Source: Methanobrevibacter sp. UBA412
GTDB lineage: Archaea > Methanobacteriota > Methanobacteria > Methanobacteriales > Methanobacteriaceae
Reading direction: 5' to 3'
DNA: 64,000 nucleotides
NCBI GenBank assembly: GCA_002495685.1
Contig: DAGJ01000002.1
Span: 12,442 to 76,441, forward strand
The position numbers and the translations under genes are program-made. Under the pieces are notes generated by a model. That model had not been told where the DNA came from, did no database searches, and worked only from the letters and a program-made list of their open reading frames with translations. Positions 1 to 64,000 of this stretch are shown here, piece after piece (positions within the stretch are counted from its first letter, which is position 1; the number at the start of each line of letters is the position of its first letter).

Positions 1-3000
1 TACTATTAAGTCTATTTTAAAGAGAAGCAGTTGCATTATATACAATAGAAAATATAGTAGGAATTTCTATACTATTAAGTCTATTTTAAAGTATCAACTT
101 CAAGACAATATATATACTCACTTAATGTATTTCTATACTATTAAGTCTATTTTAAAGATATTCATCATTATGATTTGTTTGTTTCAAAAAGTTATTTCTA
201 TACTATTAAGTCTATTTTAAAGTTATCCGTTGCACCTTTTGGGGGTGTTTACGACATGGTATTTCTATACTATTAAGTCTATTTTAAAGTTTTTTTCAAT
301 ATTCATTTTTTAATCTCCTAAAGCTATATTTCTATACTATTAAGTCTATTTTAAAGTAAAACAAATAAATAATGGAGAAATAAGTATTTTAATATTTCTA
401 TACTATTAAGTCTATTTTAAAGATTACTTCAAAGAGGTATATGAAGAAAACCCAATTACATTTCTATACTATTAAGTCTATTTTAAAGAAAAGAGGTTGA
501 AGAGTTAATTAAAGAATATGTTGAAAATTTCTATACTATTAAGTCTATTTTAAAGATTTCATATCGAACACCAAATAGGAACAATATTACACATTTCTAT
601 ACTATTAAGTCTATTTTAAAGGTAACCAGTCTAACTGTTCCAAGTCTGCATCATAACACATTTCTATACTATTAAGTCTATTTTAAAGTTTTATTGCTAC
701 TAGAAATAAAATAACAAGTCTAGTAATTTCTATACTATTAAGTCTATTTTAAAGGAAAACCTGATGCTGTGTCTTCAATTTCGCCTTTATGGATTTCTAT
801 ACTATTAAGTCTATTTTAAAGCCAACAAGTTGTGAATGCTGTATTATTTATCCAGGAATCATTTCTATACTATTAAGTCTATTTTAAAGCTGAGGATAAT
901 AATATTATTGATGAATTCCCTTTAAGTAATTTCTATACTATTAAGTCTATTTTAAAGGATAAAAAAGCTGACCAACTGGGGTAATAATCGAAGTATTTCT
1001 ATACTATTAAGTCTATTTTAAAGTTCTAAATTTTTTAGCTAAGTTTATAAATTTTTTAGCATTTCTATACTATTAAGTCTATTTTAAAGGTTTAACCAAT
1101 CCCAAGGTAAATTTTCAGATTCAACATTTCTATACTATTAAGTCTATTTTAAAGGAAACTGGTATTGACTTTAGTAATTGTATGATACCTGATTTCTATA
1201 CTATTAAGTCTATTTTAAAGATTGTGCTTTGAATGTTTTTGTTTCATTTTCAGGAATATTTCTATACTATTAAGTCTATTTTAAAGTAGTTTCTATTTTT
1301 TCGCTTTTGTTGTTTTCTCTATATTTCTATACTATTAAGTCTATTTTAAAGGAAATCACTAATCCAAGTACAGATTATATTTACTTCCATTTCTATACTA
1401 TTAAGTCTATTTTAAAGTCTCCCATATCGTGTCATAAAACATTCTACTGATGAATTTCTATACTATTAAGTCTATTTTAAAGGTACTTGCTTAATAGTAC
1501 TTTAGTACCCACTACTATAATTTCTATACTATTAAGTCTATTTTAAAGACAGAAAGTTGAAAATAATTATATAACTTTAACTTATTTCTATACTATTAAG
1601 TCTATTTTAAAGCAAAATTCTAAAGAACCATCTGTACTGCAGTCATCAAATTTCTATACTATTAAGTCTATTTTAAAGTGTTCCTGCTGTAACACCCATC
1701 ATTTCCATTATTCCAAATTTCTATACTATTAAGTCTATTTTAAAGTTGATAATATTAGTAGTTATGATCCTGAATATGCTGAATTTCTATACTATTAAGT
1801 CTATTTTAAAGGGGGGTAGTAGTGGGGAATAATTTTTGAACAATAACTATTTCTATACTATTAAGTCTATTTTAAAGTATTTGTACCGCTGCAACATTCA
1901 AGGAAGCTGTTGAATTTCTATACTATTAAGTCTATTTTAAAGCCAGCAACAAAATTTTTCAAAACAAATACAATCAAATTTCTATACTATTAAGTCTATT
2001 TTAAAGTCCAAATAAACAATATTATTGACACCTATAGCTATATTTCTATACTATTAAGTCTATTTTAAAGTTATAAAGAAAAAAATGTAGTAGAAACAAT
2101 AATATATTTCTATACTATTAAGTCTATTTTAAAGTTTCTTTCCATACTTAAAGATTGCACTGCAGAGTATAATTTCTATACTATTAAGTCTATTTTAAAG
2201 CATGCTTATTATAAGCATTTGTTGTTAGCACTTCTTTATTTCTATACTATTAAGTCTATTTTAAAGAATTTGAAGAAAGCAAGAATGATAAAGATTTAGA
2301 CATATTTCTATACTATTAAGTCTATTTTAAAGAAAGATATTTGAAGCTTCAAAAGTCCCTAAATCTCTATTTCTATACTATTAAGTCTATTTTAAAGTTA
2401 ATAGTATCTGTTCTTGTAGTGACTGTTTTACTTGATTTCTATACTATTAAGTCTATTTTAAAGTCAGATACCCTGCTATTTGTAGGGCTGAATGGCTAAT
2501 TTCTATACTATTAAGTCTATTTTAAAGTGGACTTGTGGATATTGTAAAATATACAATCTTAAATATTTCTATACTATTAAGTCTATTTTAAAGACAGATA
2601 GCAATGGGAACTTAACAATATTAATAGAATATTTCTATACTATTAAGTCTATTTTAAAGAAGAATTCAGCAACATCGTAACAAGTGAACATGAATATTTC
2701 TATACTATTAAGTCTATTTTAAAGATACATCTTCGCTACTTGCCATCGTGTTTATTTTCCCTATTTCTATACTATTAAGTCTATTTTAAAGAACTCGCGA
2801 ATTTGTGTTATATAGATATAGATTTTTCATTTCTATACTATTAAGTCTATTTTAAAGTTTCCTGCTTCTAATTCAAATAGGAATTGTAGAAGGTATTTCT
2901 ATACTATTAAGTCTATTTTAAAGGGAATTGTAGAAGGTTAAAACCTTCTAAAGCTTCCCATTTCTATACTATTAAGTCTATTTTAAAGCCAAATATAGAA

Positions 3001-3716
3001 AAGGTTGTAAGCTGCAAAACTAAAACATTTCTATACTATTAAGTCTATTTTAAAGCTAAATTTAGGTTTTTAAAACCTATTTTATTATTTGATTATTTCT
3101 ATACTATTAAGTCTATTTTAAAGGTTTGTGTGTTTGTGTGTAATGTATTACTATTATGTCATTTCTATACTATTAAGTCTATTTTAAAGGTAGTAACTGC
3201 AACATCACCAAGATAATATAACACTATTTCTATACTATTAAGTCTATTTTAAAGAAAACCTATAGGAGCTAAATATGGTTCCCTGTTCCCATTTCTATAC
3301 TATTAAGTCTATTTTAAAGCCTTTTTTATGGAAAACTTTAGTTCTTGAATTTCCAAATTTCTATACTATTAAGTCTATTTTAAAGATTTTGAAGAAGAAA
3401 ACGAAAATATATATTTTTTTGAATTTCTATACTATTAAGTCTATTTTAAAGTTGTTATACAAAAAGAACAGATTTAAAACCGGAATTACATTTCTATACT
3501 ATTAAGTCTATTTTAAAGTAATAATCTTCAAAAAAGTATTACCTAAAAAAATTTAATTTCTATACTATTAAGTCTATTTTAAAGCAAAACCTTTATATAC
3601 TGGTGGGTACTAAAGTACTATATTTCTATACTATTAAGTCTATTTTAAAGATTCTTTGCATAGTACAACGTTTCCGGCGCCGTGGTCATTTCTATACTAT
3701 TAAGTCTATTTTAAAG
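1..3716 (-). CRISPR. Type I-B CRISPR array, 57 repeats, truncated at left edge
   Basis: The 29-bp repeat, read on the plus strand, begins ATTTCTATAC and ends TTTTAAAG. I count 57 copies (first one only its last 22 bases, last one at 3688-3716) and 56 spacers of about 36-40 bp. All copies look identical, with no decayed terminal repeat. Read on the minus strand the repeat ends in ATAGAAAT, which resembles the 8-nt 5' handle of other type I-B crRNAs, so transcription is inferred to run right to left, in the same direction as the cas operon. The leader would then be at the right end and the newest spacers near 3688. The array continues beyond base 1. Confidence 0.97.
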
Positions 3717-3820
3717 TCGGCGGATTTTTGCCTTATTTTGTTATTTTATGGTTTATTTTACTTAAAATTTGTGGTGTGAAAAGTCGGGTGGTAATGATGT
3801 ATGTCCTTTATAAAGGTGGA
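3717..3820 (-). promoter_or_regulatory. Putative CRISPR leader and array promoter
   Basis: This is the roughly 100-bp gap between the cas2 stop and the first minus-strand repeat. At 3805-3816 is a perfect 12-bp palindrome, CCTTTATAAAGG, which contains a TATA-box-like core and sits within a longer GTCC...GGAC inverted repeat abutting the cas2 stop. A TATA box there predicts a start near 3785 and a leader RNA of about 70 nt before the first repeat. The function is inferred from position; the palindrome is seen directly. Confidence 0.6.
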
Positions 3821-4093
3821 CTAAAAAATAAAATTTATTGGATTTTTTTCGATTCCTAGTATATGTTTTTTTAAATATTTTTCTGGTATTTCATATATGA
3901 ATATGGAATCTGTTTCTTCATTTATTAATTCTTTTAATTTATCCATTATTTTTGTGTATTGTGATTGGGTTACTTCTCCTTCAAATACTGAGTTTTGTTG
4001 CCAATGCAAATGTGTTCTTAGGAATTTATGTACTTTGTTTACTCTGTCTACATTTACATCATATACTATTATTAAGTATATTTTTACCACCAC
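3821..4093 (-). CDS. cas2: CRISPR-associated endoribonuclease/integrase subunit Cas2
   Basis: This 90-residue protein has the usual Cas2 length and ferredoxin-like opening, with the conserved aspartate in the motif IVYDV near residue 12. Cas2 dimers bridge two Cas1 dimers to form the spacer-integration complex. The gene overlaps the end of cas1 by 10 bp, so the two are translationally coupled, and it is the last gene of the operon before the leader. The C-terminus ends in a short strand (PINFIF) that in the family docks onto Cas1. Confidence 0.95.
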   Translation of the reverse strand: MVVKIYLIIVYDVNVDRVNKVHKFLRTHLHWQQNSVFEGEVTQSQYTKIMDKLKELINEETDSIFIYEIPEKYLKKHILGIEKNPINFIF

Positions 4094-5064
4094 ATTTTAA
4101 AGCTTTCATATTTTTTATCATTCAAGACGTGTTTGATTAGTTTGTATCCTTCGAGTCTAATTAAGTAGCGGTAGGATACTTTTTTATTGAGATTGGGGTG
4201 TTTTATTGTTGTGTCCATCTTTTTTTGGTATTCTTGTATGAATTTTTGTTTGCCTTTTTGGTTTAATAGGACTCCTATGTTTGTTGTGAAATCTTTTTTT
4301 GTGATTTGATTTGTGTTTATTAGTTTGAATATGATTCTGCTCACTATTATGGGTTTGAATATGTCTGCTAGGTCTAATGCTAATGAGAATCTTCGTTCGG
4401 AGGGTTCGTGGAGGTAACTTATGGAGGGGTGTAGGTAGGTGTGGTATATTTCGGATAGTGTTGTTGTGTATAGTAGGGAGTTTCCGAATGATATTAATGC
4501 GTTTAGTTCTGTTGTTGGTGGTCTTATTTCTCTTTTTCCCATTTCGAAGTTTTTTACTATGGTGTTGAAGCTTTGGTAGTAGTTTTGCCATATTCGGCCT
4601 TCGCTGCTCATTATTTGATTTATATCTCCTTTTATGTTTTCTTTTTCAATGTTATTGATGTAAAGGTTTAAATCTTTCCCTTTTTTGGAGTAATATTTTA
4701 ATGTGGTTAGAATGTTGAATCTGATACCTTCTACTATTTCTTTTGCTAGGTATTGTCTTTTTTGTTTGTCTATGTAATGTGCTGATTGGTTTACTACTAC
4801 TAGTCCTGAGTTGAATTGAATTCTGGGGTATAGTGATCCTTCGTAGTAGCCGTATTTGTTGAAGAAGTTTATTATTATTCCTTCTTTCATTAGGTATGAT
4901 GCTGCTCCTGATTTTATTGTTACTTTGGCTTCACAGTTTATTTCATTTATGGAGTGGATTGGTATTGCTTGTTTGATTTCTTTGTTTATGAAGAAAATTG
5001 TGTTGTCTTTTCTTTGGATTATTCCGTTGCTTGTTAAATATAATGGTTTTTTAATTTTACTCAC
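4084..5064 (-). CDS. cas1: CRISPR-associated integrase Cas1 (type I-B)
   Basis: Cas1 is the metal-dependent integrase that inserts new spacers at the leader end of the array. The 326-residue protein starts with the family opening KKPLYLTSNG...RKDNTIFF. Near residue 150 is SSEGRIWQNYY, carrying the first catalytic Glu. Near 205-225 is the conserved helical stretch LNALISFGNSLLYT, followed by HPSISYLHEPSERRFSLALDLADIFKP with the catalytic His and Asp. The start codon is GTG, in an AAGGTGAG context. It lies just downstream of cas4 with an 18-bp gap and overlaps cas2, matching the usual adaptation module of type I-B loci. Confidence 0.97.
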   Translation of the reverse strand: MSKIKKPLYLTSNGIIQRKDNTIFFINKEIKQAIPIHSINEINCEAKVTIKSGAASYLMKEGIIINFFNKYGYYEGSLYPRIQFNSGLVVVNQSAHYIDKQKRQYLAKEIVEGIRFNILTTLKYYSKKGKDLNLYINNIEKENIKGDINQIMSSEGRIWQNYYQSFNTIVKNFEMGKREIRPPTTELNALISFGNSLLYTTTLSEIYHTYLHPSISYLHEPSERRFSLALDLADIFKPIIVSRIIFKLINTNQITKKDFTTNIGVLLNQKGKQKFIQEYQKKMDTTIKHPNLNKKVSYRYLIRLEGYKLIKHVLNDKKYESFKMWW

Positions 5065-5082
5065 CTTATTTTGAAGTTTTTT

Positions 5083-5589
5083 TTATATCATGCATAATTC
5101 ATAAAATGAACAATTCTTGCAATAGGGTCTTTTTTCTGCTTTGGGAGGTGTTTTTAAATTAATGATATGTGGTATATCTTCTATTATTTTAAATATTTCT
5201 TCTTCTATTTCATTTGTTAATATTATTTCATCTTTTTTCTTTTCTTTAGGATATACTAAATATCCTTTAACTTCTTGATTCATACTTTTCTTAGTATTAT
5301 ACATATAAAAATATAATTGGTACTTAGCTCCAATTGTTAATTTACTTGATTTTTTAATTTCAAAAATATTAATACCTTCATTAGTTTTTACATAATCAAA
5401 TACCATATTATCAAATTGGATTTCCTTATTCTCCCTAGAATAAGATTTTTCATGAATATACTTACCAATACTTATATCTTCATTATTATAATTCATGTTA
5501 ATTTGATTTGCAAAAAACCATAATTCTCTTTTACAGGTAACATAATACTGGACCATAACCCCAGTTATTGGAATATTATTCATAGTCAT
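5083..5589 (-). CDS. cas4: CRISPR-associated exonuclease Cas4
   Basis: Cas4 is a RecB-like PD-(D/E)XK nuclease with an iron-sulphur cluster that trims prespacers and selects PAMs. The protein has the N-terminal YYVTCKRELWFFA motif with the first cluster cysteine. It continues with a core containing FEIKKSSKLT, the (D/E)xK pair, and ends with the C-terminal cysteine triad CKNCSFYELC. The longest frame begins with TTG at 5598. I prefer the ATG at 5589 (or 5583), which follows the TGA of cas3 directly. No strong Shine-Dalgarno sequence is visible. It sits between cas3 and cas1, as expected for type I-B. Confidence 0.94.
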   Translation of the reverse strand: MTMNNIPITGVMVQYYVTCKRELWFFANQINMNYNNEDISIGKYIHEKSYSRENKEIQFDNMVFDYVKTNEGINIFEIKKSSKLTIGAKYQLYFYMYNTKKSMNQEVKGYLVYPKEKKKDEIILTNEIEEEIFKIIEDIPHIINLKTPPKAEKRPYCKNCSFYELCMI

Positions 5590-5594
5590 AATTA

Positions 5595-7997
5595 TCAAAT
5601 AATAAAAGCTTCTTCATCATCTTCAAAAATAAAACCAGTTTCAATATCATATTTACGAGCAATATCTTCAGGGGCAATGAATCCTAACCAATCATTACAA
5701 ATATTAGTAGAACCAAATTTTTTAGAACTTATAGAAATTATATAATTATAAAATTCAGCTTTGATTTTTAAAAACAATTCTTTTTTCTTAAAATTATTTT
5801 CACATTTTTCCATGTCATTAAATTTTTCCCACAATAATTGGCTTTCTTCGTCGAAGTTTACAAACACATCAATCTTTTCAACTGTTTCTTCTATTAATTT
5901 AAAATCTGATGAGATTTTACCTAAATTTAACTCCTTAATAATTTTTAATAAATTTTTATCTTGACTTCCATTCTTTAATAAGATTTTATTATATTCTTGT
6001 GAAGTGATTAAGTTGAATTCTTTCTCAGAACAAGATTCTTGTTTCTTAAGTAAATCAATAGTACTACTTAATAATATGGAATCATAAACCATTCGACTAA
6101 ATTTTCGACCTTTATCATTTATTAAGGATATAACATTCACTTCCCCTTTAATTTTTTCATTATTACGATTACATCGTCCAGCAGTTTGAATTATAGAATC
6201 TATAGGGGCTAAATCCCGATAAATAATATCAACACTAATATCAACACCTGCTTCAATTAATTGAGTAGTGATAATAATTTTCCTTTTTCCCTCTTTTTTC
6301 AATTCATTTATCCTTGATAATCTATGCTTTGGTATTATGTTAGTAGATAAATAAACCAAATTAATAGTATCTGAAATATTAACAATACCATTAACTGTAT
6401 CAACAATAATATTTTCATACTGATCTTCAAATCTTTCTTTAATATAAGTATAAACATCTTTTGAAGATTGTATTGTGTTTAAAACAATCATAATATCCTT
6501 TTCAGGATTATTCACTATTTCATCAATAATAAAGTCTTTAAAATCATTTAAATTCATATCTTCTAAATTAAAATTATAATTTACACGATTAAAAACTGTG
6601 AAATATTCATCCTTAGAAATTAAAGGTAAAATTTCACCGTTTTCCTCACTGAAAATTAAAGGTTGTGTTGCAGTCATTAAAATAATCCAACAATTAAATT
6701 CATTGGCTAATTTTTTAAGACAAATATTAAGAATATTCCAATATTTATAGGGAACTGCTTGAATCTCATCTAAAATTATAATTGAATTCACCATATTATG
6801 AAACTTACGAAGAGATCTATTCTTATTACTAATTAAACTATAAAAAAATTGTATAAAAGTAGTTACAATGATTTCACTATTCCAACCTTCAATTAAAATA
6901 CGAACATTGTTTAAATTTAATTCTTTATTATGATTTGATTCTGTTGTGTATTTCATATCAGATAAATAATTATGTTTAAGTAGAGCATTAGTATCTTTAA
7001 TACCATCAGTATGAAGAACATCACGAATAACTTTCTCATTTTGATCTATTATACTTAAAAATGGTAAGGAATAAATTATACGGGGATTGAAATTTTTTTC
7101 TTCTTGAATTCTTTTTTTAAGTTTTAATGCAAAATTAAAAGCAGCTAAAGTCTTACCTGAACCAGTTGGTAAATCAATACTATAAATATGTTTATTTAAA
7201 TCTAAAATTGGAACTTTTTGATTAATTTCATGATACGCTTTCTCACGAATACAATTTATACCCTCTGATTTTAAACCAAACTTTTTCATTTTGTATAAAT
7301 CCACAATATCCGAAGGAATATTTGGCCTATTAAATAATTCTGTTTGTGAAGCATCAATTTTATCTGAATCAATTAACATAGAATATAATAATATTAAAGT
7401 AAAATAATTTTCAATATTTTCATCAAAAATAATATCATCTAGTGATTCTTCAATTTCATCTAAAATATCATTATAACTATTTATAAAATCGTTTAGATTT
7501 ATATCATAAGTTTCATAAAATTTTCTTAAATCATATCCATTATTATTTTTAATATTATTTTTAATATTTTCTACTTGTTTTTCTCCAAGGTCATGATTTA
7601 AGCTAACTTTGTTAAGTTCTCCAGAGGTTCCTGAAATATTTTTAAAATCCCCATGATGTCTTAGAATAACTAAATAAGTTAAACTACTTAAATCTAAATC
7701 AAAACTAATATTATTTTTACTTAAATAATTCTTAACAACATAATAACCAAAAACTGCAGATAAAAATCCATGATTTTTAAGCTGACTTTTCTTACCATCA
7801 TTTAAATATTCTTGAAAAAAAGTAGTGGATTTAGCAAAATCATGACATAAACCAATAAAAAAAGAAATTTGAGTATAAAGATTCTTATCATTTATACTTA
7901 AATTTTTACAAAAACTTTCACAATTACAAGCCACATTCAACAAATGCTCTTCTAAACTTTTACTAGGATGAGATTTTAGTTTAGAATAAGATAACAT
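5595..7997 (-). CDS. cas3: Cas3 HD nuclease-helicase (type I-B)
   Basis: Cas3 is the effector recruited by Cascade to unwind and degrade target DNA. The roughly 800-residue protein has an N-terminal HD nuclease domain (EEHLLNV, then GLCHDFAKS). The superfamily 2 helicase follows: Walker A LPTGSGKT near residue 280, the DEAH-type box LDEIQAVP near 410, motif III MTATQP, ITTQLIEAGVDI, and motif VI QTAGRCNRN near 610. The longest frame begins with TTG at 8009. The ATG at 7997, preceded by GGTGGGGATA, is the better start. It overlaps the end of cas5 by 17 bp. Confidence 0.96.
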   Translation of the reverse strand: MLSYSKLKSHPSKSLEEHLLNVACNCESFCKNLSINDKNLYTQISFFIGLCHDFAKSTTFFQEYLNDGKKSQLKNHGFLSAVFGYYVVKNYLSKNNISFDLDLSSLTYLVILRHHGDFKNISGTSGELNKVSLNHDLGEKQVENIKNNIKNNNGYDLRKFYETYDINLNDFINSYNDILDEIEESLDDIIFDENIENYFTLILLYSMLIDSDKIDASQTELFNRPNIPSDIVDLYKMKKFGLKSEGINCIREKAYHEINQKVPILDLNKHIYSIDLPTGSGKTLAAFNFALKLKKRIQEEKNFNPRIIYSLPFLSIIDQNEKVIRDVLHTDGIKDTNALLKHNYLSDMKYTTESNHNKELNLNNVRILIEGWNSEIIVTTFIQFFYSLISNKNRSLRKFHNMVNSIIILDEIQAVPYKYWNILNICLKKLANEFNCWIILMTATQPLIFSEENGEILPLISKDEYFTVFNRVNYNFNLEDMNLNDFKDFIIDEIVNNPEKDIMIVLNTIQSSKDVYTYIKERFEDQYENIIVDTVNGIVNISDTINLVYLSTNIIPKHRLSRINELKKEGKRKIIITTQLIEAGVDISVDIIYRDLAPIDSIIQTAGRCNRNNEKIKGEVNVISLINDKGRKFSRMVYDSILLSSTIDLLKKQESCSEKEFNLITSQEYNKILLKNGSQDKNLLKIIKELNLGKISSDFKLIEETVEKIDVFVNFDEESQLLWEKFNDMEKCENNFKKKELFLKIKAEFYNYIISISSKKFGSTNICNDWLGFIAPEDIARKYDIETGFIFEDDEEAFII

Positions 7998-8694
7998 TAT
8001 CCCCACCAATCTTATAATAATCAGCAGACTCTAACTGAATACTTTTAGTATTCTCTTCAAAATAAAACTCTTTAAAACTTGTAACAACCCTATTTGAATC
8101 CATAAAACAAGGAGTTTTAATCAAACCATACTTCCGATCAGATTCAATAACCAAATTATGACCCTCTTTAGGTATTACAGAATCAACACAAACATTATCA
8201 CCATTAACTTGCTTCAATTCAATAAAATCATCACCAACCATACTAAAATTAGCAATACACTCACTAATACCAAGATATGGAGTGTAAATTGATTTATGAT
8301 TCCACAGTAAATCATATAACTTACCCATTAATTCCTGATCTTCTAATCCTACATAAATCCGATACTTTGGATTCTTTAAAAATTCAGCTTCAACTTGGGA
8401 ACGCTTACCCGGACCACGAATATCATGTAAAAAGAAACCTTCCTTAGTGTTAATATAATTTAAATTAAAATGAACCTTTTTTATAGGATTTAAAATATTT
8501 ACCCCAATTTTACTATTTTCCTCATCAAAAATATCATAATATGAATCCCTAGGCAAACCAAGCATAGCAGATATTAAACCTGCAACAGTAGTCCTACTAG
8601 GGAAAGGATAAGAGATAGTGGAAGTAGTAGTATATCCTCTACGAAAATAACCATAATCCGCCCATACATCAAAGGCTAAAACTTTACTTATCAT
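7981..8694 (-). CDS. cas5: Cascade subunit Cas5 (Hmari/Tneap type)
   Basis: Cas5 is the Cascade subunit that binds the 5' handle of the crRNA. The start MISKVLAFDVWADYGYFRRGYTTTS is typical of the Cas5h branch, followed by SYPFPSRTTVAGLISAMLGLPRDSY, the conserved Cas5 segment. The glycine-rich stretch DIRGPGKRSQVEAEFL lies near residue 105. The longest frame opens with TTG at 8715. The ATG at 8694 fits both the family N-terminus and a GGAGG at about 12 nt upstream. It lies 39 bp after cas7 and overlaps cas3. Confidence 0.95.
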   Translation of the reverse strand: MISKVLAFDVWADYGYFRRGYTTTSTISYPFPSRTTVAGLISAMLGLPRDSYYDIFDEENSKIGVNILNPIKKVHFNLNYINTKEGFFLHDIRGPGKRSQVEAEFLKNPKYRIYVGLEDQELMGKLYDLLWNHKSIYTPYLGISECIANFSMVGDDFIELKQVNGDNVCVDSVIPKEGHNLVIESDRKYGLIKTPCFMDSNRVVTSFKEFYFEENTKSIQLESADYYKIGGDNVILF

Positions 8695-8733
8695 TTTCCC
8701 ATAAAACCTCCCCAATAAAAAAGAAAAATTCTT

Positions 8734-9690
8734 TTATAATTCTTCAACACTAATACCTAAACCTTTAATAGCATCTAATAACTTATCAGATGATTCATAA
8801 TTAAAGAATTTAACATCACTATCAAACTTATAATAAACCTTACTAATCTTATCTTTTTCTTCTTCTAAATTACTTAATAACTTATTTAAGTTAATTTCAA
8901 CTTGGTTAATATTACGAATCAATTTACTATCATCTAAATCATAATTTATACTTACTTTATTGTTTAAATCCCCAATAAAATAATTTTCCTTATATTCTAT
9001 TTGAAGTAATAAACGTGGTACTTGACCAAATTTAGAACGTGTAATTAAATTCTTAGTACCATCCCAAATACCTTCAAGTAATAATCCAACATCATTATCA
9101 CTCATACCAGTATCCTTTGCAGCAATCTCATTAACCACACCATAAAAACCAATCAAACTATAAGGTAAAATATACTCTTCACGAAATGTTTTCTGATCTT
9201 TACCTGCACCAGATGCAAAACCACCAGTACCTTTAATATGATTAATTTCAACCTGATTAAGAGAACGACCCATACGGAACTGAACAGGACCAGTTAAAGT
9301 AACACTACTCTTCTCCTTCTTAGTCTTAACCTTTGGTTCTATTGGAATAGTTGCACCAAATAATCTAACATCAACACAATCTTGTATTACATTTGCTTTA
9401 ATATCTTCTCTTGCCTCAGTTAAAGATTCATATTTTTCTTTAGTTAAAAATTTATCTGCTCTTTGCTTAGCATCATTTAATTTACCCTCATTATCAAAAG
9501 TATCAGTAATGAAAATTTTCTCATCCTTATAATCTCTTAAATAATCACGTATAGTTCTTTTTAAACGAACATCAGTTACAAGGTTAGTTTCTGTTTCTTC
9601 ATCTAATCTTGGCTTATTACTATCTAATGGATCACCATTAGGATTTGCATCATTTATATCATATAAAAATAAAATCTCAGATCTATTCAT
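8734..9690 (-). CDS. cas7: Cascade backbone subunit Cas7 (Csh2)
   Basis: Cas7 forms the helical backbone that coats the spacer part of the crRNA. The 318-residue protein begins with RSEILFLYDINDANPNGDPLDSNKPRLDEET and VTDVRLKRTIRDYL, the signature of the Csh2/Cas7b branch. Further conserved segments are DCVDVRLFGATIP near residue 110 and TGPVQFRMGRSLNQV near 135. The ATG start is 2 bp downstream of the cas8b stop, so translation is probably coupled. Because each Cas7 leaves every sixth guide base unpaired, this subunit matters for reading the pseudo-spacer discussed at 14846-14928. Confidence 0.96.
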   Translation of the reverse strand: MNRSEILFLYDINDANPNGDPLDSNKPRLDEETETNLVTDVRLKRTIRDYLRDYKDEKIFITDTFDNEGKLNDAKQRADKFLTKEKYESLTEAREDIKANVIQDCVDVRLFGATIPIEPKVKTKKEKSSVTLTGPVQFRMGRSLNQVEINHIKGTGGFASGAGKDQKTFREEYILPYSLIGFYGVVNEIAAKDTGMSDNDVGLLLEGIWDGTKNLITRSKFGQVPRLLLQIEYKENYFIGDLNNKVSINYDLDDSKLIRNINQVEINLNKLLSNLEEEKDKISKVYYKFDSDVKFFNYESSDKLLDAIKGLGISVEEL

Positions 9691-9692
9691 AC

Positions 9693-11528
9693 TTATTCAC
9701 CTTCACCATTTTCTTTATCTTTTTCTTTTTTATCATTCACTGCATAAGCAAGTGTATAACCTAAAACAAAATAATAACTTATTTCATCACGACTTAACTT
9801 CCAATTATTCTCCGCATGCATTAAATTAGCACTAATATTCTCCTCTAAAACAGGATAAGCACTATCATATTCCCGTAACTTACTAAAAACCATAGGATAC
9901 AATTTAATTATCTTATTCTTATCTAATGATAATCCCCATAATTTATTAATAAATGGAGAAGATCCCAATTCTTTATATTGTTTATATGTTAATTTACGAG
10001 TTAAATCACCTAATAAGAAAACTGCTTTCTTATCAGGAGCATCCAAGAAATCATCAATAATTGATGAATCAGACTTCAATTCTTCACTATCTTCTAAATT
10101 TATCTTCATAATTTTTTCTCCTTTTAATAAATCTAAATTATTAAAAAATAATATTAAAGCAAAAGACTTCAAAACAGGCACACTAATACCATAACCTTGT
10201 CTCCAATTCTCACGAATCTTATTCATAAAATGAGTTAATAAAAAACCATAATCCAATTTCTTCTCACTCATAACATCAGTTACAATACCTAAATAATATG
10301 TTCGAGAATAACTACTGAAAAAATCACGTAAAAAACTCAAATACCAATTATAATTAGTAACCGTTGCAAACTTATTACTAAGATTACTGATTGTTACGAA
10401 ATCTCCCTCTTTATCCTTTCCTAATACTTTCTTCATATTCTCTTCATTAAAAAATTCTAACCTACTAATACTTAATTGATTATCATAAATTTCACGCATC
10501 CAAGAAGGCAATACACTTTCAACATAAGCTAAAATATCAAAAGCATTATTACTAGATTGATAAAATAAAAACTTAAATTCTAATATATTCCCTAATTTAT
10601 CAACAATACCAGCTAATTTATCTTCACGAGAAACAAGATCAGCACGATAAGTTAAATACTCATCCTCACGACTCAAATACTTATATATTTCATCAAAACC
10701 TTGACGAGGATTCACCAAAAAGTTAGGTATCACATAATAAGTTAACCCAAACTCGGAAAAAGACAAATACTTCTCAACAAACTTCTTACCTGCTTCTAAA
10801 TATAAAGCACAATCACCACAAATAGGTAACTGCTTCCATTGATCCTTAACTAATAAACCAGGAACATTACCTGGCTTATCAGGAGTAGAAAATGAAAAAC
10901 CTATACTATTTGACACTAAACCATAAACTTCCTTCTGTTCATCACATAAAAAACAAACACCATCACCTTTAACCTTATTACTGCCTTTTTTATAATATTT
11001 AATAGTAGCACTAGAAATCAAAACATTCCTAAAAGCTTCATAATCACCAATAAACTTCAAATCACCACCAAGACTTATAAAACCAATAGTCAAAAGAACA
11101 TTAACTTTTTCAGATAATAATTCAAACTTTTCCCCAATATCCTTAGTAATTATATCCTGATTTTCAATTAAACAAGTATTAATTTGTTTAAAAAAATCAT
11201 CCTCACTTTCATGATTAATAAACCATTTAAAAAACTTATTAGGCAAAGTCTTACCCAAATCCGTAATCAAACAAGAAGGAGTAATATCAGTACCACGAGA
11301 AGAACCACCACGATACAGATACTTAGGATTATCATCACTATCATAATCACGTTCAACTACACCAGCATACTCCAAATTACCCTTATCTTCTTTTAACTCA
11401 ACAACTAAAACTGACTTAGTTCTCTTTGCAAGTTTACTCGCATCCAATAAAACATTAATCTTATCCAAATCTTCTTTCTCAATCCATAACTTACCAATTT
11501 CATATAATGCATTTAACAAAACACTCAC
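9693..11528 (-). CDS. cas8b: Cascade large subunit Cas8b (Csh1/TM1802 family)
   Basis: Cas8b is the type I-B large subunit that recognises the PAM. The 611-residue protein carries the zinc-binding pairs of the Csh1/TM1802 family: CFLCDEQ near residue 190 and CGDCALYLEAGKKF near 237. It is otherwise helical, ending in an acidic and lysine-rich tail (NDKKEKDKENGEGE). Family length and position between cas6 and cas7 agree. Its start ATG overlaps the cas6 stop by 4 bp (ATGA). Large subunits diverge quickly, so the subfamily assignment rests on the cysteine motifs plus context. Confidence 0.9.
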   Translation of the reverse strand: MSVLLNALYEIGKLWIEKEDLDKINVLLDASKLAKRTKSVLVVELKEDKGNLEYAGVVERDYDSDDNPKYLYRGGSSRGTDITPSCLITDLGKTLPNKFFKWFINHESEDDFFKQINTCLIENQDIITKDIGEKFELLSEKVNVLLTIGFISLGGDLKFIGDYEAFRNVLISSATIKYYKKGSNKVKGDGVCFLCDEQKEVYGLVSNSIGFSFSTPDKPGNVPGLLVKDQWKQLPICGDCALYLEAGKKFVEKYLSFSEFGLTYYVIPNFLVNPRQGFDEIYKYLSREDEYLTYRADLVSREDKLAGIVDKLGNILEFKFLFYQSSNNAFDILAYVESVLPSWMREIYDNQLSISRLEFFNEENMKKVLGKDKEGDFVTISNLSNKFATVTNYNWYLSFLRDFFSSYSRTYYLGIVTDVMSEKKLDYGFLLTHFMNKIRENWRQGYGISVPVLKSFALILFFNNLDLLKGEKIMKINLEDSEELKSDSSIIDDFLDAPDKKAVFLLGDLTRKLTYKQYKELGSSPFINKLWGLSLDKNKIIKLYPMVFSKLREYDSAYPVLEENISANLMHAENNWKLSRDEISYYFVLGYTLAYAVNDKKEKDKENGEGE

Positions 11529-12244
11529 CTTTTATTATTAAGCATCCCAAAACCAAGACTATTCTTCTCACCTAAACCAACATCAAAAAGGAACTGATAA
11601 AAACCCTTATTACCCTGATTTAAATCAAACTCTAAACTATTCCATAAACTACCAATAATCAAAAAGGAATTACCCTTCTTACTAACTTTAACTGCAACCT
11701 CCTTCTTAAAACTAAAACTATTAAACAATTCACCATCCAAAACAAAATCATCATCAGTAAAAGCATTAAACTTCTTTAAAGCATTATCCAACAAACGATT
11801 GAAGAAAAAATCAAAATCAGGACCAGACTTAAAACTATAATACCTATTAACCGTATTATCTTCAAACAATACAATAGGAGTACTAGTAATCAAACAAGAC
11901 CCCACCCTAGTCCTTAAAAATCTAACACTTACAAGAGTAAAATAAAACTTATTCAAACGAAACCCATCTAAACCATCTAAAGAATCATTCAAAACCTGAA
12001 TAAACAAATCATTAGGAGAAGAAACAATCAAACTTCGAACATCACCCACCTTAAAATCCGCAACAGGAAAAATATTACTAAAATTAAAAAACTTAAAACC
12101 CCGAACATTATGATAAACTGACAAATCAGTACCCTTCAACAAAGAATACAAAAAACCCTGAACATCATACTTACCAATACAAGAATACTCCAAATCAGCA
12201 CAAGATTTAAATTTAATAATCAAACGACTAATAATATCACCCAC
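11525..12244 (-). CDS. cas6: CRISPR pre-crRNA endoribonuclease Cas6
   Basis: Cas6 cuts within each repeat to release crRNAs and would also process the crRNA-like element at 14846-14928. The 239-residue protein ends with the glycine-rich Cas6 signature GLGEKNSLGFGMLN, and contains the N-terminal YSLLKGTD region with a following His (VYHN) that may be catalytic. The start is GTG with no Shine-Dalgarno sequence. A TTTATAAT box lies about 25 nt upstream, consistent with a leaderless transcript and with the cas operon having its own promoter separate from the ATPase gene 57 bp upstream. Confidence 0.93.
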   Translation of the reverse strand: MGDIISRLIIKFKSCADLEYSCIGKYDVQGFLYSLLKGTDLSVYHNVRGFKFFNFSNIFPVADFKVGDVRSLIVSSPNDLFIQVLNDSLDGLDGFRLNKFYFTLVSVRFLRTRVGSCLITSTPIVLFEDNTVNRYYSFKSGPDFDFFFNRLLDNALKKFNAFTDDDFVLDGELFNSFSFKKEVAVKVSKKGNSFLIIGSLWNSLEFDLNQGNKGFYQFLFDVGLGEKNSLGFGMLNNKR

Positions 12245-12301
12245 TTTAAAAAAGTTAATTAAATATTATAAATTTTAAATAATTAAAGTTTACTATTTTA
12301 A

Positions 12302-14539
12302 TTAAAATAAAATTTTTGATAAATTTTTAACATTATCAAATAATTTAATTAAATACTCAATATCCATATCTAAAATGGGTTCATACATAAAGGAATTTAA
12401 ATGAATATTCTCAGGAGTCATAATACAAACTTGTTTTAATATTTCCCTATTTTTTTCATCATTTTCCGTGCTGAATTCTTCCTTAAAAATTTCATATAAT
12501 GTTCTTGTTTGATTTCTTTTAATTTCATTTGTATTATTCAAACTATCCAACATAAACTTTTCAGCATGTAATCTTATAGCCATTGAAAGAACAATTTTAT
12601 TTTCTAAAAGAATACCATTCATATCATTATCCGTTTTAATTTGTATTGCTTCATTATAAATTAAATTATAAATTGTGTCTTCAGAATTAATAACTGGCAT
12701 GTCCCATTTTTCATAAATTGGTTCAAGATCTTTAACTTTTAATTTTTCCCCATCTTCTTTAAAATGTAAAATTGAAGTTAATAAATTTTTATCATCCTTA
12801 TTTCCAGCTAATTCAGATAAATTACGTAAAAATGGAATAATAGATAAAAATGCTTTTTTTGCATTGTGTTCTGTTTCTATATCAGATTTTAATTTAAATA
12901 GTATATTGTCTTTATTTTCTAAATTAGGTTTAATTAATTTAATATCAAATTCATTTTTAACTGCAAAAAATGAACTTTTAGATAAACTTAATCTTGATTT
13001 AACTGTTCTGAAAAAATCATAATTATGAGTTAGAATAATTGATTTGAAATTAGAACTATGTGATAAATCATACAAATATTCTATAATTGCATATTTATTT
13101 TCATAATCAAATGAGTCCGCGATATCATCAAAAATTAAAAGAACATCTCTTCCGGTTTTTTTCAATAATTCAATTTTGTATAGAATATTCAGAAGATATA
13201 ATGCTCTTTTTTGACCCGCACTATAAAAAGTTTTTAATGTTTCAAAATTTACAGAGCTAACCTCTTCATTATTCAAATATTCTTTATCAGGTTTTAGATT
13301 AAAAACTATATTAGGTAATTCGTCATTTAAAATTATATCTTTTTTATTTTCAATTTCCAAAAGAAATGGAATTTTAAATCTTTGATTAAAAAGATCTACA
13401 ACTTCTTCCCAATCAGTTCTTTCTTTTTCCACAGAAGTTTTAATTTTATTAATTTTGTTTTTATTATTTTTATACAATACAATTAAATCATTATACAAAT
13501 CTCTTTCATTATTTAAAATAGAAAGCCAAAACTCTTTTCTTAAATTAAATCTATTTTCCTTTTTTAGTCTTACTGCAAAGAGAGGATTATCAAGTAAATA
13601 ACTTCTAAGATTTTTTATATCATTATTTCCAGTTAATTGCTTATTGATTAAATCAAATTTAGTTTTTATATTTTCATCAGACATTATATCTTCAATTTGT
13701 TTATCTAATAAACTTTTTAATTCATCAATACTTTTTACTTCTTCATTAACACCTCCAAATTTAATGGAATGCCCTGCTTTAAATAGATTATTAGTTTTAA
13801 TATTTTTATATAAATTTTCAGCATTTACATTATCAAAATTATCTTTATCATAAATTTTTGAGCTTTTTAATAAAGCATTTAAAGCATTAACATACCCATT
13901 AATGTTTTGTACCAACTCTTCATTATCTAAAATTTTTATAACTTTTTCACTAAATAAATTATTATATTTCAATTTTAAAACATCAACATTGTTATTCTTA
14001 CTTAAATTTTTTTCAACATCAATCATTAATTCTAAAAAAGACTTATTTTCACAAGAGAAATCTTGTAAAATTTTTTTTTCTATAAAATCTTCTTGATTTT
14101 GATTTTTAGGTACTGATATTTTAGAAATCTTTTTAATTTTTTTAAATAATTCCTTTCGTTTTAACAAAATTTCACTAATAAGAGTTTCATATTCTTTTTT
14201 ACTTTTATCATTAACCATTAATGAAGAAATATTATCAAAATTATATTCATCATCAAATGATTGAATTACTAAAATATTATTTTTAAAATCTTCTGATTTT
14301 AATAAATCAAACTCATTATTTTCATTATAAATTTTTACATTATGTTCTGGATCTTTTTTAGTGAATTCATTAATAGGTTCTTTACCCTCACTCAAAAATA
14401 AAAAAGTCTTAGCGAATGAAGTTTTCATAGTGCCATTAGATGCATAAATAAGTGTTGAATTATTATTATTAAAATTAAAAGTGTGTTTTAACTTATTTAT
14501 TCCATTACAATTTTTAAATTTAACATCAATTTTATTCAT
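12302..14539 (-). CDS. PrrC/AAA_13-like SMC-type ATPase, candidate anticodon nuclease
   Basis: This protein is about 745 residues long. It has an ABC/SMC-type ATPase split by a coiled-coil-rich insert. Numbered from the GTG at 14548, these are Walker A YASNGTMKTSFAK near 36 (a Met replaces the usual Gly before Lys), signature SAGQKRAL near 444, Walker B VLLIFDDIADSFD near 470, and H-loop ILTHN near 505. The C-terminal 240 residues contain R682-x3-E686 and H716 followed by LNSFMYEP. That order and spacing is close to the catalytic Arg-Glu-His triad I recall for PrrC anticodon nucleases. The ATG at 14539 is preferred over the GTG because AGAGGTGA lies 6-8 nt upstream. The nuclease activity is inferred. 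The gene sits directly upstream of cas6, and its promoter carries a match to the divergent crRNA-like element. Confidence 0.75.
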   Translation of the reverse strand: MNKIDVKFKNCNGINKLKHTFNFNNNNSTLIYASNGTMKTSFAKTFLFLSEGKEPINEFTKKDPEHNVKIYNENNEFDLLKSEDFKNNILVIQSFDDEYNFDNISSLMVNDKSKKEYETLISEILLKRKELFKKIKKISKISVPKNQNQEDFIEKKILQDFSCENKSFLELMIDVEKNLSKNNNVDVLKLKYNNLFSEKVIKILDNEELVQNINGYVNALNALLKSSKIYDKDNFDNVNAENLYKNIKTNNLFKAGHSIKFGGVNEEVKSIDELKSLLDKQIEDIMSDENIKTKFDLINKQLTGNNDIKNLRSYLLDNPLFAVRLKKENRFNLRKEFWLSILNNERDLYNDLIVLYKNNKNKINKIKTSVEKERTDWEEVVDLFNQRFKIPFLLEIENKKDIILNDELPNIVFNLKPDKEYLNNEEVSSVNFETLKTFYSAGQKRALYLLNILYKIELLKKTGRDVLLIFDDIADSFDYENKYAIIEYLYDLSHSSNFKSIILTHNYDFFRTVKSRLSLSKSSFFAVKNEFDIKLIKPNLENKDNILFKLKSDIETEHNAKKAFLSIIPFLRNLSELAGNKDDKNLLTSILHFKEDGEKLKVKDLEPIYEKWDMPVINSEDTIYNLIYNEAIQIKTDNDMNGILLENKIVLSMAIRLHAEKFMLDSLNNTNEIKRNQTRTLYEIFKEEFSTENDEKNREILKQVCIMTPENIHLNSFMYEPILDMDIEYLIKLFDNVKNLSKILF

Positions 14540-14573
14540 AAAAATCACCTCTAAATATTAATTATTCTTTTTA

Positions 14574-14607
14574 CTATATAAAGTTTATTATGTATTATAT
14601 TACTAAA
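14574..14607 (-). promoter_or_regulatory. ATPase promoter with crRNA-like target site
   Basis: On the minus strand a TATA box CTTTATATAG spans 14574-14583, about 25 nt upstream of the AGAGGTGA that serves the ATG at 14539. Immediately upstream, 14607 down to 14587 matches the first 21 nt of the pseudo-spacer at 14875-14899 except at positions 12 and 18. The first 11 nt, TTTAGTAATAT, are perfect. The bases preceding the match are TTA, the candidate PAM. Cascade bound here would cover the TFB/TBP landing site and block transcription. The match is seen directly; the repression is inferred. Confidence 0.6.
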
Positions 14608-14713
14608 TAAAAATTTATTGAAAATATTATTAATAAATATAAATTCAAAATTGGATTTTTTCAAAAAAACAATTATCACTATTAAATTATTTAACATAGT
14701 ATATAAATATACA

Positions 14714-14724
14714 ATATTACTAAA
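14714..14724 (-). promoter_or_regulatory. Second copy of the pseudo-spacer seed, upstream of another TATA box
   Basis: On the minus strand this reads TTTAGTAATAT, preceded again by TTTTTA, so 17 nt are shared with the site at 14597-14607. Beyond the 11-nt seed the match to the pseudo-spacer is poor. A TATA-like TTTATATA follows at 14707-14700. A transcript from here would read through a 48-codon AT-rich frame (ATG at 14697, TAG at 14551) toward the ATPase gene, but that frame may be chance. Confidence 0.35.
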
Positions 14725-14815
14725 TAAAAAAAAATAAAAAAATAAAAAATTTTACTATAAAATATACAATAAAAATTAAAAAACGATTTTTCCAATATAT
14801 TTAACAAAATCAATA

Positions 14816-14826
14816 AGTATAAATAC
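14816..14826 (+). promoter_or_regulatory. TATA box of the crRNA-like element
   Basis: AGTATAAATAC at 14816-14826 is a good archaeal TATA box. Its centre is about 26 bp from the first base of the degenerate repeat at 14846, so transcription would begin at or next to that repeat. This placement is what would be expected for an independently transcribed mini-crRNA gene and is hard to explain for a random array remnant. Confidence 0.5.
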
Positions 14827-14845
14827 CATTATAGCATATTATAGT

Positions 14846-14928
14846 TTTTAAAATACACTTAATAGTATAGAAATTTTAGTAATATCATACAAAATTTTAC
14901 TTTAAAATAGACTCAATAGTATAAAAAA
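14846..14928 (+). ncRNA. CreA-like crRNA gene: degenerate repeat, 25-nt pseudo-spacer, degenerate repeat
   Basis: In crRNA orientation the array repeat begins CTTTAAAATAG and ends TAGTATAGAAAT. Bases 14846-14874 match it at 27 of 29 positions, and 14900-14928 at 26 of 29. The mismatches fall at the first base and position 11 of copy one, and at position 15 and the last bases of copy two. The 25-nt pseudo-spacer at 14875-14899 is clearly shorter than the 36-40 nt array spacers. The element is oriented opposite to the main array and divergent from the ATPase gene. Paired degenerate repeats with a short spacer, near cas genes, are the known form of CreA antitoxin RNAs. An ordinary decayed two-repeat array is the alternative. 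Confidence 0.65.
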
Positions 14929-15142
14929 ATAAAAAAATAAAAACTCTTTAAACATCATTTTAAATAAAACTAAAAATCTAAAATCTTCAAGCATAATTTT
15001 AACTAAAAAAATTAATAAAATTTACAAAACCTAAAAAATTAGTTTAAAAAAAGGAATTGATATAAATATTACAAATAAGTAATTAGAATTTTAAAAAAAA
15101 TAGCATTATTATTTAATTATAATTAAAGTAAATCATAATTTT
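14929..15142. other. AT-rich intergenic stretch
   Basis: I see no gene, RNA or clear signal in these 214 bases between the crRNA-like element and the MITE relic. They are dominated by A and T runs. Confidence 0.5.
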
Positions 15143-15191
15143 TTAAAGAATGTTTTGATTATAAATTTAAGGACTTTTAGCCCAACCCTCA
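15143..15191 (-). mobile_element. MITE or IS-end relic, copy 1
   Basis: Read on the minus strand from 15191 this begins TGAGGGTTGG and continues AAAAGTCC...TAATCAAAAC. It matches the end of the complete element at 27537-27645 over about 48 bases with several mismatches. The opposite terminus is not recognisable, so it is a remnant. Confidence 0.6.
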
Positions 15192-15248
15192 AATACTAAA
15201 AAAAATAGTAGGATAAAAAAATTTAGAAATAAATAGAATTATTAATGT

Positions 15249-15542
15249 TTAAACTTTAACTGCATCCGTTTTCACAAGATTAAACATTTCTTGAACATTA
15301 TCAGAAATGTTTTCTTCAGTTACAGGTATATTTAATAATTTTTTTCGTGAACCATATTCTTGAGCAAATGATCTACTCATAAACTTAACATTTTTAAAAT
15401 CCATTACAATTTTTTCATACTCTTTATTTTCTAATTGTTTAAATAAATTTTCAGCATTTAATCTTATACCTAAATTAGAGGTAAATAAATCTGCTAAGTA
15501 TATTTTTTTAATATTCAATTTTTTCATACCTCCCCAATACAC
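15249..15542 (-). CDS. STAS-like domain protein (DUF4325 type)
   Basis: The product is 92-97 residues. The core EKIVMDFKNVKFMSRSFAQEYGS is the typical strand-helix junction of DUF4325 STAS-like proteins. These small alpha/beta proteins often sit near histidine-kinase-like or defence genes, but their role is poorly known. Two starts are possible. The first ATG is at 15542. A second at 15527 directly follows GGGGAGGT and leaves almost no spacer for ribosome binding, so I keep the longer form. It stands alone between the CRISPR region and the island, on the same strand as both. Confidence 0.65.
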   Translation of the reverse strand: MYWGGMKKLNIKKIYLADLFTSNLGIRLNAENLFKQLENKEYEKIVMDFKNVKFMSRSFAQEYGSRKKLLNIPVTEENISDNVQEMFNLVKTDAVKV

Positions 15543-15716
15543 ATTTTTTTTAATGAACTTTAATTAAATTAAATTTAATAAATTGATAAAATAATTTTAT
15601 TTATTCATATAATTATAATTCTATTTTCATAAAAGTTTTTGAATATAAATAAAAATAATCATTAACTTTTTTTAAACTAATTTAATTATTCTAAATATTA
15701 TAGATAATGTTTTACT

Positions 15717-16210
15717 TTTTACTTAATTTTAATGACTTTCTTCTAAATGTTACATTTTTATAGAAAAACACTTTTTTTTAATGTTCAAAATGTTACATAT
15801 ATAACTATGAATTTATCATACTATTTATTGAATAATATATTAATATTAAATAAATTTTAATATTTTATATTAATTTGTATAAATGTTACATTGTTACCTT
15901 TTTCTGGAGAGGGTGCCCCCTTATATAATAATATAATATAATTTATATTTTTTTTATATGAATTACAAAAAATTCTCACTATAAGGGGGGCTCTTATTTA
16001 AAATTTAAGTAACTTTTAAAAAAATATTAATATAAAGGTTCCGTTTTAAAATCTAAGAATTTTAAGGTTAGATAAGCGTTACTTTTTTTAAGGTAACTTT
16101 CAGGTAACAGTATTAAAAATGTAACAGTTTTTAAAATATTTTTAAAATATTTAAGAAATCTTTAAACCTTATAATATAATCTTAAAATTATTAGATTAGA
16201 AAAAACATAG
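15717..16210. repeat. Left copy of about 0.5-kb direct repeat, origin-like
   Basis: This segment is repeated in the same orientation at 27309-27905. ATGTTACAT occurs at 15747, 15790 and 15883, and the inverse ATGTAACA at 16119, with GGTAAC at 16092 and 16103. Between them an inverted repeat, CCCCCTTATA at 15916 and TATAAGGGGGG at 15980, encloses about 55 bp of nearly pure A/T. Opposed iterons around an AT-rich core is the usual build of a replication origin. No initiator gene is adjacent. Other readings are integrated plasmid ends or an insertion target. Confidence 0.7.
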
Positions 16211-16580
16211 TTTTTAAAAATGAATTTGGATAACATAAGCCTAAAAATTATAGAAAACTTTAAAAACTCATCATTAGTGTAATTGTTTCCCCCCATAGTT
16301 TTAAAAGTTTTATCTAAAACTTCCACTTCTTTTCAGTATTTGGTTTCCTGTATCAAAATCTAGATTTGTAATAAATAAGACTTTTTTTTAATTTTTCTAA
16401 TTAGATTAAGTTTTTTTTGATGATGGATTTATGCAAAAATCATGATTTGGTACAGTAGTAAACCGTTCTGTATAATTTATTTGATCCGTGTTTTTACTTT
16501 TCATTTGGTATTTATTAATACTTATACAATCATTTTTTTCTCCTATGATTTTTTTGATAAGAGAATATTAAATGTGAGAT
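16211..16580. other. Intergenic stretch without recognised content
   Basis: These 370 bases between the left direct repeat and the PIN gene have somewhat higher sequence complexity than the repeat. I find no frame of convincing length and no RNA gene. They may be decayed coding DNA. Confidence 0.4.
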
Positions 16581-17261
16581 TTAATTAAAAATAAACTTTC
16601 CAGAATTAATAATTTTATAAACCTTTGAATTATCTATTAAAACTTCAGAATTATCAATAAAACCTTTATTTGCTGAAACAAAACATAAATTTTTAATAGG
16701 TTTATTTAATGCTAAATCATGAGCTTCTAAAAATATTGTTAAATCTAGTTCATGAAGTAAATTACGAATATTCTTCTCTAATTCCTCATCCCTTTTTTCC
16801 ATTGTATGAATTATTAATTTTTCATTACAATATGTTTTAGATTTATAGAAAATTTGGAGGAAATAATTTTTAACTTCCTGAACATTATTTATAATTTTAT
16901 CAATATTAATTTTATTTTCATAATATTCATTAGATTTCTCCCAAATCAAATCTATTATCTGATTTTCATTAAAATCAAATTTTTTAAAATTAGTTAATAA
17001 AGATTTAAAACTGGATTTATTCATTAATTCATAATTTTTAGAAGTTTTCTTAGACTTTCTTAATTCATTTAATAATAAATTGATAAAATCTGAAAAATTT
17101 TTCTGAATTTCTGATGATTTTTTTTCACTTTCACCTTTAACGGTTTGTGAGTAATATTTTGGATTGTTTGATTCAATAAAACGTTTTACATTTTCGTGTT
17201 GAGGTTCCCATAAAAAATAGTAAGAAATTATAACATTAGTGTCAAAAAAGTAAGATTCCAC
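16581..17261 (-). CDS. PIN-domain protein, putative ribonuclease
   Basis: The N-terminus VESYFFDTNVIISYYF carries the first PIN aspartate and the following Asn. The C-terminal part has LDLTIFLEAHDLALNK and LCFVSANKGFID, with further acidic residues and the SxN-type strand of the fold. PIN domains are metal-dependent RNases, often toxins. The longest frame starts with TTG at 17276. A GTG at 17261, 9 nt after GGAG and directly after the stop of the upstream gene, is a better start, giving 226 residues. A helical insert of about 120 residues makes it longer than VapC toxins. The gene is tightly coupled to the 188-residue protein upstream. Confidence 0.7.
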   Translation of the reverse strand: MESYFFDTNVIISYYFLWEPQHENVKRFIESNNPKYYSQTVKGESEKKSSEIQKNFSDFINLLLNELRKSKKTSKNYELMNKSSFKSLLTNFKKFDFNENQIIDLIWEKSNEYYENKINIDKIINNVQEVKNYFLQIFYKSKTYCNEKLIIHTMEKRDEELEKNIRNLLHELDLTIFLEAHDLALNKPIKNLCFVSANKGFIDNSEVLIDNSKVYKIINSGKFIFN

Positions 17262-17262
17262 T

Positions 17263-17829
17263 TTACATATCTCCAAAGTATGTATCTTTTAAAACATTAG
17301 CTACTTTTACACATGTTTTTTTATAATCTGGATCAATACCAACATAATTAGTGTAATAGTTTTCTTGAAAATCTAAAAATTTAGATTCAAAATTAGCGTA
17401 AATATTTTTAAAGTTTTCTAGGTTATTATCTTTAAAATATTCTTTTTGAGCAATTAAAACATCTTTCAAATCTTCTAAAATATTATCAACTAAATTTAAA
17501 GCTTTAAAATTAACATTATTAACATCTTTTAGAATATAATTTAAAATATTATGAATTTCTAAATAGTTACTAACTTCATCTTCAAGCACATGATTTTTTT
17601 CAATATCATTTAATAAAGATTCAGAATTCATTAACATTCTTTGAACTAAAAATTCCTTATAATCTAAAGCTTGATATTTCTTATCAAGAATAGTAAAAGA
17701 TGAAGCAGTATCTAAATTATCTTCTGTTGAAGGTTTTTGGAAAAAATTACTAAACTTATTGGAATCATTTATAAGATTATTTAATAAATTACTTTCTCGA
17801 ATTTCTTGAGTGCCCACACTACTCATCAT
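17263..17829 (-). CDS. Unknown protein coupled to PIN nuclease
   Basis: I do not recognise this 188-residue family. It is acidic and predicted almost wholly helical, with an Asn/Ser-rich N-terminus and repeated Leu-rich helices. No metal or nucleotide motif is visible. GGAAGTG precedes the ATG pair at 17829/17826. Its stop lies 1 bp before the GTG of the PIN gene, so the two are made together. A TATA-like TTATATATG lies in the 106-bp gap upstream, suggesting a promoter separate from the STAND-TIR pair. It could be the antitoxin or the sensor of the PIN protein, which is inference from the arrangement only. Confidence 0.6.
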   Translation of the reverse strand: MMSSVGTQEIRESNLLNNLINDSNKFSNFFQKPSTEDNLDTASSFTILDKKYQALDYKEFLVQRMLMNSESLLNDIEKNHVLEDEVSNYLEIHNILNYILKDVNNVNFKALNLVDNILEDLKDVLIAQKEYFKDNNLENFKNIYANFESKFLDFQENYYTNYVGIDPDYKKTCVKVANVLKDTYFGDM

Positions 17830-17935
17830 TACACTTCCATAAAAAAATAGAACTCTTTTTTTAATATTATATTATTAACTAAAAACATATATAATTTTTG
17901 GATTTAATAAAATTTTTCTGTCAAAAAAATTACTT

Positions 17936-18901
17936 TTATTTACTTTTATCATAAAAATGTTTTAATACCTTGGGGTATTCTTGTAATAACTTTTCAAAAT
18001 TAATTTTTAAGAATGATTGATCTTCAGCATTATAAGAATCAAAAAAATTACCAATTTTCAATAAATGAAACTCTTTTAAAAACAAAGAATATTTTACAAA
18101 AACTGTAAATATATTATAAATTTTGTCAATATTATATTCATTTTTTAATATTTCTAAATTTTCGTCAATAGTTTTAAGAATTAGATTATATTCTTTTGAA
18201 AAAACGTTTGTATTAAACTCTTTATCAATTTTTTTACCAATACTTATTAAAAAATCAGTTTCAGAATATTTTATCCCTTGAATATTGCTTAAAAATCCAT
18301 AAGGTATTTTGTTCTCCATAAATATTGGAAAAATTAGTGAGTTATTATGTTTATATTTCATAAAAGCCATACCTGCTTCTTGATCACACCATTCAGAATT
18401 ACTATAATTTTGATTAAGTAATAATAAAAAAATATTACTTTTTTCAATTTCAGAGTATATTCTTTCAAAAAAATTATCAGATACTTCTAAATTAAGCCCA
18501 GAAATAAAACAATCCAATCCCAATATTTTAAAAAAATTAGCAATTTTTTCTCCTTCTTCTTTATTTTTATTAGAATAACTTATAAAGATTTTAATTAAAT
18601 TTAATTCATATTCATCTAATAATTTTTTTATACTACTTCTAATATAATTTTGAATCAAATGAGAATTTACCATATCATTTAACATTTGCAAAAACTGAGT
18701 TTCGTTACCCTCAAAAACATTACGTAAAATTTTTTCTAAAGAATCATTCAATACAAAAACTTTTTTTTCATTTACAGTGTAAGTATAACTACCAAATGCA
18801 TTTATAAATTTGTATTTCTTTAAAAAATTTTCCCAATCAATATCATTGCAATTATCCTGAAATATTAAAGAAATTTGTTTAATGAACTTTTGATTATCCA
18901 T
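17936..18901 (-). CDS. TIR-domain effector protein
   Basis: The 321-residue protein has a TIR domain at about 104-230: IFISYSNKNKEEGEKIANFF, then LDCFISG, SNIFLLLLNQNYSNSEWCDQEAGMAF and IFPIFME. The Glu in WCDQE is where TIR NADases have their catalytic glutamate. About 100 helical residues precede it and 90 follow it. Bacterial and archaeal TIR proteins commonly kill infected cells by NAD+ depletion or make signalling nucleotides. It starts 2 bp after the stop of the STAND gene, so it probably acts with that protein as an effector. Signalling partner and activity are inferred. Confidence 0.85.
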   Translation of the reverse strand: MDNQKFIKQISLIFQDNCNDIDWENFLKKYKFINAFGSYTYTVNEKKVFVLNDSLEKILRNVFEGNETQFLQMLNDMVNSHLIQNYIRSSIKKLLDEYELNLIKIFISYSNKNKEEGEKIANFFKILGLDCFISGLNLEVSDNFFERIYSEIEKSNIFLLLLNQNYSNSEWCDQEAGMAFMKYKHNNSLIFPIFMENKIPYGFLSNIQGIKYSETDFLISIGKKIDKEFNTNVFSKEYNLILKTIDENLEILKNEYNIDKIYNIFTVFVKYSLFLKEFHLLKIGNFFDSYNAEDQSFLKINFEKLLQEYPKVLKHFYDKSK

Positions 18902-18903
18902 AA

Positions 18904-21900
18904 TTACACCATAAAAGATTCTTCAAATTTTCTTTTATTTTCTAAATCGATTTGATAATTAATTGAATTAATCTGTTCATCCACATATTTAATATGGTAA
19001 TCATAAGTTTCAGATTTAAAAGAATTTATTATATCTTTTATTTTGTTTAAAAATATTTTTTTATCAATCAATGGTGAAATTTTATCATTACCTATTGTTT
19101 CTATCTTAAATAATGAAATTTTTTTCATGATTTTTATATTTTGATTTAAACTTAAAAATTCCTTTAAAAAATTTAAGAATTCATTATTAAAACAATAAAG
19201 TACCACATTCATTATAGCAATAACATAATTTTCATCATTGTAATGTTGTTTAAGAGTTTTATGTAAATAATTTAACATTTTTTCTTTCTGAAATTCATTA
19301 GAACAGTCAAATAAAATACATAATGGATGTTCAATAGGAGATAAATAAGATTGTTTACTAATTAACAAATCAACTGATTTATCAATACACATTTCCATAT
19401 CCGTTAATTCCCAAATAAATGATAAATTAATTCTTGAGGATTTATAATAAAATCTTTCTCCCAAAACAATTTTTTCTAAAAAAGTAATTAAAAATTTTTT
19501 ATCTTTTTTAATAATCTCTTTTAAATCATTAGAAATATCAAAACTAGAATATTGTTTAATTAAAATACAAAATATGTTTTCTAATAAATCAATATCTTCA
19601 TTAAAATATTCTCCATAATTTTTGATAAAAAATAAATCAAAAATAGGATATTCCTCAAAAGATTTCTCTTGGAGACTATTTAAAATAATGTCAGTTATAT
19701 AAGTAATAATATTGGAATGGCTCAATGACTTATTAAATTTAGTTATGTTTTTTTTAAAAATTTTATTGAATTTATAAAATTCATTTAAAGATTTAATTTG
19801 ATAAGATTTATTAACATTTTTAAAAAAATTAATTAAATTAATCAACATTGAAAAATTTAAATTTTCTTTATTTAAAATTACAAAAAAATTGAATAAAAAT
19901 TCTGTTTTTAAATCATAATTTGTACAATTTAAAAATTCATAAAATTTTTCAATATCTTCTAATTTATTTTTAATAATACAATTTATTAATTTTTTTATTC
20001 CTCTTTCTTGAATATTTATATTTAAATTTTTTTCAATACAAAATTTGGTTAAACTTAATAAATAATTTGGATTTTTTTCAAATAAACATTGAAAAAGTAA
20101 ACAAACTGTTGAAGGACTAATATTCCCCTCTAACTTATTCAATTTATCAATTTGTAAAAAAATATTTTTTATATCTTTTAAAAGTTTACCTTCAATACTA
20201 TTTTTAATAAGATTTAATTTTTCATTTTTAATATCTTCATTGGATAAATCAATATTATAATCCGCAGAGTAAATTTTTATAATCTCCATAACTTCTGACT
20301 TTAAAAAGTTATCTACATTTGATATTTGAATATTTTTCTTTGAAAAAGTTTCTACATATTTTTTTACTATCAAACAATCATAAAAGTTTTTAGAATCTAA
20401 TTTTTCTTTAAAAAAATCAATGCACAAGGATTTTTCTTCTTCATATGCCGATAAATTATTTTCTTTACAATTATAAATAGAATTGATATAAATTTCAAAA
20501 CATTCGAAAAATTCATTTCGATAATTTTCATATAATTTAAAAAGATGTTGAAGAATTTTTTGTCGAATATCCATTAATGAATCTGTTTTATTTAATTGAA
20601 TAGTATACAAATTCATTTTCAATTTACCTGCATATTCTGATTGAAAATGTTCCCAATTAAAAAATAAAGGTGCTTTTGCTAAAAATATTTTATCTAAAAT
20701 AAATCTTTTTTCAATATTATAATCATCAGTTCTAATTATAAAGTTTATAAAATTATTTTGAAAGTAATAATCTTCAGTATAATCGAAACGTTTAAATATA
20801 AATTTTTCATATAATAAATCAGATATTTCTACCAAAAAAGTGTGATTTTTTAAAACAATATCTAAACTTAAATCAATTGATTTATTAGAAGACTGTTCTA
20901 ATCTAAATAGTTGGGATAATAATATTAATTCTTTAGTTTGATGAATATTACTCTCATTTGAAGAAAGTTTAATATCTTCAAAGGGTGTTTTATCCATTTT
21001 TAAAGAGTCTTTCCATTTTCTTAAAAATATTAATGTTAAATTTTCAAAAAAGTAATAAAAAATTTCAAAAAAAGTTAAATTTTCTTGATTATAAACTTCA
21101 GATTTTTTACTTGCAATATCATATAAATCTTGAATTTTTTCATTTAAATAATTAAAACCAAAAGAACGAGACAATTCAACTAATATATCATAAATCCTAT
21201 TATTATAACCTTTAATAAAAACAGTTACCCACTGTTTAAAAGAAATAATCTTCTTTTCAAAAAAAGTTTCATATAATAAAAAATTCATAAAAGCTTGATC
21301 TGAAATTTTAACTATTTCATAATCAAAAATTTCAACTAATTCTAATCTAGATAAATTTAAATATATTTCCCATAATTCATCAAAATTTATTTCAAAATTT
21401 TCTTTTAATAAAATTTTAATTGTATTATCATTTTTATTTATTGATTCAAAAAAAGATAATATTCCTAATGCTCTCAAATAATTAAAATTTTCTAAAACAG
21501 AAATATCTTTATTAATATTATCAAAATAATTTTTATAAATATGTGAAATATCTAAATTTGAATCTTTTTTACTTAATGAGTCTATTGCCATTATTGCCAA
21601 ACGAGGATTCCCTTTTGAAAAGTTAACTATCCATTCAATTCCTTGAGGAGTAAGTGCAAAATCTTTTTTAAAAATTATTTCTTCCAATATTAAATAAATA
21701 ACATCAGAGGATAATTCGTCTAAATTATAAACATTTTCTTTAAACAAATAATTTTGTAATTCTAATCTTAAACTTGTTAAAAAATAATCTCTAGTTGTGA
21801 TAATGATTTTTATTTCATGACTTTTATCATTTAATAATCCTTGAATTATGTTTTCAAAATTTGTAAAATCTCCATTTAAATCATCAAATATAATGCAATA

Positions 21901-22656
21901 TTTGGAATCTTTATTAATATAACTATTTAATGAATTGATTAAGTCCTTGGATAAAAATTTTACTACAATTATTTGATAATCCTCATTCTTAAGTTTCAAA
22001 GCAATTTGTATAGATAATTTTGATTTTCCTACTCCAGATTTACCAGATAATACTAATATACTCTTTTTTTCAAGAAATTTTTTGCTTTGTTTTAAATCTT
22101 CTTCTCTACCAAAAAATTTATTGCATAAAGAAGGTTGAACACCTTTTTCACTATTTTTTAAAAAATTATTTAAAGTTGTAATATTAGATGGAATATTTAA
22201 ATTATGGAAATTACCATTTAATACAGGATAACGAATTGCTAAATTTGCGATTCTTTGAATATTATACAAATCTAAATCAATACAGAGATTATTCAATTTG
22301 AAATTGTCATAAATACCCTTTTCTTCACCTTTCTTCAATTTACTATTAAATACTAAGATAATTTTAGAAACATTATCTTTATTCACATTATTGCAGCCTA
22401 AACAATGTTGGATATCATTTTGCAATTTATTAAAAAGATTAGTTTGTTGGGTAGTAATTTCACATAACACCAATTTGTCTTCGTCAGATATAAAAATGGT
22501 ATCGGGACAACCAATAGTAGTTTTAGAATTTCCCACCACAGTTCCAGGTGAACTGTAAAAATTATACCCTTCTAGGTTTAATAATTCATTAACTAATTCT
22601 TGAAATGATGCTTGATCCATTTCTTTTAAATTATTCTCAATTTTATCAATTAACAT
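18904..22656 (-). CDS. Nuclease-STAND NTPase antiviral sensor, Avs-like
   Basis: The product is 1250 residues. Residues 1-90 form a PD-(D/E)XK-like domain: FQELVNELLNLEGYNFYSSPG, then GCPDTIF and LVLCEITTQQ, where the usual ExK is ExT. Residues about 185-400 are a STAND NTPase: FFGREEDL, Walker A LSGKSGVGKSKLS near 203, Walker B YCIIFDDLNG near 255, sensor IIITTRDYF near 285, and NPRLAIMAIDSL as the winged-helix or GxP-like motif. The remaining 850 residues are helical and Asn/Lys-rich, probably the target-sensing repeats. STAND defence proteins oligomerise on phage protein binding. It heads a two-gene operon with the TIR protein. Assignment to a named Avs type is not possible by eye. Confidence 0.8.
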   Translation of the reverse strand: MLIDKIENNLKEMDQASFQELVNELLNLEGYNFYSSPGTVVGNSKTTIGCPDTIFISDEDKLVLCEITTQQTNLFNKLQNDIQHCLGCNNVNKDNVSKIILVFNSKLKKGEEKGIYDNFKLNNLCIDLDLYNIQRIANLAIRYPVLNGNFHNLNIPSNITTLNNFLKNSEKGVQPSLCNKFFGREEDLKQSKKFLEKKSILVLSGKSGVGKSKLSIQIALKLKNEDYQIIVVKFLSKDLINSLNSYINKDSKYCIIFDDLNGDFTNFENIIQGLLNDKSHEIKIIITTRDYFLTSLRLELQNYLFKENVYNLDELSSDVIYLILEEIIFKKDFALTPQGIEWIVNFSKGNPRLAIMAIDSLSKKDSNLDISHIYKNYFDNINKDISVLENFNYLRALGILSFFESINKNDNTIKILLKENFEINFDELWEIYLNLSRLELVEIFDYEIVKISDQAFMNFLLYETFFEKKIISFKQWVTVFIKGYNNRIYDILVELSRSFGFNYLNEKIQDLYDIASKKSEVYNQENLTFFEIFYYFFENLTLIFLRKWKDSLKMDKTPFEDIKLSSNESNIHQTKELILLSQLFRLEQSSNKSIDLSLDIVLKNHTFLVEISDLLYEKFIFKRFDYTEDYYFQNNFINFIIRTDDYNIEKRFILDKIFLAKAPLFFNWEHFQSEYAGKLKMNLYTIQLNKTDSLMDIRQKILQHLFKLYENYRNEFFECFEIYINSIYNCKENNLSAYEEEKSLCIDFFKEKLDSKNFYDCLIVKKYVETFSKKNIQISNVDNFLKSEVMEIIKIYSADYNIDLSNEDIKNEKLNLIKNSIEGKLLKDIKNIFLQIDKLNKLEGNISPSTVCLLFQCLFEKNPNYLLSLTKFCIEKNLNINIQERGIKKLINCIIKNKLEDIEKFYEFLNCTNYDLKTEFLFNFFVILNKENLNFSMLINLINFFKNVNKSYQIKSLNEFYKFNKIFKKNITKFNKSLSHSNIITYITDIILNSLQEKSFEEYPIFDLFFIKNYGEYFNEDIDLLENIFCILIKQYSSFDISNDLKEIIKKDKKFLITFLEKIVLGERFYYKSSRINLSFIWELTDMEMCIDKSVDLLISKQSYLSPIEHPLCILFDCSNEFQKEKMLNYLHKTLKQHYNDENYVIAIMNVVLYCFNNEFLNFLKEFLSLNQNIKIMKKISLFKIETIGNDKISPLIDKKIFLNKIKDIINSFKSETYDYHIKYVDEQINSINYQIDLENKRKFEESFMV

Positions 22657-22810
22657 GGAAAACGCTCCAATTTTTTATTTTTTTCTTTAAACATGCATTT
22701 TTTCTTGTTTTTAAAAAGTGTAATATACATAAACAAATTTTACATCAGCAATATTTTCGATTCAATAAATCCCTCTGTTTAGTTATTGTTTTTAAAATAC
22801 AAAAAATTTA

Positions 22811-22831
22811 AGATAGTAATTATTACTATCT
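22811..22831. promoter_or_regulatory. Perfect 21-bp palindrome, possible operator
   Basis: A GATAGTAAT T ATTACTATC T at 22811-22831 is a perfect inverted repeat with one central base. It lies about 155 bp upstream of the STAND gene and before the plus-strand promoter at 22909. With no U-tract following it, an operator for a dimeric regulator is more likely than a terminator. Confidence 0.45.
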
Positions 22832-22908
22832 AAAAGTATAACTCTATATTCTTGACTTTTTCTTAGAATAATTTATTTATATTTAATATATTTTCAAGCA
22901 ATAGTTTA

Positions 22909-22990
22909 ACTATATAAACGGATTAATCTCAAAAGGAGTGTAATTTTATGGATTGTTTAAATATCCTTTTGGGATAGTTTTTATTAGTTA
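22909..22990 (+). ncRNA. Short transcript candidate with 9-codon leader ORF and hairpin
   Basis: CTATATAAA at 22909-22917 resembles a TATA box. AAAAGGAGTG at 22931-22940 is the strongest ribosome-binding site in the region and precedes ATG at 22948, which opens only nine codons ending in TAG at 22977. A hairpin TATCC-TTTTG-GGATA overlaps the end and is followed by GTTTTTATT, terminator-like. This could be a leader peptide or a small RNA, or the start of a decayed gene. The TATA lies too close for all of the ribosome-binding site to be on the transcript. Confidence 0.35.
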
Positions 22991-23443
22991 TATTTATTTA
23001 ATCCACTACTAAACTTTTTTTAAACTCCCCAATTTATTATACATTAGAGAGCTATATTATAATTTTATAAAATTTTACAAATTCTTCAAATTTTTTTTGT
23101 TTTATTTTTTTAATAAATTACTATGATAAAATTTTTATACAGATTTAATTAGCCAAATTTTCATTTTTTTAAATTCAATGAACAAAAACTTTAATCATTA
23201 TTATATATTCTCAATTATATAAATTTATTAATTAACCTTATGCAAAAATATAAGGATAAACTTAAAATATGCGTTTTATTAAAGCAAAAAGTTAATAAAC
23301 AATTTGTCAATGAAAAATGAGTAAAAACCTACAAACTTAAGTGTGAAGTAACCTAAAATTCAAACAATAGAAAAATTAATTTCAAAAATATATTTTATTT
23401 AATTATTACATTAAATATTAAATAATAAAAAATTCGTTTTTGA
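22991..23443. other. Intergenic stretch upstream of membrane-protein gene
   Basis: These roughly 450 AT-rich bases show no convincing frame or RNA gene. The membrane-protein promoter must be in the right part. I see no single clear TATA box there. Confidence 0.4.
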
Positions 23444-23454
23444 TGAGGTTAAAT

Positions 23455-23967
23455 ATGAAAGATAATAAAGAATTGGGTTTAAATGAAATTAAATTACAAT
23501 TTGAAAGAGAAGACGACCGAAAACAAAGTTTAGAGTCTAAAGCTTCTTATATTCTAGGAATTATTTCTTTGATGGCCACTATTATCTTAACTATTGTTGT
23601 TGATGTTGTTTTTAAATCTCATTTTTTATTTAATTTTATTTATCATATTATAATTATTGCTTTAATTTGCCTGATTTTATTTTTCATATTTTTTAGTGCA
23701 TTTTTTTGTATTAAAATACTAAGAATTCAAAACATTTATTATCCTTATAATTCTTTAAAGCCTAATGAATTTAAATGTTATTTTTCTAAAAATGATATTG
23801 ATTTAAAAGAACATTTATTTGATAGTTACTTATCTAGTACTTTCTTAAATAATTTAAGAAATAATAAAAAAGCCGAGTATATTAATAAAAGTTTTTGTTT
23901 TTTGATTTTTGGAATTGTGTTTTTAATAGTTTTAATATTAATAATTTTAATGGTGAGTGTATGGTAA
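23455..23967 (+). CDS. Small membrane protein with three hydrophobic segments
   Basis: The product is 170 residues. A charged, probably coiled N-terminus (ELGLNEIKLQFEREDDRKQSLESKAS) runs into a first membrane segment at about 30-50, a second at about 60-85, and a third at the C-terminus (LIFGIVFLIVLILIILMV). The arrangement of a charged helix followed by paired membrane helices resembles SLATT or PycTM-type pore effectors of defence systems. That is a resemblance in plan only. The ATG at 23455 follows TGAGGT by 5 nt and is chosen over an upstream TTG. It overlaps the next gene by 7 bp, so they are coupled. Confidence 0.6.
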   Translation: MKDNKELGLNEIKLQFEREDDRKQSLESKASYILGIISLMATIILTIVVDVVFKSHFLFNFIYHIIIIALICLILFFIFFSAFFCIKILRIQNIYYPYNSLKPNEFKCYFSKNDIDLKEHLFDSYLSSTFLNNLRNNKKAEYINKSFCFLIFGIVFLIVLILIILMVSVW

Positions 23968-24851
23968 ATAAATGTGAATGTTGTAATAAAAGATTTGTAG
24001 AAGGCCAATTATTATGGTATTGTAATAATTGTGAGAAGTATTTAGATGATGATTGTGTTGTTAATCATATTGAGCATGATATAATTCCGTTAAAATATGT
24101 GAATAATAATTTTGAAGTAGTGATGATGACTCCTTATGGCGGAGGATCAACATCATGTGAATGGTTTTGTTTTCATAAAGATGTATTTTTAAAAGATAAA
24201 AAAATTAAGTGCAAACATGTCATAAAAGAATTTTATGAACAAAAACCTATTATTGAAGTTAATTCTATGGAATTATTCTGCTGTGATTGTTTTAATAAAA
24301 ATTATGAAAATTTAAAAGAACATGACAGATTTGGAGATTTTTATGTATTATTAAATGATAATTCAAGTGTTAGACATTTGAATTATGATGCTTATAAATC
24401 AAGACATTTGAATTACTTAATTGATTTTCCTAAAAACTCCAAAAAAGGAGAACATGTCAAAATTAGTTTAATTATTAAAAATTTAGGTAAAACAAATATT
24501 AAAAATGTTAATATATCCATAATTGGTTTTTCAAAACATCAAATTACTGAAAATGATACTATTAATTATGAATTAGAAATGAATGATGATAAAAAAATAA
24601 TTCAAGAAGAAGAGTATATTTCCGAAATTGAATCAAAAAGTAATAAAAAAATAATTTTTGATATTTATATTCCTAAAGATTATGAAATAAAATCTTGGGA
24701 ATTAATTCCCTGCATAATAGAAAATAATATAAAATCAGAACCATTAGTTGTTTTTAATCCATTAATATTATATTTTACCATGAGCTTTGCAAATGAATTT
24801 GGTGTGACTTTTAATGAATATATTGGAAGTAAATGTATTAAATTAAACTAA
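23961..24851 (+). CDS. Zinc-ribbon protein with CARDB-like C-terminal domain
   Basis: The product is 296 residues. The N-terminus has CECC, CNNC, then DDDCVVNHIEHDIIPL, a Cys/His cluster like a treble-clef or B-box zinc finger. A second Cys/His group lies near 60-105 (CEWFCFH, CKHV, CCDC). Residues about 160-270 look like an immunoglobulin-type CARDB domain, with HVKISLIIKNLGKTNIKNVNISI. The ATG at 23961 follows GGTGAG and sits inside the end of the membrane-protein gene. An intracellular adaptor to that membrane partner is plausible; no enzymatic motif is visible. Confidence 0.55.
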   Translation: MVNKCECCNKRFVEGQLLWYCNNCEKYLDDDCVVNHIEHDIIPLKYVNNNFEVVMMTPYGGGSTSCEWFCFHKDVFLKDKKIKCKHVIKEFYEQKPIIEVNSMELFCCDCFNKNYENLKEHDRFGDFYVLLNDNSSVRHLNYDAYKSRHLNYLIDFPKNSKKGEHVKISLIIKNLGKTNIKNVNISIIGFSKHQITENDTINYELEMNDDKKIIQEEEYISEIESKSNKKIIFDIYIPKDYEIKSWELIPCIIENNIKSEPLVVFNPLILYFTMSFANEFGVTFNEYIGSKCIKLN

Positions 24852-25000
24852 AAGAAAATTTAAAAAAATTTAATTAAAATTATGGTTATGCCAAGAAAAC
24901 TAAATTTTTATACAAATTACTGAATATATAATAATCATTAATTTTTTTTATTTAACAAATCCCAAAAGAATTTTTTTTAATAAAATAAAGAGGTGTATTT

Positions 25001-26548
25001 ATGGAAATTGAACCCCTCCTAAGAAAAATGTTTGATGAAGCTTATGAAAAAATTGATAATAATGATTTAGAGGGAGCTATGCAAATTACTGAAGAAATAA
25101 AAAATTTGAATAGTGAGTATGGTACAAAAAATGCAATTAGTGGGCTTTTAATAGACATTGGTCAATTAAAAAAAGATGAAGATAAAATTATTGAAGGAAT
25201 TAGTATAATACAAGACTTAATAAAAAATTATTTAAAAAGATTATCAAATGGTGAAATTGAAAATTTATATTATAATTTAGCAAATGGTTATTCTGCTTTA
25301 TTTAAAATTAAAGCCTTAAAAAATAGGTATTATAGTTATTATAAAAAAGATACTGAATTAAATCAGGCTATTAAATATTACAAAAAAGCATTAAGTTTTA
25401 ATTCACCTCATAATCCTAATGAATACATTAATTTAGGTAATAGTTTAGATTATGAGGGTCGTAAAATCGAAGCACTAGATTATTATGAAGAAGCATTGAA
25501 ATTTAATCTTAATTATGGTTTAGCTTTAATAAATAAAGGTATTGCATTATTTTTTTATTATCGTTTTTCAGAAAAATCGAGTTATTTAAAAGAGTCTTAT
25601 GATTGTTTTAATAAAGCTTTAGAAGATAAATTATCTATAAATAATATACAGTTAACTCAAGAATATATTAATCATATAAATAACATGACCTCCGATAAAG
25701 ATTTACTTAAAAAACCTTTTAATCCTAAAAAAATTGAAATTAAAACAAATAACTCTTTTGAAAAGTTTTTAATAAATTTTTGTTTAGAAAATAAATTATA
25801 TTTAAATACATGTAATTTTTGCCAAAAATGTGAAAATGCAATTGGAGATCCTATATTTATAAATAAAATGATAATTAGTGCAGATAATGAGTTTATTAAA
25901 TTAGATTCAAAAAATAATTCATTTTTAAGACTTTCATCATATTTAAATCAAATCAAAGAGGATTATATAACTGCTAGATATTTGTTAATACTTTCTAGAT
26001 ACAAAAAATTAGATTTAAGTTTTATAAATAAAAATGTAATTTTAATTGAAACTTTAGAATACAAACCGTATAATATTAAACTTCAACTTTTAATGTTTTC
26101 ATTAAAAAGTATGTATGATATTTTAGATAAAATTGCTTTTTTCTTAAATGATTACTTAAATTTAGGATTTAAAGAGTATGAAGTAAATTTTAAAAAGATA
26201 TGGTATAAAAATGGAGATTTTAGGAAAGGTAATGTTAATGAAAATATTGAAAAAATTAAAGATTCTAGTTTAAATGCATTATTCAAACTTAGTGTAGAAT
26301 TAAATAGTAGTGAACCAAGAAATATTTTTAATCAACTGAGAAATAAGATTACTCATAGATTTTTAGATATTTCATTGATGAATACTGAAAATGAAATAAT
26401 GACTGAAAAAAAATTAGAAGAATACACTATATCACTATCCAAAATTGTAAGAAGTGCAATAATTTATTTGATTACATTTGTAAATGAGAAAGAAAAAAAG
26501 AATGAAATTAAAGATAAAATTCCAACTTTTGAATTAAAAACCCCATAA
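25001..26548 (+). CDS. TPR protein with LA2681-like HEPN domain, putative RNase
   Basis: The product is 515 residues. About 1-215 are TPR-like helical pairs, for example NPNEYINLGNSLDYEGRKIEALDYYEEALKFN and YGLALINKGIALF. A zinc-type CNFCQKC lies near 270. The C-terminal half carries ARYLLILSRY and ends in the HEPN motif RNKITHRF near 446, which fits the RNxxxH catalytic signature of HEPN ribonucleases. The combination matches what I recall of the LA2681-like family. AGAGGTG precedes the ATG. It follows the zinc-ribbon gene by 149 bp on the same strand and may be cotranscribed. A role in antiviral RNA cleavage is inferred. Confidence 0.7.
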   Translation: MEIEPLLRKMFDEAYEKIDNNDLEGAMQITEEIKNLNSEYGTKNAISGLLIDIGQLKKDEDKIIEGISIIQDLIKNYLKRLSNGEIENLYYNLANGYSALFKIKALKNRYYSYYKKDTELNQAIKYYKKALSFNSPHNPNEYINLGNSLDYEGRKIEALDYYEEALKFNLNYGLALINKGIALFFYYRFSEKSSYLKESYDCFNKALEDKLSINNIQLTQEYINHINNMTSDKDLLKKPFNPKKIEIKTNNSFEKFLINFCLENKLYLNTCNFCQKCENAIGDPIFINKMIISADNEFIKLDSKNNSFLRLSSYLNQIKEDYITARYLLILSRYKKLDLSFINKNVILIETLEYKPYNIKLQLLMFSLKSMYDILDKIAFFLNDYLNLGFKEYEVNFKKIWYKNGDFRKGNVNENIEKIKDSSLNALFKLSVELNSSEPRNIFNQLRNKITHRFLDISLMNTENEIMTEKKLEEYTISLSKIVRSAIIYLITFVNEKEKKNEIKDKIPTFELKTP

Positions 26549-26661
26549 AAAGTTTAAAAGAACTTAAATATGAAATAAATCTATTTAATTCTTATAAAGT
26601 TTACATTATCTTAATAGTTTTAGATAAAAAAATACTTTATTTCATACTTTTTATTGATATT

Positions 26662-26747
26662 TGAGGGTTTATCAAAAGTCCAAAATTAATAATCGAAACC
26701 ATCACAAAATGCTTAGATTACAAATTAAAGAAATATTTCATTGAAAA
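26662..26747 (+). mobile_element. MITE or IS-end relic, copy 2
   Basis: It begins TGAGGGTTTATCAAAAGTCC and keeps TGCTTAGATTACAAATTAAAG. It matches the reverse complement of 27645-27560 over about 85 bases. It is therefore inverted relative to the complete copy at 27537-27645. Its right terminus is lost. Confidence 0.65.
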
Positions 26748-26838
26748 AAAATTATTTATAAAACTTTAAACCATAAAATAGGATTATATAAGCAAAAAAT
26801 ATATTTAAATTTTAATAAAAAAGGGAATGATCTTTTTT

Positions 26839-27171
26839 ATGACACACATTATAAAAGAATTATTAAGAAAATTTAAAGACACTTTAGACTTATCTGAAGA
26901 ACTTTTAAATTTTAAATTAAATGATGAATTAAAAGATTTTACTAAATATTATTCGGTTAAAGAAGATGGAGAATTTCCAGATCCAAATTATGAAGAATTC
27001 TTATATGAACAAAACATTTATTTATAGTTTTGAAGCTAAAACTTCCGAAGTTAATCTCACTCCATTTAATAAAAGGGGAAACATTAAAATATTTTCAATG
27101 CATTGGATAAACCAAAAGTTTTTGGTAAAGGTTATAATTATAAAAGTAGAATGTATGATTCTTTATAATTA
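26839..27171 (+). pseudogene. Decayed ORF, frameshifted
   Basis: An open frame from ATG 26839 (or the in-frame ATG at 26827) stops at 27027. Protein-like sequence continues: in another frame TSEVNLTPFNKRGNIKIF, and back in the first frame LDKPKVFGKGYNYKSRMYDSL ending at 27171. Joined, these read like one gene of about 110 codons with a stop and two frame changes. I do not recognise the family. It lies between two inverted MITE copies, so it may be cargo or a transposase remnant. Confidence 0.4.
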
Positions 27172-27308
27172 AATTCTTTTTTTAATTTTAACAACTGTAT
27201 AAATGTATTAAGACATTCAAAATATTATTATTCAATTTTTTTAACCAATTTAATAAGTTGATTATGTTAAATAACATTTTAAAATTCTAATTCCTCATAT
27301 TATTCCAT

Positions 27309-27905
27309 TTTTAATTAATTTTAAGGGACTTTTTTTAGATGTTACATTTTTTTAGAAAAATCACTTTTTTTAGTGTTTAAAATGTTACATATATTACTAT
27401 GAACTTATCATACTATTTATTGAATAGTATATTAATATTAAATAGATTTTAATATTTCATATTTGTTTGTATAAATGTTACATTTTTCTGAAGAGGGTAC
27501 CCTCTATATGTTAAGAAATAATTATATTTTATATAATGAGGCTTGGCCAAAAATATATTTTTTAATGAAAAAATTTCTTGAATCTGTAATCTAAGCATTT
27601 TTTGAAGGTTTTGATTAGAAATTTTGGACTTTTGGCCAACTCTCATAATTTAAAAAAAAATTTTCCATATAAGAGGGGCTCTTATTAAAATTTATGTAAC
27701 TTTTAAAAAAATATAATATAAAGGCTTTGTTTTAAAATTTAAGGATTTTATGCTTAGCAGGTGTCACTTTTTTTTATGTAACATTTGTGAAAAAAATGTA
27801 ACATTAAGAAAAAAATGTAACACTTCACATATTTTTTTAAATATTTAATAAAATCTTTAAACCTTATATTATAATCTTAAAATCATTAAATCTAAAAAAA
27901 TAGAT
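27309..27905. repeat. Right copy of the 0.5-kb direct repeat, interrupted by a MITE
   Basis: This matches 15717-16210 from end to end apart from a 109-bp insertion. Here the symmetry is complete: ATGTTACAT at 27339, 27382 and 27475, and inverted ATGTAACA at 27776, 27796 and 27815. The inner inverted repeat is CCCTCTATAT at 27500 and ATATAAGAGGG at 27667. The paired elements persist in both copies although single bases have changed, which suggests they are kept by selection. Confidence 0.7.
27537..27645 (-). mobile_element. Complete 109-bp MITE inside the right direct repeat
   Basis: The ends are TGAGGCTTGGCCAAAA and the complement of TTGGCCAACTCTCA, so the terminal inverted repeats are about 16 bp with two mismatches. 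TAA flanks both sides and may be a 3-bp target duplication. The left direct repeat has no such insertion at the matching place, which defines the borders. One minus-strand frame reads MRVGQKSKISNQNLQKMLRLQIQEIF, possibly the start of the parental transposase. Confidence 0.75.
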
Positions 27906-27973
27906 TATCCTTATATAACCTAATTAATTTAAGCAAAAAGCAAATGAAAACTAAAAAAAATAAGAAAAAAATT

Positions 27974-28336
27974 TTATAATTTATTATTAAAATCATCCAC
28001 TTCTTTATTTAGATTACTAATATTTTCCTGTAAAACTTGCATATGAAAATCTTTCATAAAACTTGTTTGCTGCTTATTAGCCTTCTCAGGAACACTGAAA
28101 CTTAAAACTTTCTCTTCTTCATCAAGAATAGTGGTGGTGCTTGAATAAATCATATCACCGGGCCGATACTTTAAAACCTCTACATCACCAATGATTGGTA
28201 TAGTATAAGTTCTAGTCTTATCCTTTACCTCTTCTAATATTTCACCATATTTAATATGAGGCTTCTCTAATCTAGTATCCACAGTTTTTAAGTAATCTTT
28301 TAATAATTTAGTGTTTTGTGTTAAAATCTCAACCAT
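27974..28336 (-). CDS. Conserved-looking hypothetical protein
   Basis: The product is 120 residues and of unknown function. It has a short helical N-terminus, a strand-rich middle (TRTYTIPIIGDVEVLKYRPGDMIYSSTTTILDEEEKVLSFSVPEK) and a C-terminal helix (VLQENISNLNKEVDDFNNKL) that could form a coiled coil. It is preceded by AGGGGAGGATTTT, a strong ribosome-binding site, so it is probably expressed. It stands at the end of the glycan cluster, downstream of galE, and may belong to that transcript. Confidence 0.6.
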   Translation of the reverse strand: MVEILTQNTKLLKDYLKTVDTRLEKPHIKYGEILEEVKDKTRTYTIPIIGDVEVLKYRPGDMIYSSTTTILDEEEKVLSFSVPEKANKQQTSFMKDFHMQVLQENISNLNKEVDDFNNKL

Positions 28337-28367
28337 AAAATCCTCCCCTTTTTTTATTTTATTTTTT

Positions 28368-29360
28368 TTAGTCTTTGAAGTAGTGATGATTTTTAAAATT
28401 TAATTTTAAATGCCAACGCCAAGCAGTATTAACAATATTAGTCAAACTACTATTAACAGGCCTCCAACCCAACTTTTCCCTAATCTTACTACTATCAGCT
28501 ACAAGAATAGAAGGATCACCAGCCCTACGCTCACCAACTTCAACTTCAAACTTAATACCAGTAACACTCATACACTCCTCAATAACCTGCTTCACACTAA
28601 AACCAGTACCATGACCCAAGTTAAAAACATCACTACAACCCCCATCTTCAAGGTACTCATAAGCAAGTAAGTGTGCTTGTGCTAAATCCTCAACATGCAC
28701 ATAATCACGGATACAAGTCCCATCAGGTGTTGGGTAATCATCACCAAAAATAGTACAATCACGTTTACCAATAGCAGCATCCAAAATCAAAGGTATCAAG
28801 TGAGTTTCAGGATCATGCTCCTCACCAATCTCCTTATCCACATCATCACCAGCAGCATTAAAATAACGTAGAGAAACATAACGTAAATCATACTCCTGTG
28901 AACGCTTACTTAACTCCTCCTCAACACGTACCTTAGACTCACCATACGGATTAATAGGATTAAGTGGATGAGACTCCTTAATAGGAATACTTAAAGGTGC
29001 ACCATAAACCGCCGCAGTAGAAGAAAAAATAAACTTACCAACACCAAATTCCCTCATCACATCTAACAAGTTAACAGTATTCCAATAATTATTCCGCATA
29101 TACTTATCCGGATGCTTAACAGAATCAGCAACCTCAGTAAACGCTGCAAAATGCATAACCGCACCAATATCATAAGTTTCAAAAATTTCCCTTAACCTAT
29201 CCTTATCCTCCAAGTCACACTCAACAAAATCCCCCCACTTACAAGCAGCCCTACTACCAGACACAAGATTATCCAACACTAAAGTAGAATAACCCCGACT
29301 ACTTAATAATTTGTTAACATGAGACCCAATATAACCAAGCCCACCAGTAATTAAAATCAT
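28368..29360 (-). CDS. galE: UDP-glucose 4-epimerase
   Basis: GalE interconverts UDP-glucose and UDP-galactose. The 330-residue extended SDR protein starts ILITGGLGYIGSHVNKLL (NAD-binding GxxGxxG). It has SSTAAVYG near 125 with the catalytic Ser/Thr, YGESK near 150 with the catalytic Tyr and Lys, then RYFNAAGDD and the C-terminal GTGFSVKQVIE. The product feeds galactosyl units into surface glycans. It is the last sugar-nucleotide gene of the minus-strand cluster, 97 bp after the UDP-xylose synthase gene. N-acetyl-specific epimerase activity cannot be excluded. Confidence 0.92.
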   Translation of the reverse strand: MILITGGLGYIGSHVNKLLSSRGYSTLVLDNLVSGSRAACKWGDFVECDLEDKDRLREIFETYDIGAVMHFAAFTEVADSVKHPDKYMRNNYWNTVNLLDVMREFGVGKFIFSSTAAVYGAPLSIPIKESHPLNPINPYGESKVRVEEELSKRSQEYDLRYVSLRYFNAAGDDVDKEIGEEHDPETHLIPLILDAAIGKRDCTIFGDDYPTPDGTCIRDYVHVEDLAQAHLLAYEYLEDGGCSDVFNLGHGTGFSVKQVIEECMSVTGIKFEVEVGERRAGDPSILVADSSKIREKLGWRPVNSSLTNIVNTAWRWHLKLNFKNHHYFKD

Positions 29361-29457
29361 AATAATTCATAATCCCATAAAAATTTTATTACTTAATAGT
29401 TTTATTCCTTGTTTTATAAATTATTTCCTATCGAATAAAAATAAAATATTGTTTTTT

Positions 29458-30393
29458 TTAAATGTAATTTTTATAGTATTCTATTGTTTTATCTAAACCT
29501 TCACTTAATAAGATTTCAGGTTCCCAATTTAATTCTTTTTTAGCTAGACTTATATCTGGTCTGCGACGTGTAGGATCATCACTAGGTAAGGAGTGATATT
29601 CAATTTCAGATTGGGTATTTATTTTGTTTAAAATTTTTTCTGCTAATTCTAGTATTGTGAATTCTCCAGGATTTCCAATATTTACAGGACCTGTAAAATC
29701 ATCTGGGGATTTCATCATTTTTATTAATCCTTTTACAGTATCATCTACGAAACAGAAACTACGTGTTTGACTTCCATCACCATAAACTGCTAAGTTTTCA
29801 CCTTTTAATGCTTGAAGTATGAAATTAGAAACAACTCTTCCATCTAATGGATCCATATTCGGACCATAGGTATTGAATAATCTTGTAACTTTTACTTTAA
29901 CATTATATTGACGGTTATAATCAAAGCATAATGTTTCAGAGCATCTTTTTCCTTCATCATAGCAGGCTCTTATACCATCAGGGTTAACATTACCTCGGTA
30001 GGTTTCTTTTTGCGGATGTTCTAATGGTTCACCATAAACTTCACTAGTACTAGTTTGTAAAATCTTAGCATCTTTAACCTTAGCTAGGTCTAACATGTTT
30101 ATCATACCAATAACATTAGTTTTTAAGGTATCTACTGGGTCTTTTTGGTAATGTGGAGGACTAGCAGGTGATGCTAAATTATAAATCTCATCAATTGGTT
30201 CATTGATTTTTAAGGGTTTTTGAATATCATGATGGATAATGGTGAAGTTTTCCCCTTTTAAACTTGTAAGGTTTTCCATTCTACCTGTGAAAAAGTTATC
30301 TACACAAATAACCTTATTACCTTCACTTAATAAGGTTTTACAAAGGTTACTTCCTACAAATCCTGCCCCACCTGTTACTATTACTGTTTTCAT
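29458..30393 (-). CDS. UDP-glucuronate decarboxylase (UDP-xylose synthase)
   Basis: This enzyme converts UDP-glucuronate, the product of the upstream dehydrogenases, into UDP-xylose. The 311-residue SDR protein has VTGGAGFVGSNLCKTLL, VDNFFTGRMENL, YNLASPASPPHYQKDPV, TSEVYGEP and YDEGKR. These are the features that separate UXS from other SDR sugar epimerases, with Tyr and Lys of YDEGKR catalytic. RLFNTYGPNMDPLDGRVVSNF follows. It begins 2 bp after the preceding ugd gene, so the two consecutive steps are encoded together. Confidence 0.9.
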   Translation of the reverse strand: MKTVIVTGGAGFVGSNLCKTLLSEGNKVICVDNFFTGRMENLTSLKGENFTIIHHDIQKPLKINEPIDEIYNLASPASPPHYQKDPVDTLKTNVIGMINMLDLAKVKDAKILQTSTSEVYGEPLEHPQKETYRGNVNPDGIRACYDEGKRCSETLCFDYNRQYNVKVKVTRLFNTYGPNMDPLDGRVVSNFILQALKGENLAVYGDGSQTRSFCFVDDTVKGLIKMMKSPDDFTGPVNIGNPGEFTILELAEKILNKINTQSEIEYHSLPSDDPTRRRPDISLAKKELNWEPEILLSEGLDKTIEYYKNYI

Positions 30394-30395
30394 TT

Positions 30396-31724
30396 TTAAT
30401 CTTTAACTCCTATTTGATAATAAGTAAATCCTTTATCTTTCAAACTATCTTTATTATATTGGTTACGTCCATCAAATATTATTGGATTCTTCATTAAATC
30501 TTTAATTTCATCAAAGTCAGGGTTACGGAATTCTTTCCATTCTGTAATAAGAATCATAGCATCAACATCAGTTAATGCTTCATATTTATGATTAACATAT
30601 AGGACGTTCTTGGTATCTTTTAAGTAAATGTTTTTAGCTTCACTTATTGCCTTAAAATCATAAGCTTTAACTTTAGCTCCACGCTTTGTTAACTCATTAA
30701 TAACAGTAATACTTGTCGCTTCACGCATATCATCAGTATCAGGTTTAAAAGCTAAACCCCAAATACCAAAGCTTAAACCAGTTAAATCATCACCAAAATG
30801 TTTACAAACCTTATCTACAAGTACGTGTTTTTGTTCATGATTTACTTCTTCTACTGCATTTAAAATTTTAGGGTAATAATTAAAATTAGAACTAGTTTTG
30901 ATTAAAGCTTGAATATCCTTTGGGAAACAACTTCCACCATAACCGCAACCGGGATAAATGAAATTATAACCTATACGATGATCACTACCAATACCACGAC
31001 GAACATTATTCACATCAGCACCAGTACACTCACAAATATTAGCCATCTCATTCATAAAACTAATCTTAGTCGCCAACATACTATTAGCCACGTATTTGGT
31101 CATTTCAGCACTTAAAACATCCATCATTATAAAGTTTTCAGTGTTCCGGATAAATGGTGTGTATAATTCTTTCATAATTTTTAAAGCTTTATCATTTTCT
31201 GTGCCTATTATAACACGGTCTGGTCGCATACAATCATTTACTGCTGAACCTTCCTTTAAAAATTCAGGATTAGAAACAATGTTAAATTTAAAATTAACAC
31301 CACGTTTATTTAATTCTTTTTGAATTATTTCTTTTACCTTAAAACCTGTTCCTACTGGTACTGTTGATTTAGTTACAATAGTACAATCTTTATCCATTAA
31401 TTCACCAATTTGACTTGCAACAGTAAAAACACTACTTAAATCAGCACTACCATCCTTACTCATAGGAGTTCCAACAGCTATAAAGTAAATATTAGTATTT
31501 TTTAGTGCTTCAGTTAAATTTGTAGTGAAAATAATATCTCCATTTTCCTGATTTCTAAGAACCATTTCCTGTAATTGCGGTTCATAAATAGGCATTACAC
31601 CTTTTTTTAGTTTTTTAAGTTTATCCTCACTACGATTCACACAGTAGACTTTATTTCCCATTTCAGAAAAACAAGTTCCAGTAACAAGTCCAACATATCC
31701 TACACCAATAACTGTAATATTCAT
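30396..31724 (-). CDS. UDP-glucose 6-dehydrogenase, copy A
   Basis: It oxidises UDP-glucose to UDP-glucuronate. The N-terminal Rossmann motif is VIGVGYVGLVTGTCFSEMGN. The catalytic cysteine is in YPGCGYGGSCFPKD near 265, followed by the C-terminal UDP-binding domain with WGLAFKPDTDDMREATS. The longest frame starts with TTG at 31733; ATG 31724 is preferred. It is a tandem paralogue of the next gene, about 17 bp plus leader away. A 116-nt block (30973-31088) is identical to the paralogue. UDP-ManNAc dehydrogenase is a less likely alternative. Confidence 0.92.
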   Translation of the reverse strand: MNITVIGVGYVGLVTGTCFSEMGNKVYCVNRSEDKLKKLKKGVMPIYEPQLQEMVLRNQENGDIIFTTNLTEALKNTNIYFIAVGTPMSKDGSADLSSVFTVASQIGELMDKDCTIVTKSTVPVGTGFKVKEIIQKELNKRGVNFKFNIVSNPEFLKEGSAVNDCMRPDRVIIGTENDKALKIMKELYTPFIRNTENFIMMDVLSAEMTKYVANSMLATKISFMNEMANICECTGADVNNVRRGIGSDHRIGYNFIYPGCGYGGSCFPKDIQALIKTSSNFNYYPKILNAVEEVNHEQKHVLVDKVCKHFGDDLTGLSFGIWGLAFKPDTDDMREATSITVINELTKRGAKVKAYDFKAISEAKNIYLKDTKNVLYVNHKYEALTDVDAMILITEWKEFRNPDFDEIKDLMKNPIIFDGRNQYNKDSLKDKGFTYYQIGVKD

Positions 31725-31750
31725 AAAATTCAAACTCTCTCTATTATTTC

Positions 31751-33079
31751 TTATTTTTTTATTCCTATTTGATAATAATTAAAACCTTCATCCTTTAAAT
31801 TTTCTTGATTATACTGATTTCTACCATCAAAAATTATTGGATTCTTCATTAACTTCTTCATTTCAATAAAATCAGGATTACGAAACTCTTTCCACTCAGT
31901 AATAAGAATCATAGCATCAACATCAATTAAAGCATCATACTTACGCTCAACATACTCCACATTAAGGTTATCTTTTAAATAAAACTCTTTAGCTTCATTT
32001 ATTGCTTTTGGATCATATGCTTTAACTTTTGCTCCACGTTTTGTTAATTCATTAATAACCGTGATACTTGTCGCTTCACGCATATCATCAGTATCAGGTT
32101 TAAAAGCTAAACCCCAAACACCAAAACATAAACCAGATAAATCCTCACCAAAATGTTTACAAACCTTATTTACTAAAACCATTTTCTGATTCTTATTAAC
32201 CCGTTCTACAGAATTTAAAATATATGCATCATAACCATTCTCTTCACTAGTTTTAATTAAAGCCTGAACATCCTTAGGGAAACAACTTCCACCATAACCA
32301 CAACCAGGATAAATGAAATTATAACCAATACGATGATCACTACCAATACCACGACGAACATTATTCACATCAGCACCAGTACACTCACAAATATTAGCCA
32401 TCTCATTCATAAAACTAATCTTAGTCGCCAACATACTATTAGCAGCATACTTAGTCATCTCAGCACTCTTCAAATCCATAGTAATAAAATTATCAGTGTT
32501 CAAAACAAAATGATGATACAAATCCTTCATAACCTTAAAACTTCCTGTATCATCAGAACCAATAATAACACGATCAGGACGCATACAATCACTAACAGCA
32601 GTACCTTCCTTTAAAAATTCAGGATTAGAAACAATACCAAAACTAAAATCCACACCCCGCTTATCTAATTCCGTTTGAATAATATTTTTAACCTTATCAC
32701 CAGTACCTACAGGAACAGTAGATTTAACAACAACAGTACAATCCTTATCCATAAACTCCCCAATCTCACGAGCAACCTCAAAAACAAAATCAAGATTAGC
32801 ACCACCATCACTACTCATAGGAGTACCAACAGCAATAAAATAAATCTCAGAGCGAGAAACAGCATCTCTTAAATTTAAAGTGAAAAAAAGATTACCTTTC
32901 TCCTGATTATTAACAACCATATCTTTTAACTGAGGTTCATAAATAGGAATAATACCCTTCTTCAAATTATTAATCTTATCCTCAATCACATCTACACAAT
33001 AAACATTATTCCCCATCTCAGAAAAACAAGCACCAGTAACAAGTCCAACATAACCAGTACCAATAACAGTAATATTCAC
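31751..33079 (-). CDS. UDP-glucose 6-dehydrogenase, copy B
   Basis: This 442-residue paralogue of copy A has the same motifs: VIGTGYVGLVTGACFSEMGN, KSTVPVGTG, YPGCGYGGSCFPKD with the catalytic Cys, and WGLAFKPDTDDMREATS. It is upstream of copy A in the same operon. Its codons end in C more often than those of copy A. The shared identical block at 32328-32443 has the same style as the rest of this gene. Copy B may therefore have been the donor of a conversion event. Confidence 0.92.
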   Translation of the reverse strand: MNITVIGTGYVGLVTGACFSEMGNNVYCVDVIEDKINNLKKGIIPIYEPQLKDMVVNNQEKGNLFFTLNLRDAVSRSEIYFIAVGTPMSSDGGANLDFVFEVAREIGEFMDKDCTVVVKSTVPVGTGDKVKNIIQTELDKRGVDFSFGIVSNPEFLKEGTAVSDCMRPDRVIIGSDDTGSFKVMKDLYHHFVLNTDNFITMDLKSAEMTKYAANSMLATKISFMNEMANICECTGADVNNVRRGIGSDHRIGYNFIYPGCGYGGSCFPKDVQALIKTSEENGYDAYILNSVERVNKNQKMVLVNKVCKHFGEDLSGLCFGVWGLAFKPDTDDMREATSITVINELTKRGAKVKAYDPKAINEAKEFYLKDNLNVEYVERKYDALIDVDAMILITEWKEFRNPDFIEMKKLMKNPIIFDGRNQYNQENLKDEGFNYYQIGIKK

Positions 33080-33153
33080 AATAGAACCTTCCTAAAACTT
33101 TTTATATGTAACAAATATAACTCCTCAATAATTTCATATACTCAATAAACTAA

Positions 33154-33915
33154 TTAAAATTTTTCTAATGTATCATATAATATAGAATTTAAATAATTAT
33201 CATCAATAATTGACACAACACTTGATTTAGCCTCTTCTTTTTTTACATAACACTCCTTAACTTTTAAGTGATTATGTATTATCCAAATATTAAAAAGTCT
33301 TTCAGATAGAAAAGCAAAAACTCTTCTTTGATAATCATTTTCATAAGTATCTAAATTTATATTCAATTTAAAATCATCAAAGATAGAAAACAACCATTCA
33401 CAATATTTATCCATTAACCCTTTTTTAGCTATAAACATATTATAAGGATAAAGACCATTACTATTAAAAAACTTATTAAAACTAGGTATATAACTAGGAT
33501 ACAACTTTTCAACAGATTTTTTTACTAAACTTATATCCGCTTCAACATGATGTTTACTATATTGTTCATATGTTGAATAAGTAAACTTTAACTTTTTAGC
33601 AACTACAATATCATAATCATCTAAAAAATTAAAGATATCTTTCTTAGATAAATAACCCCCCCAAACATGTTTAATAAAACTTCTCCTATAATGACAAAGC
33701 CCAATAATTTTAGAACTAGAATTTTTCCAAATCCAATATAAACCAGTTAATTCAGAATAAAAAGGATTTAACTCTGAAATATTATCCCCAGTATCATCTT
33801 TAATATAACCAAAATCATCACCTTTATCAATTGCACCACAAAGAATAGGCTTAAAAAAATCACATTTTTTTTCAAATTTTTTATGTGTGCATACATATAT
33901 ACTCATATCTTCCAT
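33154..33915 (-). CDS. DUF4422 capsular polysaccharide protein, glycosyltransferase-like
   Basis: The 253-residue protein begins MSIYVCTHKKF (after a possible three-codon extension) and contains DDTGDNISELNPFYSELTGLYWIWKN followed by IIGLCHYRRSF. This is the hallmark of DUF4422 proteins found in capsule and LPS loci. NMFIAKKGLMDKYCEWLFSIFDDF and RVFAFLSERLFNIWI follow. They are thought to transfer sugars such as galactofuranose, which would suit a cluster with galE, but no donor is proven here. AGGAG lies 11 nt before the first ATG. It is the first gene after a 164-bp gap from the next glycosyltransferase gene. Confidence 0.85.
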   Translation of the reverse strand: MEDMSIYVCTHKKFEKKCDFFKPILCGAIDKGDDFGYIKDDTGDNISELNPFYSELTGLYWIWKNSSSKIIGLCHYRRSFIKHVWGGYLSKKDIFNFLDDYDIVVAKKLKFTYSTYEQYSKHHVEADISLVKKSVEKLYPSYIPSFNKFFNSNGLYPYNMFIAKKGLMDKYCEWLFSIFDDFKLNINLDTYENDYQRRVFAFLSERLFNIWIIHNHLKVKECYVKKEEAKSSVVSIIDDNYLNSILYDTLEKF

Positions 33916-34079
33916 TTTTCAAAAAACTCCTACAAATTAATCAATTTCACATCTTTAAACAATAATTAAATTCTTTAAAATAAAAATCTTTGTTTTAATT
34001 TATGTATTAACTAAAAGCTTATTTATTAAAAATTATATTTTATAAATTAGATTATTTAAAAAACCAAAATTAAAATTCT

Positions 34080-35120
34080 TTATAAATCTAAATTATCTTT
34101 AAGTATTTTTATATTACTAATTAAATTAGAAGTTAAAATTGTTAAATATTCACTAATTCCAAATATTTTAAAACAAATATTTATGATAATATTAAACCAA
34201 AATGAAACAGAATAAATTCTACTAAAGATATTATATCCCTTATAATATGGCTTAACTTTTTTTAATAAACTTTTTTGACAATCACTTTCATTTTTTAAAT
34301 TTGTGAATAAAAACCATTTAGTCCAACCTAATAACATTACATTAACTGTAGAAGAATAATCTTCATTTTCCTTATGTAATAGTTGAAAAATATTTAAAAG
34401 TCCCTTAGTATTTTGTATTAAATGTTTTTTATTAAATGTTATTGACATTGATTCTCCTTCGGGTCTTAAACAATAAGCATAACCCCAATAATCAGGCATT
34501 AATATAATACCTTCAGCACATAAATTAGTTTTTACAGAAAAATAAATATCATCATTTCGCATATCATTTAAAAAACAGATATTATTATCCCAAATAATAC
34601 TTTTACGATATATTTTATTCCATAATCCTAAAGAGATAGATAAACTCAATAAATCTGGAAAATTTTTAATATAATCTATTTCAAAAATGTCTCCCACAGT
34701 TTCAGAATAATATTCTTTAATTAAATTATCTTCAAAAAGAATTTCTCCTTCACAAGCAACAATATCAACATCTTTCTTTGTAATAACATCAAATAATGTT
34801 TGACACATATTAGGATAGTAATAATCATCACTGTCAATAAACATTATATATTCTGCAGAAGCTTTTTTAATACCAATATTCCTTGGAATTCCTGGAGCTC
34901 CATTATTTTTTTTTAAAAATATTGGAATTATATTATTATATTTACTTGAAAAATCTTTAATAATTTCTTTAGTATTATCAGTAAAACAATCATCAATTAT
35001 AATAAGTTCAATATTCTCAAATCCAAAGGTTTGGTTTATAACTGAGTTAATAGAACGACTTATATAATTTTCAACATTATAAGAAGGCATTATAACAGAA
35101 ATTTTAGAATTCAAAATCAT
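34080..35120 (-). CDS. Family 2 glycosyltransferase
   Basis: A 346-residue GT-A fold transferase. The N-terminus KISVIMPSYNVENYISRSINSVINQT is followed by IELIIIDDCFTDNT, the nucleotide-sugar site, and MFIDSDDYY near 90 with the DxD metal motif. The C-terminal 120 residues include aromatic amphipathic stretches that probably lie on the membrane. It is a paralogue of the proteins at 37212-38237 and 46792-47859, sharing the GAPGIPRNIGI-type block. The sugar donor is unknown. Confidence 0.88.
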   Translation of the reverse strand: MILNSKISVIMPSYNVENYISRSINSVINQTFGFENIELIIIDDCFTDNTKEIIKDFSSKYNNIIPIFLKKNNGAPGIPRNIGIKKASAEYIMFIDSDDYYYPNMCQTLFDVITKKDVDIVACEGEILFEDNLIKEYYSETVGDIFEIDYIKNFPDLLSLSISLGLWNKIYRKSIIWDNNICFLNDMRNDDIYFSVKTNLCAEGIILMPDYWGYAYCLRPEGESMSITFNKKHLIQNTKGLLNIFQLLHKENEDYSSTVNVMLLGWTKWFLFTNLKNESDCQKSLLKKVKPYYKGYNIFSRIYSVSFWFNIIINICFKIFGISEYLTILTSNLISNIKILKDNLDL

Positions 35121-35133
35121 TTCTCCAATTAAT

Positions 35134-36135
35134 TTATCTATTGTAATAATCTTTTATACGTGTTGTATCATTTAAATGAGGAGTTGAAACTTCATGTAAA
35201 ACCGTGTTTTCAGTTGCAACAATAGTATGAACAGTACCAGGTTTTATACGAATAGTATCATTTTTATTGAAATACTCTTTATAATCTTCAAATTTAATAT
35301 AACCTGCACCTGAGATAATATACATTGTTTCATCCTTCTTTTTATGATAATGGAAACTAGTCTGATAACCTTCCTTAATGTACAATTCCTTAGTTAAATA
35401 CTTATCAGTATAAATTAAAACCTTCTCATAACCCCAAGGCTTATCAGTACGAGATTCATACTCCTTTTTAACAGTTTCTAATTCTTTAGAAGTATCTATT
35501 GCCATCCAAAATAATCCATCTTCTTTATAATACCCAAGTTTATTTTCTTTAGCAACTACGGGGAATAAAGTTTTTTCTATATCCCCAGTTTTAAACTCGC
35601 CAAAATCAAGGCAACCCTTAGTAAAATACATTCCACCATTAATATAAGCATCCAATAAAGGTTTTTCCTTAAATGAAACCAATTTATCCCCATTAATTTC
35701 AACAATACCATAAGGAGATCTCATCTGAGTAATAAACATAGTAATAGGGAAAGTAGACTTTTCACCCTCTTCAATCATTTTTCGAATATTCAAATCAGAA
35801 ACAATATCACCATTACGAATAACACATTGTTTTTCCTCATCTAATGCTTCCATACCCAAACGAATAGCATTAAGAGTACCTAACGGTTCATCCTCAATAA
35901 CATAACGAATCTTAACACCTAAATATTCATCACCAAAACGTTCCTCAATCTTCTCATGCAAAAATCCACAAAGTAAATAAACTTCATTCACACCAGCATT
36001 ACGAAAATCAAAAATCTGCTTATCAAGTATAGTATAATCATCCTTAATTTCTACCAAAGGTTTAGGAATCTTCTCAGTAACAGGTCTTAACCTTTTCCCA
36101 AAACCTCCACAAAGTATCATTCCAACAGTTTCCAT
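35134..36135 (-). CDS. Sugar-phosphate nucleotidyltransferase fused to cupin domain
   Basis: Residues about 1-225 form a nucleotidyltransferase: [25 protein letters not shown], then [14 protein letters not shown], and [12 protein letters not shown]. Residues about 230-333 are a cupin: [44 protein letters not shown], with metal-binding His residues. It resembles bifunctional mannose-1-phosphate guanylyltransferase/isomerases but is shorter, so the nucleotide and sugar are uncertain. It activates a sugar for the surrounding transferases. It is 13 bp upstream of the GT2 gene in the same operon. Confidence 0.82.
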
Positions 36136-36185
36136 AAAAAAATATCTCCTATTCTTGTTAATAAATTAATATTATATTTTATAAA

Positions 36186-37190
36186 TTATAAACTTTCATA
36201 AACTTTCAAGATTTTATTACTTATTTTATTAAGTGAATGTTGTTTATAAAATTCAATATTATCTTTTTTATTGAAATCAAAATTTTGAGACTCCAAAATA
36301 TTACTTAAATCATTTTTATTGCAAACGATAGTACGATTCTTAACATCAGATGGAATGATACTATCATTTAAAGTAATAACTGGTTTACCACAAGCCATAG
36401 CTTCAACTATAGGCATTCCATAACCTTCAATAAGAGTCGGAAAAACAAAAACATCTAAACTGTTATAAAAATCATTCATTTCTTCATCAGGAACAAACCC
36501 TAAAAATTTAATTCGCTCATCATTATTAGCTAATTTTTTAAGATAATTTAATTCACTACCTTTACCCCCAATTAAAAGCTGTGAATTTTTGATATTTGCA
36601 TCTAAAAAAGATTTAATTAATATATCAACTCTTTTACGCTTCATTAAATTAGCAATAGTACCTATAGTAAAAATATTATGTTTCAAATTCTTAGGATAAA
36701 ATTTACCACTAATTGGTGGACATATAACATTAATAGAACTTTCATTAACCCCATAATTTTCAATCAACTTAATTTTTATATCAGAATTATTTGCAATAAT
36801 CATTTCACATTTACTTGCCTCTTTAATAGAACTTTCAAAATAATTAGCGAAACAAAAAGAAAAAAAACTTGTTTTCTCCATTAAGGGGATAAAATCTAGA
36901 ACAGAAACAACTCCTTTACGTTTATCAATATAATTGGATTCTAATGGAGTTAATGCATGAAAAATATCAGAATTTTTAAATTTCTCTTTATTTAATAATC
37001 GTTTTAAATCATAAGCTGTAAAAAAAAGATAGGATAACTGATTATATGAAGAAATTAAACTATCTTTCTGAGATAAAGTATTAACATTTAATTGTTTACA
37101 ATTTTTCAACCCTTCAAAAATTAATTTAGAATGACTACCCGCACCACCATTTTTTGTATTAAAATATCTTGAAATTAAAGTTACATCCAT
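36186..37190 (-). CDS. Family 4 (GT-B) glycosyltransferase
   Basis: The roughly 335-residue protein has a GT-B fold. The C-terminal nucleotide-sugar half shows FTIGTIANLMKRKRVDILIKSF, LLIGGKGSELNYLKKLA, IKFLGFVPDEEMNDFYNSLDVFVFPTLIEGYGMPIVEAMACGKPVI. The E-x7-E motif of retaining GT4 enzymes is in EGYGMPIVEAMA. The N-terminus has NGGAGSHSKLI. A GTG at 37199 opens the frame, but ATG 37190 fits the family start better. Mannosyl or glucosyl transfer to the growing surface glycan is likely, exact specificity unknown. Confidence 0.88.
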   Translation of the reverse strand: MDVTLISRYFNTKNGGAGSHSKLIFEGLKNCKQLNVNTLSQKDSLISSYNQLSYLFFTAYDLKRLLNKEKFKNSDIFHALTPLESNYIDKRKGVVSVLDFIPLMEKTSFFSFCFANYFESSIKEASKCEMIIANNSDIKIKLIENYGVNESSINVICPPISGKFYPKNLKHNIFTIGTIANLMKRKRVDILIKSFLDANIKNSQLLIGGKGSELNYLKKLANNDERIKFLGFVPDEEMNDFYNSLDVFVFPTLIEGYGMPIVEAMACGKPVITLNDSIIPSDVKNRTIVCNKNDLSNILESQNFDFNKKDNIEFYKQHSLNKISNKILKVYESL

Positions 37191-37211
37191 AATTAACACA
37201 CAATTTTTTCA

Positions 37212-38237
37212 TTAAATCTTTTTATAAAACTGAACAATAAATAACTCAAAACGAATGCTTAAAGCAAAAAATTTCATGAAAACATTTATCATAATATTAA
37301 AATATAGGGGTATGTTATTAATTAATCTTGTTTTTACACTATATTTTTTATAATACGGATTCATTTTTTTTAATAATTTAATCTGATCAGATTTAGAAAA
37401 ATTATTTCTTAAAAAAAATCTTGTCCATAAAACTAAGTATTCTGCAATAGCATTATTGAAACTAAAATTATAGTTATTTGCTTGATAAATACTTTCAAAA
37501 TCATTTAAAAATATGAAACAATCATTTAAATATTTTTTTTTAGGAGAAAATGTATAATTATCATTTGACTCATTGAACATATAATTATATCCGGAGTAAT
37601 GAGTTAAGATAATAAATTTATTGGATTTAAGAAATAAATTGCTACAAAAATAACTATCTTCATAAAAAGTACCTTCATAAAAAAATATATTGTTTGATAA
37701 AATAAAATCCTTTTTAAATATTTTAGTCCAAATTGTTAAATTAGCATTAGTAAAAATAATTTCTGGAAACTCATTGATTGAAGTTAATTTAATACATTGA
37801 CAATCATAATTATCTAAAAAAGAATTATTTAACTTGATTCCATTATCAGTGATTAAATTATATCTAGAACTTACAAAATCAACATTATATTTTGTAATTA
37901 CTTCAAACATTTTTTTACAATAATCTTTAGAGTAAGTATCATCATTATCTGAAAACATAATATAATTTGCAGATGCATTTTGAATTCCAATATTTCTAGG
38001 TCTACCTGGAGCTCCAGTATTTTTTTCCAAATAAAAACCTTTAATATTTTCATATTCCTTAACATAACTTTTAATAATATTTTGAGTATTATCTGTAGAA
38101 CAATCATCAACAAGAATTATTTCTAAATTTTTAAAACCAATATCCTGTTGAATAATAGAATTAATAGTATTTGGTAATTTACTTTCAGCATTATAAGTTG
38201 GTATAATAACTGTTATTTTTGGTTTCATAATAATCAT
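37212..38237 (-). CDS. Family 2 glycosyltransferase
   Basis: A 341-residue GT-A enzyme. KITVIIPTYNAESKLPNTINSIIQQ is followed by EIILVDDCSTDNT, NTGAPGRPRNIGIQNASANYIMFSDNDD (DxD-like, NDD), and EGTFYEDSYFCSNLF, where the Glu-Asp pair is the usual catalytic base region. Two ATG codons (38237 and 38228) are possible. It is upstream of the GT4 gene by 21 bp and closely related in layout to the GT2 at 34080-35120. Confidence 0.87.
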   Translation of the reverse strand: MIIMKPKITVIIPTYNAESKLPNTINSIIQQDIGFKNLEIILVDDCSTDNTQNIIKSYVKEYENIKGFYLEKNTGAPGRPRNIGIQNASANYIMFSDNDDTYSKDYCKKMFEVITKYNVDFVSSRYNLITDNGIKLNNSFLDNYDCQCIKLTSINEFPEIIFTNANLTIWTKIFKKDFILSNNIFFYEGTFYEDSYFCSNLFLKSNKFIILTHYSGYNYMFNESNDNYTFSPKKKYLNDCFIFLNDFESIYQANNYNFSFNNAIAEYLVLWTRFFLRNNFSKSDQIKLLKKMNPYYKKYSVKTRLINNIPLYFNIMINVFMKFFALSIRFELFIVQFYKKI

Positions 38238-38399
38238 TTTAAATTAATTATTTAAATTGGGTAAAAAAGACGTTTAAAAATTTGTATAAAATTACATAAG
38301 TACAAATGTGTAATAAACTTTTCTTTAAAAAATAACATTAATTTACAATATTCAAAAAACATTTAAAAAATTAAATAAATTGTTATTTAAAAATAATAT

Positions 38400-40178
38400 T
38401 TATTCTACTGTTACACATTTTGCTAAATTTTTTGGTTTATCCGGATCTAAACCTCGTTCAATAGCTATATAATAAGATAATAATTGTAAAGGTATAATAT
38501 AAACTAATGGAGCTATAATATCATCTACCTCATTATTTATTAAAAATAAATCATTTGCTTTTGATATTAATTTTTCATCCTCAAAAGATCCTACCGCTAT
38601 TACATCCGCTCCACGAGATTTAACCTCTTCTAAGTTACTCATTGTTTTCCTATGATTTTCACCAGGAGGTAAAACAACTACTACAGGTACTCCTTGATCT
38701 ATTAAAGCAAGGGGACCATGTTTTAATTCCCCTGCCGCATATCCTTCACCATGAATATAAGTGATTTCTTTTAATTTTAATGCTCCTTCCAAAGCTGTTG
38801 GATAAGCATAACCCCTACCTATAAAGAAAAAATCTTGTGCATACTTGTATTTTGATGCCATTTTTTCAATAATTTCACTATCTTTTAAAATATCATCTAA
38901 ATATTCAGGTACTTTCTGTAATCTTTCAAGTAAATTATCATCATGTGCTAAAAGAGCTGCAAATAAATAAATACTTGTTAATTGACTTACATATGTTTTT
39001 GTTGCTGCAACACCAATTTCAGGACCTGCTTGAGTATGTATAACATATTTTGCACGGCGTGTTGCTGAACTTCCAGCAACATTTACTATTGCTAATGTTT
39101 TTGAGGTTTCATTTGCAATATTCAATGCTTTAAGAGTATCTGCTGTTTCACCAGATTGAGAAATGAAAATTACTAAAGTTTTATCATTTAAAGTATTCTC
39201 AGAATATTTAAATTCAGATGCAAGCAGTACATCTGTTGGTATTCCTGCAAGTGATTCTAATAAATATTTACCCGTTAAACTTGCATGGTAAGATGTTCCA
39301 CATGCAACAAACACAATACGATTAATATCTGATAAATCATCAGTAATTTTTTTAATATTATCTTTTTCAGTTAATGTGTTTTTTATAGCTGTTCCTTCTT
39401 CATTGATTTCTTTAATCATGAAGTAATCATAACCTTCTTTTTCAGCCATTTCAGGAGTCCAATCAATAGTTTCCACAACTTTTTCTATTACTTGATCATG
39501 TTCATCTTTAATTGTCACTCCTTCAGTTGCAAGTGTGATTAACTCTCCTTGTTCTGGGAAAATGATATTATTTGCATATTTAAGTATTGCCGGTGAATCT
39601 GATGCTACAAAATAAGCATCTTCACCCATACCAACAATTAAAGGACTGTCTTTTCTTGTTGCTACAACTTTATTTGGTTCATTTTTACTTATAGCTGCAA
39701 TTGCATAAGCACCATGAATAATATTTATTACTTCTCTCATTGCAGATTCAAGATTTAAACCTTTTTTCATATATTTTTCAAGTAAATGTGGAATTACTTC
39801 TGTATCAGTATCTGATTTAAACACATGCCCCTCTTTTTCTAAATCTTCTTTAATATCTAAATAGTTTTCTATAATTCCATTATGAACTACTGCTACTGTT
39901 TGATTTTCATCAGTATGTGGATGTGAGTTAATTTGATTAGGATCACCATGTGTTGCCCAACGTACATGTGCAATACCACAATCACCTTCCATATCTGCAA
40001 GATTTAATTTTTTATCCACATCAATGATTTTTCCTGCATCTTTTTTAATGTAAATTTCATTGTTTTCTGTAGCTATTCCTACTGAATCATATCCCCGATA
40101 CTCTAATTTACTTATACAATCAAGAAGTATAGGTGCTGCTTTTTTGTTTTTAAGTACACATCCAACAATTCCACACAT
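38400..40178 (-). CDS. glmS: Glutamine-fructose-6-phosphate aminotransferase
   Basis: GlmS makes glucosamine-6-phosphate, the entry to N-acetyl amino sugars for pseudomurein and surface glycans. The 592-residue protein starts MCGIVGCVL, with Cys2 as the glutaminase nucleophile. It has [10 protein letters not shown] and [11 protein letters not shown] in the N-terminal domain, then two SIS domains: [29 protein letters not shown], and the C-terminal [10 protein letters not shown]. Length matches the family. It is the first gene of the minus-strand cluster, with a 163-bp gap before the glycosyltransferase genes, so it may have its own terminator. Confidence 0.97.
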
Positions 40179-40466
40179 TTTATCAATTAGTCCCTTAACT
40201 TTTTTAATTAATATGTTTTTTATATTTAAAAGAAAATTTTGATTAATTCTAAAATATTTTCCATTATTTTTATAATAGTGATTAAAATAATTAATTATAT
40301 AAATCTTTAATATATAATTATATCTTAAGTTTTATACTTATTATATATTATATCAAAAAGTTAGTATATAATTCTTATTATTTGAAACCTTTAAAAAGGA
40401 TTAATAAAGGTTTATTTTTGATAAAAAAAATTATTTAAATAAAAAAAATGTGTTGTTGATTAAATT
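40179..40466. promoter_or_regulatory. Divergent promoter region glmS/purC
   Basis: This 288-bp gap separates the divergent glmS and purC genes. On the plus strand TTATTTAAATA near 40431-40441 lies about 27 bp before the purC ATG, and no ribosome-binding site is visible, consistent with a leaderless purC transcript. On the minus side several AT-rich boxes are possible. I cannot choose one. Confidence 0.4.
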
Positions 40467-41207
40467 ATGGTAGATTCTAAAAATTTATTATATAAAGGTA
40501 AAGCTAAAAGTGTTTATGGAACTCGAAATCCTGATGAAGTTATTATGGAATTTCGTGACGATATGACTGCAGATGATGGAGCACGTCATGAAACTATGGG
40601 TAAAAAAGGATATTATAATAGTATTATTACTAGTAAAATTTTTGAAATTTTAGAAGAAAATGAGATTAAAACTCAATTTTTAGAATTGATTAAACCTGGA
40701 ACTTTAAAAACTTTAAAATTAGATATGATTCCTATTGAAGTTATTGTTCGTAATCGAGCTACTGGTAGTCTTGTTAGAACTTATCCTTTTGAAGATGGAA
40801 CTATTTTAAATCCTCCTATTGTTCAAATGGATTATAAAGATGATGATTTCCATGACCCTATGTTAAATGAAACTATTGCAGAAGCCTTAAATCTTGCAAC
40901 AAAAGAGGAATTAGAAACCTTAAAAAGTTTAGCATTAAAAATTAATCAAATATTAAGTAAAATGTTTGAAGCTATTGGTATTATTCTTGTTGATTTTAAA
41001 GTTGAATTTGGAAAAGATTCACAAGGGGATATTATTCTTGGTGATGAAATTAGTCCAGATAGTTGTAGATTATGGGATAGTAAAACCCTTGATATGTTAG
41101 ATAAGGAATTATTCCGTCAAGGTCATGATGATAAAGTTATGAATGCTTATGAAGAAATTTATAGTCGTTTATTAACTGATTATGATAAAAAGAAATGGAA
41201 TTTATAA
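40467..41207 (+). CDS. purC: SAICAR synthase
   Basis: PurC joins aspartate to CAIR in purine synthesis. The 246-residue protein begins NLLYKGKAKSVYGT (nucleotide loop), with FRDDMTADDGARHETMGKKG, then PIEVIVRNRATGSLVRTYPF and ILVDFKVEFG, ending LGDEISPDSCRLWD. All are standard PurC motifs and the length is typical. It heads a purine operon with purS and purQ; purS follows by 31 bp. Confidence 0.97.
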   Translation: MVDSKNLLYKGKAKSVYGTRNPDEVIMEFRDDMTADDGARHETMGKKGYYNSIITSKIFEILEENEIKTQFLELIKPGTLKTLKLDMIPIEVIVRNRATGSLVRTYPFEDGTILNPPIVQMDYKDDDFHDPMLNETIAEALNLATKEELETLKSLALKINQILSKMFEAIGIILVDFKVEFGKDSQGDIILGDEISPDSCRLWDSKTLDMLDKELFRQGHDDKVMNAYEEIYSRLLTDYDKKKWNL

Positions 41208-41238
41208 ATTAAAAAGAAAAATTCGAGTTGGTTATATT

Positions 41239-41511
41239 ATGATATTTGATGTAGAAGTTAAAATAACATTGAAAGATGGTATGTTGAATCCTGAAGCAAG
41301 TACTATTGAAAGATCTCTTGCTTTACTTGGTTATACTGTTAATAATACTAAAACTAGTGATATGATTAAGTTTAGTATGGATGAAGAAGACCGTGAAAAA
41401 GTTAGAAGTGAAGTTGAAGATATGTGTGAAAGATTACTTTGTAATCCTGTAATTCATAATTATAAAATTACTGTTATTCCGCAAGAAACAAGTTGTGGAT
41501 GTAGTAATTAA
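41239..41511 (+). CDS. purS: FGAM synthase subunit PurS
   Basis: PurS is the small bridging subunit of the three-part phosphoribosylformylglycinamidine synthase. The start ATG at 41239 gives 90 residues beginning MIFDVEVKITLKDGMLNPEASTIERSLALLGY, the family opening. An upstream in-frame ATG at 41182 lies inside purC and is rejected. A short cysteine-bearing tail (SCGCSN) follows the usual end. It lies between purC and purQ. Confidence 0.93.
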   Translation: MIFDVEVKITLKDGMLNPEASTIERSLALLGYTVNNTKTSDMIKFSMDEEDREKVRSEVEDMCERLLCNPVIHNYKITVIPQETSCGCSN

Positions 41512-41529
41512 TTTTTGAGGATTAATATT

Positions 41530-42183
41530 ATGAGTGTTGGTGTAATAAGATTTCCTGGATCTAATTGTGACCGTGATGTTTATCATGCATTAGAATTAGC
41601 TGGTGGAAATCCTGAATATATTTGGTGGAATAAAGAAAATATTAGTGATTTGGATGCTGTTGTGATTCCTGGAGGTTTTTCTTATGGGGATTACTTACGT
41701 GCTGGTGCTATAGCTTCTAATACTCCTGTTGCTGAAGGTATTAAAGCACTTGTTAAAGAAGAAAAACCTGTTCTTGGTATTTGTAATGGTGCGCAAATAT
41801 TAGGTGAATTAAACTTGGTTCCTGGAATCTTTATTACTAATGAAGTTCCTCGTTTTAATTGTGAATGGGTAGATTTAAAAGTTGGAACAAATCGCACACC
41901 ATTTACAAGTAGCTTTAAAAAAGGACAGACTGTTAAAATTCCAATTGCACATGCAGAAGGTAGATTTTATAGTGAAAATATTGACCAATTACATGACAAT
42001 GATCAAATAGTCTTACAATTTAAGGATAAAAATCCTAATGGTAGTATTGAAAATATTACTGGTGTTTGTGATGAATCAGGATTAGTATGTGCTATGATGC
42101 CTCATCCAGAACGTGCCACAGAAGAAATTTTAGGATCTATTGATGGTTTAGAATTCTTTAAAGGAATGCTTAAAAAAATATAA
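41530..42183 (+). CDS. purQ: FGAM synthase glutaminase subunit PurQ
   Basis: PurQ supplies ammonia for FGAM synthesis. The 217-residue class I glutaminase has [35 protein letters not shown], the nucleophile Cys in [12 protein letters not shown], and the His-Glu pair in [16 protein letters not shown] 41530 is chosen because GAGG at 41516 precedes it by about 10 nt and it fits the family start. PurL is not in the window. Confidence 0.96.
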
Positions 42184-42199
42184 AAAAAGGTATATAATT

Positions 42200-42931
42200 A
42201 TGGTAGTTACTTTAATAGGTGCAGGTCCAGGAGACCCCGACCTCATAACATTAAAAGCAATTAAAGCTTTAAAAAAAGCCGATGTTATAATTTATGATCG
42301 TTTAGCTAATGAACAAATATTAGAACATGCACCCAATGGTGTTAAGTTAATTTATGTGGGTAAAAAAGCTGGAGAACATTATAAAAAACAACCGGAAATT
42401 AACAAGATTATTGTTGATAATGCTAAAAAGTATGATAATGTTATTCGTTTAAAAGGTGGAGATCCTTTTGTCTTTGGTCGCGGAGGAGAAGAAATATTAG
42501 AATTAATTAAGAATCAAATTGATTTTAATGTTATTCCAGGTGTTACTTCTGCTATTGGAGCACCTACTAGTTTAAATTTACCAGTAACACATCGTGCAGT
42601 TGCAACAAGTTTTACAGTAGTTACAGGCCATGAAGATCCAACAAAAAAAGACAAACAAGTTCATTGGGATTACACTGCAGATACATTAATTATTTTAATG
42701 GGCATAGGTAATATTAAATCCAATACTGAAGAAATAATGAAATACCGTGACCCCAAAACTCCTGCTTGTGTTATTGAAAGTGGAACATTACCTGAAGAGA
42801 ATGTAATTTTTGGAAATTTAGGAAATATTGCAGAAAAAGAGATTCATACACCTGCAATACTTGTTATTGGTGATGTTATTAATGTTTATAAAAAAATTTA
42901 TGAATTTAAAAATCAAAAATTAAGTGAATAA
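42200..42931 (+). CDS. cobA: Uroporphyrinogen-III C-methyltransferase
   Basis: This SAM-dependent enzyme makes precorrin-2, needed for F430 and corrinoid cofactors in methanogens. The 243-residue protein starts [34 protein letters not shown] and has [38 protein letters not shown] and [10 protein letters not shown], all SUMT motifs. It follows purQ by 16 bp and may be cotranscribed with it. It faces the convergent radical SAM gene with only 8 bp between their ends. Confidence 0.95.
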
Positions 42932-42939
42932 AACTTTTT

Positions 42940-44391
42940 TTATTCTTTTTCTGATTTTATTGCTTTTTTTAGGCGAAAACTTATGTATTGTGTTCCTCCT
43001 CTCACTACTCTTTTAAATTCTGTCCAATCAAGATTGGCTAAGAATGTTTTTCCAATATATGCAAATGAGAAATAGTATTTACTCATTAAATTATCTCTCA
43101 ATTTTTCTATTTCTTTATGATCTGCATAAGGATAGTCTACTAAGCAGTTTAAATATCCATCTTCATTTAACCATTTGCTGTAATCTTCAGTGATTAAGTA
43201 CCCATTTTCTTTTGCCCATTTGTAAAATCCTGTTCCAGGGAAGGGTACTGCTTGTTGGAAGAAACACATGTCAGGGTATAATTTTTTTGCAAATTCATAT
43301 GTTTCATTAATAGTATTTAGGTTATCTCCTGTTAAGCCTATCATAAAACATCCAAATACTTTTAAGTCTAGTTTTCTTGCATTGTTTGCAAAGTCTTGTG
43401 ATTGTTTTAGTGTTATTCCTTTATGTGTTTCATCTAATACTTTTTGGTTTCCTGATTCATATCCACATACAAGCAGTCTGCATCCTGCTTCTTTCATTTT
43501 TTTCATTGTTTCATAAGTTAAGTCTACTCTTGTGTTACATGACCATACAGGTTTGATGTTTCTTTTTATGATTTCATCACAAAAGTTTTGTACTCTTTCT
43601 TGATTTACAGTGAATGTGTCATCTTCTATGAATATTTCTTTGATTTCTGGCATTTCTTTTAATATGTACTCGAATTCATCTGCTAAATCTTTTATGCTTC
43701 GTGTTCGGTAGTTTCGTCCTCCCATTGTTGAGGGGTATGAGCAGAAGTTACAATGGTTTGGGCAGCCTCTTGAGGATACTATTTGTATCATTGGTTTTTG
43801 TGCAAATGCATATGCATAATCGTTTACATCCAAAAATTGTTGATATACTTTACTTACATAAGGTAATTTATCAAGGTTTTCTAATTGTGGACGATTTGAT
43901 GTGTGTTTAATTTCACCATTTTCACGATAAGATACTCCTAAAACTTTGGATATATCTTCAGTTTGTATTATTTCAGGCACAGTATAATCATATTCTTGTC
44001 TTACAACATAATCTATTCCTTCACATTCGTTTAATACTTGTTCAGGTAGTATTGTTGCATGTGTTCCTCCAACAATAATTTTCACATTTGGATTTTCTTT
44101 TTTGATTTTATTTATTGTTTGATAATCATATTCACATGTAGCAGTGGTAATTTCTGTCATTATATAATCAGGATTATAATTTTGGACTTCCTGTATTGTG
44201 TCTTCTTGAGTATATTTTCGTGTTATACAATCAATTAATTTACAGTTTAATCCTTCTTTTTGACAGACCCCTACACAATATGCTAGCCAGTAAGGGTAGT
44301 ATAATGTTCCTGATTTTGTTTTTTCTGGCCATCTGCTTGCTCTACTTATATCAAATTTATAGGGTAAATTTAAAAATAAAATTTTGCTCAT
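42940..44391 (-). CDS. B12-binding radical SAM protein (BchE-like), function unknown
   Basis: The 483-residue protein has an N-terminal cobalamin-binding-type domain at about 1-170 (YPYWLAYCVGVCQ, KIIVGGTHATILPEQVL). A radical SAM domain follows, with RGCPNHCNFCSYPS near 220 giving the CxxxCxxC cluster site, then FIEDDTFTVNQERVQNFCDEI and GCRLLVCGYESGNQKVL. This family includes methyltransferases and cyclases; the substrate cannot be told. Its place beside a flippase and glycosyltransferase genes might hint at lipid or glycan modification. Confidence 0.85.
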   Translation of the reverse strand: MSKILFLNLPYKFDISRASRWPEKTKSGTLYYPYWLAYCVGVCQKEGLNCKLIDCITRKYTQEDTIQEVQNYNPDYIMTEITTATCEYDYQTINKIKKENPNVKIIVGGTHATILPEQVLNECEGIDYVVRQEYDYTVPEIIQTEDISKVLGVSYRENGEIKHTSNRPQLENLDKLPYVSKVYQQFLDVNDYAYAFAQKPMIQIVSSRGCPNHCNFCSYPSTMGGRNYRTRSIKDLADEFEYILKEMPEIKEIFIEDDTFTVNQERVQNFCDEIIKRNIKPVWSCNTRVDLTYETMKKMKEAGCRLLVCGYESGNQKVLDETHKGITLKQSQDFANNARKLDLKVFGCFMIGLTGDNLNTINETYEFAKKLYPDMCFFQQAVPFPGTGFYKWAKENGYLITEDYSKWLNEDGYLNCLVDYPYADHKEIEKLRDNLMSKYYFSFAYIGKTFLANLDWTEFKRVVRGGTQYISFRLKKAIKSEKE

Positions 44392-44510
44392 GATAAATAA
44401 ATTCCTTAATATTATTTAATTAATTTTTTGATTATGAAAAACATTAACTTATTATAATAATATTAATATATCTATTAAAGTATTATAAAGTTTTTTAAGG
44501 AAATTATTAT

Positions 44511-45935
44511 ATGAGTGAAGTGAAGAATCTTTTTAAAAATTCTAGTTGGATGATGGTATCTCAAGTTATTACTAGTATTTTTGCTTTTGTTTGGACTATA
44601 TTAATTGCTAGATACCTTGGAGCTAGTGATTTTGGAATATTATCCTTTGCAATATCATTTTCTACAATAATTAATATTTTTTTAGATTTGGGAGTTACTA
44701 CTTATGCTACTAGAGATATTTCACGTGACACTAATTTAGTTAGTGAGTATTTAGGTAAATTAATTCCTCTTAAAATTATTTTTTCAATCATTGTATTGTT
44801 TGTAAGTTTAATAATATTAATTTTAATGGGTAAAAGTTATTTAAGTACAACAGTTACGTTAATTTTTGTTCTAGAAGTTGCTTTTATGTCTATGGGAGTA
44901 TTTCTTCAAGGTGCATTTCAAGCTTTTGGAAAAATGAAATATCCTGCTATTGGAAACATAATTTATAGTTCAATGTTACTAATTCTTGTTTTAATAACAT
45001 TTATTTTTAAATTAGGATTAATATTTATTGCATGTTCTTATGCTTTAAGTTTTTTAATACTACTTTGTTATTCTTACAAAAATATATTAAAACATATTAC
45101 AGTCCCTAAATTTAAAATAGATTATAATTTTAGTAAAAAATCCGTTAAATTAGCTATACCTTTTGCTTTGACTGGATTTTTTTACACTATTTATTTTTCT
45201 ATAGATACTGTTATGTTATCTTATTTAAGTGGTGATTATGCAACTGGTATTTATAATGCTTCTTACAAGATAATTACTGTTTTAACTACTTTTTTCCCTG
45301 TATATCAAGCTGTAGTTTTTCCTTTAATGAGTAAATTGTTTGAAGGATCTAATGATTTGCTTAAATTAAGTTATACGAAGTCTGTGAAATATTTGTTACT
45401 TATTATTATGCCTATTACTTTAGGAATTAGTTTGTATGCTACTCCTTTAGTTACTTTGATTTATGGTAGTGATTATATAATGTCTGGTCCTGTTATGCAG
45501 GTGCTTGTTTGGACTGTTGGTTTCTTGTTTGTTAATGGTGCTGCTAGTACTTTATTGAATGCTTCTAATAAGGAAGTTTCTGTTACAAAGATTTACTGTG
45601 TTGCTGCACTTTTCAATGTTGGCTTAAACCTAATACTAATTCCATCATTTTCTTATCATGGTGCTGCTTTAGCTACTGTTATAAGTGAGATTCTTATTTG
45701 TGTTTTAATGGTTTATGTTGTTAGGAATACTCCTTATTGTCCTGATAAAAGTATTTTTAAGGATATTTTTAAGATTATTTTAGCTAGTGTTGTGATGTTT
45801 GTTGTTTTAGATTTTACTGGTTTAAATATGTGGTTTGGAATTATTGTTGGAATTATTATTTATAATGTTTGTATTTTAGGTTTTAAGACTTTAGATGATG
45901 AGGATAAAGCTTTGGTTCATGACATTATTAAATAA
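44511..45935 (+). CDS. Polysaccharide/oligosaccharide flippase (MOP superfamily, Wzx-like)
   Basis: The 474-residue protein is almost entirely hydrophobic with about 12-14 membrane helices. The N-terminus VKNLFKNSSWMMVSQVITSIFAFVWTILIARYLGASDFGILSFA is typical of Wzx/RfbX flippases, and LDLGVTTYATRDISRD and ATLLNASNKEVSVTK follow. It would carry lipid-linked sugars across the membrane for surface assembly, working with the glycosyltransferases in this window. AAGGAAA precedes the ATG. It is divergent from the radical SAM gene. Confidence 0.92.
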   Translation: MSEVKNLFKNSSWMMVSQVITSIFAFVWTILIARYLGASDFGILSFAISFSTIINIFLDLGVTTYATRDISRDTNLVSEYLGKLIPLKIIFSIIVLFVSLIILILMGKSYLSTTVTLIFVLEVAFMSMGVFLQGAFQAFGKMKYPAIGNIIYSSMLLILVLITFIFKLGLIFIACSYALSFLILLCYSYKNILKHITVPKFKIDYNFSKKSVKLAIPFALTGFFYTIYFSIDTVMLSYLSGDYATGIYNASYKIITVLTTFFPVYQAVVFPLMSKLFEGSNDLLKLSYTKSVKYLLLIIMPITLGISLYATPLVTLIYGSDYIMSGPVMQVLVWTVGFLFVNGAASTLLNASNKEVSVTKIYCVAALFNVGLNLILIPSFSYHGAALATVISEILICVLMVYVVRNTPYCPDKSIFKDIFKIILASVVMFVVLDFTGLNMWFGIIVGIIIYNVCILGFKTLDDEDKALVHDIIK

Positions 45936-45993
45936 ATATTATGAAAAATAGAAAATATTAATAATTAAAAAATTTGTGTGAGGTTTTAGTTTT

Positions 45994-46773
45994 ATGGATA
46001 AAAATGATTCAAAGAAAGTTGTTGCTATTACTCGACCGTTGAATCGTGTGAGTGAAGCTGTTAATATTGTTGAGGGTAATGGTGCGATTGCTTTAGTTGT
46101 TCCTACTCTTGAGCTTTGTTTATTAAATACTTCTTCTTTAAAAAAGTTAATGATTGATGCAAGTGATTTGGATTGGTTGATTTTTACTTCTGCAACTAGT
46201 ATTGATAGTATTTTTAATTTTTATCCTGATTTTTTAGATAATTTAAATAGTAAGTGTAAGATTGCAGTTATTGGTCATAAGACTGCTGAGGTTGCTATTG
46301 AAAATCAGTTACCTGTTGATATTATTCCTGAGGATTATACTGCTGAGGGTTTACTTGAATGTTTTAGTACTATGGATTTGAATGGTTTGAATGTTGGTAT
46401 TCCTAGGACTTTTAGTGCTCGTAAGATTTTACCTAATGAATTAAAGAATATGGGTGCTAATGTATTGCTTGCAGAAAGTTATAAAAGTATTATTCCAGAG
46501 GATACACATAAAATTGAGGTTTTAATTAGTAAGATTTTAAATGATGAAGTTGATGCTATTACTTTTACTAGTCCTTTAACTGTTAAGAATTTATTTAGTG
46601 TTGCATCTGATGTTGAGAAAGTTGAACTTGCTTCTAAGATGAGTAGTAGTGTTTTAACTGTTTGTATTGGCCCTATTACTTATAAGATTCTTGATGATTT
46701 TAATGTGGATTGTATTTATCCTGATACTTATACTGTTAAGGATATGATGGAATTATTATTCCAAAAATTATAA
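45994..46773 (+). CDS. hemD: Uroporphyrinogen-III synthase
   Basis: HemD cyclises hydroxymethylbilane to uroporphyrinogen III, the substrate of the methyltransferase at 42200-42931. The 259-residue protein has the loose HemD pattern: VVAITRPLNRVSEAVNIV, LDWLIFTSATSIDSIF, KIAVIGHKTAEVA, IIPEDYTAEGLLE and DAITFTSPLTVKNLF. HemD proteins are poorly conserved, but order and length fit. GAGGT lies about 10 nt before the start. Confidence 0.85.
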   Translation: MDKNDSKKVVAITRPLNRVSEAVNIVEGNGAIALVVPTLELCLLNTSSLKKLMIDASDLDWLIFTSATSIDSIFNFYPDFLDNLNSKCKIAVIGHKTAEVAIENQLPVDIIPEDYTAEGLLECFSTMDLNGLNVGIPRTFSARKILPNELKNMGANVLLAESYKSIIPEDTHKIEVLISKILNDEVDAITFTSPLTVKNLFSVASDVEKVELASKMSSSVLTVCIGPITYKILDDFNVDCIYPDTYTVKDMMELLFQKL

Positions 46774-46791
46774 AAAAAAGGTTATTTTGTA

Positions 46792-47859
46792 ATGAGTTTT
46801 AATTATAAGATTAGTATTGTGATGCCTGTTTTTAATGCTAGTAAAGATTTGAGTTTTGCATTGGATTCTATTATAAAACAAACCATGAATTTAAGTGATA
46901 TTGAAGTTATTATGGTTGATGATTGTAGTACGGATAATAGTTTAAGTATTATCAATGAATACTGTAGAGTGTATTCTAATTTTAAGGTTATTGAACTTAA
47001 AGAGAATATTGGTGCTGCTTATGGTCCCCGTAATGTTGGTTTAAAACATGTTACTGGAGAATATGTAATGTTTTTAGATTCTGATGATAAATTCCATGAA
47101 AAGGCATGTGAAACATTATATAATGCTGTTAGTAATAAGGATATTGATATTGCTTTTGCAAGATATCGTAGAATTTATCCAGAAGAAAAACTTATTTTAA
47201 AATCATACTCCCCATACACTGACCATATTAATGAGTATGAGGATGATTTAGTTGATGGTGTTAATTTAACTGGGATTATTGGTTTTTTTTGGAGACATTT
47301 TTTTAGTCGTTTAATTTATGGTAAATTAAAGAATTTAAATAGTGATAAAATTTTTATTAAAAACATCAAGGATCATCCTGAACTTTTTAAGATTTTACCT
47401 AGTATTTGGACTAAAATTTATAGGACTAGTTTTATTAGAAAAAATAATTTAGAGTTTCCCTCATTTATTTCTGGTGAAGATTTGAATTTTGTTGTTAAAA
47501 GTTTCTTTTTAACTGATAGTATTGTTTTTTTAAATGAAACAATTATTCATGATTATTACATGAGAAACACGGATAATGATAAGTCTATTACTAAGAATAT
47601 TAATTATTCTCTTGTTTATGATTCTCTTGATAGTTATTATCATTGTAATGAGATTTGTAGAGATTTTAAATTTAAAGAAAGTAATGTTATTCTTAATCCT
47701 TTCTTACTTAATTGGATAAGTTTGTATAAACAATCAGATTTAAGTAAAAGTGAAAAAGGGGAATTGTATAAAATCGTTAATAGTATGAGTGGAATTTATA
47801 AGAATGGTTTTATTTCTCGTTGTTTAATCTTTTTTATTAAAGTTTTATTAAAAACTTAA
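46792..47859 (+). CDS. Family 2 glycosyltransferase
   Basis: The 355-residue GT-A enzyme has KISIVMPVFNASKDLSFALDSIIKQT, EVIMVDDCSTDNS, NIGAAYGPRNVGL, and MFLDSDDKFHEKAC with the DxD metal site. FISGEDLNFVVKSFFL supplies the acidic base region, and the C-terminus ends in a hydrophobic helix (SRCLIFFIKVLLK). It follows hemD by 18 bp. Mixing of a glycan gene with tetrapyrrole genes suggests transcriptional convenience rather than shared function. Confidence 0.88.
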   Translation: MSFNYKISIVMPVFNASKDLSFALDSIIKQTMNLSDIEVIMVDDCSTDNSLSIINEYCRVYSNFKVIELKENIGAAYGPRNVGLKHVTGEYVMFLDSDDKFHEKACETLYNAVSNKDIDIAFARYRRIYPEEKLILKSYSPYTDHINEYEDDLVDGVNLTGIIGFFWRHFFSRLIYGKLKNLNSDKIFIKNIKDHPELFKILPSIWTKIYRTSFIRKNNLEFPSFISGEDLNFVVKSFFLTDSIVFLNETIIHDYYMRNTDNDKSITKNINYSLVYDSLDSYYHCNEICRDFKFKESNVILNPFLLNWISLYKQSDLSKSEKGELYKIVNSMSGIYKNGFISRCLIFFIKVLLKT

Positions 47860-47917
47860 ATATTTTAGTTTAAATAAAGTATAATTAATATTTATTATAA
47901 GGTGGATTGATTTTTTT

Positions 47918-48211
47918 ATGTCAACAATGATTTGGCCAATTTATATAGATCGTAATAAAAGTCGTGGTGAAGGTCGTAAGGTTTCACTGGATAATGGTGT
48001 AGCTGGTCCTAAGCTTAAAGAGGTTTATCAGGCGGCTAAGAATTTGAAGTTTAATCCTGAGATGGAAGCAGATGCTTCTTATCCTGGTGAGTGGTATAAT
48101 AATAGTGGTAGGGTTTTTGTTGAAACTCCTATTCCTAAGAAGAATATTCTTATTGCTATTAGTGAAGAGATTAAGGTTTTACGTAATCATAAACAAAACA
48201 AAAAAAGATAA
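47918..48211 (+). CDS. Signal recognition particle 19-kDa protein
   Basis: SRP19 binds the tips of helices 6 and 8 of SRP RNA and prepares it for SRP54. The 97-residue protein begins MIWPIYIDRNKSRGEGRKVS (after three codons) and has GPKLKEVYQAAKNLKF, and the lysine-rich tail LRNHKQNKKR. It occurs only in archaea and eukaryotes, so it fixes the domain of the host. The RNA partner is encoded at 61149-61404. GGTGG precedes the ATG at about 12 nt. Confidence 0.93.
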   Translation: MSTMIWPIYIDRNKSRGEGRKVSLDNGVAGPKLKEVYQAAKNLKFNPEMEADASYPGEWYNNSGRVFVETPIPKKNILIAISEEIKVLRNHKQNKKR

Positions 48212-48236
48212 AATTTATTATTTTTGAAAGATTTTT

Positions 48237-49658
48237 ATGGATAATATGAGTTTACCTGCAGGGATGCAGGAGAAGTATGAGAAAGCTAAAAGGTTAATTC
48301 TTGAATCTGATAGTATTCAGGTTTATAGTCATATTGATTGTGATGGTATGTGTGCTGGTGCTATTATCAGTACCGTGCTTGATAGGTTAGGTAAGAAACA
48401 TGACTTGGATTTTGTTAACTTAGATAAATTAGAGGATTTAAGTATTAATCATGATTTAACTATTTTTAGTGATCTTGGTAGTGGTCAACCAGTTGATAAA
48501 AATGCAAAAGATGATTCTAAGATTCTTATTTTAGATCATCACCCCCCACTTAGGGATATAGATTATAATGATGGTGTGGATTATACTTATTTAGAAGTTA
48601 ATCCTATGTTTTATGGTATTGATGGTTCTGATAATGTTTCAGGTGGAGGTTTATCTTATTTTCTAGCTAGAACCTTTGGTTATAAGGATTTGAGTTGGAT
48701 TGGGGTTTTAAGTGCTGTTGGTGATATGCAGAATAGTAAAACTGGTAAGCTTGTAGGGTTAAATAGGATTATACTTAAGGATAGTGTTGATTCAGGTTAT
48801 GTGAAGTGTAATAGTGATTTGTGTTTGTATGGTCGTGAAACTCGTCCTTTATTTGTAGCTATGGCTTATTTTAGTGATGTGAATTTACCTATTACTAATA
48901 ATCGTAATGAAGCTATTGCTGTTTTAGATGAATTAGGTATTCCTCATAAAACTGATGATGGCAGACAACGTACTCTATGTGATTTAAGTAATATGGAGAA
49001 GGGTGAGTTGTTTAGTGAGTTGGTTCGTATGATGAGTAAGGTGGTTCCTGAGCGTTATGTGAAGTATATTCCTAAACTTGTTTCTGCTGATAGTTATGAT
49101 TTCTTGTATGAGGATAATCATACTTTCCTTCGGGATGCTAGTGAGTTTTCTACTGCTATGAATGCTTGTGGTCGTAATCAGGAGTATGGTGTTGCATGTG
49201 AAATCTTGAAAGGTAATCGTAGTGATGCACTTGATGCACTTGAAGTTGTATCAAAAACTCATAAAATGAACTTACGTCAAAGTATTGAAAAAGTCACCAA
49301 AGAAAATAAGATAGTTGAAATGGAAAACCTACAATACTTTAACGGTTCGGGTATTAAAAGTGAGATAGTAGGTACAGTTGCTGGGATGATTTTAAGTTAT
49401 GGTAACTGGAGAAAACCAATGATAGGATTTACACAAATTAGCAAGGATAATCAAGATTGGAAAGTAAGTCTTAGATGTTCTAGGTTACTTGCTTATGATG
49501 GAATACACTTTGGAAACATTATTCGTGAAGTGTCTCAAAGTCTTGGTGGAAATGGTGGAGGACACAGTGTAGCTTGTGGAGCATACATCCCATATGATAA
49601 GAAAGATGAATTCTTAAATTTATTTAATCAAAAACTTGAAGGAAAATTAGATGTATAA
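48237..49658 (+). CDS. DHH-family phosphoesterase, RecJ/GAN-like single-strand nuclease
   Basis: The 473-residue protein has the DHH domain: VYSHIDCDGMCAGAI near 35 (motif I), FSDLGSG (II), ILDHHPP near 105 (the DHH motif), and GVLSAVGDMQN (IV). The C-terminal DHHA1 domain has GNGGGHSVACGAYIP. This layout matches archaeal RecJ-like proteins, which in other archaea associate with the CMG replisome or degrade short single strands. It lies 25 bp after SRP19 and just before a winged-helix gene. Which RecJ paralogue it is cannot be decided by eye. Confidence 0.88.
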   Translation: MDNMSLPAGMQEKYEKAKRLILESDSIQVYSHIDCDGMCAGAIISTVLDRLGKKHDLDFVNLDKLEDLSINHDLTIFSDLGSGQPVDKNAKDDSKILILDHHPPLRDIDYNDGVDYTYLEVNPMFYGIDGSDNVSGGGLSYFLARTFGYKDLSWIGVLSAVGDMQNSKTGKLVGLNRIILKDSVDSGYVKCNSDLCLYGRETRPLFVAMAYFSDVNLPITNNRNEAIAVLDELGIPHKTDDGRQRTLCDLSNMEKGELFSELVRMMSKVVPERYVKYIPKLVSADSYDFLYEDNHTFLRDASEFSTAMNACGRNQEYGVACEILKGNRSDALDALEVVSKTHKMNLRQSIEKVTKENKIVEMENLQYFNGSGIKSEIVGTVAGMILSYGNWRKPMIGFTQISKDNQDWKVSLRCSRLLAYDGIHFGNIIREVSQSLGGNGGGHSVACGAYIPYDKKDEFLNLFNQKLEGKLDV

Positions 49659-49698
49659 AAAAAATAATATTTTATTTCATTACGGAGGTTAATGTTTT

Positions 49699-50508
49699 AT
49701 GAAGATTTTTAAAAAAAGAGGAGAAATGACTCATTTTCAAATTTTAAGTGAAATAAGTAAAAATGAACCTAACCTTAAACAAAAAGATTTAGCAGAACGC
49801 TTAGGAATAACTATTCAAGCAGTATCAGAAAATCTTAAAACATTAATCGAAGAAGGTTATGTATCCTCAGAGGATGGTCGTTCCCCATATACTATAACAC
49901 AAAAAGGTATATCTAAAGTTAAAAAAGATGCAATAGCCCTACGTAAATATAGTGATGAAACATTAGAAATAATGAATTATTATAAGTCCATATGGCCTGC
50001 AATAGCAACAGAACCTATAAAAAAAGGAGATAAAGTAGGATTATATATGGATAATGGTTTATTATATGCAAATCATGAAAAACATGATGCTCAAGCTGAA
50101 GCAATAAGTGATGCAGAATCAGGTTTTGATGTAGCGTTAAACCAGTTAACTGGTCTTATAAATGTAGAATTAGGTCAAGTTTTAATTATTGCACTTCCCA
50201 CTATTAAACAAGGCGGATCCAAGAAGGCTAATTTTAAATTAATTGATGAAATTTATAATGAGACTTATACTGAGTGGGGTCTTAAAAGTTTAGATAAAAT
50301 TGCTGTAGTTGGAACTATCAGCCATGTAGTAGCTAAACAATTAGGTATTCCTGTTGATATTGAATTTGCAGCTTCTCAATCTTGTGTAAGTTGCAGTAGA
50401 AAAGGTTTAAACACTCTACTTTTAACTGTTGGTAATATGAGTAAAAATATTGTTAAAACATTAGAAGATAATGATGTTAAATACAATATTGTTGATGCTA
50501 AATTATAA
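49699..50508 (+). CDS. Winged-helix transcriptional regulator with conserved archaeal C-terminal domain
   Basis: Residues about 10-75 are a winged helix: THFQILSEISKNEPNLKQKDLAERLGITIQAVSENLKTLIEEGYVSSEDG. The roughly 190-residue C-terminal domain (GDKVGLYMDNGLLYANHEKHDAQAEA, LGQVLIIALPTIKQGG, AASQSCVSCSRKG) recurs in methanogen regulators of unknown effector. The CVSC pair might bind metal or sense redox. GGAGG lies about 10 nt before the ATG. It is the last gene of a plus-strand run. Confidence 0.8.
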   Translation: MKIFKKRGEMTHFQILSEISKNEPNLKQKDLAERLGITIQAVSENLKTLIEEGYVSSEDGRSPYTITQKGISKVKKDAIALRKYSDETLEIMNYYKSIWPAIATEPIKKGDKVGLYMDNGLLYANHEKHDAQAEAISDAESGFDVALNQLTGLINVELGQVLIIALPTIKQGGSKKANFKLIDEIYNETYTEWGLKSLDKIAVVGTISHVVAKQLGIPVDIEFAASQSCVSCSRKGLNTLLLTVGNMSKNIVKTLEDNDVKYNIVDAKL

Positions 50509-50526
50509 AAAAAGAGTATGTTATAA

Positions 50527-50564
50527 AAAGGTTTAAAAAAAAAAAAATTTTAATTATAAACCTT
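50527..50564. terminator. Hairpin between convergent genes, likely bidirectional terminator
   Basis: AAAGGTTTA at 50527-50535 pairs perfectly with TAAACCTTT at 50556-50564 across a 20-bp A/T loop with runs of A and T. It lies between the ends of the regulator gene and the DEAD-box gene, so it could end both transcripts. Confidence 0.55.
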
Positions 50565-50614
50565 TAAAATTATTTTTATTTTCTAAATATTTATAAGCAA
50601 AAGAAAATTATTTT

Positions 50615-51901
50615 TTATTCTTTTGCGAATTTAAGTAATGCTGCTGCAATGTCTATTGAATTATAGTCTTCTTCGATTAATTCTTCAATAGTGTGAATAT
50701 ATTTATCTAAGTTTTCTTCTTCTATTGTTTCTTTGATTTGATCTATTAAAAGATTGGTTTTCATTATTTCCATATCTTTATAGGATGGAGCTTTTTGTTG
50801 TTTTATCTTGGTTTTAGTGTATCTTTGAATATCTCTTAATTTATAAATTTCTTTTCCAGCAACAAATGTAAATGCATATCCTGCTTTTCCTGCTCTTCCT
50901 GTTCTTCCTATACGGTGTACGTAGTATTCATTATCGTTTGGTACATCATAGTTGAATACTGCTTCTACGTTAGGTACATCTATTCCTCTTGCTGCTACAT
51001 CTGTTGCTACAAGTATTTCGATTTTACCATTACGGAATTGACCCATTACTCTGTCACGATGGGATTGTTTCATGTCCCCGTGTATTCCTTCAACACTGTA
51101 TCCTCTACTTTTTAAGTCTCTGACTAATCTGTCTACTCTTTTTTTAGTGTTACAGAATATTAAGGATAAGTCAAGGTCATATACATCTAATAATCTTGAT
51201 AATGTTTCGAGTTTGTTTTTTTCTCTTACTTCAAAGTAGAATTGATCTATTTCTGGTACGGTTAATTCGTGTTGTGCTACTTTTAAGTGTTCTGGGTTTC
51301 GTTGGTATTTTTTAGTTAATTTTTTTATTGCCTTTGGGAAGGTTGCACTGAAAAGAAGTGTTTGTCTTTTTTTAGGAGTGTATCGAAGGATTGTTTCTAT
51401 ATCTTCACGGAACCCCATATCTAACATTTCATCTGCTTCATCTAATACTACAGTTTCTATTCCTGAGAGATCTAATGTTTTTCTTCTTATATGATCCATT
51501 ATTCTTCCAGGTGTACCTATAATTATATGCACTCCTTTTTTAAGTACTCTTATTTGTCTTCCTATTGGTTGTCCACCATATACTGGTAATATGTGTAATT
51601 TTTCCATACATTGAGATAATTTTCCAAGTTCTGTTGCTACTTGTATGCTTAATTCCCTAGTAGGGCAAATTATTATTGCTTGTGGTGATTTATCTGGTAT
51701 GTAAATTTTTTCAAGTACTGGTATTCCAAATGCTACAGTTTTACCTGTACCTGTTTGGGATTGTCCCACTACATCTCTACCATTTAATGCTTCTGGTATT
51801 GCTAAAGATTGTATTGGACTTGGTTCTTCAAATCCCATCTTTTTTACCGCTCTTTTCAAATTGTCATTCATTTCGAAATCGTTAAAATCTTTTATTGTCA
51901 T
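50615..51901 (-). CDS. DEAD-box ATP-dependent RNA helicase
   Basis: The 428-residue protein has all superfamily 2 motifs: Q motif FEEPSPIQ, Walker A SQTGTGKTVAF near 57, PTRELSIQVA, GTPGRIMDHI, VLDEADEMLDMGF near 155, LLFSATFP, then ATDVAARGIDVP and HRIGRTGRAGKAGYA near 325. A short acidic C-terminal extension follows. Such helicases remodel RNA or ribonucleoprotein, often in ribosome assembly or cold response. The gene is single with a 236-bp AT-rich gap upstream. Confidence 0.96.
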   Translation of the reverse strand: MTIKDFNDFEMNDNLKRAVKKMGFEEPSPIQSLAIPEALNGRDVVGQSQTGTGKTVAFGIPVLEKIYIPDKSPQAIIICPTRELSIQVATELGKLSQCMEKLHILPVYGGQPIGRQIRVLKKGVHIIIGTPGRIMDHIRRKTLDLSGIETVVLDEADEMLDMGFREDIETILRYTPKKRQTLLFSATFPKAIKKLTKKYQRNPEHLKVAQHELTVPEIDQFYFEVREKNKLETLSRLLDVYDLDLSLIFCNTKKRVDRLVRDLKSRGYSVEGIHGDMKQSHRDRVMGQFRNGKIEILVATDVAARGIDVPNVEAVFNYDVPNDNEYYVHRIGRTGRAGKAGYAFTFVAGKEIYKLRDIQRYTKTKIKQQKAPSYKDMEIMKTNLLIDQIKETIEEENLDKYIHTIEELIEEDYNSIDIAAALLKFAKE

Positions 51902-52137
51902 AAAAATCTGTTTTCCTTATATTATTTAAGTTTGTTCTTTAAAAAAATTATGTTTTAAATTAAAAAATAGTTTAAATTATTATCTTGTAAAAATAAGTTT
52001 TTTAATAATAAAATTTTTATAAATAATAAAAAATAAGTTTTAATAAAATTCTCATCATTTTTTATATAATAATATTATATTGTTTTATATTATATTTAAA
52101 TTAGTTGGAAAAATTTAGAATTAATAATGAAAAAATA

Positions 52138-53068
52138 TTAAATATTTTTATTTATTGCTCTAATAATTCCAACCTGATTAATTGAAAATATTTCTCCAGG
52201 ACATGGAAAAATTTCATCAATAATAAAACCTTGTTTTTCTAAATTTTCTAACAAAACATGATAATCAATACCTGTAATGAATTGATGATATTCAATAATA
52301 ATTTCTTTAAACATAGATAAATTAGAATTTGGAATAATGTCATATTCTGATCCTTCACAATCCATTTGAAGCAAATCAACATTAGGACATAAATTGGATA
52401 AAATATCTTTTAGAGTAATTGTATTCACTTTATAAACTTTCCCTTTTTTTGAATAAGTTGAAGAACCGGCACTAGTTCCTTCACCACCATAAGCTATATC
52501 TATTTCACCTTTTTTATTAGAAATTGCATAGTTATAAAAATGTATTTTATCTTTTAAATCAGGATTTAAATCTATATTTTTTAATGCAATATCATAAATA
52601 GGGGGGACTGGTTCAAATGAGTATACTTCGGCTCCTTGTTTTGCAAATTGTAAAGCAGTATCCCCTATATTTCCACCTATATCTACAATGATTTTATCTT
52701 TTAAATCAGAAGAAAATGGGGAGTTACCTTCACCCAAAAAAGATTCTTTTAAAATAGATATTTCTTTATTATTCAAATAATTTATTCCATTTAAATTAAT
52801 AGAATTTTCATTTTTAAATAAAGCATTGAAAAATTTTATTAAATTTTATTAAATTTTCTTTATTTTCATTTAATTTTTCTGATTTTTGAAGATCTAAAAA
52901 AAGTCCGATTGAAGTTATTTTATTTTCATTATCCATTAATTGAAAATTTCCTAATTTTTTAGATTTAAGCAATATTTCATTTTTAAATCCCAAACGAAAT
53001 AATAATAAATCAATTGGATTTTTAACAAACTCAAAATCCAATTTTAACCATTTAAATAAATCTGACAT
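52138..53068 (-). pseudogene. FkbM-family methyltransferase gene split by a frameshift
   Basis: Two consecutive minus-strand frames make one protein. The first (ATG 53068, stop at 52814) has NPIDLLLFRLGFKNEILLKSKKLGNFQLMDNENK, the usual N-terminal region of archaeal FkbM proteins. The second, in another frame, carries the SAM-binding IIVDIGGNIGDTALQFAKQGAEVYSFEP, then LLQMDCEGSEYDII. The break lies at a 10-bp tandem duplication (52831-52857). Removing one unit restores a continuous reading of about 306 residues. The second part alone starts at ATG 52776 and may still make a 212-residue protein. FkbM enzymes methylate sugar hydroxyls, which suits a surface-glycan organism. Confidence 0.8.
52831..52857. 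repeat. 10-bp tandem repeat at the FkbM frameshift
   Basis: AAATTTTATT is repeated twice and followed by AAATTTT. Because 10 is not a multiple of 3, gain or loss of one unit by strand slippage changes the frame. With one unit fewer the two halves of the methyltransferase join. Confidence 0.85.
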
Positions 53069-53142
53069 ACAAACCACCACTTACAAAAAAATATTATATT
53101 AAATATATGTTTTAAAATTATTTATAGTTTTTTAAAAATTCT

Positions 53143-54780
53143 TTAAATTATTGTTGGAAGTATGTATACTATTATTATTGTTCCTTTTTCTGTTTTGATT
53201 TCTCTTATATTAGTTGTTACTTCTAATTGGTCTTCTTGTAATAATTTGTTTGTTTCTTTTTCCACTAATTTTAAGTGTTGGGGGTTGTAGTTTTGTGTTA
53301 GTTTGATGTGTCCGTTTTTTTCTATTCCGTATATTATTGCATATTTTAGTAGTTTGTCTTTTTTTATGGATTTTTTAACATGTTTTTTTATGGTTTTTGC
53401 AAATTCTTGTGGTTTTGTGTTTATTGCATCTTGGGATTCATATTTAACATACTTGTTTTTTTCTAATTTTTTATTTTCAAATTCTTTTTCTAAATTTGTT
53501 TTAGTAATTTGTGTTTGTAAACTTGTAAATAGTGTTTCTAGGTTATGATTTTTTAAGTTTTCATTTAAGTATGTTAAGTAGTAATCTTTTAGGATTGTTT
53601 GGTTTTCTGGATTGATTTTTTGTATTAATTTTATTAAGTATTTGGTTGTGTCCTTAAATTCTGGATCTATTTTTATTTGATTGTAAATTTTTAGGTTTCC
53701 AATTTCAAGGGGTGTTGAGGATTTAGCTTCTCCTACATGGATTAAGTTTAAATTTTTTTCAGTAAATATGGATTCATAAATTTGTTTTAAGAATGCAGGA
53801 TTTGGTTTGATTCCTGGATATTTGCTTGTTGTAAATGTTAGAGTGTATTTGTTATGATTTTTTGTGTGTATACGGTTTTCTTTACTAATTTTGTTTTTGT
53901 AAATATATTTTTCATCCTCAATATAGGTTTTACTGGTTTTATTATGGGTGTAATTGTCTAGTGTTGGTGTTATAGGTATTAAAGTGTTGTAAAATTCTGT
54001 GTGTTTGTTTAGTTCTTGTGTTTCATCAATGTAGTATTGGTAGAATTCATTGAATGTTAAGTTTTTACCGTAGAGGTTGATTTTGTTTATTATCCCTGTT
54101 TGTGTTCCTATTTGGATGGTTGCATCGGATTTTATGTTTTCTTCTAGGATCATGTTTTTGATTTCATTATTTTCAAGGGGTAAGTGTAGTGGGTATTGGA
54201 AGTTTTCAAGTTTTATTTGAAGTATTATGTCACTTATGTTGGACCATTTGAGGTTTTCTAAGTGTATTCCCCAGAATTTGGCATGTCCTTTACTCCATTT
54301 TCTGTTTTTTTCATATGAGGAGAATAGTATTCGGTTGTTTATGGTTTTTATTATTCCTGCACGAAAGATGGAATCATAATCTAGGAGGTTTTCTGTTTGT
54401 TTAGTATGGTATAGGATTATTAAGTCTTTATATAGGATTAAGCATACGTTGTATTTGGATTGTTTGCTGCTGGAGTTTAAGGATTCACGGAATGTGTTTA
54501 GTAAGTCGTTTACATCACGAGGGTATGGTTGTGGGTATGTGTTTTTTAGGTTACTTATCCATGTTTTTATTGAGGTATTGTTTGGTGTGATGTTTATAAA
54601 TGGTATGTTTTCTCCAAGTGTGTGTTCTGATAATTTTTTTAGGAAATCTTTCAATTCACTATCAAGTTTTAAAACTGTTTTTTTAGGGTTGTCTTCTTGT
54701 GTTTCCTCATATTTTGCAGGTTTACTGTATAATAAGACTTGTTCTACGTTGTTGTTTTCTTTTTCTATTAGTGTATTCAT
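53143..54780 (-). CDS. Unknown protein coupled to Cas4-like nuclease
   Basis: I do not recognise this 545-residue family. It is lysine- and asparagine-rich, mixed alpha/beta, with no clear nucleotide or metal motif. Visible blocks are KWSKGHAKFWGIHLENLKW near 180, YPGIKPNPAFLKQIYESIF near 320 and a conserved-looking NLIHVGEAKSSTP. The C-terminal strand TIIIVYILPTI could be a dimer interface. The ATG at 54780 overlaps the last base of the upstream Cas4-like stop (TAATG), so the two proteins are made together. A DNA-processing partner is a reasonable guess. Confidence 0.6.
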   Translation of the reverse strand: MNTLIEKENNNVEQVLLYSKPAKYEETQEDNPKKTVLKLDSELKDFLKKLSEHTLGENIPFINITPNNTSIKTWISNLKNTYPQPYPRDVNDLLNTFRESLNSSSKQSKYNVCLILYKDLIILYHTKQTENLLDYDSIFRAGIIKTINNRILFSSYEKNRKWSKGHAKFWGIHLENLKWSNISDIILQIKLENFQYPLHLPLENNEIKNMILEENIKSDATIQIGTQTGIINKINLYGKNLTFNEFYQYYIDETQELNKHTEFYNTLIPITPTLDNYTHNKTSKTYIEDEKYIYKNKISKENRIHTKNHNKYTLTFTTSKYPGIKPNPAFLKQIYESIFTEKNLNLIHVGEAKSSTPLEIGNLKIYNQIKIDPEFKDTTKYLIKLIQKINPENQTILKDYYLTYLNENLKNHNLETLFTSLQTQITKTNLEKEFENKKLEKNKYVKYESQDAINTKPQEFAKTIKKHVKKSIKKDKLLKYAIIYGIEKNGHIKLTQNYNPQHLKLVEKETNKLLQEDQLEVTTNIREIKTEKGTIIIVYILPTII

Positions 54781-55481
54781 TATACTTTTTCTCCCTTTGA
54801 TGAGTATTGACATTGTGTGTTGAATCTGCAGCTTTTGCATTTGTTTGGATTTTTTGTGTGCATGAATGGTTTTTCACCTTTTAGTAGGCTGTGCATTCTT
54901 TTTATGGTTTGTTCTATATTGTATTGGTTGGTTTCATCGAAGTTTTCTTTGTAGAATATGTTTGGTGTTCCTCTTTGTCTTAGTGCTCCTATGATGGGTC
55001 TTGAATCTTTTGTTGTGTCTTTGAATGCTAGGCAGTATGCTCGTATTTGATCTATTTGTGATTTGTATGCACGTTTTCCTGGTTTATCATCGATTATGAC
55101 TATGTTTTCTGGTGTCATCCATATTTCATCTATGAATCCTCTTATTCCATATTTTTTACTTATTATGAACATTTCACGGGTGATGGTTTTTTCTTCATGA
55201 CTTATTTCTATTGTTTCTTCTAGTGTTGCTGGTGTTGCGTGTGCTTTGAAGTTGTCTTCTAATTTTTGATGTTCTTGTGTTCCTTTTTTCATGGATTTTG
55301 TGTCTGGAGCTGTGACTCCTTTTAGGTGTTCTAGGTATAATTGGTATTCGCAGTATCCTAGTTTGTTTAACCAGCTTATTGAGAAGTTGTTTATTCCATC
55401 GTATACTTTTAAACCTTTGACTTTGGGATGTTTTGTAAGGTTTATGTTTGAATTGTAATTGTTTATTGATTTGTTTTTCAT
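54780..55481 (-). CDS. Cas4-like PD-(D/E)XK nuclease outside the CRISPR locus
   Basis: The roughly 233-residue protein has the RecB/Cas4 layout: ISWLNKLGYCEYQLYLEHLKGV near 40 with the first cluster cysteine, GTQEHQKLE with the active-site His, GIRGFIDEIWMTPENIVIIDDKPGK near 130 with D...DxK, and QIRAYCLAF. A C-terminal CKSCRFNTQC completes a likely 4Fe-4S cluster. It is 50 kb from the cas operon and has an unknown partner gene. The longest frame starts with TTG at 55511; ATG 55481 is preferred, with TAGGAC upstream. Solo Cas4 proteins occur in archaea and their viruses. Confidence 0.85.
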   Translation of the reverse strand: MKNKSINNYNSNINLTKHPKVKGLKVYDGINNFSISWLNKLGYCEYQLYLEHLKGVTAPDTKSMKKGTQEHQKLEDNFKAHATPATLEETIEISHEEKTITREMFIISKKYGIRGFIDEIWMTPENIVIIDDKPGKRAYKSQIDQIRAYCLAFKDTTKDSRPIIGALRQRGTPNIFYKENFDETNQYNIEQTIKRMHSLLKGEKPFMHTKNPNKCKSCRFNTQCQYSSKGEKV

Positions 55482-55725
55482 GAAAATTTTTGTCCTATAA
55501 TGTCTTAACAATTATGGTTTTAGATAATTATATTTATTAAAAAGTTACATATAATTTTTTATAAAGAACCCTAATATTTTTTTTGGAAAAAAATTTATAA
55601 ATTGAAAATATTGTAAGTTTATAAAAATCTTTTTTTTAAAGGGTTGTGAAATTTTTTTTTAGTGAGATAAAAAAAACAGGATATAAATCTTTTAATAAAG
55701 TAGTAGGAGCTTGTGGGATAAGATA

Positions 55726-56082
55726 ATGGTTATTAAAGAAGATGAGGAAGTGGAGTTTAATTTATTTCAACAATTTTATTTAGAGGATAAATTGGATGAT
55801 GAGATTAAGCAATTTACTATTACCTCAGAGGATATATTGGATAAGTATAAGAGTGGTAGTTTAAGTGAGGGTGATGTGTTAAGTGTTCCTTTTAGTTTTG
55901 ATAAGGTGGATGAGTCTAGTTTTATTAAAATTAATAGTATTAGTGAGGATAAGATTCATTTATCTTATTGTCATGTTAATCATATGCTTGAGCGGGAACG
56001 TAAACATGAGAGTGAAATTGAACAGTTTAAAAGGTTAGGGTATCCTAATGAGTTACATAAAGGTTATATCTTAATTGTGTGA
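55726..56082 (+). CDS. Hypothetical acidic protein
   Basis: This 118-residue protein is unrecognised. It is highly acidic in the first half (KEDEEVEFNLF, LEDKLDDEI). The strand-rich middle (GDVLSVPFSF, IKINSISEDKIHLSYCHVNH) and a charged helix (LERERKHESEIEQFKRL) follow. ATG 55726 is preferred over TTG 55711. A TATA-like box (AAATTTATAAATTG) lies about 120 bp upstream. Confidence 0.55.
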   Translation: MVIKEDEEVEFNLFQQFYLEDKLDDEIKQFTITSEDILDKYKSGSLSEGDVLSVPFSFDKVDESSFIKINSISEDKIHLSYCHVNHMLERERKHESEIEQFKRLGYPNELHKGYILIV

Positions 56083-56136
56083 AATGATGAAATTATATTT
56101 TATAAAATATTTTATTTATTATAGTGAAATGGTAAT

Positions 56137-56526
56137 ATGAGAAAATTAGTAGGGCCTATAATTGTTATTTGTATTGTGATTGCTATATCTGCATTGTTTT
56201 TAAGTGTAGTTATACCTCACGAAGAAGCAGAGACAACTGACACCAGTAGTGTTAATAATAATCCGGATTTACCTCATGATATGACGGTTACTCCATCTAG
56301 TGAAGTTGGTAATGGTATCCATGTAATTAAGGAGAATAATAATGGTGTTTATATTGCTAGTTTGAATAGTAATGATGGGCAAACTTATTATTTTACTAGT
56401 AGGGAAACTGTTTATAAGTTATATAAAGTTAATAAGGGTAATTGGACTGAACCATTTAATTGTACTGTTAAAAATGGTACTGTAAATGGTGTTGAAAGTG
56501 CTCATATTGTAACGGATATTAATTAA
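56137..56526 (+). CDS. Hypothetical membrane-anchored extracellular protein
   Basis: The 129-residue protein begins with a signal-anchor (MRKLVGPIIVICIVIAISALFLSVVIP). A Ser/Thr/Asn-rich linker follows, then a small strand-rich domain (GIHVIKENNNGVYIASLNSNDGQTYYFTSRETVYKLYKV). N-glycosylation-type NxS/T sites occur (NWT, NCT, NGT). It is probably a surface protein of unknown function. Confidence 0.55.
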   Translation: MRKLVGPIIVICIVIAISALFLSVVIPHEEAETTDTSSVNNNPDLPHDMTVTPSSEVGNGIHVIKENNNGVYIASLNSNDGQTYYFTSRETVYKLYKVNKGNWTEPFNCTVKNGTVNGVESAHIVTDIN

Positions 56527-56697
56527 AATTTAAAGGAAAATGAAACATTTTCCCCCTTAACTACTATTTTTTTTATGAATAATTTTTAATATAATGAGAA
56601 TCTAATAATATAAATAATTATAATTTTAAAAAAATATTTTAGGTAATGATATATTAATTAAATAGGATTTAACTTTTTTAGGGAGAATGTTTTATTT

Positions 56698-56946
56698 ATG
56701 AATAAGCTAGATAGTGATGCTGAATCTAAACTTAAGGAGTATATTAATCAGAAATATGATTATATTAGAAGATTTGGTTATGAATTTTATGGTGATAATA
56801 ATATTTTTTTATACTCTGAGCATGATATAAAGGATATTGAAGTTAATGATGAAGATGTGGATTTTATTGAAAACTTATTAAATGCAAATTTTATTGGTTT
56901 AATTAGTCTTAAAGGGAAACATGGCTTCTTATATCAATTAAAATAA
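56698..56946 (+). CDS. Small hypothetical protein
   Basis: An 82-residue acidic protein with a helical N-terminus (DSDAESKLKEYINQKYDYIRRFGYEFY), ending LISLKGKHGFLYQLK. GGGAGAATG lies about 14 nt before the ATG. There is no recognised family. Confidence 0.5.
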   Translation: MNKLDSDAESKLKEYINQKYDYIRRFGYEFYGDNNIFLYSEHDIKDIEVNDEDVDFIENLLNANFIGLISLKGKHGFLYQLK

Positions 56947-57046
56947 AACATTTATTTTTATAATCTTATTTTTTCCCTTTATTTTTTTTTAACTTTTTTT
57001 TAAATCCTACTTTTTTAGAAAACAAATTTTAGTGTAGTAATTTTTT

Positions 57047-58699
57047 ATGTTATATGAGAAGAATTTTTTTGAAAAAAATCCAATGCAAGTGGATGTAAGG
57101 GTTGCTCTTACTTATCCTAATGATTATAAGACTGCTATGAGTAATCTTGGGTATCAAATTGTTTATGGAATGTTAAATGATCGTATTGATATGTATTGTG
57201 AACGTGTGGTGATGCCTTTTACACGTAGTATTGAGACTGGTAGTCCTTTACATGATTTTGATGTTATAGCTTTCAGCCTGCAGTATGAGGAGGATTATTT
57301 TAATGTTCTTAAAATGTTGGATGATGCTGGTATACCTTTAAGACGTGAGGATCGTGGGGATAATTTTCCAATTATTATGGCTGGTGGTCCTTGTGCTAGT
57401 AGTAATCCTAGTGTTTTAAGTGATTATATTGATATTTTCATTATTGGTGAAGGTGAAGAAATCTTAGATAAGGTTTTTAATCGTTTTGCATTTATGGTTA
57501 ATCCTCATAGTCAATTAGAGAGTTTAAGTAAAATTAGTGGTGTTTATCTTCCAGGAATTAGTGAGGGTAGTGTGGATTTAGAGATTGTTGATAATATGAA
57601 TCAGGCTTATTATTCCCGGAATCCTATTATTACTGAGACTGATAATCCTGATTTTAGTCCTGTTTTTGGTGAGGCTATACTTTTAAATATTAGTCGTGGT
57701 TGTAGTCGTGGTTGTAGGTTTTGTATGAGTAGTTACTTGTATAGGCCTCAAAGGGAGCGTAGTGTTAAGAGTCTTGTTGAGTATTGTGAAAATGTTAAGA
57801 ATCAGTATGGTTTAAATCGGGTTGCTTTTATTGGTGCAGCTGTTAGTGATTATTCTCATATTGAAGATTTAATAGGAGAGTTAGAAAGTAGGGGTTTTGA
57901 GATTAGTGTTCCTAGTATGCGTATTGAATCTATTACTCATAATATTCTTGTTAGTTTGAAGCGTAGTGGTTTAAAGACTTTGACTATTGCGCCTGAGAGT
58001 ATTTATCGACTGAGAGTCAGGATGAATAAGGATATTAGTGATGAGGAGATTTTTAATCTTGTTAGTGATGCTCTTAGTTTAGGTTTTAACTTAAAATTCT
58101 ATTTTTTAATAGGTTTACCTACAGAAACTGATGAAGATATTGAAGAGTTAATAGGATACATTAAAAAAATCAATAACTTGCCTAAGAAAATTAAAAATAA
58201 AACAGTAAGTAGTGATAATATCACATCTGGAAGTGATAATTCTACAGGTAGGATGAGTTTCAGTATTAACCCTGTAATTCCAAAACCTCACACACCACTT
58301 CAATGGTATCCTTATGATATGAAATCCAATAAGAAAAAAATAAAACACTTAAAAAAAGAGTTAGGACACCTTAATATTAAATTTAGCAGTGCACGAATGG
58401 GTTTAATCCAATACATCTTAGCATGCGGAGACCATAACACAGGCAAACTCCTAGAACAATCATTAATCGTGAAACTCAGTACCCAAGATTGGTTAAACAA
58501 TATACCATCCTATGAATTAAATGATAACTTACCATGGGATAATATAAATGTACGTGCAAATAAAGAATTCTTAAAAGAGGAATATAATAAAATATTAAAT
58601 AATGAATTAACACCATGGTGTGAACAAGACGGTTGCTATAATTGTGGACCATGCAAACCAGAATTAAGGAAAATTAAAAAAACTAAAGGAGTGTATTAA
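57047..58699 (+). CDS. B12-binding-type radical SAM protein (TIGR03960-like)
   Basis: The 550-residue protein opens VDVRVALTYPNDYKTAMSNLGYQIVYGMLN. A cobalamin-domain-like region follows (FSLQYEEDYFNVLKMLDDAGIP, IIMAGGPCASSNP, IFIIGEGEE). The radical SAM cluster is RGCSRGCRFCMSSYLYRPQRERS near 220. TIAPESIYRLRVRMNKDISDEE and FYFLIGLPTETDEDIEEL are typical of the methylthiotransferase-like branch. The C-terminus has CYNCGPC, which could bind a further cluster. Substrate unknown. The aminotransferase gene starts 4 bp downstream, so they share a transcript. Confidence 0.85.
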   Translation: MLYEKNFFEKNPMQVDVRVALTYPNDYKTAMSNLGYQIVYGMLNDRIDMYCERVVMPFTRSIETGSPLHDFDVIAFSLQYEEDYFNVLKMLDDAGIPLRREDRGDNFPIIMAGGPCASSNPSVLSDYIDIFIIGEGEEILDKVFNRFAFMVNPHSQLESLSKISGVYLPGISEGSVDLEIVDNMNQAYYSRNPIITETDNPDFSPVFGEAILLNISRGCSRGCRFCMSSYLYRPQRERSVKSLVEYCENVKNQYGLNRVAFIGAAVSDYSHIEDLIGELESRGFEISVPSMRIESITHNILVSLKRSGLKTLTIAPESIYRLRVRMNKDISDEEIFNLVSDALSLGFNLKFYFLIGLPTETDEDIEELIGYIKKINNLPKKIKNKTVSSDNITSGSDNSTGRMSFSINPVIPKPHTPLQWYPYDMKSNKKKIKHLKKELGHLNIKFSSARMGLIQYILACGDHNTGKLLEQSLIVKLSTQDWLNNIPSYELNDNLPWDNINVRANKEFLKEEYNKILNNELTPWCEQDGCYNCGPCKPELRKIKKTKGVY

Positions 58700-58703
58700 A
58701 TTT

Positions 58704-59816
58704 ATGGTTAAACCTGCAAAAAGAGTAGAATCAATAGAATTAAGTCAAATACGTAAAATGTTTGAAGCAACAAATCCAGATGCAATAAATCTTGGAATAG
58801 GTGAACCTGACTTTCCAGTACCAAGAAATATTAAAGAATCAATGAAACAAGCCATAAATAAGGATTATACACATTACACTCCAAATAAAGGTTTTGAGGA
58901 TTTACGTTTAAAGATTTGTGAAAAATTCCAAAAAGACAATAAAATCACCACTACACCTGATAATGTTATAGTAACTAGTGGAGCTAGTGAAGCATTATAT
59001 GATTGTGCACAAGCATTATTTGAAAAAGGTGACAATGTATTAATACAAGACCCTGGATTCTTATCTTACGATGCAATTATAAGACTTGCTGAGGCAAATC
59101 CCATACCCGTAAGCACACCATTAGAGGATGATTTTAAATTAAAAGCAGACAGTGTAAATGAATTAATAAGTCCAAATACTAAGGCTATAATAATTAATAG
59201 TCCATGTAATCCAACAGGAGCAGTTATAGATAAAAAAGATATTAAAGGTATTTGTGAACTTGCAGAAGATCATGATTTCATGATTATAAGTGATGAAATT
59301 TATGAAAAAATCATTTACGGAGACAATAAACATTATTCTCCAGGAGCTTACACTGATAATGTTATAACACTTAATGGTTTTAGTAAAACTTATGCAATGA
59401 CAGGTTTAAGAATTGGATACATGAGCTCACCCTCAGATATTACTGAGGAATTATTAAAAGTTCATCAATATAATATTGCATGTGCTAGTAGTATTGCACA
59501 GAAAGGTGCATATGAAGCTTTAACTGGACCACAAAACTCTGTTAAAAGTATGGTTAAGGAGTTTGAAAGACGTAAAAATCTTATTGTTAAACGTTTAAAT
59601 GATATGGGTTATGAAACACCTGATTGTGAAGGAGCATTTTATGCTTTCCCAAGAATTAATAAGCCAGAAGAGTTTGTTAAAACTGCAATGGATAAAGGAG
59701 TAATCTGTGTATTAGGTAAAGCATTTGGACCAACTGGCAAAAAACATGTTCGGATGAGTTATGCTAATAGTTATGAGAATATTGAAAAAGCAATGGACAT
59801 ATTAGAAACAATATAA
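58704..59816 (+). CDS. PLP-dependent class I aminotransferase
   Basis: The 370-residue fold-type I protein has NLGIGEPDFPVP, YTPNKGFEDLR, VTSGASEALYDC, INSPCNPTGAV, SDEIYEKIIY and SKTYAMTGLRIGY, where the Lys of SKTYA binds PLP. An aspartate, alanine or aromatic amino donor is possible. The family is broad. It is translated from a start 4 bp after the radical SAM gene. Confidence 0.93.
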   Translation: MVKPAKRVESIELSQIRKMFEATNPDAINLGIGEPDFPVPRNIKESMKQAINKDYTHYTPNKGFEDLRLKICEKFQKDNKITTTPDNVIVTSGASEALYDCAQALFEKGDNVLIQDPGFLSYDAIIRLAEANPIPVSTPLEDDFKLKADSVNELISPNTKAIIINSPCNPTGAVIDKKDIKGICELAEDHDFMIISDEIYEKIIYGDNKHYSPGAYTDNVITLNGFSKTYAMTGLRIGYMSSPSDITEELLKVHQYNIACASSIAQKGAYEALTGPQNSVKSMVKEFERRKNLIVKRLNDMGYETPDCEGAFYAFPRINKPEEFVKTAMDKGVICVLGKAFGPTGKKHVRMSYANSYENIEKAMDILETI

Positions 59817-59850
59817 AAAAAATTGGTTATGGGTTGGTGTTTTTTAGAAA

Positions 59851-60759
59851 ATGGCAAATATATTAAGACATAAAGAAGGAAGAAAAGCTGTATTTATAGC
59901 TATAATAGGGAATGTTTTCTTAACTATATTCAATATACTTGTAGGGGTAAATAGTGGAAGTTTTGCTTTAATAACTGAAGGAGCACATACATTATCTGAT
60001 GTTGCAACTAGTATAATAGCTTTTCTCGGATTTGAGGTAGGTCAAAAACCTGCAGATGCAGAGCATCCTCTTGGTCATGGTCGAGCTGAAGCTATTAGTG
60101 GACTTGTAATTGTTATATTCCTTTGTTTGGTTTCATTTGAAATATTACGATCTGCAATTATTAAATTATTCTTTGGAGGGGAAATTACAACCCCTACACT
60201 TTTAGCTGCAGGAATGGCAATAGTTGGTTTAATTATTAATCTTCTTATTAGTCATCAAATAATTAAGATTGGTACAAGTATTAATAGTCCAGCTATAGTT
60301 GCAGATGGTCATCATCAAAGAACTGATCTTTTTAACAGTCTTGCAATATTAATTGGTGTTATTGTTGCTAATTTAGGTTACCCTATTATTGATCCAGTGG
60401 TTGGTTTAATTATTGGTGTTATAATTCTTTACACTGCATTTAAAGTAGGTAGGGATAATATTAATAATATTATGGGTAAAGTTCCTTCAGAAGAGTTAAT
60501 TCAAGAGATTCATGATACTGCTGAAAGTGTTCCTGGTGTTTATGGTGTTCATGATATTCGTGTGAATTATTTAGGTGCTTATGCAACTGCTACTTTACAT
60601 GTTTCACTTGATCCTGATTTAAGTTTAAATGAGGCTCATAAGATTGCGCATCTTGTTCAAAATAAAGTAGATGATAAGGTGGATCTTATTGAAGGTGTTA
60701 CTTGTCATACTTGTCCTTTAGGTTTAGAATATGATCATGAGCAACCTATTGATGAATAA
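59851..60759 (+). CDS. Cation diffusion facilitator family metal transporter
   Basis: The 302-residue protein has six membrane helices in the first 210 residues, with ITEGAHTLSDVATSIIAFLG (TM2 metal site) and ADGHHQRTDLFNSLAILIGV (TM5 metal site). A cytosolic C-terminal domain follows (VPGVYGVHDIRVNYLGAYATATLHVSLDP). HxxxD pairs in TM2 and TM5 suit divalent metal export. The metal (Zn, Fe, Mn or Co) cannot be inferred. Confidence 0.95.
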   Translation: MANILRHKEGRKAVFIAIIGNVFLTIFNILVGVNSGSFALITEGAHTLSDVATSIIAFLGFEVGQKPADAEHPLGHGRAEAISGLVIVIFLCLVSFEILRSAIIKLFFGGEITTPTLLAAGMAIVGLIINLLISHQIIKIGTSINSPAIVADGHHQRTDLFNSLAILIGVIVANLGYPIIDPVVGLIIGVIILYTAFKVGRDNINNIMGKVPSEELIQEIHDTAESVPGVYGVHDIRVNYLGAYATATLHVSLDPDLSLNEAHKIAHLVQNKVDDKVDLIEGVTCHTCPLGLEYDHEQPIDE

Positions 60760-60880
60760 AAAAAATTAAATCTTTCCTTATTTTTTTTCTCATTTTTTGT
60801 TTAATTAATTTTTAAGAAAAATTTAGTTAGAATTAGTGTTTATTTTGTATTAAGTTATAATTTTAGAATAAGTAAAGAAA

Positions 60881-60965
60881 CGCCGGGAACGGGATTTGAA
60901 CCCGTGTGATCCATGGGATCATCGGATTAGCAGTCCGACGCCGTACCAAGCTGGGCCATCCCGAC
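60881..60965 (-). tRNA. tRNA-Ser(GCU)
   Basis: The 85-nt gene, minus strand, starts GTCGGGA and ends TCCCGGC plus discriminator G. The anticodon loop CTGCTAA gives anticodon GCU. A long variable arm (GATCCCATGGATC hairpin) marks a class II tRNA-Ser, and the T-loop GGGTTCAAATCCC is normal. CCA is not encoded. It lies downstream of the SRP RNA gene on the same strand, a linkage reported for other Methanobacteriales. Confidence 0.96.
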
Positions 60966-61053
60966 ATTTGTATTTTAAAAAAAGTTAATCTTTTTATTTA
61001 ATAAAAACATGTTTTATTAAATTAGATATTCATACAATTTGTATTTTGTATTT

Positions 61054-61067
61054 GAATATATATAAAG
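61054..61067 (-). promoter_or_regulatory. TATA box between SRP RNA and tRNA-Ser
   Basis: CTTTATATATATTC on the minus strand is a strong archaeal TATA box. It predicts a start near 61035 and so a tRNA precursor with a leader of about 70 nt. It would let tRNA-Ser be transcribed independently of the SRP RNA. Confidence 0.5.
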
Positions 61068-61148
61068 TTTTACATTTTTACTATTTTTTTATAAAAAAAT
61101 GGCATGTTCAAAAGTGGACATAATTCAACGATGTTGGTTATCTTAAAA

Positions 61149-61404
61149 GCTAACTCCACCTCGCGGTTCTACAAGCATCAGATGTCAACAGTAGAGCTGC
61201 TCCTTTCCAGGCCTGACACATTCCCACAATAAATATGATTAACTTATGCCCTCCAGCATAAATCCCATAACCACTGATCCTGCAGGACGAGACTTCTATA
61301 TTAGCTTCTAAGGCCAGCATAGCATCCAAATGCCGCCTTTTGAACTTCGACCGCACCCAAGGGGATTTGTGCTTACAAAGGACCCCTAACCCTCCAGTCT
61401 AGCC
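61149..61404 (-). ncRNA. Signal recognition particle (7S) RNA
   Basis: The S-domain is unmistakable. On the minus strand GTGTCAGGCCTGGAAAGGAGCAGC, given here in two parts (GTGTCAGGCC and TGGAAAGGAGCAGC), matches the helix 8 SRP54-binding region. The helix 6 tip and Alu-type 5' end (GGAGGGTTAGGGGTCC) are present. Ends were set by pairing GCTAGACT at the 5' end with AGTTAGC at the 3' end as helix 1, and by the TATA box about 27 bp upstream. True ends may extend by some tens of bases. The RNA assembles with SRP19 and SRP54 for co-translational targeting. Confidence 0.93.
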
Positions 61405-61512
61405 AATACTAATTTAAGTCTTTAATCATATATAAATGTTAGTAAAAAAAGGAAATATTAATTGAAAATAAAATTAAAAAAAATTTAAACCATTTAAACA
61501 AATGATTTTATA
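61405..61512. other. Upstream region of SRP RNA
   Basis: Apart from the TATA box, this 108-bp stretch between the CBS-protein gene end and the SRP RNA is AT-rich with no gene seen. Confidence 0.4.
61428..61438 (-). promoter_or_regulatory. TATA box of SRP RNA
   Basis: ATTTATATATG on the minus strand is centred about 27 bp upstream of the inferred 5' end at 61404, the normal archaeal spacing. Confidence 0.65.
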
Positions 61513-61914
61513 TTATAAATCTTCTTTAATTGCTTTAATTATATCACCATCAGATATAATACCAACAATTTTCTCATTTTCCATAACAGGTAACTGATTA
61601 ATAATATCACTATGAGGGGCTTTATCATTCATTAAACAAATTGCCTCTACTAAATCATCATCAGGTGAGACAAAAGCAACATCAGTTACCATAACCTCAT
61701 TAACAAGGGTTCCTAATTGATAGTTATCTAAAATAAGATTGTGTCCTAAATCAGTTGCAGATACAATTCCTACCATTTTATCATCTTCAACTACAGGCAT
61801 TGCACTGATCTTCATTTTCATCAGTTTTTCAAATGCAAATACAACCTCCTCATCAGGTGTGGTTGTAAACACATCCCTTGTCATTAAATCCTTAACTTTC
61901 TTGTTTTCCAACAT
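61513..61914 (-). CDS. Two-CBS-domain protein
   Basis: The roughly 133-residue protein consists of two CBS motifs: [51 protein letters not shown] and [27 protein letters not shown]...[19 protein letters not shown]. Such Bateman modules bind adenosyl ligands and regulate partners. ATG 61914 is preferred to 61929. It overlaps the end of the 2-phosphoglycerate kinase gene by 23 bp, so it may sense ATP/AMP for that enzyme; that link is inference. Confidence 0.9.
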
Positions 61915-62809
61915 TTTTTTCTCCTCCATATGTTTTAGTAATATACTTTATTATTGAATCAATTGTTGTGATTACATCAATGTTCTCAATTACAGGAACA
62001 TCATAGGTTTTAGCTTGTGATACAATATAATTTTGAGTTTTACGAATTGCATTGAAATGTTCTAAATATCTTTGTAATGGTCTTCTAGCCCATGTTTGCC
62101 TACATCTAGAGTAGAATCTTCCTTTGTGCATTTTTTCATTACTTAAGGATAATGTGAACATTACAACATTATCTTTTTCCATTAAGTCTTCTCGTATGAA
62201 ACCTGGAACAATATGTACTCCTTCTATAATTATACTAATTCCTTCTTTAAGTGCTCGCTCTATTACAGCTTCTACTCCTACACTTACGGTTTCCACGTGA
62301 CTTTTATATCCTACGATTATTGCATCATATTCTGGTGGTGGGGGTACACGTAGCACATTACATGCTGTGTAACTAGATTCATGTATTACAGGACTTAATT
62401 CTTTGGAGACTATTTTACGCATTACTTCACGTATCATATCTGTACTAACCATATTTTTTATCCCTAAACGGTTTGCTATTTCAAATGCTATTGATGATGT
62501 CCCTACACCTGATGCTCCACCAATTAGGATTATTAATGGTTCTTGGCTTTGTCTTATTCGTCTCCAGTTTATATATTTCTCTGCTATTAAAGGATTTTCT
62601 TTCTTTAATTCTGTAACTATATATTCAACTAATTCATCAACAGATATTTTAGTTATATTATTTTCTTTTAACTTGGATTCTATTATTGCAGCCATAGCAT
62701 ATGCTCGGTTAGGCCCTACTTCTGCACGAGTTAATGAACGGGATAATACTCCTTTTGAGAAGGGTTCTGTATATTTTTTCCCATTAACGGTTCCTTCAAC
62801 TAAAATCAT
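61892..62809 (-). CDS. pgk2: 2-phosphoglycerate kinase
   Basis: This enzyme phosphorylates 2-phosphoglycerate to 2,3-bisphosphoglycerate, the precursor of cyclic 2,3-diphosphoglycerate, a solute of Methanobacteriales. The 305-residue protein has an ATP-cone-like N-terminus ([25 protein letters not shown]), a P-loop [23 protein letters not shown] near 95, and [12 protein letters not shown] near 190. The length matches the characterised Methanothermus fervidus enzyme. The P-loop has Gly-Thr where most kinases have Gly-Lys, as I recall for this family. Confidence 0.9.
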
Positions 62810-63040
62810 AGTTTAATCAAATCCTTTTATATTAAATATAGTTTATTAATCCTTTTTTTAAAGGCTTCTAATGTTTTTAAATTTAAAAAATCCAATTTAT
62901 TATAATTGTTTTAATACTTAAGAACATTAAATAACAGTTTTTCATATTATTATAATTTAGTATCTAAAAAAAAATATTAATAAGTTTTTCTATTTAATCT
63001 TAACAGAAAAAATTAGTAAAAAAGGATTAAAATAATAATT

Positions 63041-64000
63041 TTATTTATCAATTCTTTTAGAATCTGTAAATAATTTATCCCCAGATTTATAACCTATTAA
63101 ACACATTAATACACATAAAATACTTATTATTGTAGTAATTAGTAAGGTTATTTGGGAACTAAAGATTAAACCTGGAAAATTTGATGGTTTTATAATAACA
63201 TTACCCATAATTAATGCAAATATTGTTGTTAAAATACCTACACTTGCAGTTTGCCCTATTATTCTCATTGTTGCTACAGCTGATGATGCCATAGGCGTAT
63301 CTTTTGGAGGCACACTACTCATTATTGTGTTAACATTAGGTGATGCGAATAATCCATAACCTATCCCTTGTAAAAACATTGAAATTATAATAACATATAA
63401 TGGGGTTGTTTTATTTAATGGTATTATTAATAATAATCCTATTGTAACTATTCCCATTCCAATTGCTGATATTTTTTGTGGATCAAATTTATCTGAGAGT
63501 TTTCCAGAGAATGGTGATACAATTGCCATCATTAATGGTGTTACTATTAATAATAATCCAGTTATTTCTGTGTTGAATCCTCTAATGTATTGTAAGTTAT
63601 AGTTAAGTATAGTTGATACTACAAATGTTGCAATATAACTTAGTATACTAGCTAGATTTGATGATAAGAATTTCTTGTTTTTGTATAAATTAATATCAAA
63701 TGCTGGTTGATTGGTGTTTATTTCCATTTTAGCAAATAGTATTAAGAGTATTATACCAATTAGTGTAATTATTAATCCTTGGATTGTGTTAAGTGTTGAG
63801 AATCCATAAATTAAGAGTAGTATTCCTACTGCAAATATTGTTGATCCTTTCCAGTCAAATTTTTCATTTGCTCCTTTAATCCATTCGTCTTTAATAAATA
63901 GTAATAGTATTATGTTTATAATCATTACAGGTACCATTATCCAAAAAATACTTGCCCATCCATAGTGGTAGGTTAATATTCCTCCTATTACTGGTGCTAA
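63041..64000 (-). CDS. MFS drug/solute exporter, truncated at right edge
   Basis: The open frame continues through the right window edge: upstream of the first ATG it reads LAPVIGGILTYHYGWASIFW, the conserved helix 5 segment of DHA2-type MFS exporters. The 319 visible residues include about nine membrane helices and the motif SGKLSDKFDPQKISAIGM. LQGIGYGLFASPNVNTIM is also characteristic of that family. The N-terminal helices are missing. Substrate unknown. Confidence 0.85.
   Translation of the reverse strand, partial: LAPVIGGILTYHYGWASIFWIMVPVMIINIILLLFIKDEWIKGANEKFDWKGSTIFAVGILLLIYGFSTLNTIQGLIITLIGIILLILFAKMEINTNQPAFDINLYKNKKFLSSNLASILSYIATFVVSTILNYNLQYIRGFNTEITGLLLIVTPLMMAIVSPFSGKLSDKFDPQKISAIGMGIVTIGLLLIIPLNKTTPLYVIIISMFLQGIGYGLFASPNVNTIMSSVPPKDTPMASSAVATMRIIGQTASVGILTTIFALIMGNVIIKPSNFPGLIFSSQITLLITTIISILCVLMCLIGYKSGDKLFTDSKRIDK

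Follow-up and report, generated by a model that had tools for sequence, protein, structure and literature searches.

Cascade-guided repression has been described for RNA toxins (CreTA), cas genes (CreR) and a KilA-N protein toxin (CrePA), according to a review of the field (PMC12737573). CreTA modules of type I-B systems in Haloarcula and type I-F systems in Acinetobacter combine a small-RNA toxin, which contains a Shine-Dalgarno-led mini-ORF, with a guide in which two degenerate repeats enclose a short pseudo-spacer. The guide has a PAM-flanked partial match to the target that controls the toxin gene, and the module lies beside or within the cas locus. For CreA of H. hubeiense, guide nt 1-5 and 7-11 were reported to be required and nt 6 and 12 to be dispensable (PMC8501985). 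In haloarchaeal CreA the 5' handle is kept in the first repeat, psiR1, and decayed in the second, psiR2 (PMC9458426). In CrePA, the same review reports, a crRNA-like guide and Cascade repress a protein toxin, CreP, which is freed when anti-CRISPRs disable Cascade; CreP is typically a KilA-N protein that blocks cell division. A guard of similar logic operates by protein contact in PrrC, which is held silent by the associated restriction enzyme EcoprrI and freed when a phage inhibits EcoprrI (PMC2610378, PMC3710099). PrrC, RloC and other ABC-HEPN proteins are ABC ATPases with a C-terminal R-x3-E-xn-H motif. In RloC this triad reads R-x3-E-x36-52-H, and neither tRNA cleavage nor toxicity survived the replacement of any of its residues (PMC2610378). 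Sporadic occurrence inside CRISPR-Cas neighbourhoods is described for a further ABC-HEPN group, ERFG_01251 (PMC3710099).

Here we describe a mini-CRISPR in a type I-B locus. Its spacer matches, next to a TTA PAM, the promoter of a gene for a PDC-S46 ATPase, and we predict with fair confidence that the element guides CreA-like repression by Cascade. It resembles CreTA in its short pseudo-spacer between two degenerate repeats, in the PAM-flanked partial match and in its position at the cas locus. Unlike CreTA, in which the toxin is a small RNA, a 745-aa ATPase stands behind the targeted promoter. Moreover, the guide is encoded on the other strand, behind a presumed promoter of its own, and its repeats have 24/29 nt in common, compared with 11-19/30 in the haloarchaeal cases. 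The likeness to CrePA lies in a crRNA-like guide that would act with Cascade on a protein-coding gene; the differences are the two promoter sites found here and the protein itself, an ABC ATPase with an RloC-like triad.

The window, by which we mean the whole 64-kb stretch of DNA that was analyzed, has an AT content of 74% and contains the type I-B cluster cas6-cas8b-cas7-cas5-cas3-cas4-cas1 together with a long array. All of these elements are on the minus strand: cas6 (11525..12244), the first gene of the cluster, cas8b (9693..11528), cas7 (8734..9690), cas5 (7981..8715), cas3 (5595..8009), cas4 (5083..5598), cas1 (4084..5064) and a small ORF in the place of cas2 (3821..4093), named from its position alone. 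The main array (63..3716) consists of 56 full repeats, all of them perfect copies of the consensus CTTTAAAATAGACTTAATAGTATAGAAAT (crRNA orientation), and 55 spacers of 35-39 nt; an extra partial repeat runs off the window start. The ATPase gene (12302..14539) directly precedes cas6, shares its strand and is separated from it by 57 bp. The archaeal SRP RNA at 61096-61409 marks the host as an archaeon. Among the matches listed, the closest named relative of the ATPase is from Methanobrevibacter and those of Cas6 are from Methanobrevibacter and Methanosphaera. Beside the CRISPR locus, a defence-island-like neighbourhood extends from 15249 to 26548, with a STAS-like DUF4325 ORF (15249-15542), a weakly PIN-like ORF (16581-17276), a TIR protein (17936-18901), an nSTAND3 protein of 1,250 aa (18904-22656) and a TPR-HEPN_LA2681 protein (25001-26548). 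An inverted repeat at 15916-15989 was noticed by eye. Its 10-nt GC-rich arms, CCCCCTTATA (15916-15925) and TATAAGGGGG (15980-15989), stand in otherwise AT-rich, non-coding DNA, and it is possibly a mobile-element end or a strong terminator.

The ATPase matches the PADLOC profile PDLC05023 (PDC-S46, a phage-defence candidate) with 677.6 bits over profile positions 1-718 of 719, and so do 24 of 24 proteins in an alignment that includes it. The protein has no Pfam match, and no relative of solved structure was found by sequence. ABC motifs are conserved (N35, G36 and K39, S440, G442, D471-D472, H505), and the C-terminal part contains a candidate triad, R656-x3-E660-x52-H713, with a spacing that lies within the RloC pattern. 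In the window protein and 69 relatives the three residues are kept in 70, 69 and 70 of the 70 sequences. The E-to-H spacing varies from 49 to 56 across this set and is 53-56 in 27 sequences, just beyond the published RloC range. An earlier note on this DNA had called the triad PrrC-like; this holds at the level of the motif, and the kinship to PrrC and RloC is putative. A second set, R572-x3-E576-xn-H592, is also conserved (70, 65 and 70 of 70) and could be an alternative active site. The window ATPase has no CxxC zinc hook, which in RloC sits in a coiled-coil insert; a CxxC is present in 4 of the 70 sequences, at residues 514-521. The C-terminal block T708-P709-x2-I712-H713-x-N715-x-F717-x2-E720-P721 is invariant in all 70 proteins and may be part of the active site of this uncharacterised defence family. 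The candidate triad suggests a putative RNase.

In the AT-rich intergenic stretch beyond the ATPase gene, a lone repeat-spacer-repeat unit was found on the plus strand at 14846-14928. The first repeat, psiR1 (14846..14874), agrees with the array consensus at 27/29 positions, differing at repeat positions 1 and 11, and its last 8 nt (14867-14874) form an intact 5' handle, ATAGAAAT. It is followed by a pseudo-spacer of 25 nt (14875..14899) and by psiR2 (14900..14928), which agrees at 26/29 positions and differs at 15, 25 and 29. Outside the array, no further stretch of the 64-kb window resembles the repeat at more than 21/29 positions. Two of the three changes in psiR2 fall within its last 8 nt, in a handle for which psiR2 has no need. 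The decay pattern is as in haloarchaeal CreA, which, with five changes in all, is agreement and not proof. Comparison of the array leader with the stretch before psiR1 revealed short AT matches only, and no clear plus-strand promoter was seen for the mini-CRISPR. The predicted mature guide RNA can fold with -4.1 kcal/mol, the handle and the start of the guide pairing with the 3' part of the guide, and such a fold might hinder guide function.

The native PAM was derived from the array itself. Two spacer pairs, s12/s13 and s2/s34, show overlaps of 15 and 26 nt, as would be expected of spacers acquired from one sequence or virus or from close relatives of it. The sequences before the protospacer at three junctions, AGGTTTTA, CTTGCTTA and AACCTTTA, all end in TTA; the first comes from an exact overlap and the other two from one pair, with a 26-nt overlap that includes 2 mismatches. 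These junctions imply that the native PAM is TTA, on the basis of two spacer pairs and no external protospacer. In the literature, TTA appears among the I-B PAMs, where it is given with Methanosarcina (PMC8482600). Five spacer-derived patterns gave no match in viral contigs, and in a phage collection one weak match only was obtained (74%, E 0.3). The spacer of the mini-CRISPR is itself preceded by AAT and not by TTA, so the element would spare itself.

Type I effectors flip out guide positions 6, 12 and 18, which leaves 18 readable positions in the first 21 nt. At the main target, P2 (14587..14607, minus strand), guide nt 1-21 match with mismatches at 12 and 18, being exact at 1-11, 13-17 and 19-21, while nt 22-25 are unmatched. 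The match begins exactly at the repeat-spacer junction, with spacer nt 1, and is flanked by TTA at 14610-14608. With 18/18 readable positions it is the best non-self match on both strands of the 64 kb; the next best, at 15 sites, reach 14/18. Seven non-self sites in the window pair with the full ten-position seed (nt 1-5 and 7-11), and TTA is present at two of them, 14607 and 14724. Both sites are on the minus strand upstream of the ATPase gene, and each is followed by TTTATATA. The second target, P1 (14714..14724), matches guide nt 1-11 exactly beside a TTA at 14727-14725 and has 13/18 readable positions over 21 nt. Hence, all ten positions required in CreA of H. hubeiense match at P2 and at P1, and the seed meets a promoter next to the native PAM as in CreTA, the PAM being implied by the array and the promoter by the TATA box. 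A seed match within cas6, at 12082, was taken as chance because the PAM is missing (the flank is AAT) and the stretch is conserved at the protein level.

The TATA boxes with the sequence TTTATATA are located at 14575..14582 for the ATPase promoter P2 and at 14700..14707 for the presumed upstream promoter P1, both on the minus strand. Ten copies of this sequence are found on the minus strand of the 64 kb, one of them 27 nt before the 5' end (61409) of the archaeal SRP RNA at 61096-61409, which supports it as a TATA box of the organism. At least two copies also appeared in 252 of 2,000 shuffles of the ATPase upstream stretch; the boxes alone are therefore not rare there. Both boxes stand behind the same 17-nt stretch TTTTTATTTAGTAATAT (P1 region 14700-14730, minus strand). 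Judged from the spacing at the SRP RNA, transcription of the ATPase gene would begin around 14555, and a Shine-Dalgarno sequence, GAGGTGA, with the ATG at 14539 follows just after this predicted start.

The central observations of the earlier note proved correct. It had reported two degenerate repeats flanking a 25-nt pseudo-spacer, which the repeat comparison confirmed, and a guide exact over nt 1-11 at 14607-14597 with only nt 12 and 18 differing over 21 nt, which turned out to be the best match in the 64 kb. The target had been placed right upstream of the ATPase TATA box, and indeed the box (14582-14575) directly follows the 25-nt protospacer (14607-14583). The proposed CreA-like guide at this promoter agrees with the sequence in its TTA PAM, full seed, psiR1 handle and spacer length, and its repressive action is a prediction. 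The second seed and PAM site, at the P1 TATA box, goes beyond what that note had listed.

From these features we infer the following course of guide transcription and processing, Cascade binding, repression, and release upon CRISPR failure. The mini-CRISPR would be transcribed on the plus strand and the transcript cut by Cas6, yielding an RNA of ~54 nt (14867-14920) with an 8-nt handle, a 25-nt guide and a 21-nt 3' part. Cascade loaded with this guide would pair with the plus strand at P2, and at P1 by the seed alone, and cover the promoter; at 14607 it would abut the P2 TATA box and at 14724 it would sit on the upstream box. Given the shortness of the guide and its incomplete pairing, the DNA would not be cut. 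A spacer of 24 bp was reported to repress to ~11% without cutting in Haloarcula, whereas one of 28 bp still cuts (PMC10989794); in Parageobacillus, repression was reported for spacers no longer than 26 nt and cutting for longer ones (PMC10551041). By analogy with these two I-B systems, a spacer of 25 nt falls near or inside the range of lengths that repress rather than cut. As long as Cascade is plentiful, the ATPase would be kept low. Should Cascade disappear, be depleted by other crRNAs or be inhibited by an anti-CRISPR protein, expression of the ATPase would set in, and the protein would act as a second defence line, probably halting translation via its C-terminal RloC/PrrC-like RNase. The full reading is put forward tentatively, at somewhat less than even confidence: by means of one short guide RNA, the CRISPR effector would keep two promoters shut and so silence an anticodon-nuclease-like ATPase that serves as a second line of defence.

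The guide-promoter step is also part of two other explanations. Cascade might tune its own amount in the manner of CreR, the guide repressing a single ATPase-cas6-cas8-cas7-cas5 transcript on which the ATPase merely rides along. Such a transcript would fit the common strand of the ATPase and cas genes and the 57 bp between ATPase and cas6, and the review reports repression of cas promoters by CreR (PMC12737573), which shares with the present element a crRNA-like guide, a promoter target and the native effector. However, a TATA-like TTTATAAT upstream of cas6, seen by eye within the gap, indicates that cas6 may have its own promoter. Furthermore, no seed-complete TTA site lies in this gap before cas6; the target here is the ATPase promoter. 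The ATPase and cas genes may nevertheless be co-transcribed, and autorepression of this kind is possible, though on the unlikely side.

Alternatively, the locus could be an addiction module following CreTA logic with a large protein toxin, in which the ATPase or a P1-driven product is poisonous whenever it is made and loss of Cascade kills the cell. The anatomy of the guide is the same as in CreTA, the second site lies at an upstream promoter-like box, and toxicity of RloC, lost in triad alanine mutants, was shown in E. coli (PMC2610378). In contrast to CreTA, no Shine-Dalgarno-led mini-ORF lies between P1 and P2 (minus strand 14700-14540, the ATPase start aside); the open frame starting at 14697, at most 48 codons long, has no Shine-Dalgarno sequence. 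Other carriers of the ATPase also argue against addiction. We compared 87 further loci: 80 from species genomes, which are a sample comprising the best 80 of 499 relatives, 6 from viral contigs and 1 that repeats the L071 gene. Two of the loci, L071 and L081, represent one and the same gene, and a single strain is the source of both L012 and L016. None of the 87 had cas genes nearby at E 1e-4, with flanks of more than 8 kb on both sides in 48 of them; the queries were the window's own cas proteins, which may miss distant cas types. At E up to 0.5, one 21-residue cas7 match was obtained (0.006, L022). Repeats flagged in L072, L075 and L077 look like tandem or coding-type repeats rather than CRISPR arrays. 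Within 600 bp upstream of the ATPase, no convincing mini-CRISPR was found in the 87 loci, the best repeat pair reaching 20/26 (L084); the pair in the window reaches 23/26, and 25 shuffled controls gave 14-19. The link between guide and ATPase is therefore known from one locus. Since the family lacks cas genes in 87 of 87 sampled loci, it need not be lethal without CRISPR, and in CRISPR-free loci the ATPase is presumably kept inactive by itself. For the same reason the window ATPase is probably not a constitutive poison, and we consider the addiction reading rather unlikely. That the ATPase is carried without CRISPR elsewhere makes a backup defence, our preferred reading, likelier than addiction, and the neighbouring TIR, nSTAND, TPR-HEPN and weakly PIN-like proteins fit such a backup.

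As to the distribution of the family, none of the best 80 of 499 ATPase relatives is archaeal by title, and a Cas8b scan of genome contigs yielded no archaeal relative. Alignment scans of viral contigs gave 6 loci with the ATPase query (33-36% identity) and 2 distant loci with Cas6, while the CRISPR repeat pattern gave no match in them. A PDC-S46-type ATPase is present in 25 plasmid records.

The match between guide and promoter was compared with several chance controls. Dinucleotide shuffles of the guide never gave 18/18 in 14549-14760 on either strand (0/20,000; 9 gave 17), nor did shuffles scored over the whole window (0/1,500; 18 gave 17). Natural 25-mers with at least 22/25 AT, taken at every third position on both strands with 14500-14940 left out, likewise gave no 18/18 match in 14549-14760 (0/5,430; 12 gave 17). 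When AT-rich 25-mers were taken at every position, 1 of 16,334 matched a TTA-flanked site of 14549-14845 at 18/18, and 4 did so at 17. Since 18/18 is also reached somewhere in the window by 11 of 1,166 local 25-mers from intergenic DNA, a match anywhere in the 64 kb is weak evidence; the weight lies in the promoter position, the PAM and the junction register. The idea that the mini-CRISPR is no more than a defunct remnant of an earlier array, matching the promoter by chance, could draw on the AT-richness of the window, on those 11 local 25-mers and on the single TTA-flanked hit in the promoter region, but it is very unlikely in view of the empty shuffle and natural 25-mer controls for 14549-14760 and of a match register, PAM, retained handle and two TATA-box sites that are mutually consistent.

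The earlier note had stated that no case like this is described. This was too strong, as CrePA is, according to the review, a case of Cascade and CreA repression of a protein toxin (PMC12737573); the novelty lies in the type of protein under control. With no small-RNA toxin found the element is not CreTA, and without a KilA-N toxin, the ATPase having no Pfam match and matching PDC-S46, it is not CrePA; we file it as a variant of CRISPR-guided repression that belongs to neither. The titles and abstracts listed by the searches, which leave subscription journals largely uncovered, contained no report of Cascade control of a PDC-S46 or PrrC/RloC-like gene, and the term PDC-S46 gave no match in the literature search. 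The closest analogy in logic is PrrC, with the same guard arrangement; the difference is that PrrC is held by protein contact, whereas the ATPase would be held by transcriptional repression.

If the proposed control is true, it would extend CRISPR-guided repression beyond tiny RNA toxins, KilA-N toxins and cas genes. The guard principle of PrrC would then have been rebuilt as RNA-guided transcription control, and the ATPase would be armed by every virus able to disable or exhaust Cascade. It also offers a search rule, in which short, mildly decayed mini-CRISPRs beside defence islands are compared with neighbouring promoters using the PAM derived from the array. For the archaeon itself, an adaptive system would be wired to an unrelated innate defence gene, with the second line going up once the first is defeated, and the layers of defence would be ordered by RNA-guided transcription.
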